Source: Psychromonas sp. MME1 (GTDB taxonomy: Bacteria; Pseudomonadota; Gammaproteobacteria; Enterobacterales; Psychromonadaceae). Taken from it: 64,000 nt of DNA. This document shows, one piece after another, positions 1 to 64,000 of this stretch. The notes below the pieces were generated by a model. The model worked only from the letters and a program-made list of their open reading frames with translations, ran no database searches and had not been told where the DNA came from. How positions within the stretch are numbered: position 1 is the first letter of the stretch; the number at the start of each line of letters is the position of its first letter. Made by a program: the position numbers and the translations under genes. The DNA is taken from positions 3,309,629 through 3,373,628 of the forward strand of contig NZ_CP160906.1 in NCBI RefSeq assembly GCF_041080865.1, given 5' to 3'.

Positions 1-2838
1 TTTTTCAAGGAGCTTAAAAGTATGAGTTACTTTTTCTCTGTTAGGAATTTTGTTACCTGCAAGGTTATCACATGACTTACTGTGAACTGTAATATTATCA
101 AGTAATTCCTGGAGGGTATCTTTAACTAGTTTAAAGCTCATGGCTAGTTTGTCAATTGCGACTTTAGATGAAGATGCACTCTGTCCCGCGAGGTTTTCTA
201 GGTTTTTAGCGTCTTGGTAAAGTGTCTCGGCAGCAATGGTTGCCGCTACTCCTTTTAATGTATGCGCTATTCTTTTGATCTCTTGGAATTTATGTTCAGC
301 GAAGGCATCGTTAATCGCCACTATGTCATCGCCATGGTTGTCGTAAAATTGCAGCAATAATTTTTTTAAAAAAAGTGCATCACCACCGACATTTTTTATG
401 GCTGAGGCAATATTAATTGGCGAGTCTGTGCTTAATAGTTGAGCTGGAAATAGCGATTGCGTTGCTGGCACCTGTTTATTTAAAGGGAGTGGAAATTGGT
501 CTGATTTTAATTTTGCGACGGAGGCTAATATGGCGGTAAACAATGTCTCTGGATCGAAAGGCTTAGCAATAAATAGATTGAATCCTACATCTAAAATCTC
601 TTTCTGTACATTACATGCGGTTATCGCAGATAACGCGATAATGGGTAATTGCTGTTGATCATACTGCTTGCGTATTTGTGTACAGGTTTGGTAACCATTC
701 ATGCCCGGCATGTGAATATCCATCAGTATGACATCAAATTCGCCATCGCTTTGCTTGACTAGCTCTAATGCTTTTAAGCCATTATTTGCCACATAGACAG
801 CCGCCCCTTCTTTTTCTAACAACTTGGTCGCTACTTCTTGATTGATAGGATTATCTTCGACCACTAAAATATTAATACCCTGTAACTTATTGCTGTGTTC
901 TCTGTTTTTCTCTAGTAGTGGTGGCATGCCATTACTGAGGTTTTCCAGTTGTATTAAAAGGTTTTTTATGGTTATAGGTTTTTTTAATATGGCATCGATA
1001 GCATTTTCAAGCCCATGATTATCGGCCAGTTGCGAAGTCATTAAGATAACAAAGGGGGGATTTTCTCCTGCAAGTTCTTGGTTTACTTTAATTAGCTCGA
1101 GTATAGACGCTTTGCCCATTTTTTGATCCACCAATATGAAACCATAGCGATGGTGTGGGGCATTAAAGCTATCAGATAATTTTGCGATACCATCCTGTAT
1201 TGATTGCGCAGTGTCGCTTGAAAACTGTAACCGTGTTGCGATATCAGTCATTTCCCGTCGAACGGTTTCATTACCATCAATAATGAGTAAGTGGCAATTT
1301 TTTATTGCCCCGTCATACAGGGAACCTGTAAGTGGCGCCGATGATAGAGAATCAGTAGGCAAGGCGAGCGGCAGGTCAAAAGAGAAGGTGCTACCTGTAT
1401 TAAATTCACTATCAACCCGTAAATTTCCCCCCATTAAGGTGATCAGGTTCTGGCTAATAGTGAGCCCCAATCCTGTTCCACCAAAACGTCTGGTTGTCGA
1501 TGAGTCGGCCTGCGCAAAAGGGCGAAAGAGCCGTTTAAGTTGCTCATCGGTTATTCCAATACCGGTATCCTGTACGGAAAACTGAATACGCAGCGGTTGC
1601 TCTTTTCTCTTTAGCTGTTTAAGGGAAAGAATAACATGGCCCGAATTGGTAAATTTTATGGCATTATTCAGTAAATTTAATAACGCTTGGTGGATACGAA
1701 ATCTATCACCGTAGAGTTGGTCGGGAACATCATGTTGCCCAACAATGATAATTTCAATATTTTTTTCATTGGCATTGACAATAACGAGGTTGATTAAATT
1801 GTTAAGAAGCGTATCGAGGCTGAAAATTTGTTTATCAATGATCAGCTGCTGCGCCTCTATTTTTGAATATTCAAGAATATCGTTAACAATATGTAACAAT
1901 GTTTGAGAAGCGTTATTAACTTTACTCAGGTAATTGTGAGTCTCGGTGTCTACTTTACCCTGCAACGCGAGGTGATTTAAGCCAATAATAGCGTTTATTG
2001 GTGTACGAATTTCATGGCTCATATTGGCTAAAAAGTTAGCTTGAGCTTGCTCTGCTTTATTGGCCTTTTTTATCGAATCGAATAATTTTGTCATGGTGCG
2101 ATTGATGTGGTCAGATAAAAACTGAAACTCACTGATCCCTTTATAAGAGGGGGGCTGTAACTCGGTTATCGCCTTGGTTATTTGTAAAATGGGTTTAAAA
2201 ATAGAGAAATAGCTGATAGCAGCAAGACTGAATATAAAGAGGGCAAGTAAAATTAGAGTATTAGATATTTTTTTTGTAAGGGTAGTATTGTTCGTATAAC
2301 TTTCACTACTTTTAACAAATAGAATATCCCATTGCCAAGGTTTAAAGGAACGTTTATAGATAAAATAAGGGGTTTCTTGAATATTCACGACCTGTAATTT
2401 TTCGTATTTTAGCTCTTTATTAATGAAACTTTGTAAGTCCGTTAACTGCTCTCCATTATAAACAGTGGTAACATTTTTTTCTTTAAAATTGGTGTAGATA
2501 AATTGCCCCTCTTTAAGGATCCCCGCTTTTAAGTCGTAGCGTTTAAAAAAGGTATCTAAGCGACGTATGGCCTTTGTATGGGCAATACGCGATACCACCG
2601 GGGTTATGACCTGATTATTGTTAAGCATTTCGTTTAGAGCGTGGTCGTTGATAAGAGAAACGTGGTCTGCCAATAAGGTATATTCCTGCTGCACCTGTGC
2701 GAGGGTAAATTTAGTATAGGCATCTTCGGCGTTATTAAATATGAATATAGCGCTGATAATTAAGAGTATCAGTATCTGCAAAAAGAGCCGGCTGACTAGG
2801 CCGTTGCCGAGGTATCTTTTATTTAGTTTGAAGGTCAT
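1..2838 (-). CDS. Hybrid sensor histidine kinase, two receiver domains and HPt (3' end off window)
   Basis: The reading frame stays open from the ATG at 2838 to the window edge (946 codons), so the C-terminus is missing. In order it shows a membrane segment near residues 15-35, an extracytoplasmic sensor region, a second membrane segment near 190-212, a HAMP-like linker, a HisKA H-box (MSHEIRTPINAIIGL, His275), an HATPase domain with N-box LLNNAIKF and G-box GTGLGL, a receiver domain that lacks the usual acidic pair and may be degenerate, a second receiver (VVEDNPINQEVA, phospho-acceptor Asp707 in LMDIHMPGMNG, later Lys in AKPF), and an HPt domain (IAHTLKGVAA, His859). It is therefore a membrane phosphorelay kinase of the ArcB/LuxQ/TorS architecture. 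It starts 9 bases after the stop of the binding-protein gene upstream, so the two are co-transcribed and that protein probably supplies the signal. The output regulator is not in the window. Confidence 0.9.
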   Translation of the reverse strand, partial: MTFKLNKRYLGNGLVSRLFLQILILLIISAIFIFNNAEDAYTKFTLAQVQQEYTLLADHVSLINDHALNEMLNNNQVITPVVSRIAHTKAIRRLDTFFKRYDLKAGILKEGQFIYTNFKEKNVTTVYNGEQLTDLQSFINKELKYEKLQVVNIQETPYFIYKRSFKPWQWDILFVKSSESYTNNTTLTKKISNTLILLALFIFSLAAISYFSIFKPILQITKAITELQPPSYKGISEFQFLSDHINRTMTKLFDSIKKANKAEQAQANFLANMSHEIRTPINAIIGLNHLALQGKVDTETHNYLSKVNNASQTLLHIVNDILEYSKIEAQQLIIDKQIFSLDTLLNNLINLVIVNANEKNIEIIIVGQHDVPDQLYGDRFRIHQALLNLLNNAIKFTNSGHVILSLKQLKRKEQPLRIQFSVQDTGIGITDEQLKRLFRPFAQADSSTTRRFGGTGLGLTISQNLITLMGGNLRVDSEFNTGSTFSFDLPLALPTDSLSSAPLTGSLYDGAIKNCHLLIIDGNETVRREMTDIATRLQFSSDTAQSIQDGIAKLSDSFNAPHHRYGFILVDQKMGKASILELIKVNQELAGENPPFVILMTSQLADNHGLENAIDAILKKPITIKNLLIQLENLSNGMPPLLEKNREHSNKLQGINILVVEDNPINQEVATKLLEKEGAAVYVANNGLKALELVKQSDGEFDVILMDIHMPGMNGYQTCTQIRKQYDQQQLPIIALSAITACNVQKEILDVGFNLFIAKPFDPETLFTAILASVAKLKSDQFPLPLNKQVPATQSLFPAQLLSTDSPINIASAIKNVGGDALFLKKLLLQFYDNHGDDIVAINDAFAEHKFQEIKRIAHTLKGVAATIAAETLYQDAKNLENLAGQSASSSKVAIDKLAMSFKLVKDTLQELLDNITVHSKSCDNLAGNKIPNREKVTHTFKLLEK

Positions 2839-2847
2839 TGCCACCGC

Positions 2848-4020
2848 CTATTTTTCAAGCACAATAGTGGTTGATGAAAGAGATTTTGGCCAGACGGTTT
2901 GCAGTACCCCATTTTGCCATTGACTTAAAAATTGGCGCTGTTTGATTTGTTTCCCCGTTTTGTCAACGGCAAATCGTCCAATGACGGTCACCGTATTCAG
3001 GCTAAGAATAGTCTCTCGAACCTGCTGTGCATTAATGCTACCCGCTCTCTCTATTGCTTCTTGAAAAATTTCACCGGCGGCATAACTTAATGCAGAAATA
3101 TAGGAAGGAGGCTGCTTAAACTGAGTGTGATAGGCATTTTTAAAGGAGGTAACATTCGCGTCATCATATTGTACATTTGTCACCCACCAAATGGAGGTGA
3201 CGGTATGTTCAGCTAATGGCCCTAGCTCTGCTTGGTAGTATGCATCAGCAGCGCCCGACGCAGCACTAAAAAAGGTCATAGGCCTAGACGGGTTATTCGC
3301 TAATGCCCGACGCATGGCGATAGTTTCCTCTAATGAACCAGTAAAAATGAGATCGGTCGCATTGGTTTGGATAACTCGTTTCGCTAATTTATTGAAAGAG
3401 AACTCATTTTTATTGAATATATGATTGAGCACAATATCTACGCCAATGCTATCGGCCCATTCTTGAGCACCATCAGCAACCGAACGGCCGAAGGCATCAT
3501 CAATACCGAGTATGGCTAGCTTGTGATCGCCATCAAGGGCAAGTATTTCAATAAAATCATTGGTAATATTGGTGGATACTTGTAAAAGTCCAAAGATATT
3601 TTTATAACCCTTACTCCATAATTCACTGCTATTGGCTATCATCGCGATTAGTGGGATTTTAGCTTGTTCAACGATGGGCATGATGGCCCCTGTTAATTTG
3701 CTGTTGTAGGGGCTGAAAAGAAAATTTATATTTTTGTTGCGAACATAATCTTGATAGATTGTCATGGCGCGCTTAGGGTCACCTTGATCATCTGTAAAGA
3801 TCAGTTTAACGGGGTGGCCTAAAATCCCTTGGCCGCTATTAACTTGTTTTTGCCATAGTAGAAGACCATTTTTTATTGATGAGCCTATTCTGCTATTTTC
3901 GCCCGTTAGGCTTAATGACAATGCAAATGTAATCGGTTTTTTATCTAATGCTTGGCATAGCGGAGCAACCGAAAAAATGAGTATAAAAGAGAGCAACAAG
4001 CGAATATATTTTTTTAGCAC
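2848..4020 (-). CDS. Periplasmic substrate-binding protein (Leu/Ile/Val-type, Peripla_BP_6)
   Basis: This is a 390-residue protein with a GTG start and an N-terminal signal peptide ending near CQA-LDKK. The opening of the mature part (ITFALSLSLTGENSRIGSS) and the later LIFTDDQGDPKRA and LFSPYNSKLTGAIMPI segments are typical of type I periplasmic binding proteins of the LivJ/LivK family, which bind amino acids, amides or other small polar ligands. No permease or ATPase gene is adjacent. The next gene, 9 bases downstream, is a hybrid histidine kinase, so I infer that it works as a ligand-binding co-receptor rather than in transport. The ligand cannot be read from the sequence. Confidence 0.85.
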   Translation of the reverse strand: MLKKYIRLLLSFILIFSVAPLCQALDKKPITFALSLSLTGENSRIGSSIKNGLLLWQKQVNSGQGILGHPVKLIFTDDQGDPKRAMTIYQDYVRNKNINFLFSPYNSKLTGAIMPIVEQAKIPLIAMIANSSELWSKGYKNIFGLLQVSTNITNDFIEILALDGDHKLAILGIDDAFGRSVADGAQEWADSIGVDIVLNHIFNKNEFSFNKLAKRVIQTNATDLIFTGSLEETIAMRRALANNPSRPMTFFSAASGAADAYYQAELGPLAEHTVTSIWWVTNVQYDDANVTSFKNAYHTQFKQPPSYISALSYAAGEIFQEAIERAGSINAQQVRETILSLNTVTVIGRFAVDKTGKQIKQRQFLSQWQNGVLQTVWPKSLSSTTIVLEK

Positions 4021-4157
4021 CAGAGATCATCCATTATTAATGTTTCAATTATATTGTCTAATTAGCTGATTTTTATACTGATAAGTTGGCGAGGCATTGT
4101 ATGCTAGTATTAATCATTGAGACCATTATCGCCAGCGCATTTTATAAGAGGTATAGC

Positions 4158-4865
4158 ATGAGTCATTTACAGGGTAAAGTTATTTTAATTACAGGCGCGA
4201 CATCGGGAATAGGGCGAGCTATCGCCCTGCAAGCGATTGCTAAGGGGGCGCGTTTAGCATTGTGTGGCCGAAGCGATGTTAAAATGCAAAAATTGCGTGC
4301 CGACTTGAGTAAGTATCAACATGTTTATAGTTCCTTCTTTGATATTACCAATGAGTCATTGACGATGGCATTTATTGGCGATGTGATTAACCACTTTGGG
4401 AAAATTGATATATTGATAAACAATGCCGGTGCTAATACCGCAAAAAATAGTGTTGTGGATATTAAAACTTCCGATTACGAATATATGATCAAACTCAACC
4501 AAGTCGCTCCCTTTGTGGTGATGCGCGAAGTGTTTAAGGATATGCAACAGCGTCAAGCTGGCCATATTGTTAACATTCTATCCTCGGTTTGTAAGTTTTC
4601 CAATCCAAGTATGGGTGCTTATACGGGATCTAAGGATGGTTTTGAGGGGATGACAAAGGTCTTTCGCAAGGAAGCTGCCGAAGATAACGTGGTGGTCACT
4701 GCGGTATACCCTGGTGGTGTCGATACTGATTTTCGAGCAATGGACCGCCCTGACTATTTAAGCTCTGACACCGTAGCACAAGCTATTATATCGATGCTTG
4801 AACTACCCGCTGAAGCCGCAGTTCATGAGTTATTACTGCGCCCGCATGTAGAGCGAAATTATTAA
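4158..4865 (+). CDS. Short-chain dehydrogenase/reductase (SDR) family oxidoreductase
   Basis: A 235-residue classical SDR. The Rossmann dinucleotide motif GATSGIG lies near residue 15, NNAG is present for the adenine region, and the catalytic set is Ser in ILSSV followed by YTGSK (YxxxK). The start at 4158 was chosen because it has AAGAGG a few bases upstream and begins just before the conserved KVILITG strand; an in-frame start at 4086 would add 24 residues that do not look like SDR sequence. Substrate and pathway are unknown. It is divergent from the binding-protein/kinase pair and is followed by repeats, so it is probably a single-gene unit. Confidence 0.88.
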   Translation: MSHLQGKVILITGATSGIGRAIALQAIAKGARLALCGRSDVKMQKLRADLSKYQHVYSSFFDITNESLTMAFIGDVINHFGKIDILINNAGANTAKNSVVDIKTSDYEYMIKLNQVAPFVVMREVFKDMQQRQAGHIVNILSSVCKFSNPSMGAYTGSKDGFEGMTKVFRKEAAEDNVVVTAVYPGGVDTDFRAMDRPDYLSSDTVAQAIISMLELPAEAAVHELLLRPHVERNY

Positions 4866-4930
4866 CATTCTGTTGCCAGAATTTTGCATTCATCTAGGGC
4901 GAAAGCTTTAGTCATAGTGTTGCAATTACC

Positions 4931-5105
4931 GGGGCGCAGGCTTTAGCCTGCTAGTTGTTCTGGTGGGCTGAAGCCCACGCCCCTTGTGGAATTGTTTGCC
5001 GCTGGGGCGCAGGCTTTAGCCTGCTAATTGTTTTGGTGGGCTGAAAACAGGATGCGCAGAGCTTATCCGCTCATGATACTAAACTGTCGTTTAATTCGCT
5101 CCACG
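4931..5105. repeat. Multi-hairpin intergenic repeat cluster upstream of cysD
   Basis: Two tandem copies begin at 4931 and 5004 with GGGGCGCAGGCTTTAGCCTG. The first is followed by the inverted partner GGTGGGCTGAAGCCCACG, and the second by the companion block with short hairpins GAGC-ttatcc-GCTC and TAAAC-tgtc-GTTTA. The same modules recur in all large gaps up to 43.9 kb. The rest of the 4866-5214 gap (5106-5214) is AT-rich and probably holds the cysD promoter, but I could not define -35 and -10 boxes with confidence. The cysD ribosome binding site AAGGA lies just before the ATG. Confidence 0.9.
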
Positions 5106-5214
5106 CATCTTCATAACACATTGCTTATATCATATAACATATCACTCTAATCTATCCGCTTATATTTCATGCATAATAAATTCCAGTTAAATCATGTGCA
5201 GTTGAAGGAATATC

Positions 5215-6123
5215 ATGGACAAAAATAAACTCACTCACCTCAAGGCGCTTGAGGCAGAATCAATTCAAATTATGCGTGAAGTGGCAGCTGAGTTTGATAA
5301 CCCAGTCATGCTTTATTCGATTGGTAAAGACTCATCAGTGTTATTACATCTGGCTCGTAAAGCATTTTATCCGGGTAAAATCCCTTTCCCATTAATGCAT
5401 GTCGATACTAACTGGAAATTCAAAGAGATGATTGAGTTTCGGAACAAGTTAGCTGAAAAGTATGATTTCGATTTAATCGTTCATAAAAACCCACGTGGTT
5501 TAGCGATGAACATTAACCCCTTTGAACATGGTAGTGCTAAACACACTGATATCATGAAAACAGAAGGGTTGAAGCAAGCACTCGATAAATATGGCTTTGA
5601 TGCCGCTTTTGGTGGTGCACGACGAGATGAAGAAAAATCGAGAGCCAAAGAGCGAGTCTATTCTTTCCGTGATAAAAAGCATCGCTGGGATCCTAAAAAT
5701 CAACGCCCTGAGTTATGGAATATTTACAACTCTAAGGTGGATAAGGGCGAAAGTATCCGTGTGTTTCCGCTATCTAATTGGACGGAACTCGATATTTGGC
5801 AATATATCTATCAAGAAGGTATCGATATGGTGCCACTCTATTTTGCTGCGAAACGTCCCGTTGTGAAGCGTGATGGCGCGCTTATTATGGTTGATGATGA
5901 GCGTATGCCGCTTAACGAAGGGGAAGTGCCTGAAATGAAAATGGTGCGTTTCCGTACACTAGGCTGTTATCCATTAACGGGTGCCGTTGAATCGCAAGCG
6001 ACAACATTACCGGAAATTATTCAAGAGATGTTGCTAACCACAACATCGGAACGCCAAGGCCGAGTTATCGATAACGATTCAGCTGGGTCAATGGAGAAGA
6101 AAAAGATGGAAGGGTATTTCTAA
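5215..6123 (+). CDS. cysD: Sulfate adenylyltransferase subunit 2 (ATP sulfurylase, CysD)
   Basis: This is a 302-residue protein, the usual CysD length. It carries the PP-loop SIGKDS at residues 35-40 and the conserved [15 protein letters not shown] segment, which places it in the PAPS reductase/ATP sulfurylase PP-ATPase family. CysD adenylylates sulfate to APS in the cytoplasm, coupled to GTP hydrolysis by CysN, in assimilatory sulfate reduction. It is the first gene of cysD-cysN-permease-cysC-DHH, and AAGGA precedes the ATG. CysB-type control is expected from the family, but no operator could be recognised. Confidence 0.97.
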
Positions 6124-6220
6124 TTAGCAATGCTAATGGAAATAGTGCCTTCAGCTTTCGGCTCTCACGAGCTATTGAGCAGATTTAATAACTGAAAATT
6201 ATATTTTTCAAGGATTTAAA

Positions 6221-7630
6221 ATGTCGAATGATACAAATTTAATTGCGACAGATATCGAAGAATATCTACGCGTACATGAAAACAAAGATCTGATGCGCTT
6301 TATCACCTGTGGTAGCGTGGATGATGGTAAATCAACACTGATTGGTCGTTTGCTCTATGACAGCAAGATGATTTTTGAAGATCAAATGGCTGCCATTGAA
6401 AAAGATTCGAAAAAATTCAATACCACCAATGAAGAGTTCGATTTGGCCTTGTTGGTTGACGGTTTGCAGTCAGAGCGTGAGCAAGGCATCACGATTGATG
6501 TCGCTTATCGTTATTTTTCCACGGAGCAACGCAAATTTATCATTGCTGACACTCCGGGGCATGAACAGTACACACGGAACATGGCAACGGGGGCTTCGAC
6601 CTGTGATTTAGCCATTATTTTGATTGATGCGCGTCATGGTGTGCAGGTACAAACACGTCGTCATTCTTATATCTGTTCTTTATTAGGTATTAAGCATGTT
6701 GTGGTTGCGGTTAATAAAATGGATGCCGTGGAATACAGCCAAGATGTGTATAAGAAAATTAAAGCTGATTATCGTGCGTTTGCAGAGCAGTTAAATATTG
6801 CTGATATCCGTTTTGTGCCGATTTCGGCATTGAAGGGGGATAACGTTGTTAACGAAAGCGAAAACATGCCTTGGTATCCCGGTTCGCCTTTATTACGTTT
6901 ATTAAATTCGATTCAAATTAAAACCGATACGAATGAGAAATTCCGTCTGCCAGTGCAGTATGTTAATCGACCAAACTTAGATTTTCGTGGCTTTTGTGGC
7001 ACGGTTGCATCGGGTGAAATTCGCGTAGGCGATACGATAGAAGCACTGCCATCGGGTAAGCAAAGTAAAGTTAAATCGATTGTTACTTTCGATGGCAACC
7101 TTGATAGCGCTTTTGCGGGGATGGCGATTACCTTAACGCTTGAAGATGAAATTGATATTAGCCGTGGAGATATGATTGTTCGTCCCCATGAAAAGCCTGA
7201 ATCGACAAAAAGTTTTGTTGCTGATGTGGTGTGGATGTCAGAGGAAAATCTTCATGTTGACCGTGAATATATTATAAAAGCGGGCCCTCATTCGACCTAT
7301 GGTTCAGCGGTTGCTATCAACTATAAAGTTGATGTCAATAGCATGGAAAAAGGGGAGACGACTCAGTTAGCCTTGAATGAAATTGGTAACTGCCATTTTG
7401 AAGTGGCAGAGGCTCTACAGTTTGATGCCTATGCAGAGAATCGCAATACGGGGGCTTTTATTATCATTGACCGCCTCAGTAATTCAACCGTAGGTGCTGG
7501 TATGATAACCGGTTCAATTGAGTCTCAACTGAACAACAAACCAGCCTATAGTGCCTTCGAACTTGAGTTTAATGCCTTAGTACGTAAGCACTTCCCGCAC
7601 TGGAATGCGAAAGACCTTCTTAAAGGATAA
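6221..7630 (+). CDS. cysN: Sulfate adenylyltransferase subunit 1 (CysN GTPase)
   Basis: A 469-residue elongation-factor-like GTPase. G1 is GSVDDGKST (residues 31-39), followed by [23 protein letters not shown] (G3) and NKMD (G4), with a beta-barrel domain II ([17 protein letters not shown]) behind. CysN hydrolyses GTP to drive APS synthesis by CysD. The protein ends after the EF-Tu-like domains and has no CysC kinase fusion, in agreement with the separate cysC gene downstream. It lies 97 bases after cysD with no terminator between, so they form one operon. Confidence 0.97.
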
Positions 7631-7639
7631 TTGCTAAAT

Positions 7640-7676
7640 GCTATCCACTGGCCGCGTTAGGCTAACAGTGGATAGC
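7640..7676 (+). other. RNA hairpin between cysN and the permease gene
   Basis: GCTATCCACTG at 7640-7650 and CAGTGGATAGC at 7666-7676 form a perfect 11-bp stem with a 15-base loop. No T-run follows, so it is not a canonical terminator. It sits in a 67-base gap inside the cys operon and may protect or process the cysDN message, giving different levels of the up- and downstream genes. The function is inferred. Confidence 0.55.
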
Positions 7677-7697
7677 CCTAGCTAATGGCTGATTTAT

Positions 7698-9425
7698 ATG
7701 ACGATTCAAGCGTATTTTGTTTTAGCGGTTTTTATAGGCACGATCGTTGGCCTGATTAAATTTCAGCAGCGTCCCAGTCTAGTGCTTGGCGTGACATTGT
7801 TGCTGTTATTTATTTCCGATACGGTGACCACTGAGCAGGTATTAAAAAGTATCTCTAATCAAGGTTTAGCGACCTTAGTTTTACTGTTGCTTTGTTCGCT
7901 AGCGCTTGAAAAAACGCGTTTGTTGCGCATTATTGCTGCGCGTGTTATCCAAAAAAATTATGCGTCAACATGGCTTCGCCTATTTGCCTTAACGGTATTT
8001 TCATCTGCTATTTTAAATAATACCGCGGTCGTTGCCACCATGTTAGCGCCGATTCGTAATAACCCCTATCATGCGGCAAGTAAATTACTGTTACCGCTCT
8101 CGTTTGCTGCTATTTTGGGGGGAACATTAACCTTGGTTGGTACCTCTACCAATTTAATTGTGAATAGTTTGGTGTTAGAGGCTGGATTGCCCTCACTTGC
8201 TTTTTTTGATTTTACGCTGGTGGGGGGATGCTTGGTTGTCTCATGTGGTTTGCTGCTCTGGGGATTGTGCCGTTTTCTACCCGAGAATAAAGTCTCCGCG
8301 GACGTGCAAAAATCCTACTTTATTGATGCGGAAGTGACGCAAACATCGGCACTGATTGGGCGTTCTATTGATGAAAATGGGTTGCGTCATTTAGAATCAC
8401 TGTTTCTTGTCGAAGTGGTGCGCAATGGGCATCTGTTAAGCCCCGTTGCACCTTCAGAGATAATCCAAGGTAATGATAGATTAGTGTTCAGTGGAGATGT
8501 TTCTAAGGTCAAGCAGCTCAATCAGTTTGATGGTTTATCCATTTTTGCTGACCATCAGGGGTTGTTGGTGGATGATTTAACGGAGGTGGTGATCCGTCCC
8601 GAAAGTGTCTTGCTTGGAAAAACCTTAAAAAAAGTGGGCTTTAGGGCGCTCTTTGATGCCGCCGTTGTTGCCATCAAACGCGATGGTGAGAAAGTTTCTG
8701 GAAAATTGGGCGATGTCGTTTTAAGGGCGGGCGATTACTTGGTGTTAGCCGCTGGTGAAGACTTTAAATCGCGCCGTAATATCAGTAAGAATTTTATTCT
8801 AGTGAGTGATGTGGAATTAGATTCCATGCTCAGTGGTGCGAAGGAACTATTGGCTATCGTTGGCTTCTTTATCGCGATTGCCTGTGCCGCATTGGGATTA
8901 ATTACTCTGTTTAAAGGCATGTTGTTGCTGTTGGGCGTATTGCTGATGAGCCGCTGTTTAACCTCTGGGGAATTATTACGCCGTTTACCCATTGATATTT
9001 GGCTCATTATCTCATCCGCATTGTTGTTGTCTAATGCATTGAATAACAGCGGTTTATTAGCTATTTTAAATGAGTTTGTGAATGGCAATGCAATGGGTTT
9101 TTCTCCTTTGCTAGCATTAATTGTTGTTTATATTCTCACTTGGACATTAACTGAGTTGGTGACTAATAATGCAGCAGCGGCGCTTATCTTTCCGATTGCC
9201 TACGGTTTGGCGAACAGTTTGGATGCTAATCCAATGGCGTTTATTATGGCGGTTGCCTTTGCGGCAAGTGCCAGTTTTGTTAGCCCCTATGGCTATCAAA
9301 CCAACTTAATGGTGTTTAATGCAGGGCAATATAAACTGCTCGACTTTGTTAAAATTGGTTTACCCATTAGCCTTGTCTATGGGGTGGTGGCAATTACTGC
9401 GATTACGTTCGTTTTTGGACTGTAA
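7698..9425 (+). CDS. SLC13-family permease with RCK_C (TrkA-C) domains, probable sulfate transporter
   Basis: A 575-residue membrane protein with two hydrophobic halves flanking a soluble centre. The centre (about residues 205-370) has two TrkA-C/RCK_C-like repeats (VTQTSALIGRSIDENGLRH and IRPESVLLGKTLKKVGFR). The halves carry the paired SLC13-type motifs SAILNNTAVVATMLAPI and LVGTSTNLIVNSLV in the first, and ELVTNNAAAALIFPIAYG and SPYGYQTNLMV in the second. This matches the SAC1/SLC13-like anion permeases found between cysN and cysC in marine gammaproteobacteria. Its position makes sulfate uptake the likely role. The gene is followed 9 bases later by cysC. Confidence 0.88.
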   Translation: MTIQAYFVLAVFIGTIVGLIKFQQRPSLVLGVTLLLLFISDTVTTEQVLKSISNQGLATLVLLLLCSLALEKTRLLRIIAARVIQKNYASTWLRLFALTVFSSAILNNTAVVATMLAPIRNNPYHAASKLLLPLSFAAILGGTLTLVGTSTNLIVNSLVLEAGLPSLAFFDFTLVGGCLVVSCGLLLWGLCRFLPENKVSADVQKSYFIDAEVTQTSALIGRSIDENGLRHLESLFLVEVVRNGHLLSPVAPSEIIQGNDRLVFSGDVSKVKQLNQFDGLSIFADHQGLLVDDLTEVVIRPESVLLGKTLKKVGFRALFDAAVVAIKRDGEKVSGKLGDVVLRAGDYLVLAAGEDFKSRRNISKNFILVSDVELDSMLSGAKELLAIVGFFIAIACAALGLITLFKGMLLLLGVLLMSRCLTSGELLRRLPIDIWLIISSALLLSNALNNSGLLAILNEFVNGNAMGFSPLLALIVVYILTWTLTELVTNNAAAALIFPIAYGLANSLDANPMAFIMAVAFAASASFVSPYGYQTNLMVFNAGQYKLLDFVKIGLPISLVYGVVAITAITFVFGL

Positions 9426-9434
9426 AGGAAACAT

Positions 9435-10073
9435 ATGAATACTCCGTATATAGAAAAAGAAGTGCTTGGCGATAAATCATCGGATGTTGTTTGGCATCAA
9501 GCCGCGGTTTCCCATCAAGATCGTATTCAATTAAATGGGCATAAACCAGCGGTGCTTTGGTTTACTGGGTTGAGCGGATCGGGTAAATCGACCGTCGCCA
9601 ATGCGGTTGACTTAATGCTTTATAATCTTAACGCAAGCACCTATGTTTTAGATGGTGATAATGTGCGCCATGGGCTTAATGGTGATTTAGGTTTTTCTGA
9701 TGTTGACCGTGTGGAAAATATTCGCCGTATCGGGGAGGTCGCTAAACTGTTTGTGGATGCTGGTTTGATCGTGTCAACGGCATTTATCTCGCCCTTCATT
9801 GCCGACCGTGAAATGGTGCGCAAGCAATTGCCAGAGGGGCAATTTATCGAGGTGTTTATTGATACACCACTGGCCGTTTGTGAATCACGCGACCCTAAGG
9901 GGTTGTATAAAAAAGCGCGCGCGGGGGAGATTAAAAATTTCACAGGTATTGATTCCGCCTATCAAGCACCGGTTAATGCCGAAGTGCATGTGCAAACCGC
10001 AGATAAATCAATTCAAGCCTGTGCTCAACAGGTTATCGATTATTTACAAAAACAGGGTTATTTAGGCCGCTAA
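9435..10073 (+). CDS. cysC: Adenylyl-sulfate kinase (APS kinase, CysC)
   Basis: A 212-residue kinase with P-loop GLSGSGKST near residue 46, the APS-binding stretch [17 protein letters not shown], the motif FISPF and the [18 protein letters not shown] segment. All are diagnostic of CysC, which phosphorylates APS to PAPS. AAGGAAAC precedes the ATG. The stop overlaps the start of the next gene (TAATG), which suggests translational coupling with the DHH protein. Confidence 0.97.
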
Positions 10074-11026
10074 TGAATTACGATATTTTTAATGGTGATG
10101 CCGACGGCATTATTGCGCTTTTACAATGGCGGCTCGCTTTCCCGCTACAGAGCCAGTTAATTACTGGGGTGAAACGTGATATTCAGCTAGTTGAAAAAAT
10201 CACACCAGCGAAGGGTGATTCACTAACGGTGTTAGATATCTCCATGGAAAAAAATAGCACCGCGATAAAAGACGCATTAGCGGTTGGTGCTGCTGTTTTT
10301 TATGCCGACCATCACCGTGCGGGTGACATCCCAGAGCACCCAAAATTACAGGCGCATATCGACCTTGACGCCAATACCTGTACTTCATTAATTATTGATA
10401 AGCTTCTTGATGGGCAGTTTCACGATTGGGCGATTGCCGCTGCCTACGGTGATAATTTAATTGTTAAAGCCGACCAGCTCGCAGAATTGGCGGGGCTATC
10501 GCGTGAACAGGCTGAACAGTTAAAGGAGCTAGGGACATTAATCAATTACAATGGTTATGGAGCAAGTGTTGACGACCTGCATTATCATCCCGCGCAATTA
10601 TTTAAAATGTTACGCAATTATCCTTCTCCCTTTGATTTACTAGCAGATAGCGAATCGCCTTTTTATGTTTTACAAAAAGGATATAACGCAGATATGGCAA
10701 AAGCGTTGGCCATTACGAATAGTTATCAAAGTGAGAAACTTGCTATTGTTGAATTGCCCGTTAAGGCTTGGGCGCGACGTATTAGTGGAGTTTACGGTAA
10801 TTTATTGGCGAATAACGACCCTGACAGAGCACATGCCGTACTAACTGAAAACAGTGATGGGAGTTACTTACTTTCGTTGCGTGCGCCGTTAAGTAAAAAG
10901 CAAGGTGCAGGTGAAATATGTAGCCAATTCGCCACGGGTGGTGGACGAGCCGCCGCAGCTGGTATTAACGCCTTAGATAAAAAAGAGCTACAACGCTTTA
11001 TCGATGTAGTCGAAAACACCTACTGA
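10073..11026 (+). CDS. DHH-family phosphoesterase encoded with cysC
   Basis: A 317-residue protein with an N-terminal DHH domain: NGDADGI near residue 7, LDIS near 54, ADHHRAG near 79 and the later Asp in AYGDN. The C-terminal DHHA1-like end has GGGRAAAAG, similar to GGGH...AAG of NrnA and RecJ relatives. The DHH family hydrolyses phosphodiesters or phosphomonoesters with Mn2+, and NrnA-type members degrade nanoRNA and pAp (3'-phosphoadenosine 5'-phosphate). PAPS use generates pAp, and the gene starts on the last base of cysC. I therefore infer that it clears pAp, as CysQ does elsewhere; no cysQ is in the window. The activity is not proven. Confidence 0.8.
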   Translation: MNYDIFNGDADGIIALLQWRLAFPLQSQLITGVKRDIQLVEKITPAKGDSLTVLDISMEKNSTAIKDALAVGAAVFYADHHRAGDIPEHPKLQAHIDLDANTCTSLIIDKLLDGQFHDWAIAAAYGDNLIVKADQLAELAGLSREQAEQLKELGTLINYNGYGASVDDLHYHPAQLFKMLRNYPSPFDLLADSESPFYVLQKGYNADMAKALAITNSYQSEKLAIVELPVKAWARRISGVYGNLLANNDPDRAHAVLTENSDGSYLLSLRAPLSKKQGAGEICSQFATGGGRAAAAGINALDKKELQRFIDVVENTY

Positions 11027-11040
11027 CCTTCAGAATCGCA

Positions 11041-11545
11041 AGTTTCGCTTTGTGGCGCAGGCTTCAGCCAGAGTGTTGCAATCACCTGGGGCGCAGGCTT
11101 TAGCCTGCTTGTTGTTTTGGTGGGCTAAAAACAGGATACGCAGAGCTTATCCGCTCATGGCACTAAACTGCTGTTTAATTCACATACAGGGAATTGCACT
11201 TGGGGCGCAGGCTTTAGCCTGCTTGTTGTATTTGGTGGGCTAAAGCCCACGCCCCTTGTGGGCTGAAAACAGGATACGCAGAGCTTATCCGCTCATGATA
11301 CTAAACTGCCGTTTAATTCGCCCCACGCCCCTTGTGGGCTAAAAACAGGATGCGCAGAGCTTATCCGCTCATGGCACTAAACTGCTGTTTAATTCACATA
11401 CAGGGAATTGCACTTGGGGCGCAGGCTTTAGCCTGCTTGTTGTATTTGGTGGGCTAAAGCCCACGCCCCTTGTGGGCTGAAAACAGGATACGCAGAGCTT
11501 ATCCGCTCATGATACTAAACTGTCGTTTAATTCGCCCCAGGCTCC
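11041..11545. repeat. Intergenic repeat cluster with a 214-bp tandem duplication
   Basis: The gap between the DHH gene and the SLBB gene is filled by the composite repeat. A block starting at 11122 (GGGCTAAAAACAGGATACGC) recurs at 11336 almost without change, giving two tandem units of 214 bases. Each unit contains the GGGGCG...GCCTGC hairpin (first copy at 11202), the inverted GTGGGCTAAAGCCCAC hairpin, and two copies of the GAGC...GCTC plus TAAAC...GTTTA block. From about 11546 to 11690 the sequence is AT-rich and is the likely promoter zone of the downstream export gene. Confidence 0.9.
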
Positions 11546-11791
11546 TTTGTATAACTAAAAACAATATGTGTAAGGCTGATTTTGTGTAATTAATGTAGAA
11601 AAAAACTAAAAAAATCTGCTAATATCCGCACTTAATTTATCTAAATAAATTTTTTTGCAAACAGAGCATCAACCAACATTTATAACGGAATATACATGAC
11701 GAAGCCGCAAGTTGGACTAACTACACTCTCTGTTCGCAATAAAAACAACCCCTTATCAGTTCACCGCTCACTAAGACTAAAAGATATGATA

Positions 11792-14443
11792 ATGAAAAAT
11801 ATAATGCGAAAGATAGGCTTGTCGATGCTGTTTTTTACGACAACCCTTTTTGCTCAAACCCCGACTGCAGCACAAATGGCACAATTTAAACAGTTGCCAA
11901 GAGCGCAGCAAGAACAACTTGCAAAGCAGTATGGTGTTGATTTAAGCGCGAGCGGAAGTAGCGAGGTGGCTGAAAAAAAGCCGTATATCCCTCCAACTAA
12001 AACAGTGGCAGAAAGAAATATAGAAAATGTTGATATAAAAGTTGACTACCAAAGTGGCAAGCAATTAAAACCTTTTGGTTATGATGTGTTAGCAGGGCAG
12101 GCAACTAATTCACCGATTGATGATATTCCCATTCCTAATGATTACATTATGGGGCCTGGCGATGAAATTAAAATAGAACTCTACGGTAAGGTGAATAATA
12201 CCTTTAATCTTAAAGTAACGCGTGAAGGTAAAGTCCATTTACCCGAATTAGGTCCTATTAATTTATCAGGCTTAACCTTTCAAGAAGCTCGTGAAGAGCT
12301 AACTAATAGCATTAATAATAAAATTATCGGTGTTGATAGCAGTATCACCATGGGCAGTTTGCGTTTAATGCAAGTCTATATTGTTGGCGAGAGTGCTCAA
12401 CCGGGCGCCTACAACGTTAACCCTATAACTACGGTGACGCAGGCGCTTGTTGCCTCTGGTGGCGTAAAAGTGACGGGCAGTTTGCGTAATATCCAACTAA
12501 AACGAAAAGGTCAAATTGTGACCACGTTAGATATGTACGACCTTATTTTAAAAGGTAATACAGCTAATGATGTGCGCTTGCAGGGTGGAGATACTTTATT
12601 TATACCCCCGCGAGAGAACACCGTTGTTGTTGACGGTGCAGTGATGCGTCCTGCAATTTACGAGTTAAAAAATAATACCTCGTTAAATGAGTTGATTGAG
12701 CTTGCAGGTGGCACGCAAATGGATGCCTTTTTGCAAAATGTTACCGTACGCCGTCTAACCACTGAGGGTGTTGAGGTTAAATCCGTTGACCTTAGCAATA
12801 AACAAAGCACTAAATTTAGTATAAAAAATGGCGATGTAGTGCAAGTAAGCCAAGTAAATAAAACGCTGACAAACGCAATAGCAGTGAGAGGCGAAGTTAT
12901 TCGCCAAGGTGTTTATCAGTTCGTTCCTGGTATGAAGGTGAATGATGTCATTACCTCTATTGCATCGGATTTAAAATTAACCACGGACCTTAACTATGCA
13001 TTAGTCGTGCGAGAAATTAACGCACAACATGATATTGAAGTGCTGCAATTTGATTTAGGTGAAGCGATTAAAACGCCACACTCTCGTGAAAACTTAACCC
13101 TGCAGAAACTCGATCAGATTTTTGTCTTTAGTAATAGTGTTAATAGTCAATTTTGGCGCGGTGAAACCGAAAAATCGGCATTATTATTAGAACAAGAAAG
13201 AAATAAAGAGCAACTGTCTCAAGCGGCTAAAGAAAAAATTCAACAAGATGGCATGCCTGAGAAAATGATTGATGATGTCACTGGTGCCGAAGTTGAAGTT
13301 TCTTCTAATCAAGATAGCAAGGCGATGGTTGGCAGCGAGTTAGCAAGCCAATCGGTTGAAAACCTTCGCGAATCGCAACTTGAACCTATTTTGACCCGTT
13401 TACGTTCTCAGGCATCATTGATTAATCCTATACAAGTTATCGAAATTGGTGGGGATGTAAAATACCCTGGCACTTACCCCTTAGTTAAAAATGGGCATGT
13501 TAAAGATGCGATTAAAGCCGCGGGGGGGTTATTAGAGTCTGCCTACTTAAATGAAGCTGAATTAACGCGTACCAGTTATGTTGAAGATGATTTGAAAATC
13601 AAGCAATATCGTCTTGATTTGCATCAATTAGATGCCGCAAATAGCAAGTCTAATTACCAATTAAGATCAAAAGATCGCCTTAACATACTCACCAAACCGG
13701 GCTGGAATGATGAATTAGTCGTGACCCTGCAAGGAGAGGTTCGTTTCCCTGGGGAGTACTCCTTCAAACGTGGAGAAACGATTAAGGATATAGTGCTACG
13801 AGCGGGTGGTTTGACTCGTTTTGCAAATGCGGAAGGGGCTGTTTTTGCCCGTGAACAGTTAAAAATTCGCGAAGCAAGGGAGATGAAATACCTAAAGGCG
13901 CAGATGCAACAGCAAATTTCAGCCATGACTCTACGTAAAAATAGTGTCACGGGGAGTTATGCATCATCTCCTCAGGATGCGCTTAATGTGGTTAATGAAT
14001 TAGAAACATTGCCAGCACTCGGGCGTATGGTGATTAATCTACCTGAAATACTCAATAACAATGAAAAATTGGATGTACAGCTAGCGAATGAGGATAAAAT
14101 TTATATCCCTGAGTTAGTCAAAGCTGTTTCAATTATTGGTGAAGTACAGTTTAAGTCAACGCATACCTTCGATGAAAATTTAACTCTTGATGATTACATT
14201 GATTTAGCAGGGGGCATGAAAAAACAAGCCGATAATGACCGAATTTATGTAATTCGCGCCAATGGCTCTGTGATGGTGCCAAAAAGCTCTTACTGGTTTA
14301 ACAATCAAAATCAGCCATTAAAGCCCGGTGATACTATCGTCGTTCCGATCGATGTTGATTACATGGATGGCTTAAGCGCAGTTGCAACGGCAACACAAAT
14401 TGTTTATCAATTGGGTGTTGCTTGGAGCGCAATTAATAATTAA
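11792..14443 (+). CDS. Polysaccharide export outer-membrane protein with SLBB repeats (Wza-like)
   Basis: From the ATG at 11792 this is an 883-residue protein with a signal peptide (MKNIMRKIGLSMLFFTTTLF, cleaved near AQ-TP). It has a Poly_export domain (YIMGPGDEIKIELYGKV) followed by several SLBB/soluble-ligand-binding-beta-grasp repeats (for example VVDGAVMRPAIYELKNNTS, VIEIGGDVKYPGTYPL, VTLQGEVRFPGEYSFKRGE, VSIIGEVQFKSTHTF). It is far longer than E. coli Wza (about 380 residues), as in the large SLBB proteins of marine bacteria. It should form or support an outer-membrane polysaccharide exit. An in-frame ATG at 11696 would put 32 charged residues before the signal peptide, so 11786 or 11792 is preferred. 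The next gene is wzz. Confidence 0.85.
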   Translation: MKNIMRKIGLSMLFFTTTLFAQTPTAAQMAQFKQLPRAQQEQLAKQYGVDLSASGSSEVAEKKPYIPPTKTVAERNIENVDIKVDYQSGKQLKPFGYDVLAGQATNSPIDDIPIPNDYIMGPGDEIKIELYGKVNNTFNLKVTREGKVHLPELGPINLSGLTFQEAREELTNSINNKIIGVDSSITMGSLRLMQVYIVGESAQPGAYNVNPITTVTQALVASGGVKVTGSLRNIQLKRKGQIVTTLDMYDLILKGNTANDVRLQGGDTLFIPPRENTVVVDGAVMRPAIYELKNNTSLNELIELAGGTQMDAFLQNVTVRRLTTEGVEVKSVDLSNKQSTKFSIKNGDVVQVSQVNKTLTNAIAVRGEVIRQGVYQFVPGMKVNDVITSIASDLKLTTDLNYALVVREINAQHDIEVLQFDLGEAIKTPHSRENLTLQKLDQIFVFSNSVNSQFWRGETEKSALLLEQERNKEQLSQAAKEKIQQDGMPEKMIDDVTGAEVEVSSNQDSKAMVGSELASQSVENLRESQLEPILTRLRSQASLINPIQVIEIGGDVKYPGTYPLVKNGHVKDAIKAAGGLLESAYLNEAELTRTSYVEDDLKIKQYRLDLHQLDAANSKSNYQLRSKDRLNILTKPGWNDELVVTLQGEVRFPGEYSFKRGETIKDIVLRAGGLTRFANAEGAVFAREQLKIREAREMKYLKAQMQQQISAMTLRKNSVTGSYASSPQDALNVVNELETLPALGRMVINLPEILNNNEKLDVQLANEDKIYIPELVKAVSIIGEVQFKSTHTFDENLTLDDYIDLAGGMKKQADNDRIYVIRANGSVMVPKSSYWFNNQNQPLKPGDTIVVPIDVDYMDGLSAVATATQIVYQLGVAWSAINN

Positions 14444-14520
14444 TCGCAATCACGCAAATAATTTTGTTTATAAAGATACAGGCATTGCTTAACTAAGTGA
14501 TGCCTGTCATAGGCTAATCA

Positions 14521-15492
14521 ATGAATCATAACTACCCTGAAAATATGCAACCTTTTATGGCTGCACAAGCTGATGATGAAATCGACCTGCGTGAATTGTT
14601 TCATGCACTATGGAAAGGCAAATGGATCATCATACTCTGTACCGCTGTGCTTGCCGTTGGCGGTGTTTTTTTTGCTTTATCGCAACCCAATACCTATAAA
14701 TCTGATGTGTTACTCGCTCCCACGCAGGGCAGTTCTGGCGGAGGTTTGTCAGGACAACTTGGTGGCTTAGCTGCATTAGCAGGAGTTAATATCGGTGGTG
14801 CACAAGCGGATGATCCTAAGGTTGAGGCATTAGCCGTTTTACAATCGCGTAAATTTATCGACGCTTTCATTGTTAAACATGACCTGTTAGTGCCCCTGAT
14901 GGCCAGTACAAAATGGATAGAGGATAGTAACACCCTGATTTTAGATGAAGAGCTATATGATGCCGCCACTAAGGAGTGGTTATTTGACCCAGAAGAAAAT
15001 GAAACGTTAAAACCGACCCTCTGGGATGCTAATAAAGCATTTAAGGAATTACTTGCAGTATCGGAAGACAAAGAAAGTGGTATGGTGACTATCAGCGTTA
15101 CGCACTTTTCTCCTTTTGTTGCACAGCAGTGGGCGACATTATTGGTTTCTGAGCTTAATGAGTGGATGAAACAGAACGAATTAGACAGATCCAGCAAAAA
15201 TCTTGGCTATTTGCAGTCTAAAATAGACGAAACATCTATTGCTGAATTGCGTACGGTATTTTATCAAATGGTAGAAGAGCAGATTAAAAAAAGAATGATT
15301 GCCGAAGTACAGGATGAATACGTTTTTAAAACCATTGACCCTGCCGTGGTTGCAGAGGAAAAAGCTGGACCTAAACGCGCCTTAATTTGTGTATTAGCAA
15401 CCCTGTTAGGTGGTATGTTAGGTGTCGCCATCGTACTCGTGCGGTTCGCCTTTAATAAAAAAGAGCCAACAGAGCTCACTACAACCGTATAG
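14521..15492 (+). CDS. Wzz/chain-length determinant protein
   Basis: A 323-residue inner-membrane protein. A cytoplasmic head EIDLRELFHALWKGKW precedes the first membrane segment (about residues 33-51). A long periplasmic domain of mixed helix follows, then the proline-bearing IDPAVVAEEKAGPKRA before the second membrane segment (about 286-308). This is the Wzz architecture, which sets O-antigen or polysaccharide length together with Wzy. There is no C-terminal tyrosine kinase domain, so it is not a full Wzc. It lies 77 bases after the SLBB export gene and is probably co-transcribed with it. Confidence 0.88.
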   Translation: MNHNYPENMQPFMAAQADDEIDLRELFHALWKGKWIIILCTAVLAVGGVFFALSQPNTYKSDVLLAPTQGSSGGGLSGQLGGLAALAGVNIGGAQADDPKVEALAVLQSRKFIDAFIVKHDLLVPLMASTKWIEDSNTLILDEELYDAATKEWLFDPEENETLKPTLWDANKAFKELLAVSEDKESGMVTISVTHFSPFVAQQWATLLVSELNEWMKQNELDRSSKNLGYLQSKIDETSIAELRTVFYQMVEEQIKKRMIAEVQDEYVFKTIDPAVVAEEKAGPKRALICVLATLLGGMLGVAIVLVRFAFNKKEPTELTTTV

Positions 15493-15700
15493 TCAAGCAA
15501 AGCTCAAATTAGCCTGCCAGAGTATTGTAATAATTAGGGGCGCAGGCTTTAGCCTGCTTGTTTTTGGTGGCCTAAAAACAGGCTGCGTAGAGCTTATGTT
15601 GGTTATGGGGCGCAGGCTTTAGCCTGCTTGATTTTGGTAGGCTAAAAACAGGCTGCGCAGAGCTTATGTTGTTATGAGGCGCAGGCTTTAGCCTGCATAT

Positions 15701-15761
15701 TTAGCACTGTCATTATTCATATTCATAAGCACCATAAAAGCGTAGTTCAGCATTATTTAGA
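15701..15761 (-). repeat. Duplicate of the RAYT gene 3' end, copy 1
   Basis: Read on the minus strand, this segment would encode LRFYGAYEYE and a stop, closely matching the last residues (QRFYGVYEDE, stop) of the transposase gene at 16041. The flanking GCCTGCATATTTAGCACTGT is also shared with the sequence after the real gene. It is a fragment, not a gene, and it sits inside the repeat cluster. Confidence 0.8.
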
Positions 15762-15858
15762 CCACCTGTTTTTTGGGTGGGCTAAAGCCCACGCCCCTTG
15801 TGAGCTAAAAACAGGATACGCAGAGCTTATGTTGTTATGGGGCGTAGGCTTTAGCCTA

Positions 15859-15922
15859 CATATTTAGCGCTGTCATTATTCATATTCATAAGCACCATAA
15901 AAGCGTAGGTCAGCATCATTTA
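15859..15922 (-). repeat. Duplicate of the RAYT gene 3' end, copy 2
   Basis: Here TATTTAGCGCTGTCATTATT is followed by sequence that on the minus strand encodes LRFYGAYEYE and a stop. It is the same as copy 1 with few changes, and again lies next to a GTAGGCTTTAGCCTAC hairpin, just as the true gene end does at 16003-16043. Confidence 0.8.
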
Positions 15923-16040
15923 GCCTGCTTGTTGTATTTGGTGGGCTAAAGCCCACGCCCCTTGTGAGCTAAAAACAGGCTGCGTAGAGCTTATGTTGGT
16001 TATGGGGCGTAGGCTTTAGCCTACATATTTAGCACTGTAA

Positions 16041-16565
16041 TTATTCATCTTCATAAACACCATAAAAGCGTTGGTTAGCATCTTTTAGCCCTGCTTTTAC
16101 CGCATTGTTTTTAATATATTGATAAGTCATTACAAATTGCTTTTCCGTTCTGACGACCTTATCAAAATAACTCCGATCCCAGACAATCCCTCTTCTTTGA
16201 TAGTGTTGGTTTATCAAAAAAGCACTACCACCCTTTATTTTTTGCATAATATTAACAAGTGGCAATATTTGCTGAAAAAGCAGGTGGATATGATTGGGCA
16301 TAATCGAGACTGCAATAAGTTCATAACAACTGGTATTTTTTGCTTTAAAAAAAGCGATAAGTTTGCCAATGATTTCATCATTTAATATTGCCCCTGCATT
16401 ACAAATATCTAAAAATTGGTCTTGTTTAAATTGTTGCTCTGAAACACTTTGGCTTATATCCGGCCTGTTTTTGTGAAGATAGTAGCGAACACTCTCCTGT
16501 GTTCTAAATGTCACGAACTGAATTGCATTAATTTGATCGATATGAAAAAGAGTTTTATGAAGCAT
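16041..16565 (-). CDS. REP-associated tyrosine transposase (RAYT, Y1_Tnp / IS200-like)
   Basis: A 174-residue protein of the Y1 transposase superfamily. The HUH motif is in SIMPNHIHLLFQ and the candidate catalytic tyrosine in TYQYIKNNAVKAGL, the usual RAYT pattern. RAYTs are single-copy, domesticated relatives of IS200/IS605 transposases that process palindromic REP sequences. The gene is flanked on both sides by clusters of hairpin repeats, and its own last codons are duplicated in three of them. Length and motifs suggest an intact enzyme. No left/right IS ends or TnpB were seen. Confidence 0.88.
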   Translation of the reverse strand: MLHKTLFHIDQINAIQFVTFRTQESVRYYLHKNRPDISQSVSEQQFKQDQFLDICNAGAILNDEIIGKLIAFFKAKNTSCYELIAVSIMPNHIHLLFQQILPLVNIMQKIKGGSAFLINQHYQRRGIVWDRSYFDKVVRTEKQFVMTYQYIKNNAVKAGLKDANQRFYGVYEDE

Positions 16566-16689
16566 AATATAGTGCCATTAAAAATGGATTCATTATTGGT
16601 TTAAACAGCTAAGTCTAGAACAGCAAAGCAACATCGACAATTAACGGTTCCCCGCAGTTTATATTGCTCACTAGACTCAGACTTCAGTC

Positions 16690-16925
16690 AGAGTATTGCA
16701 ATCACCAGGGGCGCAGGCTTTAGCCTGCTTATTTTTGGTGGGCTAAAGCCCACGCCCCTTGTGAGCTAAAAACAGGCTGCGTAGAGTTTATGTTGGTTAT
16801 GGGGCGTAGGCTTTAGCCTACATATTTAGCGCTGTCATTATTCATATTCATAAGCACCATAAAAGCGTAGGTCAGCATTATTTAGACTACCTGTTTTTTT
16901 GGTGGGCTCAAGCCCACGCCCCTTC
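16690..16925. repeat. Repeat cluster on the 5' side of the RAYT gene
   Basis: Units begin near 16709 (GGGGCGCAGGCTTTAGCCTG), with its inverted partner GTGGGCTAAAGCCCACGCCC, then a GTAGGCTTTAGCCTAC unit near 16804 and a final GGTGGGCTCAAGCCCACGCC. Together with 15535-16034 it brackets the transposase, the arrangement known as a REPtron. The remaining gaps 16566-16689 and 16926-17020 show no gene. Confidence 0.88.
16821..16884 (-). repeat. Duplicate of the RAYT gene 3' end, copy 3
   Basis: The segment starting CATATTTAGCGCTGTCATTA reads on the minus strand as LRFYGAYEYE and a stop, the same tail fragment as copies 1 and 2, and follows a GTAGGCTTTAGCCTAC hairpin. It lies on the opposite side of the transposase gene from the other two. 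Confidence 0.8.
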
Positions 16926-17020
16926 ACTGCCCCTCATTCGTAACGCTACGGTGGCAAAAAATCAATATTTACCTAATATTATTCCTATTAATTTGAAAAT
17001 TAGATAGGGAAATCAAGCGT

Positions 17021-18421
17021 ATGCAGATACTCCATCACGGTGCGACTTGTGGCGTAACTGGCTCTTGCCATCAACTGATGATTGATTCGCAAAACAGTCT
17101 ACTCATCGATTGTGGCTTGTTTCAGGGGGCTGAAATTGCCAATCACAAAAATGAACAACACTTAACCATTGAGTTTGATATTAGCACCGTGCAAGCGTTA
17201 TTAGTTACACATTGCCATATCGACCATGTTGGTCGCATTCCCTACCTACTCGCCGCAGGTTTTACCGGGGCGATTCTCGCAACAGAAGCCACTGCTTCCT
17301 TGTTGCCCATGGTGCTAGAAGATGCGTTAAAAGTTGGCGTGACGCGTAATAAATCGATTATTGATGCTTGTTTAAAACGGTTAAAAAAGCAGTTAGTTTC
17401 GGTGCCCTATAAGCAATGGTTCAATGTGGCGCTCACTGGCAATAGTAAAACTAAAATTAAGTTCCAACCTGCAGGGCATATTCTTGGTTCGGCTTACATT
17501 GAAGTTGATGTGAAAGTGTATAATAGTCAGACACAACGAGTCGTCTTTTCTGGAGATTTAGGCGCTACCTATTCGCCCTTGTTGGCATCACCCAAAAGCC
17601 CCTATAAAGCGGATATATTGGTATTGGAAAGTACCTATGGCGATAAAAATCATGTTGGGCGCAAACAGCGTAGTGAAGCCTTGCGTAAGGTGCTAGAAAA
17701 AGCGGTGGCAGATAATGGCGTAGTGATCATCCCCGCATTTAGTATTGGCCGCACCCAAGAGCTATTGTATGAACTTGAAGCGCTTATTTCATCCGCTAAA
17801 AATAAAAAACTAGCAGAAATTGAGATCATAGTGGATTCTCCAATGGCAGCTAAGTTCACTAAATACTATCAACAATTCCAATCACTGTGGGACGCCGAAG
17901 CGAGGCGACGTATTACGCAAGGGCGGCAACCACTCAACTTTGATTCACTCTACACCATTGATACCCATCAACAACATTTACAAGTTATCGACTATTTAGC
18001 GAAGCGCGATAAACCCGTCATTGTTATTGCTGCTAGTGGCATGTGTAGTGGTGGGCGAGTCGTTAATTATTTACGTCGATTTTTAGCAGAAAAAAGTACC
18101 GACGTGCTATTTGTTGGTTATCAAGCCGAAGGAACATTAGGGCGCGATATTCAGCATTACGGTCCGCGTGGCGGTTATGTGTTTATTGATGGCCAGAAAA
18201 TAACGATTAATGCGGGCATACATACCCTATCAGGGTACTCTGCCCATGCAGACCAAAGCAACTTAGTTAACTTTGTAAAACGAATGCGACATAAGCCAGA
18301 AAAAGTGATCCTAGTGCATGGTGACGCAGAGGCTAAGCAAATATTAGCTAAACAATTGCAACAACAGGGAATTAGCGTTGTTTTTGGTGGCCTGAAAACA
18401 GGATGTGAGAGTTTATGTTGA
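17021..18421 (+). CDS. MBL-fold / beta-CASP RNA-processing exonuclease family protein
   Basis: A 466-residue protein with metallo-beta-lactamase motif HCHIDHVGR (about residues 66-74), later GHILGS, FSGDLG and VLESTYGD, and the beta-CASP features PAFSIGRTQELLYEL, IIVDSPMA and AASGMCSGGRVVNYLR, with C-terminal SGYSAHADQ and VHGDAEA. This is the CPSF73/RNase J-like group of bacterial YSH1-type ribonucleases, and the metal ligands look complete. The last nine or so residues (GGLKTGCESLC) and the stop are encoded by a copy of the intergenic repeat that begins at about 18384, so the native C-terminus has been rewritten. It is a stand-alone gene with repeats on both sides. Confidence 0.88.
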   Translation: MQILHHGATCGVTGSCHQLMIDSQNSLLIDCGLFQGAEIANHKNEQHLTIEFDISTVQALLVTHCHIDHVGRIPYLLAAGFTGAILATEATASLLPMVLEDALKVGVTRNKSIIDACLKRLKKQLVSVPYKQWFNVALTGNSKTKIKFQPAGHILGSAYIEVDVKVYNSQTQRVVFSGDLGATYSPLLASPKSPYKADILVLESTYGDKNHVGRKQRSEALRKVLEKAVADNGVVIIPAFSIGRTQELLYELEALISSAKNKKLAEIEIIVDSPMAAKFTKYYQQFQSLWDAEARRRITQGRQPLNFDSLYTIDTHQQHLQVIDYLAKRDKPVIVIAASGMCSGGRVVNYLRRFLAEKSTDVLFVGYQAEGTLGRDIQHYGPRGGYVFIDGQKITINAGIHTLSGYSAHADQSNLVNFVKRMRHKPEKVILVHGDAEAKQILAKQLQQQGISVVFGGLKTGCESLC

Positions 18422-18965
18422 TTTTAGGGCGTAGGCTTCAGCTAGAGTATTGCAATCACCTGGGGCGCAGGCTTTAGCCTGCTTGCGTTGGTGTTTTTTT
18501 GGTGGGCTCAAGCCCACGCCCCTTGTGGCCTGAAAACAGGATGTGAGAGTTTATGTTGATTTTAGGGCGTAGGCTTCAGCTAGAGTATTGCAATCACCTG
18601 GTGCGCAGGCTTTAGCCTGCTTGTGTTGGTGTTTTTTTTGGTGGGCTAAAGCCCACGCCCCTTGTAGGCTAAAAACAGGATGCGAGAGTTTATGTTGATT
18701 TTAGGGCGTAGGCTTCAGCTAGAGTATTGCAATCACCTGGTGCGCAGGCTTTAGCCTGCTTGTGTTGGTGTTTTTTTGGTGGGCTCAAGCCCACGCCCCT
18801 TGTGGCCAGAAAACAGGATGCGAGAGCTTATGTTGATTCTTGGGATGCAGGCTTCAGCTAGAGTCTTGCAATCACCTGGGGCGCAGGCTTTAGCCTGCTT
18901 GTGTTGATGTTTTTTTTGGTGGGCTCAAGCCCATGCCCCTTGTGGCCTGAAAGCAGGGTGCTAGA
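18384..18965. repeat. Tandem array of about 138-140-bp repeat units
   Basis: The block beginning CCTGAAAACAGGATGTGAGA at 18391 recurs at 18529, 18668, 18806 and, degenerate, at 18946, giving periods of 138, 139, 138 and 140 bases. Each unit has GGCTTCAGCTAGAGTATTGC, the GCAGGCTTTAGCCTGC hairpin, a T-run and the inverted GTGGGCT(C/A)AAGCCCAC hairpin. The first unit overlaps the 3' end of the beta-CASP gene. Confidence 0.92.
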
Positions 18966-19160
18966 GCTTGTTTTGATATTAAGTTCAGTTCCTTTTTTGT
19001 GAAATATTTGCTTTTTACAGGTATTCAACTAGAATACTGCGACCCCAAAAGCATGCGAATTTAAAAATCAATACTTATTGTGCATTAATGTGTGCTGATG
19101 GTGGGAAAATTTCAACATTTTTAAACATAGTACTTTTATAGTGCTTATCTTAAATACTTG

Positions 19161-19194
19161 CCTTTAGGAGCGATGAACCTAAGGGCGGTAGCGT
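19161..19194 (+). promoter_or_regulatory. JUMPstart stem-loop with ops element (RfaH recruitment site)
   Basis: GGCGGTAGCGT at 19184-19194 is an exact match to the 11-base core of the ops element, which pauses RNA polymerase and loads RfaH. It is preceded by the stem CCTTTAGG (19161-19168) and CCTAAGGG (19178-19185, one G-T pair), the stem-loop that forms the JUMPstart motif in enterobacterial O-antigen and capsule leaders. It stands about 320 bases before the first gene of a long operon on the same strand, exactly where RfaH control is expected. No rfaH gene is in the window. Confidence 0.9.
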
Positions 19195-19234
19195 ACCTAT
19201 TTTTAACTGACTACGTCCAAAGTTAAAAATAGGT
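19195..19234 (+). other. 14-bp perfect hairpin directly after ops
   Basis: ACCTATTTTTAACT at 19195-19208 pairs without mismatch with AGTTAAAAATAGGT at 19221-19234, across a 12-base loop. It begins on the base after the ops core. The stem is AT-rich and no T-run follows, so it is not a standard terminator. It could be a pause, anti-termination or regulator-binding structure. Confidence 0.75.
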
Positions 19235-19512
19235 CAATGTGTAAAATCATTATGTTTTTAGCGACAAATATTAAGTTAGCCTCTGAAACTGGGACATTAT
19301 TTCAATGATTTTCGCGGCCTATTGGGGCTGTTTTGATAAAAGTAGTAAAAGCTAGGGTTTATAAGGGATGGTAAGAAATGGACCGTCTCAAAATGAATAA
19401 AAAGCGTCTCAGTGTGGTTTGAAAGGCTGAGGTTGAAAGTTGTAAAAAATCAATTCACTTAAGTCCAGTAGAATACTTATTTGGACAATGAAGATAGATG
19501 GAAAGCATAAAA

Positions 19513-20595
19513 ATGAAAATTCTTGTTACTGGTGGCGCTGGATTTATCGGCTCTGCTGTTGTTCGTTATATCATTAATAATACTCAAGATAGCGTTATTA
19601 ATGTAGATAAACTCACTTATGCTGGAAATCTTGAGTCCTTAATCAGTGTTGAGTCTAATAAGCGCTATTCATTTGAGAAAGTTGATGTCTGTGACCGCAC
19701 TGAATTAGATCGTGTTTTCAAAACATACCAACCAGATGCAGTGATGCACTTAGCTGCTGAATCTCACGTTGATCGTTCAATTACTGGGCCATCAGACTTT
19801 ATTCAAACTAACATAGTTGGTACTTATACAGTGCTTGAAGCGACTCGTGCGTATTGGAATCAGTTGACCGATGAAGCAAAGAAAGCATTTCGTTTTCATC
19901 ATATTTCAACGGACGAAGTGTATGGCGACTTACCCCATCCTGATGAACAAGAAGGTGAATTACCATTATTTACTGAAACAACGCCTTATGCGCCAAGTAG
20001 CCCTTATTCAGCATCTAAAGCATCAAGTGACCACTTAGTACGTGCATGGTTACGCACCTATGGTTTACCGACAATAGTAACCAACTGTTCAAATAATTAT
20101 GGTCCATATCATTTCCCTGAAAAATTGATTCCATTAGTTATCCTTAATGCGTTGGAAGGTAAAGATTTGCCTATTTATGGCAAGGGAGATCAAATTCGTG
20201 ATTGGCTATATGTTGAAGATCACGCTCGCGCATTGTATACAGTTGTCACTGCTGGTAAAGTCGGAGAGACTTATAATATTGGCGGTCATAATGAAAAGCA
20301 GAACCTAGAAGTCGTGCAGACTATATGCGCTATTTTAGACGACTTAGTGCCGAAAAAAACTAAGTATGTTGAGCAAATAACGTATGTAACGGATAGACCA
20401 GGACATGACCGCCGTTATGCTATTGATGCAACTAAAATGAGTTCTGAATTAGACTGGCAACCAGAAGAAACCTTTGAAACGGGACTTCGCAAAACAGTCC
20501 TGTGGTATTTAGATAATTTAGAATGGTGTAATAACGTTCAGGACGGTAGTTATCGGCGTGAGCGTTTAGGTGTTTTTACTGGAGATCTAAGTTAA
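19513..20595 (+). CDS. rfbB: dTDP-glucose 4,6-dehydratase (RfbB/RmlB)
   Basis: A 360-residue SDR enzyme beginning [18 protein letters not shown], with [28 protein letters not shown] (YxxxK) and [11 protein letters not shown], the hallmark motifs of RmlB. It converts dTDP-glucose to dTDP-4-keto-6-deoxyglucose. The start at 19513 is preferred over 19498 because it matches the family N-terminus and has GGAAAG upstream. No rmlC or rmlD follows, so the keto sugar most likely goes to the WecE-like transaminase rather than to rhamnose. The stop overlaps the rfbA start (TAATG). Confidence 0.97.
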
Positions 20596-21455
20596 TGAAA
20601 GGCATTGTACTGGCTGGAGGCTCTGGCTCGCGTCTATATCCCATAACGATGGGGGTTTCTAAGCAACTGCTGCCAGTCTACGACAAACCAATGATTTATT
20701 ATCCGCTGTCGGTTTTGATGTTGGCTGGGATAAGAGATATTCTTATCATTACTACACCGGAAGATTTGGATAGCTTTAAGCGTCTGTTAGGTGATGGCAG
20801 CCAGTTTGGGATTTCCTTAGAATACGCTATGCAACCAAAGCCAGAAGGATTAGCTCAGGCATTCTTAATTGGTGAAGAGTTTATTGGCAATGAGTCAGTA
20901 TGTTTAGTGTTGGGTGATAATATATTCTGGGGACATGCGTTCTCACCTAAACTGGTGAAAGCCGCAAGTAATGAATCAGGTGCGACAGTATTTGGTTACA
21001 AGGTTAAAGATCCGGAGCGTTTTGGTGTCGTTGAATTTGATAGTAATAGCCGTGCTATATCAATAGAAGAAAAGCCACAACAGCCCAAGTCTGATTTTGC
21101 GGTAACCGGCCTCTACTTCTATGATAACCATGTTGTTAAGTATGCTAAATGTGTCGAGCCTTCCGAAAGAGGAGAATTAGAGATTACCGCAATCAACGAA
21201 ATGTATTTGAAGGCAGGTAATCTAAATGTAGAGCTATTGGGGCGGGGGTTTGCGTGGCTTGATACTGGAACTCACGATAGCTTACTAGAGGCGGCAACGT
21301 TTGTTGAGACGCTAGAAAAGCGACAAGGATTTAAAATAGCTTGTCTAGAAGAAATAGCCTTTTCGCAAGGTTGGATAGACAAAATTCATCTTCAAGAACG
21401 TGCCGCTTTAATGAGTAAAAACAGTTATGGGCAGTACCTGCTAACAATTAAATAG
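20595..21455 (+). CDS. rfbA: Glucose-1-phosphate thymidylyltransferase (RfbA/RmlA)
   Basis: A 286-residue nucleotidyltransferase with [13 protein letters not shown] at the N-terminus, [18 protein letters not shown] and [20 protein letters not shown], all typical of RmlA. It makes dTDP-glucose from glucose-1-phosphate and dTTP, the substrate of RfbB encoded just upstream with a one-base overlap. The length and motifs are normal. Confidence 0.97.
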
Positions 21456-21522
21456 GATTTATGTATGGCATTTTTGACAGAACAAGAATTGGCGGCGTTG
21501 AACTTCAAAAGTTTAGGGGGAA

Positions 21523-22026
21523 ATGTCAAGAATCAGTGATAAAGCATCTTTGTATAATACTGAAATGATATCCATTGGTGCTAATTCTAGGATTGATGAT
21601 TTTTGTCTTATTTCTGGAAATGTTACTATTGGTAGAAACGTTCATATAGCGGCATATTGTAATATTGCAGGTGGGGCTCCTGGTGTTAAGTTTGACGATT
21701 TTAGTGGGCTAGCATACGGTTGTCATGTTTTTTCTCAAAGTGACGACTACTCCGGAAAAACGCTTACAAATCCAACAGTCCCTGATAAGTACAAAAGTGA
21801 AACATATAAGTCAGTGACCATTGGGCGGCACGTAATTGTTGGAGCTCAAAGTATAATCCTGCCGGGGGCTAATTTAGCAGAGGGGTGTTCCGTTGGAGCA
21901 ATGAGTATGGTTACAAAGCCAACGAAAAGCTGGGGGATTTATTTCGGCATACCAGCTAAAAGGATTAAAGAACGTTCAAACGATTTACTGAAATTGGAAG
22001 AGGGGTACCTAAATGAAAACTGTTAA
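21523..22026 (+). CDS. Hexapeptide-repeat acetyltransferase, N-terminus split by a frameshift
   Basis: The 167-residue frame from the ATG at 21523 has left-handed beta-helix repeats (VTIGRNVHIAAYCNIAGG, VTIGRHVIVGAQSIILPG) and the Ser/Asp-rich loop FSQSDDYSGKTL, as in sugar N-acetyltransferases. A better-placed start at 21465, with TAGGA upstream, gives MAFLTEQELAALNFKSLGG and then a stop at 21537. That peptide is the usual N-terminus of this family, so the two parts belong to one gene separated by an extra base near 21528-21532 (AAGAATC where AAGATC would keep the frame). The shorter protein might still work. Between rfbA and a WecE-like gene, it probably N-acetylates dTDP-Fuc4N. It overlaps the next gene by 14 bases. 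Confidence 0.8.
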   Translation: MSRISDKASLYNTEMISIGANSRIDDFCLISGNVTIGRNVHIAAYCNIAGGAPGVKFDDFSGLAYGCHVFSQSDDYSGKTLTNPTVPDKYKSETYKSVTIGRHVIVGAQSIILPGANLAEGCSVGAMSMVTKPTKSWGIYFGIPAKRIKERSNDLLKLEEGYLNENC

Positions 22027-23146
22027 GTTTAGTGAACCTGCAGTTTTAGGTAGAGAACTTGGATACATTTCTGAAGCGTTAAATAGTAAGAAACTATGTG
22101 GAGACGGGCCCTTCACTAAGCGGTGTCAAGAATTTTTTGAGAAAAGATATGGTGTAAAGAAAGCATTGTTAACGACATCGTGCACTGATGCGCTAGAAAT
22201 GGCTGCAATCTTGCTCGATATTGAAGAGGGGGATGAGGTAATTGCTCCATCCTACACTTTTGTTTCTACAGTTAATGCGTTTGTTCTTCGTGGTGCAAAT
22301 ATCATGTTTGCAGATAGTGAAGAAACATCTCCTAATATTTCTGTGAGTGAAATTGAGCGTTTAATTTCTCCGAAAACTAAAGCGATCGTTGTTGTTCATT
22401 ATGCGGGTATGGCCTGTGATATGGATGCGATCATGGATCTAGCACAACGGCATGGTATTTCAGTCGTCGAGGATGCAGCGCAAGCGATAGAGGCTACCTA
22501 TAAGGGCCGCCAACTTGGTACAATTGGTGATTTTGGTACATTTTCTTTTCATGAAACTAAAAATATAGGTTGTGGGGAGGGGGGGGTATTATTTGTCAAT
22601 AATGAACGCTATATTCAACGGGCTGAAATAATTCGTGAAAAGGGCACGAACCGCGCATCATTCTTTCGTGGTGAGATAAATAAGTACGGTTGGGTAGATA
22701 AAGGTTCCTCGTTCCTACCTTCTGAGCTAAATGCTGCGTTTTTATGGGGGCAGTTAGAGAGCCTGGAAGAGATTCAATCAAAGAGAGTCGCTGTATGGGA
22801 GCGTTATTATAATAACCTTAACGGCAGATTGAAAAACTTTACATTAGCAAGTTTCGCATCAGAGCAGAGCAATAATGCACATATGTTTTTCTTAGTTGCA
22901 AAGATGCCAGAGTGTCGATGCGAGTTGCTTAAGTGCTTGAAGGAAAAGGGGGTTTTGGCTGTGTTTCATTATTTGTCACTTCATAAAAGTGAGTACTATC
23001 GAGCCAAGTATAATGGGCCAAAGTTGCCACAATCAGATAGGTATACTGATTGCCTAGTCCGATTGCCTTTGTTCTATTCTCTTAGTTTGGAGCAGGTTGA
23101 CTATATTTGTGATGTTATTCTTGGTATAGGGGGTGATTGTGAATAA
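22013..23146 (+). CDS. DegT/DnrJ/EryC1 transaminase, WecE/RffA-like (dTDP-4-keto-6-deoxyglucose aminotransferase)
   Basis: A 377-residue PLP enzyme. TSCTDALEMAAILLDIEEGD, PSYTFVSTVNAFVLRGA, VEDAAQAIEATYKGR and FSFHETKNIGCGEGG, with the internal-aldimine Lys in HETKN, closely follow E. coli WecE, as do EKGTNRASFFRG and VFHYLSLHKS. WecE makes dTDP-Fuc4N (4-amino-4,6-dideoxygalactose) from the RfbB product. Preceding acetyltransferase and following WecF-like genes support a Fuc4NAc module. Assignment to the family is firm; the exact C4 stereochemistry is inferred. Confidence 0.9.
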   Translation: MKTVKFSEPAVLGRELGYISEALNSKKLCGDGPFTKRCQEFFEKRYGVKKALLTTSCTDALEMAAILLDIEEGDEVIAPSYTFVSTVNAFVLRGANIMFADSEETSPNISVSEIERLISPKTKAIVVVHYAGMACDMDAIMDLAQRHGISVVEDAAQAIEATYKGRQLGTIGDFGTFSFHETKNIGCGEGGVLFVNNERYIQRAEIIREKGTNRASFFRGEINKYGWVDKGSSFLPSELNAAFLWGQLESLEEIQSKRVAVWERYYNNLNGRLKNFTLASFASEQSNNAHMFFLVAKMPECRCELLKCLKEKGVLAVFHYLSLHKSEYYRAKYNGPKLPQSDRYTDCLVRLPLFYSLSLEQVDYICDVILGIGGDCE

Positions 23147-24176
23147 AGTTGTTCACCTGTGTCCGGTAAATAAGTTTATGCCAGCCTTTATTGAATTGAT
23201 AAACAGTCGTTTATGTTGTGCTCACGAGTTTTTTGTTTATTCCAATGAGGAATACTCAGGAGATGCTGAGAATGTAACATCGCCATTTTATAGTGGTTTT
23301 TCATTGTCGAAGTTTTATACGATGGTTAGGTCTATGAATAGAGCTGACATAATCATTATTCATGGACTGTTTGATGTTAAAGTTATGTTTACTTTGGTGT
23401 TTATGCCGTGGCTGATCCGAAAGTCAAAGTGGATTGTTTGGGGTGGAGACTTATACGTATGGACGGGTAGATATACCTTTCGAGACAAGCTGTCTTCTGC
23501 ACTCAAAAAGATAATCGTTCCTAACCTAAACTCAATGATTACCTATGTAAATGGTGATTATGCATACGCAGTGTCGCAATATAGCTCAAAAGCTAAGTTT
23601 GAAGAATGCATTGTGTATCCGAGCAATTTTTTTCGCTATGGCTTCGTGGATAAAGCCGTAAATGAAAGTAACATAAATCAAGTCCTTTTAGGAAACTCAG
23701 CGGATCCCCAAAATAACCATTTGGAAGCATTAGAAAAACTAAAGTCGATTGACGATGGAATAATGGAACTAACGATACCACTTTCCTATGGTTGTAAAAA
23801 AAATGCGGTTATTGTAGCACAAAAAGCGTCAGAAATGTTTGGTGACAGGGTTAGGATTATTAGTGATTTTATGACTCTGGAAGAATATTCCTCTTTACTA
23901 GCATCAATTGATTTTGCTGTTTTTTGTCATGACCGTCAGCAAGCAATGGGGAATATCATTACGCTACTTGGAATGGGTAAAACAGTCGTTCTTAAAAGCG
24001 GTTTATCGCATTCGAACTTCTTGACCTCTAAAGGGCTTGTATACAAGGATATTGCTTCATTATCCTTAGATTCAATCTCGAGAGAAGAAGGTATTCGCAA
24101 CTCAGAGATCGTGTCTGCATATTTTAATGAAAGTAACTGTGTAATGCAGCTTAATAGAATATTTGGCGATAACTAG
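23133..24176 (+). CDS. WecF/RffT-like Fuc4NAc transferase (GT56 family)
   Basis: A 347-residue protein with GTG start, overlapping the transaminase gene by 14 bases. The segments WIVWGGDLYVWTG, QVLLGNSADPQNNHLEAL, LTIPLSYGC and FAVFCHDRQQAMGNIITLL align with the WecF pattern (WHIWGADLY, VGNSGDRSNDH, PMGYP, FARQQGIGTL). WecF transfers Fuc4NAc from its dTDP donor to a lipid-linked acceptor at the cytoplasmic side of the inner membrane. Its presence completes a dTDP-Fuc4NAc synthesis and transfer module within this operon. The acceptor sugar is unknown. Confidence 0.85.
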   Translation: MIVNKVVHLCPVNKFMPAFIELINSRLCCAHEFFVYSNEEYSGDAENVTSPFYSGFSLSKFYTMVRSMNRADIIIIHGLFDVKVMFTLVFMPWLIRKSKWIVWGGDLYVWTGRYTFRDKLSSALKKIIVPNLNSMITYVNGDYAYAVSQYSSKAKFEECIVYPSNFFRYGFVDKAVNESNINQVLLGNSADPQNNHLEALEKLKSIDDGIMELTIPLSYGCKKNAVIVAQKASEMFGDRVRIISDFMTLEEYSSLLASIDFAVFCHDRQQAMGNIITLLGMGKTVVLKSGLSHSNFLTSKGLVYKDIASLSLDSISREEGIRNSEIVSAYFNESNCVMQLNRIFGDN

Positions 24177-24178
24177 GG

Positions 24179-25579
24179 ATGGATAGAAAGAGTGTATTGT
24201 ATTTTGCTTTAGGTCCAATAGGAAGTGCAGCGATAAGTCTTATTACGCTGCCATTAATAACGTGGTATTTTTCCATTGAAGACGTAGGTAGGTTTTCACT
24301 ATTGCAAACCTTCACTGGTTTTGCAACATTGGTGTTCTGTCTTGGCTTTGATCAAGCATTTGTTCGCTCTTTTTACACAAGTAAATTACCTCGGTCTTTA
24401 TTCCTGAGTGCGTACGTACCACCTTTAATCTTGTATGCTAGTATTGTCACGGTAGCGTTGTATTTCTCTGATGCTCTGGACAGCTTACTCTTTGGGGAAA
24501 GTGGGACGCCTGAGCTGCTACAGGTGCTGGTTGTTTGCTGTGGATTATCATTTTCTGTAAGGTTTCTCTCTCTTATTCTCAGAGTAAGCGAAAGAGGGTT
24601 AGCATATTCTATTTCCCAGATGTCACCTAAGTTGTTGTTTTTGTTGTTGGTTTTTATTTCGGTTTACTATGTAAATGGCAACTTTATGGCATTGGCTATA
24701 TCATATATGGCCTCATTGCTTGTAGTGTTTATTGTATTACTTTTTAATAATCGAGATTTTTTGTTTTGTTCGTCAGGTCCCTATAGTTACCTTTTGACAA
24801 AAAGTATGTTTGCTTTTGGTTCCCCCTTAATTATATCTAGTGTCGCGTTTTGGGGGCTGACAGTTTCAGATAAAATATTGATCGGCAGGCTATCTAGTTT
24901 AACCGAGCTGGGAGTGTACTCGGTTGCTGTAAGTTTTGCTGGTGCAGCTATCGTACTTCAAAGTATATTTTCTACAATTTGGGCTCCCCTGATTTATCGC
25001 TGGATTGATAAAGATAATATGGCTAAAGATGAAGTAGCTACACATATTAATATGATGGCTGATTTAATGCTGTTGATTATTGTGCTTGGTGTTTCTTTAG
25101 CAGGTAGTTTGTCTTTCGTTTTGGATTACATTCTTCCTGAGCAATATAGTCAAGCAAAGTACGTAATGTTGTCGTGTATGTGTTACCCTTTGTTTTATAC
25201 ACTTTCGGAAGTGACTGTTGTCGGGTTGCATGTAAAAAAACGAACAATAGTTTCGATGCTGATTACTCTGGTATCTTTTATTGTGAACTTATTTGGTAAC
25301 ATTATTCTAATTCCAGAATTTGGTGCAAAAGGTGCGGCATTGAGTACGGCAGTTTCATTTTGGTTATTTCTATTTTTGAGAACGGAATTTAGTTCTAGAT
25401 ATTACAGCAAGCTGCAAAGAATAAAATTGTACTTTATTACGCTTTTAGTGGTATGCCTTACTACGGTTAATTTGTTTTATGGTTCCGCGCAGGTAGCTTG
25501 TTTTTCAATTTTATGGTTAGCCATTGGCGTAGTTTATTTATCGCTAAATTATAAAACACTTGCTTATCTTAGACGATAA
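24179..25579 (+). CDS. wzx: Wzx-type polysaccharide flippase (oligosaccharide translocase)
   Basis: A 466-residue, very hydrophobic protein with about 12 predicted membrane segments. The opening YFALGPIGSAAISLITLPLI and later SDKILIGRLSSLTELGVYSV are characteristic of Wzx/MATE-like polysaccharide biosynthesis proteins. It should flip the undecaprenyl-linked repeat unit to the periplasm. It starts two bases after the WecF-like stop. The gene symbol is by function; substrate specificity cannot be inferred. Confidence 0.88.
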   Translation: MDRKSVLYFALGPIGSAAISLITLPLITWYFSIEDVGRFSLLQTFTGFATLVFCLGFDQAFVRSFYTSKLPRSLFLSAYVPPLILYASIVTVALYFSDALDSLLFGESGTPELLQVLVVCCGLSFSVRFLSLILRVSERGLAYSISQMSPKLLFLLLVFISVYYVNGNFMALAISYMASLLVVFIVLLFNNRDFLFCSSGPYSYLLTKSMFAFGSPLIISSVAFWGLTVSDKILIGRLSSLTELGVYSVAVSFAGAAIVLQSIFSTIWAPLIYRWIDKDNMAKDEVATHINMMADLMLLIIVLGVSLAGSLSFVLDYILPEQYSQAKYVMLSCMCYPLFYTLSEVTVVGLHVKKRTIVSMLITLVSFIVNLFGNIILIPEFGAKGAALSTAVSFWLFLFLRTEFSSRYYSKLQRIKLYFITLLVVCLTTVNLFYGSAQVACFSILWLAIGVVYLSLNYKTLAYLRR

Positions 25580-25593
25580 CGTGGAGATGATTA

Positions 25594-27207
25594 ATGATCG
25601 ATTTTAAAATTTTAGATTGCACCCTTCGTGATGGAGGTTATTACAATGACTGGGACTTCAACGGTGAAGTGCTAACGAATTACTTAAATGCTATCGCGGA
25701 ATCTGGAATAGAATATGTCGAGCTAGGTTTACGTAACTTCCCTAAAGGTGGCTTTCTTGGGGCATTTGCCTATACGACAGATCGTTATATTAATACGATA
25801 GACTTGCCTGATGGGCCAACCTACGGGGTAATGGTCGATGCGAAGACGATTTTAAATAGTGATATGTCAGTAGAGCTGGCAATTGATAGTTTGTTCGCTG
25901 ATGCTGCTGATAGTAAAGTCAGCTTGGTTCGCGTGGCTGCTCATTTTGGCGAAGTCGAAGCATCTGGGCCCATTGTTAAGCGTTTAAAAGAAAAGGGGTA
26001 CATTGTAGGTTACAACCTGATGCAAGCTGGTGGCAAACCGACTGAGGTGATTGCAGAAAAAGCGCGAATTGCCGCGAGCTGGAATGTTCTCGATGTATTG
26101 TATTTTGCTGACTCGTTGGGCAACATGGACGCAGACGAAGTACGTAGAATCGTCAAAACCCTGCGAACTGAATGGCATGGTGAACTAGGTATTCATACTC
26201 ATAACAACATGGCTAAAGCTCTGGATAATTGCTTAGCTGCGAAGCATGCCGGCGTGACTTGGTTGGATGTGACAATTACTGGTATGGGGCGTGGCGCAGG
26301 TAATGCGCAGACAGAGAACTTGCTTGCGGTTGTTAGTCAAGAAACAGGACGCTATCAGCCTAAGTCTATTTATGAACTAGCTATCCGTGATTTCGAACCA
26401 ATGCAGAAAAAGTATGGTTGGGGTAGCAATCTGCTTTACTTTATTGGTGCGCAACACAATGTGCATCCAACCTATGTACAGAATTTGTTATCAGACACCC
26501 ATTACGGGCCTGATGAAATTGTAGGTGTCGTAAAGTATCTTAGCTATTTAAACAACAGCGAGTCATATAGTGATGAGACGTATGCAGCATCACTAATGTT
26601 TTCGGCCGCTTCTTCAGAGATATCTGGTAGTAATGCTTTAGCTGGTTCAGCCAAAGGTAAAAACGTTGTTATTTTGGCCAGCGGCCCGTCTCTATTTCGT
26701 TACAAGAAGGATATCGAGACATATTTGTCTGCATTGTCGGAAGACAGTCTCGTCATTGCAATTAACACTCTTATTGATTTTGAACAGTACATTGATTACT
26801 ATTGCTTATCTGGTAATTCAAAGATGTTATCGCAATCAGGAGATTACAGTTCTCTGGGTAAGCCTATTATTCTGCCTGCTCATCGCTTCTCAACTGAGGA
26901 ATTGGCTGGAATCAAAGCTAACGGTCAAATATTTGATTACGGTGTCGAAGTTAAGTCCGATACCTTCCTCGCCGGAGAGTCTAACTGCATACTACCTTAT
27001 GACATCACCGCTGGCTATTTGTTCGCACTTTGCGAAAGCATGCAAGCTACGCAAGTTAAACTCATCGGTTTCGATGGTTACAGCAGTGGTGATTCGCGAC
27101 AATCTGAGATGATTGAGATTTTTTCGAAGGTTAACAGTGCTCATTATACAGCATTAACACCAACAACGTATCCAATTTCACAAGGCTCTATTTATGGTGA
27201 AATTTAG
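25594..27207 (+). CDS. DRE-TIM aldolase fused to a Maf/DUF115-like domain
   Basis: A 537-residue two-domain protein. Residues about 1-300 form a DRE-TIM metallolyase (HMGL-like) domain: LDCTLRDGGYYNDW at the N-terminus, metal-binding GIHTHNNMAKALDN and the GMGRGAGNAQTENLL loop, resembling 4-hydroxy-2-oxovalerate aldolases. After a linker, residues about 350-537 show NVVILASGPSLFRYKKDIE and VKLIGFDGYSSGD, the G-P-S and F-D-G signatures of DUF115/MptE-like Rossmann domains found in Maf flagellin glycosyltransferases. It is followed, with overlaps, by a HAD phosphatase and a KdsB-like CMP-sugar synthetase. I infer aldol condensation of pyruvate with an aldehyde sugar to give a 3-deoxy-2-ulosonic acid. 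The role of the second domain (transferase or phosphokinase-like) is open. Confidence 0.78.
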   Translation: MIDFKILDCTLRDGGYYNDWDFNGEVLTNYLNAIAESGIEYVELGLRNFPKGGFLGAFAYTTDRYINTIDLPDGPTYGVMVDAKTILNSDMSVELAIDSLFADAADSKVSLVRVAAHFGEVEASGPIVKRLKEKGYIVGYNLMQAGGKPTEVIAEKARIAASWNVLDVLYFADSLGNMDADEVRRIVKTLRTEWHGELGIHTHNNMAKALDNCLAAKHAGVTWLDVTITGMGRGAGNAQTENLLAVVSQETGRYQPKSIYELAIRDFEPMQKKYGWGSNLLYFIGAQHNVHPTYVQNLLSDTHYGPDEIVGVVKYLSYLNNSESYSDETYAASLMFSAASSEISGSNALAGSAKGKNVVILASGPSLFRYKKDIETYLSALSEDSLVIAINTLIDFEQYIDYYCLSGNSKMLSQSGDYSSLGKPIILPAHRFSTEELAGIKANGQIFDYGVEVKSDTFLAGESNCILPYDITAGYLFALCESMQATQVKLIGFDGYSSGDSRQSEMIEIFSKVNSAHYTALTPTTYPISQGSIYGEI

Positions 27208-27847
27208 CCAATATGATGTCATTGTTTTTGACTGTGATGGGGTTATTCTTGATTCGAATAACCTCAAAATTGACGCCATGCGAGTGGCGCTAGAGAATTT
27301 AGCTTACCCTCAATCTGAAGTTGATGCTGCAGTAGGCTATTTCGCAGTCAATTTCGGCAAAAGCCGATTTCATCATATTGCATACTTTGTTGATCATATA
27401 CTCTCTGGCATTTACGACAGAGAGGCAGCCTATGATGCTTTGCTTTCCGATTACTCTAAAGCTTGCAAACAGTTATACATGACTGCTGAAATGACGGAGA
27501 ACTTTAACTTAGTATTAGAGAATGTTAGTGCAGCTAAGCATGTTGCCAGCGGATCAGAGCAGGAAGAGTTGCGCCAAGTTTTCGAAGAACGCGGCTTAGC
27601 AAGACATTTTGGTTATATTCTTGGCTCTCCAACAGCCAAATCTGAAAACGTCGCACAAATTATTTCTGAATACAAAGAAAAAAAAATACTGATGGTTGGT
27701 GATGCGAAGTCAGATTTCGATGCGGCCAGAGTAAATAGTATTGATTTCGCATTTTATGCGCCCTACTCCAATGTGCAAGGGCAAATGTTAAACCACGCCT
27801 CAATGTACGGGTTTCCAGTCATACACAGCTTTAAAGAGGTACTCTAA
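27194..27847 (+). CDS. HAD-superfamily phosphatase
   Basis: A 217-residue HAD hydrolase with motif I FDCDGVILDSN (residues about 12-22), a helical C1-type cap, motif II in KHVASGS and motif IV MVGDAKSDFDAA. It overlaps the aldolase gene by 14 bases and its TAA overlaps the start of the KdsB-like gene. In ulosonate pathways a phosphatase acts before CMP activation (KdsC or NeuB/NeuA-linked steps). This protein has a different cap from KdsC but could play that part. The substrate is inferred from context only. Confidence 0.82.
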   Translation: MVKFSQYDVIVFDCDGVILDSNNLKIDAMRVALENLAYPQSEVDAAVGYFAVNFGKSRFHHIAYFVDHILSGIYDREAAYDALLSDYSKACKQLYMTAEMTENFNLVLENVSAAKHVASGSEQEELRQVFEERGLARHFGYILGSPTAKSENVAQIISEYKEKKILMVGDAKSDFDAARVNSIDFAFYAPYSNVQGQMLNHASMYGFPVIHSFKEVL

Positions 27848-28584
27848 TGAATAAAGATAACTACGCAGTTATCATTCCGGCTCGTTTCAAATCTAGCCGT
27901 TTTCCAGGGAAGCCATTGGTCGATATCTGTGGTAAACCAATGATACAGCATGTATGGGAGCGTTGTGTTAGTGCTGTAGGACTAGCTAAAGTTTATGTAG
28001 CCACTGACGACCATCGAATCTCAGATGCAGCAATGAGTTTTGGCGCTCAAGTTGTCATGACCAGTGATAACTGCTTGACAGGCACCGATCGATTGGCTGA
28101 AGCGAATCATACATTGGATTTGGATTTTGTGATTAATGTTCAGGGGGATGAACCGTTGATCAATCCTGATGATATTCGCATGGTACGAGACCGCTTTTTG
28201 CAAACGGGTAATATTACCAATGCGATGTGCCGCATTCATAGCAAGGAAGAGTTCTTTAGCTTGACTGTGCCTAAGGTGGTTACATCTAAATCAGGAAAAC
28301 TGCTTTACATGAGTCGAGGAGGGGTGCCGTTGAATAAAGCAGGCGAGTTCAAAGAGGGCTGGAAACAGGTATGTATTTATGCCTTCTCTCGTGAGCAGTT
28401 GAACTTCTTTGCCAGCAATGCAAAGAAAACACCGCTGGAACAGCATGAAGATATTGAGATCCTGCGTTTCTTAGAGAATGATTATCAGATAGATATGGTG
28501 CAAGTTGAGTCTGGTTCTATAGCCGTGGATGTGCCAACAGACTTAGATGTCGTTTTACAATTGATGCGAAATGAATCTAAATAG
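27847..28584 (+). CDS. KdsB-like CMP-ulosonate (3-deoxy-manno-octulosonate) cytidylyltransferase
   Basis: A 245-residue nucleotidyltransferase with IIPARFKSSRFPGKPL, YVATDDHRI, NVQGDEPLI and a C-terminal HEDIEILRFLEN segment, as in KdsB. KdsB uses CTP to activate Kdo for lipid A core synthesis. A copy inside a surface polysaccharide operon next to an aldolase and a phosphatase is probably a paralogue for a Kdo-like or other ulosonic acid in the repeat unit, though it could be the only kdsB; the rest of the genome would decide. Confidence 0.88.
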   Translation: MNKDNYAVIIPARFKSSRFPGKPLVDICGKPMIQHVWERCVSAVGLAKVYVATDDHRISDAAMSFGAQVVMTSDNCLTGTDRLAEANHTLDLDFVINVQGDEPLINPDDIRMVRDRFLQTGNITNAMCRIHSKEEFFSLTVPKVVTSKSGKLLYMSRGGVPLNKAGEFKEGWKQVCIYAFSREQLNFFASNAKKTPLEQHEDIEILRFLENDYQIDMVQVESGSIAVDVPTDLDVVLQLMRNESK

Positions 28585-29602
28585 CAGAGTGAGAAGATAT
28601 TCTTTAGTATATCGACTTTACTTTATCTTGATTAGTATAGCTTTATCTTTAATATACTCTCAGAGATCATTGTATAACGATAGAAATGATACTTTAGCCT
28701 ATTTTAAACAGTTTTCATGTGAATTTGTTGCTAATCCGAATTGCTATCTTTTTGCTTCTGAATCAATAGCTGTGTTTTTCAATTTTTTTGTCGAAGCAAG
28801 TGCTAAAGTGTTGTCAGGGCTACCGCTCGACGCTCTACTTTCTTACAAGTTGTTTCTCTTTCTTTTTGCACTACTAGTAACGTTAAGCGCAGTTGCATTT
28901 TCTGTATGTCATGCACGTAATTCTATATTTGTCTTTATGTTGATTTTTCTTGATCCAAGATTTTTTGAATTATCAACTAATACATTAAAGCAAGGCTTGG
29001 CTTTTATTGCTATATTAATTTCTTTTGAACTTGCAATGAGAGGTAGTAAATATTCATTACTAGTAAAATTAGTGTCTTCTTTTTCTCATGTCTCGGGTGC
29101 AGTAGCCTTTTGTCTTGTTAGAAAGAAAATTAGCTTTCTTTCTATTTTTTGCATTATATTGTTTCTTGTTGTTTTTGAATTTATCGGCGGGCTGTCCTTT
29201 TTAGCAAAGTATTTAGACTATGGTAAGTTGCACTATTATTTAGCTCAGTCTGAAGGTGAGATTTATAGCTTTACTAGTGTTTTTTCAATGGTTTATATTT
29301 TTGTTATGGTGGCGGCTATTCCACTTTACCTAAAAACAAATGATGTCAAGTTTTTGTCATCATTTAACTTTGCTTTTTTTTGTTTTGTAGCTGCTTTAAT
29401 AACTTATAAAATTGGTATTGGATATCGTTTTACATTCTACATGGCACCTTTTATTTCTCTTCTTGTTGACCGCTTAATGTGGAATGTTAAATCTCTATAT
29501 GGGAGTGGCTATTACTACTTTTTTGTTTTTATTGTGCTGGTTGTTTTTGGTTCACGTTTTTTGGGTAATTACAAATTTATAATGGGACATATAGCGGGTT
29601 AA
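28571..29602 (+). CDS. wzy: Wzy-type O-antigen/polysaccharide polymerase (EpsG-like)
   Basis: A 343-residue protein with roughly ten membrane segments and little else. RSLYNDRNDTLAYFKQF near the N-terminus, STNTLKQGLAFIAILISFEL and a following SFSHVSGAVAF resemble the EpsG/Wzy group (D-x-x-Y, R/KQG-x-A and H-x-S). It should join repeat units in the periplasm, with Wzz limiting the length. It overlaps the KdsB-like gene by 14 bases. Its base composition is AT-rich, as usual for wzy. Confidence 0.75.
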   Translation: MNLNSRVRRYSLVYRLYFILISIALSLIYSQRSLYNDRNDTLAYFKQFSCEFVANPNCYLFASESIAVFFNFFVEASAKVLSGLPLDALLSYKLFLFLFALLVTLSAVAFSVCHARNSIFVFMLIFLDPRFFELSTNTLKQGLAFIAILISFELAMRGSKYSLLVKLVSSFSHVSGAVAFCLVRKKISFLSIFCIILFLVVFEFIGGLSFLAKYLDYGKLHYYLAQSEGEIYSFTSVFSMVYIFVMVAAIPLYLKTNDVKFLSSFNFAFFCFVAALITYKIGIGYRFTFYMAPFISLLVDRLMWNVKSLYGSGYYYFFVFIVLVVFGSRFLGNYKFIMGHIAG

Positions 29603-29607
29603 TTATT

Positions 29608-30504
29608 ATGAAAACACTCCCAGTTTTAATTCTGGTTTTTAATCGAATTGATGCCTTAGCACGACAGATAGCCGTACTAAAAATTTATAAAGCGCAACGA
29701 ATTTTTATTGCTTGCGATGGTGGTAGACCAGAGAAAGAAGGTGAATTAGAGAACGTTGAAAAAGTTAAGCAAGAGTTGTTACACCTTATTGACTGGCCTT
29801 GTGAGATAAAAACCCTTTTCCGTGATGAAAATCTCGGTTGTAAACTTGCCGTGAGTCAAGCTGTGCAATGGTTTTTCGCTCAGGTTGGTGAAGGTATCGT
29901 GCTAGAAGATGACTGCATTCCGTCCCCCGCTTTTTTTTCTTATGTTGCCGAAATGCTGGATGTTTACCGCAATGATAAACGTGTGGCAACTATTGGTGGG
30001 CGGCGTGAGCTATTAGGTGAAGGGACCCCTAAGTTTTCATCAAAATTTTTTTGCTGGGGTTGGGCGAGTTGGGGCGACCGTATTAATGGAATAGATGTTG
30101 AGTTTGGTTATCAAAAGCATCTTCCTGCCAATATAAATACAGAGCTGAGCTTTGCCGAAAAACAGCATGTTAAAGGGATACACAATTTGATGCTGACAGG
30201 AATGGTTAATTCTTGGGCATATTCTTATGATCTGTGGTTTCGTGCGCAGGGGCAATTGCATTTAGTGCCCGCCAAAAACTACATATCAAACGTTGGCATC
30301 GGCAGTGGCACGCATGACACTAAGCAAAAAGAAGATGGTATTGCCTCACATGACACTTACGACAGTCTAACTGAACTGATTCCAGTGCAGCGTGATGCCG
30401 ACTACATGCAAGCGTATTTTCGTCAAGTTTATTCACCGTTAAAAATATTACTGTTTCCATTTGTTGGTGATATTAAACGATTCTTAAGAAAGTTGAGCGC
30501 ATAA
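29608..30504 (+). CDS. Glycosyltransferase, GT-A (GT2-like) fold
   Basis: A 298-residue soluble protein beginning LPVLILVFNRIDALARQI, with IACDGGRP, DENLGCKLAVSQAV and the DXD-like VLEDDCIPS near residue 106, then FCWGWASWGDR. This is the nucleotide-diphospho-sugar transferase fold of family-2-like enzymes. It is likely one of the cytoplasmic transferases that builds the repeat unit. Donor and acceptor are not deducible. Confidence 0.8.
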   Translation: MKTLPVLILVFNRIDALARQIAVLKIYKAQRIFIACDGGRPEKEGELENVEKVKQELLHLIDWPCEIKTLFRDENLGCKLAVSQAVQWFFAQVGEGIVLEDDCIPSPAFFSYVAEMLDVYRNDKRVATIGGRRELLGEGTPKFSSKFFCWGWASWGDRINGIDVEFGYQKHLPANINTELSFAEKQHVKGIHNLMLTGMVNSWAYSYDLWFRAQGQLHLVPAKNYISNVGIGSGTHDTKQKEDGIASHDTYDSLTELIPVQRDADYMQAYFRQVYSPLKILLFPFVGDIKRFLRKLSA

Positions 30505-30505
30505 G

Positions 30506-31919
30506 GTGGAATATTTATATTATACTGTTTCACCTGAAGGTGATCTTATTCTAGTTGATAGTAATGGTGGTGCACATAATGCAGATTATTCCTCCTTTGC
30601 ACACCAGCAATTTGTTAATACTGTCGGGAATAATTACTCTAGTAGTCTGAATGCTTTAGGTGTCAGTGATTATTCGAATGAGATATTTTTACAATATTTT
30701 GTTCGCCAACAAGAGTGGAACAATGTTGCTAAAAAACATGTAAAACGACAGGCTGCTAAGGGCAAGAGCTTAAATGAGCGGTTGTGGAATGATTTATTAG
30801 TCCGGTCACCAAGATTAAATAAACCATTTAGTATGGGCATGTTTTATACAAAGCTGTTGGTGGCTGCACTAGCAATTTGGTTATTAGTTGTAGCGCGCAA
30901 GCTCAAATGCAAGTCTGATGTGCTAGCCCCTAACGCAAAATTATGTGTTGTAAGGTCCAAGGCCAGCTTATCTAAACTGCGTGCCGTAAAAGAGGAGCTT
31001 GGACTGACGATCATAAGTGAGGACATAGTATATAAAACGGACCTTATGCCATCAATGTTGTCGTACCTATCATATGGTGCTGTACTTAAAGCATTGCCTA
31101 TTCTGATATTAGCCACTATTAAAGATGGAAAAGCAATTAATCGTGAGCTTGGCGTGTTATTTGGGGATGACTTACGGTTAGCGATACTAAATACTTACCC
31201 TGCTAGAATTGTCCTTAAGTGCTGGTATCAGTATGCCCTCGGTGGAATTGTTGATAAGTCCAATCTAGGTGCTCTTTACACTGGCAATAAAGAAGAATCG
31301 CTTTGCAATGGTAGAACAAAAAATTGCTAACCGACAAGCTATAGAGTTGGTGTGTGTTCCTCATGGTTTAGAGTATAGCTTCTTGTTTCCAGGCGGGGTG
31401 GCGGGTAATAAGTTTTATTGTACATCACTGAATGCATTAAATAAATTCTCGGAAATTTATCCTCATGTAAAGTCTGTTTTCAGTAATGAACTGCAGGAAA
31501 AACTCTATTCGTTGGGTGGATTAGTTAATCTTAATGAGCCTAAACGAATAGTTTTTTTTACCGAGTCGCGTGATGTAGATGTTAACCGTAAAATTATCGA
31601 AGACCTGAAAAATGCAGGGTTATCATTTTCACTAAAGTTACACCCTAAAGATGATGAAACTAATTATGCCTGTTTTCCAGATATTGATATCGAGGAAGAC
31701 TATTCTAGAGCAATTACGAGTGTTATCTGTATAGCTCGAAAATCGACAGTGCTTATTGAGGCATTATTTAATCAATCTTTACCCATTGCTTATATTAGAG
31801 ATTCAAAAGATACATATTATGTCACTTCGGTTTTTCCATCATTAAATGATGCGTCAATTGTAAAGTGCAATAATTATTTTGAATTATTAGATTTCATAAA
31901 GAATAATGCGAGGAAATAA
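30506..31919 (+). pseudogene. GT-B-like glycosyltransferase gene interrupted by a single-base frameshift
   Basis: A GTG at 30506 opens a 274-codon frame that ends at 31330. The following 216-codon frame (31269-31919) continues the protein: in its frame NRFAMVEQKIANRQAIELVC carries on directly from YTGNK in the first. One extra base around 31290-31296 (AAAGAAGAATCGC) explains the break. The C-terminal half has VCVPHGLEYSF, FSLKLHPKDDE and ICIARKSTVLIEAL, like GT-B enzymes with an HP motif (Kdo, sialyl and polysialyl transferases). I infer a possible ulosonate transferase. Joined, it would be about 470 residues. Whether the frameshift is real or an assembly error is unresolved. Confidence 0.75.
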
Positions 31920-32953
31920 TGTTTTCAGAGAAAGTACTACTTATTACCGGTGGAACAGGATCTTTTGGTAATGCGGTTTTGAATCGCTTTTTAGAAACAG
32001 ATGTTAAAGAAATACGTATTTTTTCCCGTGATGAGAAAAAACAAGATGATATGCGCAAGAAATATAAATCGGATAAATTGAAGTTTTATATCGGTGATGT
32101 CCGTGATTATCAAAGCGTGTCTAATGCTATTCGTGGTGTTGATTATATTTATCATGCTGCAGCATTAAAGCAGGTTCCATCTTGTGAGTTTTATCCGTTA
32201 GAAGCGGTTAAAACCAACGTGTTGGGCACAGAAAACGTACTTGAGGCCGCTATTCAACACGGTGTTGAAAGAGTTGTTTGTTTAAGTACAGACAAAGCTG
32301 TTTACCCCATTAATGCGATGGGGATCTCTAAGGCAATGATGGAAAAAGTGATTGTTGCAAAATCTCGTAATGTGCCCAAAGGCATGACGATCTGTACCAC
32401 TCGCTACGGTAATGTGATGGCTTCACGCGGCAGTGTTATCCCTCTTTTCTGTCGTCAAATTATTGAAGGTAAATCGTTAACGGTAACTGATCCCAACATG
32501 ACCCGTTTTATGATGACTTTAGACGATGCTGTAGACTTGGTTCTACATGCATTTGAATACGGCGATAACGGTGATATTTTTGTCCAAAAAGCGCCAGGTG
32601 CGACCATCGATGTGCTGACCAAAGCTATCTTTAACATTATGGATAAGCCTAATCATGAAGTGAATGTGATTGGTACACGCCATGGTGAGAAGTTGTATGA
32701 AGCACTTTGTAGTCGTGAAGAAATGTTTGTCGCTGAAGATCAAGGCGGCTATTATCGCATTCCTGCTGACAATCGTGATTTGAACTATGCGCAGTATATG
32801 GAAGAAGGCGAGAAAGACCTTTCTGTCGTTGAAGATTATAACTCGCATAATACCGAGCGTTTAGATGTCGCTGGAATGGAAGCATTACTGCTTAAGTTAG
32901 ATTTTATGCGCGAGATTAAAGCTGGCAACTTAAATGTACCAGAGGGCGTATAG
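31919..32953 (+). CDS. fnlA: UDP-GlcNAc 4,6-dehydratase/5-epimerase, FnlA/WbjB/CapE-like
   Basis: A 344-residue SDR enzyme with TGGTGSFGNAVL near residue 11, FSRDEKKQDDMRKKY, HAAALKQVPSCEF and STDKAVYPINAMGISKAMME, the catalytic set of FlaA1/WbjB dehydratases. The C-terminal GTRHGEKLYEAL is also typical. FnlA starts UDP-L-FucNAc synthesis from UDP-GlcNAc. fnlB- and fnlC-like genes follow directly. It shares one base with the preceding stop (TAATG). Confidence 0.93.
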   Translation: MFSEKVLLITGGTGSFGNAVLNRFLETDVKEIRIFSRDEKKQDDMRKKYKSDKLKFYIGDVRDYQSVSNAIRGVDYIYHAAALKQVPSCEFYPLEAVKTNVLGTENVLEAAIQHGVERVVCLSTDKAVYPINAMGISKAMMEKVIVAKSRNVPKGMTICTTRYGNVMASRGSVIPLFCRQIIEGKSLTVTDPNMTRFMMTLDDAVDLVLHAFEYGDNGDIFVQKAPGATIDVLTKAIFNIMDKPNHEVNVIGTRHGEKLYEALCSREEMFVAEDQGGYYRIPADNRDLNYAQYMEEGEKDLSVVEDYNSHNTERLDVAGMEALLLKLDFMREIKAGNLNVPEGV

Positions 32954-32954
32954 C

Positions 32955-34057
32955 ATGAATATTGTCGTTACGGGGGCAAATGGTTTTATCGGTAAAAACC
33001 TCTGCACCATGCTCGCTGAACAAGGCTATACCGATTTAATTAAAGTTGACATTGAAACTTCTCGTGATGAGCTCGCTGGCTATTTGCAGTCTGCTGACTT
33101 TGTGTATCATCTTGCTGGTATTAACGGCCAAAAGATGACTCTGAGTTTCAAGAAGGTAATGCGCATCTAACAACGTTTATTGTTGATGAATTGCGTAAAG
33201 CAGGCAAGCGTACACCGATAATGGTGAGCTCTTCGATTCAAGCAGAACACGACAATCCCTATGGCACGAGTAAGGCTCAAGCTGAACAAGCTTTAGTTGA
33301 ATATAGCTCTGAAACTGCGGCTGATTATTATATTTACCGCTTTCCAAATGTATTTGGTAAATGGTGCCGACCAAACTATAACTCTTTTGTTGCTACCTTT
33401 TGTCACAACATCGTAAACGATATTGAAATAACGATAGATAACCCTGAAGCCCCTGTTACCTTGGTTTACATAGATGATGTTTGTGCAGAGTTAGTTTCTT
33501 TACTATCGAGTAAGAAAGAGACAGGTTTAAATTTTGTTAAGCCTGAATACCCGACTACTGTTGGCGATGTTGCGAAGCAGTTACGCGCATTCAAAGCTAG
33601 CAGAGAAAACTTAGTGACTGAAAATGTCGGTACTGGGTTAACCCGTACACTTTATTCTACTTACCTAAGTTATTTTTCGCCTTCACAGTTCAGTTATACC
33701 GTACCAAGCTATGGTGATGAACGTGGTGTTTTCTGTGAAATGCTTAAAACAAAGGAATCGGGGCAATTTTCTTTTTTTACTGCTCATCCTGGCATCACTC
33801 GTGGTGGCCATTATCACCATTCTAAGAATGAGAAGTTTTTGGTTATCAAAGGTAAGGCTCTGTTTAAATTTGAACAAATCATTACTGGCGAGCGTTATGA
33901 ATTAGTCGTTGATGCTATTCGTCCCGAAATTGTTGAGACGGTGCCTGGTTGGTCTCACGATGTCACGAATGTGGGCTGCGATGAATTAGTTGTAATGCTG
34001 TGGGCAAATGAGATTTTTGACCGAGAAGCCCCCGATACGATTGCCAAGCCACTTTAA
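32955..34057 (+). pseudogene. fnlB: FnlB/WbjC/CapF-like reductase, broken by a one-base deletion
   Basis: From ATG 32955 the frame reads MNIVVTGANGFIGKNLC to HLAGINGQK, then runs to a stop at 33168. The rest (33191-34057, containing YGTSKAQAEQAL and the cupin-like end GITRGGHYHHSKNEKFLVI) is in another frame. Adding one A to the run at 33130-33133 restores QKDDSEFQEGNAHLTTF and a single protein of about 367 residues, the normal size of this bifunctional reductase with SDR and cupin domains. It acts after FnlA toward UDP-L-FucNAc. A homopolymer indel is a common sequencing error, so the gene may be intact. Confidence 0.85.
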
Positions 34058-34071
34058 GAGCGACTATTGAA

Positions 34072-35201
34072 ATGAAAAAATTAAAAGTTATGTCTGTGGT
34101 CGGTACTCGACCTGAAATTATTCGCCTGTCACGCGTTTTAGCTAAGCTAGATGAGCACTGTGAACATATTTTAGTCCACACTGGCCAAAATTATGACTTC
34201 GAGCTTAATGAAGTTTTCTTTAATGACTTGGGTGTGCGTAAGCCTGACTACTTTCTTAGTGCGGCAGGTAAAAATGCAGCGGAAACGATTGGGCAAGTCA
34301 TCATTAAAGTTGACCAGGTGCTCGAAGAAGTAGAGCCTGATGCCATGTTAGTGCTAGGCGATACCAACTCGTGCATTTCAGCTTTACCGGCTAAACGTCG
34401 TAAAGTACCTATCTTTCATATGGAAGCAGGTAACCGTTGTTTTGACCAACGTGTTCCAGAAGAGACAAATCGCCGTATAGTGGATCATACTTCAGATATA
34501 AACCTTACCTATAGCAGCATTGCTCGCGATTACTTGCTTGCCGAAGGTTTGCCTGCTGATCGTGTTATAAAAACAGGCAGCCCGATGTTTGAAGTGCTGA
34601 ATCACTATATGCCGCAGATTGATGCCTCTGATGTATTAACCCGATTGGGTCTCGAAAAAGGTCAGTTTTTTGTTGTGAGTGCCCATCGTGAAGAGAATGT
34701 CGACTCACCTAAGCAACTAGCAAAGTTAGCTGAGACCTTGAATACGGTCGCTGAGCATTATGGTCTGCCTGTTATTGTCTCAACACACCCTGAACGCGTA
34801 ATCGAATTGAAGCGCAAGGTTTGCAGTTCCATCCGAATGTTCAATTACTGAAACCGCTGGGATTCCATGATTATAATCACCTGCAAAAGAGTGCAAAGGC
34901 AGCCCTTTCAGACAGCGGCACGATTAATGAAGAATCTTCAATTATGAATTTCCCTGCGCTTAATTTGCGTGAAGCCCACGAGCGACCAGAAGGTATGGAA
35001 GAAGCATCCGTTATGATGGTTGGCTTAGGCGTTGAGCGGGTGATGCAAGGTTTACAGATTTTGGAGTCACAGCCATCAGGTGATGAGCGACTGCTTCGAC
35101 CAGTTTACGATTACAGCATGCCTAATGTATCTGATAAGGTTGTCCGGATACTTCATTCGTATACTGACTATGTTAAACGTGTTGTTTGGAAGGAATACTA
35201 A
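34072..35201 (+). pseudogene. fnlC: FnlC/WbjD/CapG-like UDP-N-acetyl sugar 2-epimerase, broken by a one-base deletion
   Basis: The first 259 codons (VVGTRPEIIRLSRVL, HTGQNYDFELNEVFF, VLGDTNSC, HMEAGNRCFDQRVPEETNRR, SAHREENVD) are a WecB-type epimerase. The frame is lost after STHPE near 34791 and resumes in the frame containing HPNVQLLKPLGFHDY (from 34821). One missing base between CCCT and GAACG at 34791/34792 would give STHPRTRNRIEAQGLQFHPN and a protein of about 376 residues. FnlC performs the last step to UDP-L-FucNAc. A sequencing error or a true mutation cannot be told apart here. Confidence 0.85.
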
Positions 35202-35204
35202 CCA

Positions 35205-36407
35205 GTGCGTATAGCTATGTTTCCAGACGATTATTTGCCCGATAGTACGCTTGTTCATGCTAAAATGTTCCATGAACTAGCCATTGAATTAAAAAGACTA
35301 GGTCATGAAGCAATAATTATTACCCCTAGTCATGGAAAGCAAGCTGAACATTTGAAAATTGATTTTATTGATGATATTGAAGTTTGGCGTTTTAGAAACC
35401 CACCGATGCGAGGGCAAGGTAAAATAAAAAGGCTCATTAGTGAGTCTTTATTATCTTATAATTCATATAGAGCGTTGAAAAATTTTGATAAGCTTGGTAC
35501 ATTTGATGCGTGCATTAATTACTCCCCCTCTATATTTTTTGGTGCGTTAATGCACTGGTTTAAAAAAAAACAGAACGCTTACATTTACCTTATTTTAAGA
35601 GATATATTTCCTCAATGGGTAATTGATGAAGGAATTATTTCCCCTAAATCTCCTTTAGCATATTATTTTCGTTTTTTCGAAAAATTAAACTACAAGTCTG
35701 CTAACTCAATAGGGCTTATGTCGCAAGCAAATATAGACTACTTTTCGAAATTTTATCCACATATAAGTAATTTGCAAGTTTTAAGAAATTGGGCAGATAT
35801 TACCCCTTATAATTCTTCATTGGATAGGAATATTCGGAAAGAGTTTAGCTTAGAAAATAAAGTTATCTTTTTTTATGGAGGTAATATTGGTCATGCTCAA
35901 GATATGGGCAATATTTTACGTTTAGTTAAAAAAATGAAGGTACATAAAAATGCTCATTTTTTGTTAGTAGGGCAAGGTGACGAAGTAGATTTAGTTTTGA
36001 AAACTAAGTTAAGGGATAATCTTGATAATATTACTTTCCTACCGTCTGTTAACCAAGATCAATATAAACAATTATTACTCCAAGTTGATGTTGGATTATT
36101 TTCTTTAGCAAAAACGCATAAAGCACATAATTTCCCGGGTAAATTATTAGGTTATATGGTGCAATCTTTACCTATTTTAGGAAGTGTGAATGAAGGGAAT
36201 GATCTAATTAAATTTATTAATGATGAAGGAGCTGGTAATGCTTTCGTTAATGGTGAAGATGAAAATTTATTTAATGCGGCAGTTTTATTATTTAAAAATA
36301 AAAGTTATCGAATAGCTGCTGGGTTACAGGCAAATAGAGTATTAAAAGAAAGCTTTTCAGTTGAAGCGGCTGCAGCTCAGTTAATTGAAACTATAGGAAA
36401 AAAATGA
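35205..36407 (+). CDS. GT4-family glycosyltransferase, WbuB-like (probable L-FucNAc transferase)
   Basis: A 400-residue GT-B enzyme with GTG start. The N-terminus MRIAMFPDDYLPDSTLVHAK, RDIFPQWVIDEG and the donor-site regions FFYGGNIGHAQDMGNIL and HNFPGKLLGYMVQSLPILG follow the WbuB pattern of E. coli O-antigen loci, where wbuB directly follows fnlABC. The same order here supports transfer of L-FucNAc. It ends in a 4-base overlap (ATGA) with the next gene. Confidence 0.85.
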   Translation: MRIAMFPDDYLPDSTLVHAKMFHELAIELKRLGHEAIIITPSHGKQAEHLKIDFIDDIEVWRFRNPPMRGQGKIKRLISESLLSYNSYRALKNFDKLGTFDACINYSPSIFFGALMHWFKKKQNAYIYLILRDIFPQWVIDEGIISPKSPLAYYFRFFEKLNYKSANSIGLMSQANIDYFSKFYPHISNLQVLRNWADITPYNSSLDRNIRKEFSLENKVIFFYGGNIGHAQDMGNILRLVKKMKVHKNAHFLLVGQGDEVDLVLKTKLRDNLDNITFLPSVNQDQYKQLLLQVDVGLFSLAKTHKAHNFPGKLLGYMVQSLPILGSVNEGNDLIKFINDEGAGNAFVNGEDENLFNAAVLLFKNKSYRIAAGLQANRVLKESFSVEAAAAQLIETIGKK

Positions 36408-37360
36408 CAATGAAAGTTCTGATGACGGGAGGAACTGGATTTCTCGGTTCTCACTTATTACGTGCTATAGAAAGTCAATTTTCAATAGTAATGGTAGGAA
36501 GGACTAAACCGAAAAGTTATGATGGTTGTTTTTTAAACTACGAATTAGAGGCGCAAGATTTATCTTATTTAAATATTGCTGATATAGATGTTGTAATTCA
36601 TTCAGCAGCTAGAGTTCATATAATGGATGATACTGCAGATAATCCATTACGTGCTTTCACTTTATCAAATACTGATGGTACATTACGTTTAGCAAAATAT
36701 GCTGCAAAATCGGGAGTTAAACGATTTATTTTTATTAGTTCTATTAAAGTAAATGGTGAGTCAACAGCGCTGGGCTTACCATTTAAACCAGATGATCCTT
36801 TTGTCCCGACTGACCCTTATGGCTTAAGTAAGTATGAAGCCGAATTAGGATTGCTTAAAATAGCTGAGCAAACTGGTATGGAAGTGGTCATTATTCGCCC
36901 TCCATTAGTTTATGGGCCTGGTGTTAAGGCTAACTTTGCTTCTTTACTAAATTTAGTTTCTAAAGGGCTACCTCTTCCGTTTGCTTGTATTAACAAAAAT
37001 AAGCGCAGTTTGGTGTCAGTCAACAATTTAGTTGATTTGATTGTTACTTGTATTGATCACCCTAAAGCAGCTAATCAAGTATTTTTAGTCTCAGATGATC
37101 ATGATATATCTACTGCTGATATGATACGTCATATGGGGAAAGCATTAGGGAAACCAAGTCGCATGTTACCTATTCCTTTATGGTGCTATCATTTAGCTGG
37201 TAAATTTTTTGGCAAACAAGATGTCGTGGATCGTCTAGTCGGATCACTACAGGTTGATATTACCCACACTAAAGAAACATTAAATTGGGCTCCTCCGCAA
37301 TCATTAGAGGATGGCTTTAAAGAAACTGCCGAAGCCTTTCTACAAAGTAAAAATAAATAG
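36404..37360 (+). CDS. NAD-dependent epimerase/dehydratase, WbpV-like (possible UDP-QuiNAc synthesis)
   Basis: A 318-residue extended SDR with MTGGTGFLGSHLL, HSAARVHIMDD, SSIKVNGE and YGLSKYEAE (YxxxK), followed by RPPLVYGPGVKANF. It belongs to the GalE/WbpV-like group that is regularly found before an initiating sugar transferase and a WbpM dehydratase. WbpM plus a WbpV-type reductase would supply UDP-QuiNAc. That assignment is from gene order and similarity; a C4-epimerase role is an alternative. Confidence 0.8.
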   Translation: MTMKVLMTGGTGFLGSHLLRAIESQFSIVMVGRTKPKSYDGCFLNYELEAQDLSYLNIADIDVVIHSAARVHIMDDTADNPLRAFTLSNTDGTLRLAKYAAKSGVKRFIFISSIKVNGESTALGLPFKPDDPFVPTDPYGLSKYEAELGLLKIAEQTGMEVVIIRPPLVYGPGVKANFASLLNLVSKGLPLPFACINKNKRSLVSVNNLVDLIVTCIDHPKAANQVFLVSDDHDISTADMIRHMGKALGKPSRMLPIPLWCYHLAGKFFGKQDVVDRLVGSLQVDITHTKETLNWAPPQSLEDGFKETAEAFLQSKNK

Positions 37361-37370
37361 AGTATATTGT

Positions 37371-37919
37371 ATGATCCGTATTATAGATTTCCTAGCCGCT
37401 TTCTTCGGTTTATTATTCCTTTGGCCAATATTGCTTATTGTCACTATTATTGGCTTGTTCGATACTGGTTCTCCGATTTTTGTGCAAACTCGTGTTGGGC
37501 GAAATCAAAAACCTTTTAAGCTCATTAAGTTTCGTACCATGAGTGTTGAGACGAAATCTGTTGCTAGTCATCTAGCGAATAACGCATCTATTACTAAGTT
37601 AGGTAATTTTTTGCGTAAAACGAAGATTGATGAATTGCCGCAATTGATTAATGTGGTTAAAGGTGAGATGAGTTTAGTCGGGCCTCGTCCAAATTTATTC
37701 AATCAAGAAGAGTTAATTGTTGAGCGCGATAGTCGCGGTGTTTATCGTGTGTTACCTGGAATTACTGGGCTTGCGCAAGTGCAAAATATCGATATGTCTA
37801 CGCCAAAGCTTCTCGCTGAAACAGATAAGCAGATGATAGATACACTTACCCTTAAGCATTATTTTAAATATATAATGATGACCGTTACTGGTAGCGGATC
37901 AGGTGATGCGGTTAAATAG
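37371..37919 (+). CDS. Undecaprenyl-phosphate sugar phosphotransferase (bacterial sugar transferase family)
   Basis: A 182-residue protein of the WcaJ/PglC catalytic core size: one N-terminal membrane segment (FLAAFFGLLFLWPILLIVTI), then VQTRVGRNQKPFKLIKFRTM, TKIDELPQLINVVKGEMSLV and GPRP. It should place the first sugar-1-phosphate on undecaprenyl phosphate and so begin repeat-unit synthesis. The start at 37371 matches the family; an in-frame ATG at 37311 overlaps the previous gene and adds unrelated residues. It is the last gene of the packed operon that begins at 19513. Confidence 0.92.
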   Translation: MIRIIDFLAAFFGLLFLWPILLIVTIIGLFDTGSPIFVQTRVGRNQKPFKLIKFRTMSVETKSVASHLANNASITKLGNFLRKTKIDELPQLINVVKGEMSLVGPRPNLFNQEELIVERDSRGVYRVLPGITGLAQVQNIDMSTPKLLAETDKQMIDTLTLKHYFKYIMMTVTGSGSGDAVK

Positions 37920-38116
37920 CTTTACCTATAATATTGCTATACTACTTCAAGATGTAAAATCTGCAATGAAAATAGAGTCTAACAAAGCATTTTGAGGTAA
38001 CATGGCTATAATATCACTTGGTGATTGTGACTTATAAGTGATGTTGTTTATAAATCATTGATATTCATCCCCTGTTTTAATTTATCATATTCATGACGTT
38101 TTATTTGGAGCGAGAT

Positions 38117-40054
38117 ATGTCTTTATTTCAAGATCTATTTAGGTTGAAACGCGCTCAAAAACGAGTTGTTAGTCTGTTGATTGATACATTGTTTTTGTGT
38201 GTGGCATATTGGTTGGCACTGTTCGTTCGAACGGATGATTTTTCTGTGCTGTTAAATGGTCAATACTGGTTATTACTTCTTATTTTAATTCCTATCAGTT
38301 TAATTGCATTTGCCAAGTTGGGCTTATACCGTGCTGTATTACGTTATATGGGGTTGCAAGCGCTTAGTGCAATTGCTATGGGGGTTTTTCTTTCTACTCT
38401 CACTTTGATTTTTCTTGCCTATTATCTTGATGCGCACCTACCACGTACGGTACCCGTTATTTTTGCTGCGTTTTCGCTGGTTTTTATCGGTGGAACTCGT
38501 GCAACTATTCGTTCGTTGGTTGAGTCGGGCATAAAGCGTGTTGGTGAGCCTGTTATTATTTACGGTGCAGGTGTCAGTGGACGGCAGTTGCTCTCTTCGC
38601 TTGTCTTAAGTCATGAATACTACCCCTTTGCCTTTGTTGATGATGATGTAAGCTTACATGGGCGCGTTATTGAAGGGGTGCATGTCCATTCGCCTTCCAT
38701 TATTCGTAAACTGATTGAGCAAAAGGCAGCGACAAAAGTACTGTTAGCTATACCAAGCGCATCTAGAGCGCGCCGCCAAGAAATTCTTACTAAGCTAGAG
38801 CCATTGGCTGTACAGGTGCTTACCTTACCTTCGATGGCGGATTTGGTCTGTGGCAATAAGCTTTATAGCGATATTAAAGAAGTTGAAATTGATGATTTAT
38901 TGGGGCGAGATCCCGTAGCTCCACGAGGAGACCTGTTAGCTGCTAATATTCGCGATAAAGTGGTTATGGTGACAGGAGCGGGTGGTTCGATCGGTTCCGA
39001 ATTGTGCCGTCAAATATTAAAACAGTCGCCTAAAAAACTGGTGCTTTTTGAATTGTCAGAATTTGCGCTTTATGCCATTGAGCGCGAATTAGTTGCGACG
39101 GCTTCACAGCTTGGTTTAGACGTTAGAATTTTACCCATGATGGGGTCGGTACAGCGAGAGAATCGTGTTAGAGGGGTGATGCAGGCTTTTGGTGTGCAAA
39201 CCGTTTATCATGCTGCGGCCTACAAACATGTTCCACTTGTTGAGCATAATGTGATAGAGGGGATTCGAAATAATGTATTTGGTACGCTATATACCGCTCG
39301 CGCTGCCATTGAAAGTAATGTTGAAACTTTTGTACTAATTTCTACCGACAAGGCTGTTCGTCCGACCAATGTAATGGGGGCGACTAAACGGATGGCTGAG
39401 TTGGCTTTGCAAGCATTTGCGAATGAAAAAAATAAAACGCGTTTCTGTATGGTTCGTTTTGGTAATGTGCTTGGCTCTTCAGGTTCTGTGGTTCCGGTGT
39501 TTAGAGCGCAAATTGCTAGTGGTGGCCCGGTTACGGTGACACATCCTGAAATCACCCGTTTCTTTATGACTATCCCTGAAGCTTCGCAGTTAGTTATCCA
39601 AGCTGGTGCGATGGGACGCGGAGGTGATGTTTTTGTGCTTGATATGGGCAAATCGGTAAAAATTGTTGATTTAGCAGCTAAAATGATTCATTTAAGTGGT
39701 TTTGAAGTCAAGAGTGATACCAACCCTGAAGGGGATATTGCCATTGAATATAGTGGGTTACGTCCTGGGGAGAAACTCTATGAAGAGTTGTTGATTGGTG
39801 ATGATGTCACTGGGACAGAGCACGAACGCATTATGACTGCTAATGAAACCTATTTGCCTTGGTCAGAATATTCAAAAATAATTGAACGGTTGGATAATGC
39901 TTGCCATACATTTGACCATGAAGCCATTCGACATATTTTGCTGAATACGCCAACCGGATTCAATCCAACCGATGGGATTTGTGATTTACTTTACCAGCAA
40001 CATAAAAAAATTTTTGAAGCGAAAAAAAATGTTGTTAACTTAGCTGTTAAGTAA
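38117..40054 (+). CDS. WbpM/FlaA1-family UDP-GlcNAc 4,6-dehydratase, membrane-bound
   Basis: A 645-residue protein with four N-terminal membrane segments (about residues 15-110), a CoA-binding-like Rossmann domain (VIIYGAGVSGRQL) and a C-terminal dehydratase domain (VMVTGAGGSIGSELCRQIL, YHAAAYKHVPLVE, ISTDKAVRPTNVMGATKR). This is the WbpM/WbcP architecture that makes UDP-4-keto-6-deoxy-GlcNAc for QuiNAc, FucNAc or related sugars. GGAG at 38106-38109 supports the start at 38117 rather than 38093. A gap of 197 bases without a clear terminator separates it from the sugar transferase. Confidence 0.93.
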   Translation: MSLFQDLFRLKRAQKRVVSLLIDTLFLCVAYWLALFVRTDDFSVLLNGQYWLLLLILIPISLIAFAKLGLYRAVLRYMGLQALSAIAMGVFLSTLTLIFLAYYLDAHLPRTVPVIFAAFSLVFIGGTRATIRSLVESGIKRVGEPVIIYGAGVSGRQLLSSLVLSHEYYPFAFVDDDVSLHGRVIEGVHVHSPSIIRKLIEQKAATKVLLAIPSASRARRQEILTKLEPLAVQVLTLPSMADLVCGNKLYSDIKEVEIDDLLGRDPVAPRGDLLAANIRDKVVMVTGAGGSIGSELCRQILKQSPKKLVLFELSEFALYAIERELVATASQLGLDVRILPMMGSVQRENRVRGVMQAFGVQTVYHAAAYKHVPLVEHNVIEGIRNNVFGTLYTARAAIESNVETFVLISTDKAVRPTNVMGATKRMAELALQAFANEKNKTRFCMVRFGNVLGSSGSVVPVFRAQIASGGPVTVTHPEITRFFMTIPEASQLVIQAGAMGRGGDVFVLDMGKSVKIVDLAAKMIHLSGFEVKSDTNPEGDIAIEYSGLRPGEKLYEELLIGDDVTGTEHERIMTANETYLPWSEYSKIIERLDNACHTFDHEAIRHILLNTPTGFNPTDGICDLLYQQHKKIFEAKKNVVNLAVK

Positions 40055-40243
40055 CTTTTATTCCCATTTACCTTTAGCGTAAATGACAAGAGTGTTTTTT
40101 AATCATGCTGTTGTTATTTGAGTTGCTTAGTGGATCTATTTGTTTTTAGTAACTACGGTGATATTTGCTAGGTGTAATGGCAATCATTCACTCCTATAGT
40201 ACAATATTACTTTTATATATTGCTCTTATTAAGCGGATTAAAC

Positions 40244-41725
40244 ATGAATAAACAATGCCTTAGTGGTGCGCTGTTCTCCCTTTCTCTTTTTGCAGCGAAT
40301 GCGAGTGCCTCTTATCACTGGATTGATGCCGACGATATTTTTATTCGCGCTGATATTCAGTTACTCGCCGATGTCGGTGTAGTGACCGTGCCAACAACCA
40401 CTTACCCGTTAATGTGGAGTGGTGTAATGGAGGGGATTAATCGCGCCAATGTTGCGACGCTCTCGCCAGATGCGCAGGATGCTTATCACCGTGTGCGCCA
40501 CCGTTTTAATCAGTATAAAAAAAATAAATCGACAACAAAAGTGTCGATGGCGGGGGCTAATGATTCGGCGCGTTTTCAACACTATGGTTCACCCGTTCGT
40601 GAAAAGGGTGAAACCACCATGTCGCACATGGGGGGAGCAGGGCGCTTTGCTTATAATATACAGGCAAGTTATGCCTACGATGCGCAAGACGATGAAGATG
40701 TTCGTATTGACGGCAGTTATTTAAGCATGGGGATCGGTAATTGGATTGTTAGTGCTGGTAGTTATGGAGAATGGTACGGCCAAGGCTGGGATACCACGCT
40801 GATAAAAAGCACCAACGCTCGCCCGATGCAACAAATCAGCTTGACCCGTAATAATCCCGAAGCATTCACTGTACCCGTTTTACAATGGCTAGGGCCATGG
40901 ACACTTACCACTGGCGTGTCGTGGATGAACGATGATGATTATCGTGCCGTTGAAAATACCCTGCTTTGGTCATTTAGAACCTCCTTTAAGCCACACCCTA
41001 ACTTTGAGTTTGGCATTTCCCGTACCGCGCAAATCTGTGGTCAGGGTAAAGGTTGTGGCGTTGGCACTTGGTGGGATATGTTTACTGGTGATACCAATGA
41101 CTATGAAACTGAGAATCCTGCTAACCAACTCGCAGCCGTGGATATGCGTTGGGGGGCAACTTACAATGGCATTCCCTATGGTATCTATTGGGAGAGTATG
41201 GGGGAAGATAGTATGCGCTTAGATACCTTTCCGCCATTTCAGGCGAAAAGTGATTTATTTGGAGCGGATATTAGTTATCGTCTCTATAACCACATGATAC
41301 GTACTTTTATTGAATATACGGAAACCAATGCTAAATGTAGTGGTTTTCATGGTAACTGTACCTACGAGCATAGTACCTATCGTGGTGGTTATCGTTATAA
41401 CGGCAATTCTATTGGTTCAACCTACGATAATGATGCTAAAACTTACACCATCGGCTTTATAGGGCACACGCCAATCGGGCATCGCTGGAAATCTAACTTC
41501 CGCTATTTAGATTTGAATGTAGATAACACAAATGCACCGAGCCCAGGGGGGAATCCAGTCGCCCCGATTGCTGAGAAAGCGACCCAAGTTGATTTTTCTT
41601 ATATTTGGCCGCTGTTTAAAGGACAAATGGAGGCTGGCGCAAGTTACACCCATTCGACCTATGAAGATGATATTAGCAACGATAATAACTTCGATATATG
41701 GGGTAAATGGTCTTACGTCTTTTAG
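40244..41725 (+). CDS. Wzi-family capsule assembly outer-membrane protein
   Basis: A 493-residue protein with a signal peptide (MNKQCLSGALFSLSLFAANA, cleaved near ASA-SY), then HWIDADDIFIRADIQLLADV, which resembles the Wzi N-terminus, and a beta-barrel-like body rich in alternating aromatic residues (for example GSYGEWYGQGWDTTLI) ending in a terminal WSYVF. Wzi anchors capsule at the outer membrane. Its presence argues that the locus makes capsule or O-antigen capsule rather than plain LPS. The start at 40244 places the signal peptide at the N-terminus. Confidence 0.85.
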   Translation: MNKQCLSGALFSLSLFAANASASYHWIDADDIFIRADIQLLADVGVVTVPTTTYPLMWSGVMEGINRANVATLSPDAQDAYHRVRHRFNQYKKNKSTTKVSMAGANDSARFQHYGSPVREKGETTMSHMGGAGRFAYNIQASYAYDAQDDEDVRIDGSYLSMGIGNWIVSAGSYGEWYGQGWDTTLIKSTNARPMQQISLTRNNPEAFTVPVLQWLGPWTLTTGVSWMNDDDYRAVENTLLWSFRTSFKPHPNFEFGISRTAQICGQGKGCGVGTWWDMFTGDTNDYETENPANQLAAVDMRWGATYNGIPYGIYWESMGEDSMRLDTFPPFQAKSDLFGADISYRLYNHMIRTFIEYTETNAKCSGFHGNCTYEHSTYRGGYRYNGNSIGSTYDNDAKTYTIGFIGHTPIGHRWKSNFRYLDLNVDNTNAPSPGGNPVAPIAEKATQVDFSYIWPLFKGQMEAGASYTHSTYEDDISNDNNFDIWGKWSYVF

Positions 41726-41772
41726 TTTTGGTTAGTGACCACTACAGTGATAAGCCTAAAAAAGGCAGCTCA

Positions 41773-41796
41773 GCAGGTTGCTTACCTGCCTTTTTT
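41773..41796 (+). terminator. Rho-independent terminator after wzi
   Basis: GCAGGT at 41773-41778 pairs with ACCTGC at 41784-41789, followed by CTTTTTT. A longer alternative stem AAAAAAGGCAG (41758-41768) with CTGCCTTTTTT (41786-41796) overlaps it. Either fold ends in the same T-run, and the position 48 bases after the wzi stop fits a terminator. Confidence 0.85.
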
Positions 41797-41849
41797 CGTA
41801 GTGGCGTTGTAATTTTTAGCGCAGGTTTTACTGGGGCCGGCTTTAGGCA

Positions 41850-42205
41850 GAGTGCTGCAATCACTGGGGCGCAGGCTTTAGCCTGCTAGTGTTTTCTTGG
41901 TGGGCTTAAGCCCACGCCCCTTGTGGGCTTGAAAACAGGATGCGCAGAGCTTATCCGCTCATGGCACTAAACTGTCGCTTAATTCGCCCCACGGCCCGAT
42001 ATGGGCGTTGTTATTTGGGGCGCAGGCTTTAGGTGGTGTGTTGCAATCACTGGGGCGCAGGCTTTAGCCTGCTAGTGTTTTCTTGGTGGGCTTAAAACAG
42101 GATGCGCAGAGCTTATCCGCTCATGACACTAAACTGTCGTTTAATTCGCCCTGCGCCCCGATGTGACACTAAACTGTCGTTTAATTCGCCCCTCACCCCC
42201 GACAT
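41850..42205. repeat. Repeat cluster between wzi and ugd
   Basis: Units start near 41867 and 42052 with GGGGCGCAGGCTTTAGCCTG and are followed by the GAGCTTATCCGCTC and TAAACTGTCGTTTA hairpin block. A block of about 28 bases (GACACTAAACTGTCGTTTAA) is present twice in quick succession near 42124 and 42166. From 42206 to 42416 nothing coding was recognised; it should contain the ugd promoter. Confidence 0.88.
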
Positions 42206-42416
42206 GACATTATCTATATAAGGTTGTGTTTCGTTTTTTGCGCCTACTTTCGAGCAATGGGGGTAAAGCTTCATAGTGCTCTTTGTTGATATCACCGCAG
42301 TTTCTCCTCAGTACTTGGTTTGTTTGCATTTTTGGAGTAAGGTTTACGCATTTATATGTAGCGGTGCTTACATAGTCATTGTTTATGTTTAAAATTTAAT
42401 CATAGTGGAAAAAAAT

Positions 42417-43583
42417 ATGAAAATAGCTATTGCTGGAACGGGTTATGTTGGTTTATCAAATGCGATGTTATTGGCGCAACATCATGAAGTGGTTGCCGTT
42501 GATATTGTGGCTGAGAAAATTGAATTGCTGAATAATAAGCAGTCACCGATAGTCGATGCTGAAATTGAAGATTTCTTAGCAAATAAAGAATTAAATTTTA
42601 CTGCTACGTTATTTAAAGAGCAGGCCTATGAAAACGCGGACTTTGTGATTATCGCAACACCAACCGATTATGATGTGGAAACGAATTATTTCAATACACG
42701 TTCCGTTGAAGCGGTTATTTGTGATGTGATGAGAATTAACCCTAAGGCGGTAATGGTGATCAAGTCCACTGTGCCAGTTGGGTATACGCAGTCTGTTAAA
42801 GATAAGTTTAACTGTGAAAATATTATATTTTCACCTGAATTTTTGCGTGAAGGACTTGCTCTTCATGATAACTTATATCCTTCTCGTATCATTGTTGGCG
42901 AGCAGAGTGCGCGTGCGAAAGTTTTCGCTAATTTGCTAGTTGAAGGTGCGGTCAAAGAAGATATTGCGGTGCTTTTTACTAATTCAACGGAAGCGGAAGC
43001 GGTTAAGTTATTCTCTAATACCTACCTTGCACTGCGTGTTGCTTATTTTAATGAGTTAGATACTTATGCTGAGTCCCATGGCCTCGATTCTCGTCAGATA
43101 ATTGAAGGGGTGGGTTTAGATCCGCGCATTGGTAACCATTATAATAACCCTTCTTTTGGTTATGGTGGTTATTGTTTACCTAAAGATACCAAACAGTTAC
43201 GTGCGAACTATGCGGATGTTCCGAATAACCTTATCGGTGCCATTGTTGATGCAAACACGACACGTAAAGATTTTATTGCCGATTCTATTTTGAAACGCCA
43301 ACCTCGCCGTGTGGGAATTTATCGTTTGATCATGAAGTCAGGATCAGACAATTTCCGTGCATCGAGCATTCAGGGGATCATGAAACGTCTGAAGGCGAAG
43401 GGGGTAGAGGTTATTATCTATGAACCTGTGTTTGAAGAGTCGGAGTTTTTCCATTCTAAGGTGTATCGCAGTTTAGCTGATTTCAAAGCCGATTCAGATG
43501 TTATTGTATCGAACCGCATGAGCGCAGAGTTGGCCGATGTGGCTGATAAAGTTTATACACGCGATTTGTTTGGTAGTGATTAA
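42417..43583 (+). CDS. ugd: UDP-glucose 6-dehydrogenase (Ugd)
   Basis: A 388-residue enzyme, the same length as E. coli Ugd, with [39 protein letters not shown] and the catalytic cysteine in [16 protein letters not shown]. It oxidises UDP-glucose to UDP-glucuronate, a precursor of acidic capsule sugars. The start at 42417 fits the family; a GTG at 42405 would add four residues. It is a single gene with repeats on both sides, downstream of wzi. Confidence 0.96.
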
Positions 43584-43609
43584 CGAGCAAACCTGAAAGG
43601 GTGATTGTA

Positions 43610-43905
43610 ATTTTGTGGCAGGGCTTTAGCCAGAGTGTTGCAATCACTTGGGGCGCAGGCTTTAGCCTGCTTGTGTAGGTGTTTTGTGGGCTAAAGCCCA
43701 CGCCCCTTGTGGGCTTGAAAACAGGATGCGCAGAGCTTATCCGCTCATGAGACTAAACTGTCGTTTAATTCGCCCTTGCTCGTAGTGGTTGTTTTTGGGT
43801 GCTGGCTTTAGCCAGAGTGTTGCAATCACTTGGGGCGCAGGCTTTAGCCTGCTTGTGTAGGTGTTTTTTGGTGGGCTGAAGCCCACGCCCCTTGTGGGCT
43901 AAAAG
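43610..43905. repeat. Repeat cluster between ugd and secE
   Basis: Two full composite units are present. Each begins with GGCTTTAGCCAGAGTGTTGC, where CTGGCT/AGCCAG forms a further stem variant in the second copy (GCTGGCTTTAGCCAGAG), then the GCAGGCTTTAGCCTGC hairpin at about 43651 and 43836, and the inverted GTGGGCT...AGCCCAC partner. It is the last cluster in the window; none was found among the ribosomal operons beyond 44 kb. Confidence 0.9.
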
Positions 43906-43957
43906 GTATGTGTCGGACTATTTTCATCATTTTTATTAAAAAGTCATTATTATAGCG

Positions 43958-43985
43958 TTACAAAAGTAAGAAAAATCCTTATACT
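43958..43985 (+). promoter_or_regulatory. Candidate sigma-70 promoter of secE-nusG
   Basis: TTACAA at 43958-43963 and TATACT at 43980-43985 are separated by 16 bases, about 150 bases upstream of secE. The -10 box is good and the -35 box weak. It is the best match in the gap between the repeats and secE. Confidence 0.4.
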
Positions 43986-44135
43986 AACGTGCTTTATTTT
44001 CTGGTGTCGGTGATAAAAGGTTATTTTTACATCTATACACCCTTTACTTTCTCTCGATAGTGATGAGATTGTTTACCGGTCATTGCCCTTTTTTGGCGGG
44101 TATTAATTAATTATTAACAGTGGATACAATGAGTT

Positions 44136-44516
44136 ATGAGCACAACAAATACTGAAAACACTAAAAGCTCAATGGATGGGCTTAAATGGGGTGTCACAAT
44201 TTTATTATTAGCAGCAATCATTGTTGGTAATTTTTTATATGGTGAAAGTTTACACGTTGTAGCACGTGTTACTGTGTTACTTCTACTAGCTGGGCTTGCG
44301 TTACTATCTGCTGCGATGACCGAAAAAGGTAAAATTTTTGTTGGTTTTGCTAAAGAGTCTCGTTTAGAGGTTCGCAAGGTCGTTTGGCCGACACGCCAAG
44401 AGACAATACAAACAACATTGATCATTCTTGCTGTATCAACCATTGTTGGTTTGGTTTTATGGGGGCTTGATGGTGTTTTTGTTCGCCTAGTTTCATTTAT
44501 AACAACATCTATTTAA
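44136..44516 (+). CDS. secE: Preprotein translocase subunit SecE
   Basis: A 126-residue protein with three membrane segments, the gammaproteobacterial form. The conserved amphipathic and cytoplasmic part KESRLEVRKVVWPTRQETIQ precedes the last segment. SecE clamps SecY in the inner-membrane translocon. nusG follows after 9 bases, the universal arrangement. Confidence 0.97.
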   Translation: MSTTNTENTKSSMDGLKWGVTILLLAAIIVGNFLYGESLHVVARVTVLLLLAGLALLSAAMTEKGKIFVGFAKESRLEVRKVVWPTRQETIQTTLIILAVSTIVGLVLWGLDGVFVRLVSFITTSI

Positions 44517-44525
44517 GGGTTTAAT

Positions 44526-45074
44526 ATGTCAGAAGAAGTACTAAAAAAGAGATGGTATGTTGTACAGGCGTTTTCAGGTTATGAAGGTCGTGTGCAAAAA
44601 ACACTGCTCGAGCATATTAAATTAAATCAGATGGAAGAATATTTCGGTGAAATTCTTGTTCCTACTGAAGAAGTCGTTGAAATGCGTGCAGGTCAAAAAC
44701 GTAAGAGTGAGCGTAAGTTCTTTCCTGGCTATGTTTTAGTTGAGATGGCGATGAATGATGATAGCTGGCATCTTGTTAAAAGTATTGACCGTGTCATGGG
44801 CTTTATTGGTGGAACTAAAGAGCGTCCAGCTCCGATTAGTAAAAAAGAAGTAGACAACATTCTTAATCGTCTGCAGGCATCTCATGACTCGCCTCGTCCA
44901 AGAACAACCTTTGAAGTGGGACAAATTGTCCGTGTTACGGAAGGTCCTTTTGCAGACTTTACCGGTACCGTTGAGAAAATCGACTATGAGAAGAGTCGTT
45001 TGAAAGTTTCTGTTTCTATTTTCGGTCGTGCAACACCTGTTGACCTTGAGTTTTCTCAAGTAGAAAAAGATTAG
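44526..45074 (+). CDS. nusG: Transcription termination/antitermination factor NusG
   Basis: A 182-residue protein with the NGN domain ([46 protein letters not shown]) and a C-terminal KOW domain ([20 protein letters not shown]). NusG binds RNA polymerase and links it to Rho or the ribosome. It is the paralogue of RfaH, which is expected to act at the ops site at 19184. Confidence 0.98.
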
Positions 45075-45147
45075 TGCAGCGCGTGTCTGCTAACGGGTTA
45101 CTCGTTGATTAATTAAAGCTCAAAAAAAATACAAAAGTTCTTGTGAA

Positions 45148-45185
45148 GGGCGGTGAATTATAGGTATAATTCGCCGCCCTTTTTA
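45148..45185 (+). terminator. Rho-independent terminator after nusG
   Basis: GGGCGGTGAATTA at 45148-45160 pairs over 13 bp (one G-T) with TAATTCGCCGCCC at 45167-45179, followed by TTTTTA. It separates secE-nusG from rplKA, so rplK needs its own promoter in the following 150 bases. Confidence 0.92.
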
Positions 45186-45334
45186 TTTGCATGATTAAAT
45201 TATTGAATTTAATTACTGGCAAATAAATTTAGCTGAATCTGTTGCTCACATTTTGTGAGTACAATTCACAATTTTAATCGGGAAGCTGACCCTTTTAGGT
45301 TGCAGCGTTACACCCAAACATAGGTAGTATTATC

Positions 45335-45763
45335 ATGGCTAAAAAAGTACAAGCATATATCAAGCTGCAAGTTTCAGCTGGTATGGCAAATCCGTCGCCA
45401 CCTGTTGGTCCAGCTCTTGGTCAACACGGTGTTAATATCATGGAATTCTGTAAAGCATTTAATGCAAGAACAGATTCTTTGGAAAAAGGCGCTCCAGTTC
45501 CTGTAGTTATTACAGTTTATTCTGACCGTTCTTTCACATTTGAAACGAAAACTCCACCTGCGTCTTTCCTACTTAAGAAAGCTGCTGGTATTAAATCTGG
45601 TTCTGGTGTTCCTAACAAGAATAAAGTGGGCAAAGTAACACAAGCTCAACTTGAAGAGATCGCTAAAACTAAAGAAGCGGATTTAACGGGTGCCGATCTT
45701 GAAGCGATGGTACGTTGCATAGCGGGTTCTGCTCGTTCTATGGGTCTGGAAGTAGAGGGTTAA
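45335..45763 (+). CDS. rplK: Large ribosomal subunit protein uL11
   Basis: A 142-residue protein, normal length, with [20 protein letters not shown] at the N-terminus and [14 protein letters not shown] at the C-terminus. It binds the GTPase-associated region of 23S rRNA. The 150-base leader between the nusG terminator and the start includes a structured-looking GGTTGCAGCGTTACACC. Autoregulation by L1 is known in this operon, but I could not verify the binding motif. Confidence 0.98.
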
Positions 45764-45767
45764 TACG

Positions 45768-46469
45768 ATGGCTAAATTATCTAAACGCATGAAAGTCATT
45801 CGTGACAAAGTTGACTCTACGAAAGAATATGAAATCAATGAAGCAGTTGCGCTTCTTCAAGAATTAGCGACGGCTAAATTTGTTGAAAGCATCGATGCAT
45901 CAATCAATCTTGGTATTGATCCTCGTCGTAGTGACCAAAACGTTCGTGGTGCAACAGTATTGCCACACGGTACTGGCCGTACAGTACGTGTTGCTGTGTT
46001 TACACAGGGCGCAAATGCTGAAGCTGCACTAGCTGCTGGTGCGGATATCGTTGGTATGGACGATCTTGCTGCACAAGTTAAAGCTGGCGAAATGAACTTC
46101 GACGTAGTTATTGCTTCTCCTGATGCAATGCGTGTTGTTGGTCAATTAGGTCAAATCTTAGGCCCACGTGGTCTAATGCCAAACCCTAAAGTTGGCACTG
46201 TAACAGCTGACGTAGCAACTGCAGTTAAAAATGCAAAAGCGGGTCAAGTACGTTACCGTAACGATAAGAATGGTATTATCCATTCTACAATCGGTAAAGC
46301 AACGTTCACTGCTGAACAGATTAAAGAAAATTTAGAAGCTCTATTGGTTGCTTTGAAAAAAGGCAAACCTTCAGGTGCTAAAGGTCAATTTGTTAAGAAA
46401 GTTAGCCTATCAACTACGATGGGTGCTGGCGTGAAAATTGATCAAGCATCAGTAGAAGCTCGTATTTAA
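45768..46469 (+). CDS. rplA: Large ribosomal subunit protein uL1
   Basis: A 233-residue protein with [30 protein letters not shown] and [17 protein letters not shown], the signature regions of L1. It forms the mobile L1 stalk and represses the rplKA message in relatives. It starts four bases after the rplK stop. Confidence 0.98.
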
Positions 46470-46516
46470 TACACTAAACATATTTCATTTATTTGTAATG
46501 TGATCTGTGTATACAA

Positions 46517-46546
46517 GGAGGAAAATTATCTGTATAATTTTCCGCC
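46517..46546 (+). other. Hairpin between rplA and the rplJ leader
   Basis: GGAGGAAAATTAT (46517-46529) pairs with ATAATTTTCCGCC (46534-46546) except for one A-G mismatch, with a four-base loop. It is followed by TTACTTT, not a good T-run. It could be a weak terminator or an RNA processing site separating rplKA from rplJL. Confidence 0.5.
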
Positions 46547-46589
46547 TTACTTTGGAGGGCCTTAGGTCTCTTCTTAGACCGTAGGTGTC

Positions 46590-46745
46590 AGTACATCGAT
46601 ATTGGCTTAATTTCCTACGTAGATGGTGCCGGACCCCAGACAAGAATCTTTCTTATCCCTGGTTCCGATTACCGAAATAGTGCCTCATTAGCTCGATAAG
46701 GGTGAAGTGAGGGTGTTTATCTAGGGTTAAACCCCTAGTGTAATC
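46590..46745 (+). ncRNA. L10 leader (autoregulatory mRNA element of rplJL)
   Basis: The leader before rplJ contains TTTCCTACGTAGATGGTGCC followed by GGACCCCAGACAAGAATC, and ends at the AGGAG of rplJ. These blocks match the conserved L10-binding leader of gammaproteobacterial rplJL messages, to which the L10-(L7/L12)4 complex binds to repress translation. The boundaries are approximate. Confidence 0.75.
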
Positions 46746-46760
46746 CAGGAGTAAAACCAA

Positions 46761-47264
46761 ATGGCATTAAGACTCGAAGACAAACAAGCGATTGTCGCAG
46801 AAGTCAATGTAGCTGCTACAGCTGCTCTGTCTGCTGTTGTTGCCGATTCTCGCGGTGTAACAGTTGGTGCAATGAATGAACTTCGTGCGACTGCACGTGC
46901 AAACGGTGTGTACTTACGTGTAGTACGTAACACATTAGCACGTCGTGCGCTTGAAGGTACTGACTATGCATGTTTAGCAGAGTTGTTTAAAGGTCCTACT
47001 ATCCTTGCATTTTCAAACGAACATCCAGGAGCTGCAGCACGTCTTATTAAAGACTTCGCTAAAGCGAATGCAAAGTTTGAAGTGAAAGGGTTAGCATTTG
47101 AAGGCGAATTAATTGCCGCTGATCAAATTGACCGTTTAGCAACACTACCAACATACGACGAAGCAATTGCGAAACTGATGGCGACTATGAAAGAAGCTGC
47201 AGCTGGCAAACTTGTACGTACTCTGGCTGCGATTCGCGACCAGAAAGAAGAATCTGCAGCTTAA
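46761..47264 (+). CDS. rplJ: Large ribosomal subunit protein uL10
   Basis: A 167-residue protein, starting [15 protein letters not shown] and containing [17 protein letters not shown] and [15 protein letters not shown], as in L10. It anchors L7/L12 dimers to the 23S rRNA stalk base and represses its own operon through the leader. AGGAG precedes the ATG. Confidence 0.98.
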
Positions 47265-47306
47265 TAGCTGTAATACTATTTAATTATTACTAATAGGAAT
47301 TGACTC

Positions 47307-47672
47307 ATGTCTCTAACTAAAGACCAAATCATCGAAGCAGTTGCTGCGTTATCTGTAATGGAAGTTGTTGAATTAATCGAAGCAATGGAAGAAAAATTCG
47401 GCGTTTCTGCTGCTGCTGCTGTTGCTACAGCTGGCCCTGCTGCTGCTGCTGCTGAAGAACAAACTGAATTTGACGTTGTAATGACTTCTTTCGGTGACAA
47501 CAAAGTTAAAGCAATCAAAGCGGTACGTGGCATCACAGGTCTAGGCCTGAAAGAAGCTAAAGACGCAGTTGAAGCTTGCCCAACAGTTCTAAAAGAAGGC
47601 GCTTCTAAAGAAGAAGCTGCAGCAATCAAAGCTGAATTAGAAGAAATCGGCGCTACAGTTGAACTTAAATAA
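47307..47672 (+). CDS. rplL: Large ribosomal subunit protein bL12 (L7/L12)
   Basis: A 121-residue acidic protein with N-terminal dimerisation helices, an Ala-rich hinge ([18 protein letters not shown]) and a C-terminal domain with [17 protein letters not shown], which contacts translational GTPases. It is the second gene of rplJL and is followed by a partial terminator. Confidence 0.98.
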
Positions 47673-47710
47673 GTTATCGAGTATAACTTAATAGCCGTGA
47701 AAATGGCTTT

Positions 47711-47741
47711 GGCTGGTGATTATTTGATCACCGGCCTTTTT
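47711..47741 (+). terminator. Attenuator/terminator between rplL and rpoB
   Basis: GGCTGGTGAT (47711-47720) pairs over 10 bp with ATCACCGGCC (47727-47736, one G-T), followed by TTTTT. In E. coli a partial terminator at this place lets only part of the transcripts continue from rplL into rpoBC, and this hairpin is likely to do the same. Confidence 0.85.
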
Positions 47742-47805
47742 GCGCTATAGGATACCGTGATTTTCCATTATTTTGTTACGGTATCGGACATTTAAGGTGA
47801 TGTGT

Positions 47806-47973
47806 ACCCGTTATCACTCAGGATACAAAAATCAGCTCGCCCTACGGGGCGTAAACTCGAACAACAATACGGCGTTACAACATTCGCTAAGGGAATAACC
47901 ATTAGCAGCACGTTGTGCCTTGTCTTGATGTCCGAGCTTACTTCTGATAAATGTATCTTGAGTAATAACGGGT
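47806..47973. mobile_element. MITE-like element in the rplL-rpoB gap
   Basis: An imperfect terminal inverted repeat is visible. The left arm ACCCGTTATCACTCAGGATA at 47806 continues to about 47839. The right arm ends at 47973, and its complement begins ACCCGTTATTACTCAAGATA. The interior includes TAAGGGAATAACCATTAGCA (47888-47907), whose complement is shared with the element at 62531-62692. It has no coding capacity and is 168 bases long. It lies between the attenuator and rpoB, within the transcribed leader of rpoBC. Confidence 0.65.
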
Positions 47974-48081
47974 AATTAACGCATCATTAACACGAAAATA
48001 ATGTTCGCCGTTGTCTAATAAAATAAGGCCTAATATCAGGCTAGGCAGCTATGATCACTTATCAGCGAGCAAAGGAACCAC

Positions 48082-51000
48082 ATGGGTTACTCTTATACTG
48101 AGAAAAAACGTATTCGTAAGGATTTTGGGAAGCGTCCACAAGTAATGGAAAAACCATACCTGTTGTCGATTCAACTTGATTCATTCAAACGATTCATTGA
48201 AGTAGATCCAACTGGAGAGGTTGGTCTAGAAGCTGCTTTCAATAGCATTTTCCCGATCGCCAGTTATTCAGGCACATCAGAACTACAATATGTCAGCTAC
48301 CGTTTAGGTGAGCCGGTATTTGATGTCAAGGAATGCCAGATTCGTGGAGTTACATACTCTGCTTCATTACGTGTTAAATTGCGTCTTGTTATTTACGATC
48401 GTGATGCACCAGCAGGCACGGTTAAAGATATTCGTGAACAAGAAGTGTACATGGGTGAAATGCCACTCATGACCGAGAATGGTACTTTTGTAATCAATGG
48501 TACTGAGCGTGTTATCGTTTCTCAATTACACCGTAGTCCAGGTGTATTCTTCGATCACGATAAAGGTAAAACACACAGTTCAGGTAAAGTTCTTTATAAC
48601 GCACGCGTGATCCCATATCGTGGCTCTTGGTTAGACTTTGAATTCGACCCTAAAGATAACCTATTTGTTCGTATCGACCGTCGTCGTAAACTCCCTGCAA
48701 CCATCATGTTGCGTGCTTTAGAGTACACAACAGAAGAGATTCTAGCGATTTTCTTTGACACCAGTAAATTTACTATTGCTGATGGCAAAGTTGAGATGGA
48801 GTTAATCGCAGAGCGCTTACGTGGTGACACCGCGACGTTTGAAATTACTGCTAATGGCAAAGTATACGTTGAGCAAGGCAAACGCATTACCGCTCGTCAT
48901 ATTCGTCAATTAGAAACGGATAATGTTACTAGTATTGAAGTGCCACTTGAATACCTTGAAAACAAAGTCTCTGCAAAAGATTATGTAAATGCAGAAACGG
49001 GTGAAATCATTGTTAATGCAAATGATCAACTTACGGTTGAATTGCTTGCACAACTTTCTCAAGCGGGTATCAAAGAGTTTGAAACTATTTATACCAATGA
49101 GCTTGATTGTGGTTCATTTATGTCAGAGACCCTGCGCATAGATTCTTCTGCTAACCGTATGGACGCGTTAGTTGAAATTTATCGTATGATGCGTCCTGGT
49201 GAGCCACCAACAAAAGACGCCGCTGAAGGTTTATTCCAAAATCTATTCTTCGCTGAAGAGCGTTATGATCTATCTAAAGTAGGTCGTATGAAGTTCAATC
49301 GTCGCGTTGGTATTGAAGGCGATGAAGGTGTGGGTATCCTATCTAATGATGATATTTTAAGTGTAATGAAAACACTTATCGATATCCGTAATGGTAACGG
49401 TATTGTTGATGATATCGACCACCTTGGTAACCGTCGTATTCGTTGTGTTGGCGAAATGGCTGAAAACCAATTCCGTGTTGGCTTAGTACGTGTTGAACGT
49501 GCCGTTAAAGAGCGTCTATCGTTAGGTGACCTTGATGCGACCATGCCACAGGACTTAATCAACGCGAAACCTATTTCTGCTGCTGTTAAAGAGTTCTTTG
49601 GTTCATCACAACTATCACAGTTTATGGATCAAAATAACCCGTTATCAGAAGTGACACATAAACGTCGTATCTCTGCATTAGGCCCTGGTGGTTTGACGCG
49701 TGAGCGCGCAGGCTTTGAAGTACGTGACGTACATGCAACGCACTACGGTCGTTTATGTCCAATTGAAACGCCAGAGGGACCAAACATCGGTTTGATCAAC
49801 TCACTGGCTACGTTTGCTCGTACTAACGATTACGGTTTCTTAGAAACACCTTACCGTAAAGTGGTTGACGGCAAACCAACGGATCAAGTTGAATACTTAT
49901 CTGCAATCGAAGAAGGTTCCTTTGTTATCGCACAGGCGAGTGCAAGTGTTGATGAAAATGGCCTACTTAACGATGATATGGTGCAATGTCGTCATAACGG
50001 TGAAACCACCTTTATGGGACCGCTAGACATTGACTATATGGATGTATCGCCACAGCAGATCATCTCAGTTGCAGCGTCACTTATTCCGTTCTTAGAACAC
50101 GATGATGCTAACCGTGCCTTAATGGGTGCGAACATGCAACGTCAAGCGGTACCAACGCTATGTGCAGATAAGCCATTAGTCGGTACTGGTATTGAGCGTC
50201 GTTTGGCGATTGACTCGGGTGTGACTATCATCGCTAAACGTGGTGGTGTGATCGACTATGTTGATGCGTCTCGTATTGTTGTTAAAGTGGATGAAAACGA
50301 ACTACTTCCTGGTGAAGCGGGTATCGATATCTATAACTTAACTAAATACACGCGTTCAAACCAAAACACTTGTATTAACCAGCGCCCAACCTGTAAACCA
50401 GGTGAGCCGATTGTTCGTGGTGATGTATTGGCTGATGGCCCATCAACGGATATGGGTGATTTGGCACTGGGCCAAAACATGAAGATTGCCTTCATGCCTT
50501 GGAATGGTTACAACTTTGAGGATTCGATCCTTATTTCTGAGCGTGTATCGCAGGAAGATCGTTTTACTACTATTCATATTCAAGAGTTTTCATGTGTTGC
50601 GCGTGAAACAAAATTAGGTAGTGAAGAGATCACTGCCGATATTCCGAATGTGGGTGAAGCTGCGCTGAGCAAACTTGATGAGTCAGGTATTGTTTACGTT
50701 GGTGCAGAAGTTAAACCTGGTGATATCTTAGTTGGTAAAGTGACACCTAAGGGTGAAACACAACTAACACCAGAAGAGAAACTATTACGTGCTATTTTCG
50801 GTGAAAAAGCGTCTGACGTGAAAGATAGCTCTTTACGTGTATCTAACTCAACTTATGCAACGGTTATCGACGTACAAGTCTTTACCCGTGATGGCGTTGA
50901 GAAAGATAAACGTGCGCTTGAAATTGAAGAGATGCAGTTAAAAGCGGCGAAGAAAGATTTAACTGAGAAGTTCCAAATCTTAGAAAACGCAATCTATGAA

Positions 51001-52116
51001 AAAGCATTAAATATTCTTGTTAGTGCAGGACATGATGCGGCGCGCTTAAAACAGATGCCTCGTGCACAATGGTTAGATGTAACGATTGATGATGAAACTA
51101 AACAATCTTATTTGGACCAAATCATCGCGCAATTCGATGAAATTAAAGCCAATTACGATAAAGAGTTTGATCTAAAACGTCGTAAAATTATCCAAGGTGA
51201 TGATTTGGCTCCTGGCGTTCAAAAAATCGTTAAGGTTTACCTAGCGGTACGCCGTCGCCTACAACCAGGTGATAAAATGGCTGGTCGTCACGGTAACAAA
51301 GGTGTTATTTCAAACATCGTTCCTGTGGAAGATATGCCTTACGATGAATTTGGTGTTCCAGTTGATATCGTACTTAACCCATTGGGTGTACCGTCACGTA
51401 TGAACATCGGTCAGATTTTAGAAACTCACTTGGGCCTAGCGGCTAAAGGAGTGGGCGAAAAACTTGAGCGTATGATCAAAGATCAGCGTGAAGTGGAAAT
51501 GGCTAAAGTCCGTGAGTATATTCAAAAACTATACTCATTTGGTGATGCGCCATGCCATGTTGACCTCAATGAGTTCGATGATGAAGCGGTATTGCGTTTA
51601 GCTAAAAATCTTTATAAAGGCTTACCGGTTGCAACACCTGCGTTTGATGGCGCAAATGAAAGCGAGATCCGTGAGTTATTACGCCTTGCAGATTTACCTG
51701 AATCGGGTCAGTTACAATTGACAGATGGCCGTACGGGTATCCCATTTGAACGTCCTGTAACGGTTGGTTACATGTACATGCTGAAATTGAATCACTTAGT
51801 TGATGATAAAATGCATGCACGTTCAACTGGCTCTTATAGCTTAGTTACGCAACAACCATTAGGTGGTAAAGCGCAGTTTGGTGGTCAACGTTTCGGTGAG
51901 ATGGAAGTATGGGCACTAGAAGCTTATGGTGCCGCTTACACGCTTCAAGAAATGCTTACCGTTAAATCGGACGATGTTAACGGTCGTACTAAGATGTATA
52001 AAAACATCGTTGATGGCGACCATAGAATGGAACCAGGTATGCCTGAGTCATTCAACGTATTGTTGAAAGAGATCCGTTCATTAGGCATTAACATTGAGCT
52101 AGATGAAAATAACTAA
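48082..52116 (+). CDS. rpoB: DNA-directed RNA polymerase subunit beta
   Basis: A 1344-residue protein, close to the 1342 of E. coli. The rifampicin region [20 protein letters not shown] is of the susceptible type, and [15 protein letters not shown] and the C-terminal [20 protein letters not shown] are conserved. It forms the catalytic core with RpoC, encoded 73 bases downstream. An AAAGGAACC ribosome site precedes the ATG. The gene is intact. Confidence 0.99.
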
Positions 52117-52189
52117 GCACTAAGCTTAAGTAATTGTGTGGCACCTTGCCGTTTGAGGTGCCTAGTTTTAACTCCTATGGGAGAGTAGC

Positions 52190-55100
52190 GTGAAAGACTT
52201 ACTCAAGTTTTTAAAGCAACAAAACAAATCCAAAGAATTCGATGGAATTAAAATTGGATTAGCATCGCCTGAAGTGATCCGTTCTTGGTCATTTGGTGAA
52301 GTTAAAAAACCAGAAACCATCAATTACCGTACTTTTAAACCAGAGCGTGAAGGGCTTTTCTGTGCGCGTATCTTTGGTCCGATTAAAGATTACGAATGTT
52401 TATGTGGTAAATACAAACGCCTAAAACATCGTGGTGTTATCTGTGAAAAATGTGGTGTTGAGGTAACTCAATCTAAAGTTCGTCGTGACCGTATGGGCCA
52501 CATCGAATTAGCATCACCCGTTGCACATATTTGGTTCCTTAAATCACTTCCATCTCGTATCGGCCTAATGCTAGATATGACGTTACGTGATATTGAGCGT
52601 ATCCTCTATTTTGAATCTTTTGTCGTTATCGAGCCGGGTATGACCGACCTTGAGCGTGGTCAAATACTTCTTGAAGAAGAGTATTTAGATATGCTTGAGC
52701 AGTGGGGCGATGAGTTTGAAGCAATCATGGGCGCGGAAGCGGTTTTTGCTTTATTAAAACAACTTGACCTTGAACACGAAATTTCGGTAATGCGTGAAGA
52801 GTTAGAGAGCACAAACTCTGAAACTAAACGTAAGAAATTGACTAAACGTCTAAAATTGGTTGAAGCTTTCCATCAATCAAATAATAAAGCGGAATGGATG
52901 ATTTTAACGGTATTACCCGTTTTACCACCTGATTTACGCCCACTAGTACCACTAGATGGCGGACGTTTTGCTACCTCAGATTTGAATGACTTATATCGTC
53001 GTGTTATTAACCGTAATAACCGTCTAAAACGTCTATTAGATCTTGCTGCGCCAGACATCATCGTACGTAATGAAAAACGTATGTTACAAGAGTCTGTGGA
53101 TGCATTATTAGATAATGGCCGTCGTGGACGTGCTATTACAGGTTCAAACAAACGTCCTCTGAAATCACTTGCTGATATGATCAAAGGTAAGCAAGGTCGT
53201 TTCCGTCAGAATCTACTCGGTAAACGTGTTGATTACTCTGGTCGTTCTGTAATTACCGTAGGCCCAACACTGCGTTTACATCAGTGTGGTCTACCGAAGA
53301 AAATGGCGCTTGAGCTATTTAAGCCATTTGTTTACGGTAAATTAGAAGCATTAGGTCTTGCGACAACCATTAAAGCGGCTAAAAAATTAGTGGATCGTGA
53401 AGGTGGTGAAGTTTGGGATATCCTTGAAGGGGTTATCCGTGAACATCCAGTGCTACTTAACCGTGCTCCTACACTACACAGATTAGGTATCCAAGCCTTT
53501 GAACCTGTATTAATCGAAGGTAAAGCGATTCAGCTTCATCCATTGGTTTGTGCGGCTTATAACGCCGACTTCGATGGTGACCAAATGGCGGTACACGTAC
53601 CGTTAACGATTGAAGCACAGCTTGAAGCTCGTACCTTAATGATGTCTACGAATAATATCCTATCACCTGCCAATGGTGAGCCGATTATCGTACCATCACA
53701 GGACGTTGTACTTGGCCTTTATTATATGACTCGCTCTAAAATAAATGCGAAGGGCGAAGGCATGTGGTTCCAAAGTCCGAAGGAAGTTGAAAAAGCTTAC
53801 CGTGCTGGTGCTGTGGGTCTGCAAGCGATCATTAAAGTGCGCATGACACAAGTTCATATCGCTGAAGACAAATCTCGTAGTGAGACAACTGAAATCGTTG
53901 AAACTACTGTTGGTCGTGCAATCCTGTCATTAATCATGCCAGAAGGTTTACCTTTTGCACATGTCGACCTTGATATGGGTAAAAAAGCAATTTCCAATGC
54001 ATTGAATGCTTGTTACCGTTTATTGGGTATTAAAGATACGGTTATTTTTGCTGACCAATTAATGTATACCGGTTTTGAATATGCAACGTTATCGGGTGTT
54101 TCTGTTGGTATCAACGATATGGTGATACCAGATGCTAAGAAAACATTAGTGGCTGGTGCAGAAGAGCAAGTAACTGAAATTCATGAGCAATTCCAAGCTG
54201 GTCTTGTAACTGCTGGTGAACGTTACAATAAAGTTATCGATATTTGGGCAAGTGCCAATGAACAAGTAGCGAAAGCGATGATGGAAAATCTTTCTACTGA
54301 TACGGTGAAAAACAGTAAAGGTGAAGATGAAGATGAGAAATCATTTAACAGCGTTTATATGATGGCCGACTCAGGCGCTCGTGGTAGCCCCGCACAGATT
54401 CGTCAGCTAGCTGGTATGCGTGGTCTGATGGCGAAACCAGATGGTTCGATCATTGAAACACCAATCGTGGCTAACTTCCGTGAAGGTCTAAACGTATTAC
54501 AGTACTTTATCTCGACGCATGGTGCTCGTAAAGGTCTTGCCGATACCGCACTTAAAACAGCGAACTCGGGTTACTTAACACGTCGTTTAGTGGATATTGC
54601 ACAAGATTTAGTTATCACTGAAGAAGATTGTGGTAGTGAAGAAGGTCTATTAGTTAAACCGCTTATTCAAGGTGGCGATATCGTTGAGCCGTTACGTGAG
54701 CGTGTATTGGGTCGTGTTGTTGCTAAGGATGTTATTAAGCCTGGTACAGATAATGAGATCCTATTTGCTCGTAACACGCTACTTGACGAAAAACTGTGCG
54801 ACTTAATTGAAGAAGCCTCAGTTGACCAAATTTGGGTACGTAGTGTTATTACTTGTCGTACTGACTTTGGTGCCTGTTCAGCCTGTTACGGTCGTGACTT
54901 GGCTCGTGGTCATATGGTTGGTCAAGGTGAAGCTATCGGTGTTATGGCGGCACAATCAATCGGTGAGCCAGGAACACAGCTTACAATGCGTACGTTCCAT
55001 ATCGGTGGTGCTGCTTCGCGTTCTGCTTCTGAAAATAATGTTCAGGTTAAAAACAGCGGTAAAGTTAAATTACATAACGCGAAATTTGTAATTAACTCTG

Positions 55101-56410
55101 ATGGTAAAGTGGTTGTAACATCTCGTTCAACTGAATTAACCATTATCGATGAGTTAGGTCGTACGAAAGAGAACCATAAATTACCTTATGGTGCGGTACT
55201 TGATAAGCAAGATGGTGATGAGATTGTCGCTGGCGAAATCGTTGCTAACTGGGATCCACATACACATCCAATTATTACGGAAGTGGAAGGTACGGTTGAG
55301 TTCTTAGACTTTATCGAAGGTATTACCATCAATAAACAAACTGATGAATTAACTGGTTTATCAAGTATTGTTATTATTGATCCTGCGCAACGTCCTACTG
55401 CGGGTAAAGAGATGCGTCCAATGGCTAAGCTTGTTGATGCCAAAGGTAATGATCTATTTATTCCTGGTACAGAAGTTGCTGCGCAATATGCACTACCTGC
55501 AAACGCAATCGTAAGCCTAGAAGATGGCGCGAAAGTACGAGTGGGTGATGCGGTTGCACGTATTCCACAGGAAAGTTCAAAAACACGTGATATTACCGGT
55601 GGTCTTCCACGCGTTGCGGATCTATTTGAAGCTCGTACACCTAAAGATGCAGCTATCCTTGCTGAAGTTTCTGGTACGCTTTCATTTGGTAAAGAGACTA
55701 AAGGTAAGCGTCGTCTAGTGATCACTCAGGCGAACGGCGATATCTATGAAGAGATGATACCTAAATGGCGTCACCTAAATATCTTCGAAGGTGAGAAGAT
55801 TGAAAAAGGTGAGGTTATTTCTGACGGTCCAGAATCTCCACATGATATTCTTCGTTTACGTGGTATTAGCCCAGTGGCTAACTACATCACGAACGAAGTA
55901 CAAGAAGTTTACCGTTTACAAGGCGTAAAAATTAATGATAAACATATTGAAGTTATCGTTAACCAAATGCTACGTAAGTGTTTGATCACTGATAATGGTG
56001 ATTCAAGCTTCTTAGTGGGTGAACAAGCTGAAGTCGTACGTGTTGTGATTGAAAATCGCCGTCTTGAAGCGGAAGGTAAAGTACCTGCTAAATTTGATTA
56101 CCAATTATTGGGTATCACTAAGGCATCACTTGCCACTGAGTCATTTATCTCAGCTGCTTCATTCCAAGAAACAACGCGTGTTCTTACTGAAGCTGCCGTT
56201 GCAGGCAAATGTGATGAATTACATGGTCTAAAAGAGAATGTAATCGTTGGTCGCTTGATCCCTGCTGGTACTGGTTTTGCACATCATAAAGCACGTGCTG
56301 CAGAGAAAGCGAAAGCACTTGCTCCGATAGCTGAAGATGCGGTTATCAATGTTGATGACGCAGAGCAAAATCTTGCTGATCTACTTAACGCAGTTGACTT
56401 TGGTGAGTAA
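52190..56410 (+). CDS. rpoC: DNA-directed RNA polymerase subunit beta'
   Basis: A 1406-residue protein with GTG start. An N-terminal Zn-binding cluster ([13 protein letters not shown] and CEKCG), the catalytic [12 protein letters not shown] loop, and the second Zn site ([15 protein letters not shown]) are present. It ends with a short acidic tail and a strong terminator follows at 56435. Normal length and no frameshift. Confidence 0.99.
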
Positions 56411-56434
56411 TTTTTAACAAAGTTGATTAATAAG

Positions 56435-56459
56435 AAAGGTGCTTCGGCACCTTTTTTTT
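56435..56459 (+). terminator. Rho-independent terminator after rpoC
   Basis: AAAGGTGC at 56435-56442, tetraloop TTCG, and GCACCTTT at 56447-56454 continue into a T-run of eight. It lies 25 bases after the rpoC stop and closes the rplJL-rpoBC unit. Confidence 0.95.
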
Positions 56460-56505
56460 GCTTTAATGACTGTAATATCAATTGCAATAAAACTAGGAAT
56501 TAAAC

Positions 56506-56892
56506 ATGACTGATAAAAAAATAATTAATACTGAGCTTGCGCCAGCTGCTATCGGCCCTTACTCTCAGGCGAACCAATTTGCTAATTTAGTCTATACTTC
56601 TGGGCAAATACCATTAGTGCCAGAGACAATGGAAATTATAGAGGGTGGTATTAGTGAACAAACTGAGCAGGTAATGAAAAACTTAATGGCGGTGTTAGCC
56701 GCGGCTAATGCATCGTCAAAGTCAGTCATTAAAACGACCTGTTTTATTAAAGATATGAATGACTTTGCCGCTTTTAATGCAGTTTATGCGACTTACTTCC
56801 CTGAGGCTGCTCCAGCGCGCTCTTGTGTTGAAGTTGCCCGCTTACCAAAAGATGTCTTGGTAGAGGTTGAAGCGATAGCCTATTGCGGTTAG
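56506..56892 (+). CDS. ridA: RidA family enamine/imine deaminase
   Basis: A 128-residue protein, the normal RidA size, with IGPYSQANQFANLVYTSGQI near the N-terminus and the active-site region PARSCVEVARLPKDVLVEVE, including the conserved Arg. RidA hydrolyses reactive 2-aminoacrylate imines released by PLP enzymes. It lies directly before the tus genes, but a functional link is not implied. Confidence 0.93.
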   Translation: MTDKKIINTELAPAAIGPYSQANQFANLVYTSGQIPLVPETMEIIEGGISEQTEQVMKNLMAVLAAANASSKSVIKTTCFIKDMNDFAAFNAVYATYFPEAAPARSCVEVARLPKDVLVEVEAIAYCG

Positions 56893-56897
56893 TTGAT

Positions 56898-57301
56898 ATG
56901 GAGAAACACAAAATTAAATTTGCCATTGTTGTTAGCGCTGCGCCTTATGGGGCGCAAGGTTCAGTAGCGCCTATCAGTTTGCCTCTGCTGCCATTCTTGC
57001 TGGCCATGAAATTGTGGGAGTATTTTTTTATCAAGAGGGGGTACTTAACGCAAATCAGTTGGTTAGCCCTGCAACGGATGAAATAAACCTACCTGATTTT
57101 TGGGCTGAGTTAGCCAGAAAAAATAATTTTCCCTTAGAAGTCTGTGTCTCTGCGTCACTGCGTAGAGGTGTGCTTGATCAGCAGGAGGCAAAACAGTTGG
57201 CACAGGTTCAATTTAATTTAAAAACACCTTTCGTGTTAAGTGGGTTAGGGCAACTTGCTGAGCTGAGTGCGAGCTGTGACCGATTATTACAGTTTAAATA
57301 G
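56898..57301 (+). pseudogene. tusD: TusD sulfurtransferase subunit, frame lost by one base
   Basis: From ATG 56898, KFAIVVSAAPYGAQGSV reads as the TusD N-terminus, but the frame then diverges and ends at 57086. The remaining TusD sequence (GVFFYQEGVLNANQLVSPAT to the stop at 57301, with the active-site Cys in PLEVCVSASLRRGV) lies in another frame. One extra A at GTAGCGCC (about 56966) would give GSVSAYQFASAAILAGHEI and a single protein of about 134 residues. TusD receives sulfur from TusA and passes it to TusE for 2-thiouridine in tRNA. Since tusC and tusB are intact, a sequencing error is plausible. Confidence 0.88.
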
Positions 57302-57308
57302 TGGGGTA

Positions 57309-57674
57309 ATGATGACGGAAAAAACAATTGGTATTATAAACCGCAGCTTACCTCACGGCAGCTCGGCGGGACGCGAGTCATTGGATTTAACCTTGGCGAT
57401 GTCTGCCTTTAATGAATCGTTGTCGATATTTTTTATTGGTGATGGTATTTATCAGCTATTAAAGGGCCAATCTCCGCTAGATATTCTACAAAAACATTAT
57501 CAGCCGTTATTTAAGATGCTGGAATTGTATGATGTAGAAAATAGATATGTCTGTGCGCACTCAATGGCCGTTAGGGGGGTCACTGTCGACCAATTAATTA
57601 TCGATGTCACGCCACTAGATAAAGCGGCATTACAACTTAAACTCGCACAGCAAGTGCAATTATTGAGTTTTTAA
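57309..57674 (+). CDS. tusC: TusC, sulfurtransferase complex subunit
   Basis: A 121-residue DsrF-like protein starting MMTEKTIGIINRSLPHGSSA, with GRESLDLTLAMSAFNESLSI and FFIGDGIYQLL typical of TusC. It forms the TusBCD hexamer for 2-thiouridine synthesis. The start at 57309 follows GTGGGG and lies eight bases after tusD; an upstream in-frame start at 57267 would overlap tusD. Confidence 0.92.
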   Translation: MMTEKTIGIINRSLPHGSSAGRESLDLTLAMSAFNESLSIFFIGDGIYQLLKGQSPLDILQKHYQPLFKMLELYDVENRYVCAHSMAVRGVTVDQLIIDVTPLDKAALQLKLAQQVQLLSF

Positions 57675-57675
57675 T

Positions 57676-57966
57676 ATGATATTACATACCGTTAATAAAT
57701 CGCCCTTTGCTTCATTTGCTATTGGCGATTGCCTTGAATTACTGAGTGATAATGATAGCCTGTTACTGATAGAGGATGCGGTTATTGCCACTGCCGCTGA
57801 CCATCACTATTTTGCTGAGCTTGATAAATTATCAGAACAAGGTCGCTTGTTCGTATTAGCAGCCGATCTTGATGCTCGTGGCATCTGCAATAAAATCGCC
57901 AAGCAATGCTGCTACGCAGAGTTTGTTGAGCTCGCTGCTACACATCAGAGTCAACTGGCTTGGTGA
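57676..57966 (+). CDS. tusB: TusB, sulfurtransferase complex subunit
   Basis: A 96-residue DsrH-like protein starting MILHTVNKSPFASFAI, with LLSDNDSLLLIEDAVIA and FVLAADLDARGI, as in TusB. It is the third subunit of the TusBCD complex, one base after tusC. The str operon follows, the same tus-rpsL order as in enterobacteria. Confidence 0.92.
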   Translation: MILHTVNKSPFASFAIGDCLELLSDNDSLLLIEDAVIATAADHHYFAELDKLSEQGRLFVLAADLDARGICNKIAKQCCYAEFVELAATHQSQLAW

Positions 57967-58012
57967 GCTTCCCAGACGATATTTTGTGATCAAAAACCCA
58001 ATTGCTTAATTA

Positions 58013-58041
58013 TTGACTCCTTTTCCCAATCAGCGTAAACT
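58013..58041 (+). promoter_or_regulatory. Sigma-70 promoter of the str operon
   Basis: TTGACT (58013-58018) and TAAACT (58036-58041) are spaced by 17 bases, about 60 bases before rpsL. A small leader hairpin AACCCTT (58047-58053) with AAGGGTT (58059-58065) follows and is then trailed by GATTTTTC. This could be an early attenuation or stability element. Confidence 0.7.
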
Positions 58042-58101
58042 CTTGCAACCCTTATTTTAAGGGTTGATTTTTCACACACATATTTTAGGAGCTATTTAAT
58101 A

Positions 58102-58476
58102 ATGGCAACAATTTCACAATTGGTACGCAGCCCGCGTAAGGACAAAGTTCAAAAAACTAATGTTCCTGCGTTAGAAGCGTGTCCACAAAAACGTGGCGTA
58201 TGTACTCGTGTATATACTACTACACCAAAAAAACCTAACTCAGCGATGCGTAAAGTTGCTCGTGTTCGTCTAACTAACGGTTTCGAAGTTACTTCGTACA
58301 TCGGTGGTGAAGGCCATAACTTGCAAGAGCATAGTGTAATCTTGATCCGTGGCGGTCGTGTAAAAGATTTACCAGGTGTTCGTTACCATACTGTTCGTGG
58401 TGCACTAGATACTTCTGGTGTTGCAGCACGTCGTAAAGGTCGTTCTAAGTACGGTGCTAAAAAGCCAAAATCATAA
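58102..58476 (+). CDS. rpsL: Small ribosomal subunit protein uS12
   Basis: A 124-residue protein with [17 protein letters not shown] and [13 protein letters not shown], both with the wild-type lysines linked to streptomycin sensitivity. It is a decoding-centre protein and the first gene of the str operon. AGGAG precedes the ATG. Confidence 0.99.
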
Positions 58477-58559
58477 GCTTTTCCGTAAGTAAGGCCAAAC
58501 AAACACTATTTTAATTTAATATGTTTTGGGTAAAATCCTGAAGCACACGGAGAATAAAG

Positions 58560-59030
58560 ATGCCAAGAAGACGCGTCGTAGCTACTCGTAAAATCCTTCC
58601 AGATCCTAAGTTCGGATCGGAACTTTTAGCAAAATTCGTTAACGTTGTAATGGTTGACGGTAAAAAATCTATTTCAGAAAAAATCGTATATGGTGCACTT
58701 GAAGCAGCTGCTGAAAAAAGCGGTAAAGCAGCACTAGATATATTTGAAGTAGCTCTTGAAAATATACGCCCAAGCGTCGAGGTTAAATCTCGTCGTGTTG
58801 GTGGTTCAACATACCAAGTACCAGTAGAAGTTCGTCCTTCTCGTCGTAATGCGTTAGCAATGCGTTGGTTAGTTGAAGCATCACGTAAGCGTGGTGAAAA
58901 ATCAATGGCATTACGTATGGCTGGTGAGCTAGTTGATGCAGCAGATAATAAAGGCTCTGCGGTTAAGAAACGTGAAGACGTTCACCGTATGGCTGACGCA
59001 AACAAAGCGTTTGCACACTACCGTTGGTAG
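58560..59030 (+). CDS. rpsG: Small ribosomal subunit protein uS7
   Basis: A 156-residue protein, [20 protein letters not shown] to [13 protein letters not shown], as in S7. It nucleates assembly of the 30S head and represses the str operon through the rpsL-rpsG gap in E. coli. The 83-base gap here may hold such a site, but I could not define it. Confidence 0.99.
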
Positions 59031-59095
59031 GAGATTTAGCGTAGGCTTTTGTCTATGCTATTTTGTGATTAAGCAGTATTTAAAAGGACATCAAT

Positions 59096-61189
59096 TTGTC
59101 ACGTACAACCCCAATTGAGCATTACCGTAATATCGGTATTGTTGCTCATGTCGATGCCGGTAAAACTACAACGACAGAGCGTGTATTGTTCTACACTGGT
59201 ATTTCTCACAAAATAGGTGAGGTACATGATGGTGCAGCGACAATGGACTGGATGGAGCAGGAGCAGGAGCGTGGTATTACTATCACTTCCGCAGCAACTA
59301 CCACATTTTGGTCGGGCATGCAGGGGCAGTATGCACAACACCGTATCAATATTATCGATACGCCGGGGCACGTTGACTTCACTATTGAAGTTGAACGCTC
59401 ACTGCGCGTATTAGATGGTGCGGTTGTTGTCTTTTGCGCGACATCCGGTGTAGAGCCTCAATCTGAAACTGTATGGCGTCAAGCTAATAAATACCACGTT
59501 CCACGTTTGGTATTTATTAATAAGATGGATCGTACAGGGGCGGATTTTGAAGCTGTTATTGCACAAATCCATACTCGCTTAGGTGCAACTTGTGTCCCAA
59601 TTCATTTGAATATCGGTGCGGAAGATGGATTTAAAGGGGTAATCGACCTGATTAAAATGAAGGCGATTGATTGGAACGATGCAGATCAAGGAATGACGTT
59701 TGAGTATCACGACATTCCTGCTGAATTACAAGAACGCGCGCAAAAATTGCACGATGAACTTGTTGATACAGCTGCTGAAGCAAACGACTTCTTAATGGAA
59801 AAATACCTTGAAGAAGGTGAACTTTCTGAAGAAGAGATTAAAGCTGGTTTACGTATTCGTACGTTAAACAATGAAATAGTACTAGCAACCTGTGGTAGCG
59901 CCTTTAAAAATAAAGGTGTGCAAGCGGTGCTAGATGCCGTCATTGACTACCTTCCTTCTCCGACTGAAGTTGCCGCCATTAAAGGCGTCGATGAACATGA
60001 GAAAGAAGTGGCGTGTCCAGCTACTGATGAAGCCCCCTTTGCGGCGCTTGCATTTAAAATAGCAACGGACCCATTCGTGGGCACTTTGACATTTATGCGC
60101 GTCTATTCTGGAGTGGTTAATTCAGGGGATCACTTTTATAACTCAGTGAAAATGAAGAAAGAACGTTTTGGCCGCATCGTGCAGATGCATGCCAATGACC
60201 GTAAAGAGATCAAAGAGGTTTACGCGGGCGATATCGCCGCTGCTGTTGGCCTTAAAGATGTGACGACGGGTGATACGCTTTGTTCTCCTGATCATAAAGT
60301 GATTCTAGAACGTATGGAATTTCCTGAGCCGGTAATTCAAATTGCGGTTGAGCCAAAAACCAAGGCAGACCAAGATAAATTGATTATCGCATTAGAGAAA
60401 CTCGCTGCTGAAGATCCTTCATTCCGTTTTGAAACGAATAAAGAGTCTGGGCAGATTTTGATCTCTGGTATGGGTGAGCTTCACCTAGATATTATCGTTG
60501 ATCGCATGCGTCGTGAATTTAGCGTGAACTGTAACGTGGGACATCCACAGGTAGCCTATCGAGAAACTATCCGCAAAGCGGTATCAGTGGAAGGTAAATT
60601 TATTCGTCAGGGTGAAGGACCAAGCCATTATGGCCATGTCCATCTCAAACTAGAGCCACTTGAAAATGGCGCTGGTTTTGAATTTGTTAACGAAGTTGTT
60701 GATGGTAGTGTTCCTAAGGAATACATCCCAGCAGTTAACAAAGGCTGTTTCGAACAGATGAACCAAGGTGTACTAGCCGGATTCCCGATGCTAGACATAA
60801 GAGCAACATTAACAGGTGGTTCATACCATGATGTTGACTCAAGTGAAATGGCGTTTAAAATTGCCGCAATGATGGGCTTTAGAGATGGTGCATTAAAAGC
60901 TGATGCAACGATTCTTGAACCTGTGATGAAAGTAGAAGTGACAACGCCTGAAGATTGGATGGGTGATGTGGTTGGCGATTTAAATCGTCGTCGTGGTATG
61001 ATTGAAGGTATGGATGATGGCCCCGGTGGTGTTAAAATTATTCATGCTAAAGTGCCACTTGCAGAAATGTTTGGTTATGCAACCGCAGTACGCTCAGCAA
61101 CACAAGGTCGTGCATCATATTCAATGGAATTTTCCGAGTATGCTGATGCGCCGAAAAAAATTGCTAATGCAATTATTGATGCGAAATAA
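59096..61189 (+). CDS. fusA: Elongation factor G
   Basis: A 697-residue translational GTPase with [19 protein letters not shown] (G1), DTPGHVDF (G3), NKMDRTGAD (G4) and the domain IV region [16 protein letters not shown]. The start is TTG at 59096, preceded by AAAGGA, since it gives [13 protein letters not shown], matching the family N-terminus, and no ATG or GTG is available there. EF-G catalyses ribosomal translocation. Confidence 0.97.
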
Positions 61190-61263
61190 AAAATAAATTA
61201 AACTAGCGCCTTTCCATGTGATGGCATGTGGAGAGGTATTAACTGATAAAGAAGGTACACACT

Positions 61264-62448
61264 GTGTCTAAAAAACAATTTGAACGTAATAAACCACATG
61301 TAAACGTAGGAACAATCGGCCACGTTGACCATGGTAAAACTACACTAACTGCTGCTATCTCTGCTGTATTAACAAGAAAATTTGGTGGCGACATTAAAGA
61401 TTTCTCTCAAATCGATAATGCTCCAGAAGAGCGTGAGCGCGGTATTACAATTAATACTTCTCACATCGAGTACGATACAGAAACTCGTCACTACGCACAC
61501 GTAGACTGTCCTGGACATGCCGATTATGTTAAAAACATGATCACTGGTGCTGCTCAAATGGACGGTGGTATCCTAGTTGTTGCTGCAACTGATGGTCCAA
61601 TGCCACAAACTCGTGAGCACATCCTACTTTCTCGTCAAGTTGGTGTTCCTCACTTAATCGTGTTCCTAAACAAATGTGACATGGTTGATGATGAAGAGCT
61701 ACTTGAACTAGTAGAAATGGAAGTTCGTGAACTTCTTTCTGAATACGATTTCCCAGGTGATGATATCCCAGTAATTCAAGGTTCTGCTCTTAAAGCACTT
61801 GAAGGTGATGCAGCATGGGAAGAGAAAATCATTGAACTAGCTGATGCACTAGATTCATACATCCCACTTCCAGAGCGTGATGTTGACAAACCATTCATCC
61901 TACCAATTGAAGATGTATTCTCAATTGCTGGTCGTGGTACTGTTGTTACTGGTCGTGTTGAGCGCGGTATCATCAAAGTTGGTGAGTCTGTTGAAATCGT
62001 TGGTCTACGTCCAACAGTTACAACTACTTGTACTGGTGTTGAGATGTTCCGTAAACTTCTTGACGAAGGTCGTGCTGGTGAGAACGTTGGTGTTCTTCTA
62101 CGTGGTACTAAGCGTGATGACGTTGAACGTGGTCAAGTTCTTGCTAAGCCTGGTTCAATCAAACCACACACTAAATTTGAAGGTGAAGTGTACATCCTAA
62201 GTAAAGATGAGGGTGGTCGTCACACTCCTTTCTTTAAAGGTTACCGTCCACAGTTCTATTTCCGTACTACTGACATCACTGGTGCTGTTGAGCTTCCAGA
62301 AGGTGTTGAAATGGTAATGCCTGGTGATAACCTTAAGTTCGTTGTTGAACTAATTGGTCCAATCGCTATGGATGAAGGTCTACGTTTCGCGATTCGTGAA
62401 GGTGGCCGTACTGTTGGTGCTGGTGTTGTTTCTAAAATCATCGAATAA
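61264..62448 (+). CDS. tuf: Elongation factor Tu
   Basis: A 394-residue GTPase, GTG start, with [18 protein letters not shown] (G1), [29 protein letters not shown] (G3) and [10 protein letters not shown] (G4). It delivers aminoacyl-tRNA. It lies 74 bases after fusA in the usual str order. Another tuf copy is common elsewhere, but secE in this window is not preceded by one. Confidence 0.98.
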
Positions 62449-62473
62449 TTTTTATTCGTAGATTGAACAATAC

Positions 62474-62503
62474 AAAAAAGAGAGCTTAGGCTCTCTTTTT
62501 TTA
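62474..62503 (+). terminator. Rho-independent terminator after tuf
   Basis: GAGAGC (62480-62485), loop TTAG, and GCTCTC (62490-62495) are flanked by a run of As before and seven or more Ts after, 25 bases past the tuf stop. Confidence 0.95.
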
Positions 62504-62530
62504 TGCGTGAAGAAAAGCGTCGGCTTGTTT

Positions 62531-62692
62531 ATACCAACTCCGGTAAGTATGTGATCTAAATTTTGCGTAGGAAAAATAGCTTAATTCAAGGCGTAATTTG
62601 ACGTAAATGGTTATTCCCTTTGCGAAAATTACAACGCAGCAGTAAGTTGTTTTAACCAGTAAAATAGATCAGCTATTTATCGGAATTGGTAT
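62531..62692. mobile_element. MITE-like element downstream of tuf
   Basis: The ends are imperfect inverted repeats: ATACCAACTCCGGTAAGTAT at 62531, and the complement of the right end reads ATACCAATTCCGATAAATAG (ending at 62692). The core holds AATGGTTATTCCCTTTGCGA, near-identical to the complement of the core at 47888 although the ends differ. It has no coding capacity. It looks like a small non-autonomous transposable element. Confidence 0.65.
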
Positions 62693-63032
62693 TAAATTGC
62701 GCAGTGAAGTAATGCTAAAAGCCGTTTACATTATTTCCCTCTATGGTGTATATGCGCTGTGTATTCTCCTGTGGTTGCCTATGTGGTGCATTTTTTGACT
62801 GTTCCCGTTGCGCATAATACCATTCCGCATAATATTGTAATATTGTGGTCACCCATTAGTTAGTTCCGGTCAGGGCTTGTTTAGGAAAAATGATGGAGAG
62901 CAGGGGGCATGATTGAGTAATAGCAGGTTATTACGATTGAATGCAACGCTGTTATCTATTATTTTAACCAATAATCTAGATCAGATACTTATGTGGATTG
63001 GTATGCCCATTTTATGATATTAACTATACGGC
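62693..63032. other. Intergenic stretch without recognised feature
   Basis: I see no gene, strong hairpin or repeat here. Short frames are all under 40 codons and lack a ribosome binding site. The sequence is of average composition. Confidence 0.5.
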
Positions 63033-63061
63033 TTGACAGGTGTGGTGTAAGGTTCTAAATT
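63033..63061 (+). promoter_or_regulatory. Sigma-70 promoter of hipBA
   Basis: TTGACA (63033-63038), 17-base spacer, TAAATT (63056-63061). The -35 is consensus. It lies 55 bases before the hipB start. Confidence 0.75.
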
Positions 63062-63065
63062 ATGG

Positions 63066-63094
63066 ACATTAAGCTAATTAATTGTGTTTAGTGT
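63066..63094. promoter_or_regulatory. Candidate HipB operator
   Basis: ACATTAAGC at 63066-63074 and GTTTAGTGT at 63086-63094 form an imperfect dyad (7 of 9 positions) just downstream of the -10 box. HipB-type antitoxins bind such palindromes to repress their own operon. The assignment is by position and symmetry only. Confidence 0.4.
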
Positions 63095-63115
63095 AACTGA
63101 ATTAGGACTTTTTGT

Positions 63116-63439
63116 ATGAGGGATATGACCGCCGGCGCATTAGCCGAAGAGCTAGGCGAAAGATTGAAGCAAGCTCGACTAAATCGAGACCTCACTCAAT
63201 CCGAAGTGGCAGTGCTTGCTGGCATAGCCCGTAAAACTGTTATGAATGCAGAAAAAGGAAAAGTGCAACTCGATATCATGATTGCAATATTAATGGCATT
63301 AGACCTAGCAGATCAGTTAGACCTATTTCTTCCTCAACAAGAAATTTCTCCCCTACAGTTGGCCAAATTGCAAGGCAAGAAAAGACAGAGAGCTTCGGGG
63401 CAACGCAGCAATAAAGATGAGGAGCCCTCTGAATGGTAA
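63116..63439 (+). CDS. HipB-like antitoxin, XRE-family helix-turn-helix protein
   Basis: A 107-residue protein with an XRE helix-turn-helix (ERLKQARLNRDLTQSEVAVL, AGIARKTVMNAEKG) and a charged tail KKRQRASGQRSNKDEEPSEW. It precedes a hipA-type gene whose start overlaps its stop (TAATG), the classic antitoxin-first arrangement. It should bind HipA and repress the operon. An alternative start at 63125 would shorten it by three residues. Confidence 0.88.
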   Translation: MRDMTAGALAEELGERLKQARLNRDLTQSEVAVLAGIARKTVMNAEKGKVQLDIMIAILMALDLADQLDLFLPQQEISPLQLAKLQGKKRQRASGQRSNKDEEPSEW

Positions 63440-64000
63440 TGGAAGTCATTAAAATAACTTACCAAGATGAAGTGGTTGGCGCCGTTAGTTTTGACACAGA
63501 GAAAGGGGGCGGATCATTTGAATACGCTCCTAGCTTCGTAAAAAATGGCATCGAACTATCCCCAATCAAAATGCCATTATCAGGTAGAATTTATAGCTTT
63601 CCTGAGCTAGATTTCAATACTTTTAAAGGTCTGCCTGGATTAATTGCGGATTCATTGCCTGATGATTTTGGTAACGCGGTTCTCAACGCGTGGGTTGCCG
63701 GACAAGGTCGTTCACCGAGCGAAATTACGCCGTTACAACGCCTTCAATATACGGGCAAGCGTGGCATGGGAGCATTGGAATATGCTCCGGCTACACAGTT
63801 GCGAAGTTTAAATGCTTCACAACCTGTACAAATCCAATCGCTCGTTTCAATTGCACAGGAAATATTAGATTCACGAGGTGGTTTTGCAGTAAAACTAAAA
63901 CAAAATGGCCAAGATGATCGGGAAGCAATGATCTCTTTATTATCTGTTGGTATGAGTGCAGGTGGAGCACGACCGAAAGCGGTATTGGCATTTAATGAAG
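63433..64000 (+). CDS. HipA-family serine/threonine kinase toxin (3' end off window)
   Basis: The open frame from ATG 63433 (or ATG 63439, overlapping the hipB stop) reaches the right edge, giving 189 codons. It shows the HipA N-terminal region: FPELDFNTFKGLPGLIADSL, PDDFGNAVLNAWVAGQG, LQYTGKRGMGALEYAPA, then LSVGMSAGGARPKAVLAFNE, where HipA kinases begin the phosphate-binding part. HipA toxins phosphorylate aminoacyl-tRNA synthetases or similar targets and cause growth arrest. The catalytic Asp region is outside the window, so activity cannot be judged. Confidence 0.88.
   Translation, partial: MVMEVIKITYQDEVVGAVSFDTEKGGGSFEYAPSFVKNGIELSPIKMPLSGRIYSFPELDFNTFKGLPGLIADSLPDDFGNAVLNAWVAGQGRSPSEITPLQRLQYTGKRGMGALEYAPATQLRSLNASQPVQIQSLVSIAQEILDSRGGFAVKLKQNGQDDREAMISLLSVGMSAGGARPKAVLAFNE

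Follow-up and report, generated by a model that had tools for sequence, protein, structure and literature searches.

CMP-activated ulosonic acids are thought to be built from phosphoenolpyruvate (PEP) by synthases of the KdsA or NeuB type. The locus of Psychromonas sp. MME1 analyzed here raises the question of whether such an acid could be made by an aldolase instead. The window, i.e. the whole analyzed stretch of 64,000 nucleotides, contains a trio of ORFs which the initial annotation had read as overlapping genes for a DRE-TIM aldolase, a phosphatase of the HAD type and a cytidylyltransferase resembling KdsB. All three ORFs proved to be real, with profile matches above the cut-offs. According to coordinates and sequence, the overlaps amount to 14 nt between aldolase and HAD and to 1 nt between HAD and cytidylyltransferase. 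The trio sits inside a Wzx/Wzy-type polysaccharide cluster with the following features:

22013..23146, + strand: WecE-like dTDP-4-amino-sugar transaminase (NF008687, 533.7 bits, cut-off 375)
23133..24176, + strand: GT56 (WecF-like) transferase (PF07429, 91.5 bits, cut-off 25)
24179..25579, + strand: Wzx-like flippase (PF01943)
25594..27207, + strand: DRE-TIM two-domain aldolase ORF, 537 aa (PF00682; PDB 3dxi)
Aldolase residues about 1-300, + strand: DRE-TIM (HMGL-like) barrel (PF00682; PDB 3dxi by sequence and fold)
26632..27204, aldolase residues about 350-537, + strand: MptE-like (PF01973-related) C-terminal domain (model, profile)
27194..27847, + strand: HAD-superfamily phosphatase ORF (PF13419 and PF00702 over cut-off)
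27847..28584, + strand: predicted KdsB-like CMP-ulosonate synthetase ORF (NF009905 and TIGR00466 over cut-off)
28571..29602, + strand: EpsG/Wzy-like polymerase, directly after the trio (PF14897, 31.3 bits, cut-off 30.1)
30506..31330, + strand: N-terminal part of the HP-motif glycosyltransferase, in another frame (weak tblastn match of the protein from locus L063, E 1.6e-5)
31269..31919, + strand: C-terminal part of the HP-motif glycosyltransferase (37-40% identity to the genes of loci L061 and L063)
31919..32953, + strand: FnlA-like dehydratase (TIGR04130, 617.8 bits, below the cut-off of 730)

The second domain of the aldolase and the split of the HP-motif gene over two ORFs had been overlooked in the initial annotation.

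We consider it probable that the trio is a pathway complete in itself, which leads from pyruvate and an aldose phosphate to a 2-keto-3-deoxy sugar acid activated with CMP. The metal-dependent DRE-TIM domain would condense pyruvate, as a metal-bound enolate, with the phosphorylated aldose. The HAD enzyme would then remove the phosphate, which is proposed to make the condensation practically irreversible, and the KdsB-like enzyme would transfer CMP from CTP onto the 2-OH of the sugar acid. Finally, a glycosyltransferase of the cluster, the HP-motif enzyme being the best candidate, would bring the residue into the Wzx/Wzy-assembled polysaccharide. Searches of an open-licence paper library gave no description of an aldolase-based route, and no assay of any family member was found. 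The scheme resembles the Kdo pathway KdsA-KdsC-KdsB in its succession of C-C bond formation, HAD phosphatase and CMP transfer as well as in its third enzyme, a relative of KdsB. It differs in that a DRE-TIM aldolase stands in place of the PEP-dependent KdsA and in the altered KdsB pocket.

The aldolase matched PF00682 with 81.1 bits (cut-off 29), and its structure model reached a pLDDT of 93.9. The closest solved structure was PDB 3dxi, by sequence (E 2.3e-46) as well as by fold (rank 1). This entry covers the N-terminal domain of BVU_2661 from Bacteroides vulgatus and is labelled only 'putative aldolase'. Among 53 aligned aldolases, a chosen part of the 80 loci described below, the residues R12, D13, R113, H201, H203, R233 and N237 were invariant. 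D13, H201 and H203 are presumably the ligands of the DRE-TIM metal site. Judged by its profile match and these residues, the enzyme is a member of the DRE-TIM metallolyase superfamily.

This superfamily is diverse, and homocitrate, isopropylmalate and HMG-CoA enzymes were found among the more distant matches. Furthermore, the position which we take to be the catalytic (general-base) His of 4-hydroxy-2-oxovalerate aldolases was occupied by Tyr in all 53 sequences. Both observations would suit an enzyme with another superfamily reaction, such as an acyl-CoA Claisen or a decarboxylating condensation, and a CMP-activated acid that is not a 3-deoxy-ulosonate. We regard this as quite unlikely, however, since the named proteins nearest to it in profile and fold were the 4-hydroxy-2-oxovalerate (pyruvate) aldolases, and since both ulosonate cytidylyltransferase families have been recruited to these loci, some of which also carry neighbouring transferases of sialyltransferase families.

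The preferred reading is a pyruvate aldolase. With the 4-hydroxy-2-oxovalerate aldolases DmpG/BphI the window enzyme shares the fold and the HxH and GMGxGxGN motifs. In contrast to these, it possesses an extra MptE-like domain, an Arg233 that corresponds to Ala in the DmpG alignment, and a biosynthetic context. It also stayed below the cut-off of the 4-hydroxy-2-oxovalerate aldolase equivalog TIGR03217 (99.8 vs 286 bits). Aldolases of the NeuNAc lyase (NanA) type join pyruvate to an aldose as well, but they belong to another family, act by the class I Schiff-base mechanism and are normally degradative. A general Pfam scan of 20 cluster proteins detected neither a NanA-type aldolase nor the acylating aldehyde dehydrogenase that partners DmpG/BphI, nor the arabinose-5-phosphate isomerase of the Kdo pathway.

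The C-terminal domain of the aldolase was modelled with a pLDDT of 94.7. Matches to PF01973 at E values up to 1 were obtained for 17 of 29 C-terminal domains of the family (best 1.9e-6), that of the window copy being weak (E 0.055, 13.7 bits against a cut-off of 34.6). Foldseek returned weak matches to SteA (9hmz) and an archaeal HPPK (8sd5), none at E 0.001 or better. A function as glycosyltransferase was set aside, since the domain accompanies different types of downstream transferase. Its occurrence with such varied transferases leads us to think, short of proof, that it belongs to the aldolase, where product binding or feedback by the product would be a guess.

The HAD protein of the window scored 36.1 bits against PF13419 (cut-off 23.8), and no KdsC model was among its 16 NCBIfam matches. 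The cytidylyltransferase reached 146.4 bits with PF02348 (cut-off 22.6) and 305.2 bits with NF009905 (cut-off 255). It also passed the kdsB equivalog cut-off of TIGR00466 (164.4 vs 155.2 bits), as would be expected if the trio made ordinary Kdo by an alternative route that does without PEP. Table 2 of a modelling paper (PMC12058783) lists Arg157, His185, Glu214 and Gln215 as active-site residues of KdsB. Compared with this table, the window enzyme lacks the complete set: Arg157 and Glu214 are kept, while His185 is replaced by Gln174 and Gln215 by Ile205. The residues at R157 and E214 were kept in all 50 trio enzymes, which again would be compatible with Kdo. Against this, Gln and Ile occupied the His185 and Gln215 columns in 44 of the 50, whereas His and Gln were found in all 22 other best KdsB matches, and a NeuA-type enzyme takes the place of KdsB in 27 of 76 loci. 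A route to Kdo is therefore very unlikely in our view, and the Gln/Ile replacement suggests that the product of the trio is probably another acid. Still, the His/Gln pair is no strict indicator of Kdo, since the kdsB of a kdsBADC-like block in locus L091 carries Phe and Ser at these positions. 3-deoxy-D-threo-hexulosonic acid has been reported in some Vibrio LPS; as product of the trio it was set aside and stays a guess. A phosphonate pathway of the PntC type was set aside as well, since the window enzyme is KdsB-like and PntC, according to PMC6697681, is LicC-like and accompanies ppm.

To see how widely the trio is conserved, we compared 88 loci, comprising the window, the best 80 of more than 581 similarity matches (best matches and not a random draw) and 7 others; 14 of the 88 were shorter than 15 kb. 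Outside this set were locus L025, the single-domain loci L020, L021, L028-L033 and L035, and the Leisingera record H3. L025, a contig of 4.5 kb, carries a NeuA-type gene. The two-domain aldolase was present in 80 of the 88 loci, and in 76 of these 80 a cytidylyltransferase was encoded on the same strand within 5 kb (49 KdsB-type, 27 NeuA-type). The exceptions were three SAR11 loci (L080, L081 and L097) and L075, where the contig breaks off. The window-type HAD adjoined the aldolase in 61 of the 80 loci and was absent from 19; cytidylyltransferase and HAD were both present in 61. In locus L106, aldolase and KdsB-like domain are fused in one ORF of 592 aa. By comparison, searches with the trio's profiles found a KdsB- or NeuA-type enzyme in none of the nine single-domain loci. 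A degradative aldolase was set aside, as these single-domain relatives are located in other contexts without such an enzyme. A HAD of the window type is encoded in L033, and two weak HAD matches fell in L031.

Two-domain aldolases were found in Gammaproteobacteria, Bacteroidota, SAR11, Prochlorococcus and Bacillota. BLASTN of the trio gave matches in 313 of 5426 E. coli genomes over approximately 5% of its length, all in kdsB among the matches listed (20 of 313); the aldolase gene of the Gram-positive locus L061 had no match in E. coli genomes. Phage records yielded one weak catabolic match.

The initial annotation had stated that no KdsA or NeuB synthase is present here, and had proposed a neighbourhood search for the trio without kdsA or neuB. 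For the window the statement is correct, as neither PF00793 (KdsA/DAHP synthase) nor PF03102 (NeuB) had a match within its 64 kb. For the genome it is not: outside the window we found four PF00793 matches, a single NeuB and two more matches to CTP_transf_3. One PF00793 match is of KdsA size (290 aa), while the other three resemble DAHP synthases by eye. NeuB and the nearer CTP_transf_3 match lie about 1.36 Mb from the window, and the distance to the kdsB at contig position 445484 is about 0.66 Mb, assuming a circular contig. The neighbourhood search supported the proposal, since KdsA occurred in 1 and NeuB in 11 of the 88 loci.

These distant synthases could supply the acid. The aldolase would then provide or tailor a precursor, the ulosonate would come from housekeeping KdsA or NeuB, and the cytidylyltransferase of the trio would be a second CMP-synthetase for that product. 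Among the 49 genomes scanned (those of 50 of the 80 loci, minus L085), KdsA exceeded the cut-off in 44, and NeuB was found in 30, two of these weakly. KdsA was also present in three of four Bacillales genomes with the aldolase. In addition, 7 of the 88 loci carry a second aldolase of the HpaI type, a pyruvate aldolase family, so the DRE-TIM enzyme may act otherwise there. We nevertheless judge a housekeeping source unlikely. Among the 18 genomes with a NeuA-type trio, 8 had no match to NeuB. Pseudomonas flexibilis and Rossellomorea aquimaris are examples of trio carriers that lack NeuB. The genome of L061 showed neither synthase: KdsA stayed below the cut-off, and the sole NeuB match, of 32 bits, lay in the ORF of the weak KdsA match. 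In L091 the trio is separate from the adjoining Kdo-type block; the block has a kdsB of its own, and the trio likewise has its own gene of the KdsB-like kind. Moreover, in trees the trio enzymes stood mostly apart from housekeeping KdsB and from NeuA of NeuB loci. In the NeuA tree, a split with support 0.999 placed 23 of 27 NeuA-type trio enzymes together with only one NeuB-locus enzyme; these 27 are the NeuA-type loci minus L089, whose nearest same-strand gene is 4.9 kb off, plus L096, which has a broken aldolase ORF.

The preferred reading, a self-contained trio, has features in common with the NeuB/NeuA pathways to sialic, legionaminic and pseudaminic acids, namely CMP activation, by a NeuA-type enzyme in 27 loci, and sialyltransferase-family neighbours in some. 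Unlike these pathways, it goes without a detected NeuB in 77 of the 88 loci. Downstream of the trio, GT29 sialyltransferase-family genes were found in L066 and L110 and a polysialyltransferase-family gene in L049. In the window, the HP-motif transferase is a plausible candidate user of the CMP-sugar. The initial annotation had placed it at 30506; in this assembly the gene is split into two overlapping ORFs (30506-31330 and 31269-31919) with the motif in the second. This ORF had no Pfam match of its own, and a tblastn search of plasmids with the HP-motif ORF found no match. Between 30.6 and 35.2 kb of the window, three genes appear split. In L061 and L063 the counterpart of the HP-motif family is a single-ORF gene adjoining the trio.

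Whether these loci define a third biosynthetic way into CMP-ulosonates, next to those through KdsA and NeuB, with widespread, undescribed MptE-fused pyruvate aldolases, two kinds of cytidylyltransferase and acids other than Kdo or the known nonulosonates, appears to us evenly balanced. If true, the pyruvate-aldolase entry would explain the cytidylyltransferases and sialyltransferase-like enzymes of bacteria without NeuB and would offer a reversible enzyme for the synthesis of 2-keto-3-deoxy acids. It would also lead one to expect that many bacteria, including marine ones, bear acidic sugars which have gone unrecognised. As far as can be told from the genes, the trio looks like a little-noticed pathway, present in very different bacteria, in which an aldolase replaces the usual PEP-using enzymes to build an acidic sugar of the cell surface that is then activated.

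The initial annotation had proposed three overlapping genes as a route to a CMP-activated ulosonic acid. These ORFs were confirmed, with overlaps of 14 and 1 nt and an adjoining polymerase ORF:

25594-27207, + strand, aldolase (PF00682 over the curated cut-off)
27194-27847, + strand, HAD phosphatase (PF13419 over the curated cut-off)
27847-28584, + strand, KdsB-like cytidylyltransferase (PF02348, NF009905 and TIGR00466 over their curated cut-offs)
from 28571, EpsG/Wzy-like polymerase, overlapping the third trio ORF

The trio is flanked by a Wzx-like flippase on one side and this polymerase on the other. According to Pfam and profile matches the cluster also encodes a WecE-like transaminase, a GT56 transferase, a sugar-phosphate transferase, RmlB-, RmlA- and FnlA/B/C-like proteins and a WbpM-like dehydratase (the Rml, FnlB/C and WbpM names were assigned by eye). 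The adjoining genes for the HP-motif transferase (30506-31919), the FnlB-like (32955-34057) and the FnlC-like protein (34072-35201) each matched relatives in two frames; the cause is either misassembly or decay of the cluster in this strain. A search of an open-licence paper library found no description of the trio, so the term "undescribed" is provisional.

The DRE-TIM barrel assigned to the first ORF was borne out, while a second, C-terminal domain had been overlooked. Residues 1-300 gave 3dxi as the best PDB match (E 2.3e-46; also Foldseek rank 1), followed by DmpG-type pyruvate aldolases. Residues ~350-537 form a separate domain in the structure model (pLDDT 94.7; full-length model 93.9). 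PF01973 was matched by 17 of 29 members of this domain at E <=1 (best 1.9e-6, the window copy just 0.055), and at the fold level SteA and archaeal HPPK matched weakly (E ~0.003 to 0.02). On these matches, the domain is probably related to MptE-like proteins.

R12, D13, Y16, R113, H201, H203, R233 and N237 were invariant in all 53 aligned aldolases, a chosen subset of the relatives. The HxH and GMGxGxGN motifs are shared with DmpG in the alignment from the PDB search, in which DmpG carries Ala opposite R233. Where 4-hydroxy-2-oxovalerate aldolases have their general-base His, the aligned sequences carry Tyr. Arg at 233 together with the HAD partner would fit an anionic acceptor, e.g. an aldose phosphate.

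Of 369 genomes drawn class-wide, 14 gave an aldolase match at E <=1e-20, which was full-length in seven including the Psychromonas genome itself. An alignment-based scan of GTDB genomes yielded at least 591 stretches, at least 581 of them relatives. We examined 88 loci: the window, the best 80 of these at least 581 relatives, two Leisingera plasmid loci and five others. The two-domain aldolase was present in 80 loci (C-terminal-domain profile, E <=1e-4; the match was often partial in Bacteroidota, and the gene of L083 is broken). A same-strand cytidylyltransferase lay within 5 kb in 76 of the 80 (49 KdsB-type, 27 NeuA-type), and 61 carried both a cytidylyltransferase and a window-type HAD. No same-strand cytidylyltransferase was found within this distance in L075, where the contig ends, and in the SAR11 loci L080, L081 and L097. 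These SAR11 loci have a second aldolase-like ORF upstream.

Among the eight loci outside the 80, most weight is carried by L106, where one 592-aa ORF (1118-2896) runs from the aldolase barrel straight into a KdsB-like enzyme; no MptE-like domain was recognised in it. As a control, the same profiles found no KdsB- or NeuA-type enzyme in nine loci of single-domain relatives (L020, L021, L028-L033, L035). The window-type HAD was present in L033 (Streptomyces), and L031 gave two weak HAD hits. Two further Streptomyces loci, L098 and L103, have the aldolase and HAD but lack a cytidylyltransferase, a sign that these two enzymes may be paired in other pathways too. On a Paraburkholderia symbiotic plasmid (L020:6261-11809) the single-domain relative lies between SDR, phosphoserine-aminotransferase-like and HAD genes, perhaps another such pathway. 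Variant loci with an HpaI-type aldolase and KdsB were seen in L040, L041 and L042 (near 11400-15800), with an LdpA-like iron-sulphur protein (Pfam for L041) and a different HAD-like protein (by eye).

The neighbourhood search for the trio without kdsA or neuB, as initially suggested, found KdsA in one and NeuB in 11 of the 88 loci, 14 of which were shorter than 15 kb. The KdsA locus, L091 of the Gram-positive Bacillus sp. ISL-41, contains an apparently complete kdsB-kdsA-kdsD-kdsC block (5096-8221; kdsD and kdsC by eye). Next to this block lies a distinct trio that includes a KdsB-like gene of its own.

Whole genomes were searched for 49 of 50 chosen. KdsA exceeded the cut-off in 44 and NeuB in 30, two of which (L061, L091) had just matches below 35 bits. 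Eight of 18 NeuA-type genomes gave no NeuB match (L047, L048, L055, L060, L066, L067, L070, L115). In Rossellomorea aquimaris (L061) the sole hits were one to KdsA at 127 bits (cut-off 314) and one to NeuB at 32 bits, both in one ORF; as far as sequence tells, this genome is without either synthase. KdsA was present in two other Bacillales carrying the aldolase (397 genomes searched). As these genomes may be incomplete, each single absence is soft, the eight NeuB absences together less so. In the Psychromonas genome, contig 1 at 1949865-1951320 (L003, L120) holds a NeuB gene with a cytidylyltransferase of its own; by eye, the neighbours are PseC- and PseG-like. This locus is distinct from the trio and is probably of the pseudaminic type.

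A tree was built from 50 trio KdsBs, 23 others, each the best KdsB match of its genome (22 of 26 genomes and the Psychromonas genome), and three further sequences. One best match (L151, Prochlorococcus) was the trio copy itself (243/243 residues); the remaining 22 housekeeping KdsBs formed their own group (split support 0.984). Beyond a second split (0.968) lay 45 trio KdsBs, with L040, L041, L042, L045 and L087 in between. A modelling paper lists Arg157, His185, Glu214 and Gln215 among the active-site residues (PMC12058783), in numbering that agrees with H. influenzae KdsB. Arg and Glu were kept in all 50 trio enzymes. At the His185/Gln215 positions, 44 carried Gln/Ile (exceptions: L040, L041, L042, L045, L064, L087), against His/Gln in 22/22 housekeeping enzymes. 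In L040, L041 and L042, His185 is replaced by Ala and Gln215 is either Tyr or His. In the L091 Kdo block, kdsB carries Phe/Ser, which speaks against a strict reading of His/Gln. The trio product is probably not Kdo. In the NeuA-type tree, a split (0.999) placed 23 of 27 trio enzymes together with one NeuB-locus enzyme; L047, L052, L057 and L112 fell elsewhere.

From the gene evidence, a pyruvate enolate bound to the DRE-TIM metal would probably attack a phosphorylated aldose. The HAD phosphatase would then render this step irreversible, the cytidylyltransferase would activate the resulting acid and a transferase would use it. The main point left unexplained is the additional HpaI-type aldolase in seven loci, where the division of labour must differ.

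Regarding candidate transferases, L066 and L110 have GT29 sialyltransferase-family genes (over cut-off) directly 3' of the trio, and these group with genes from L111 and L113. A GT29 gene and a NeuA-type enzyme thus occur in Pseudomonas flexibilis (L066), which shows no NeuB match. L049 carries a polysialyltransferase-family gene (25.2 vs cut-off 23.3 bits). Among the ten trio-neighbour proteins scanned for family membership, that of L062 was MptE-like over cut-off, those of L054 and L079 fell below it, and for those of L063, L061 and L026 no family reached its cut-off.

Relatives of the window HP-motif protein adjoin the trio in L063 and L061. The Rossellomorea (Bacillota) locus (L061:1-21602) has many sugar genes in common with the window, and transfer between phyla is possible. 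Since the two share transaminase, GT56 and Fnl-like genes, and RmlAB-like ones by eye, this Gram-positive and the Psychromonas strain may make related repeat units.
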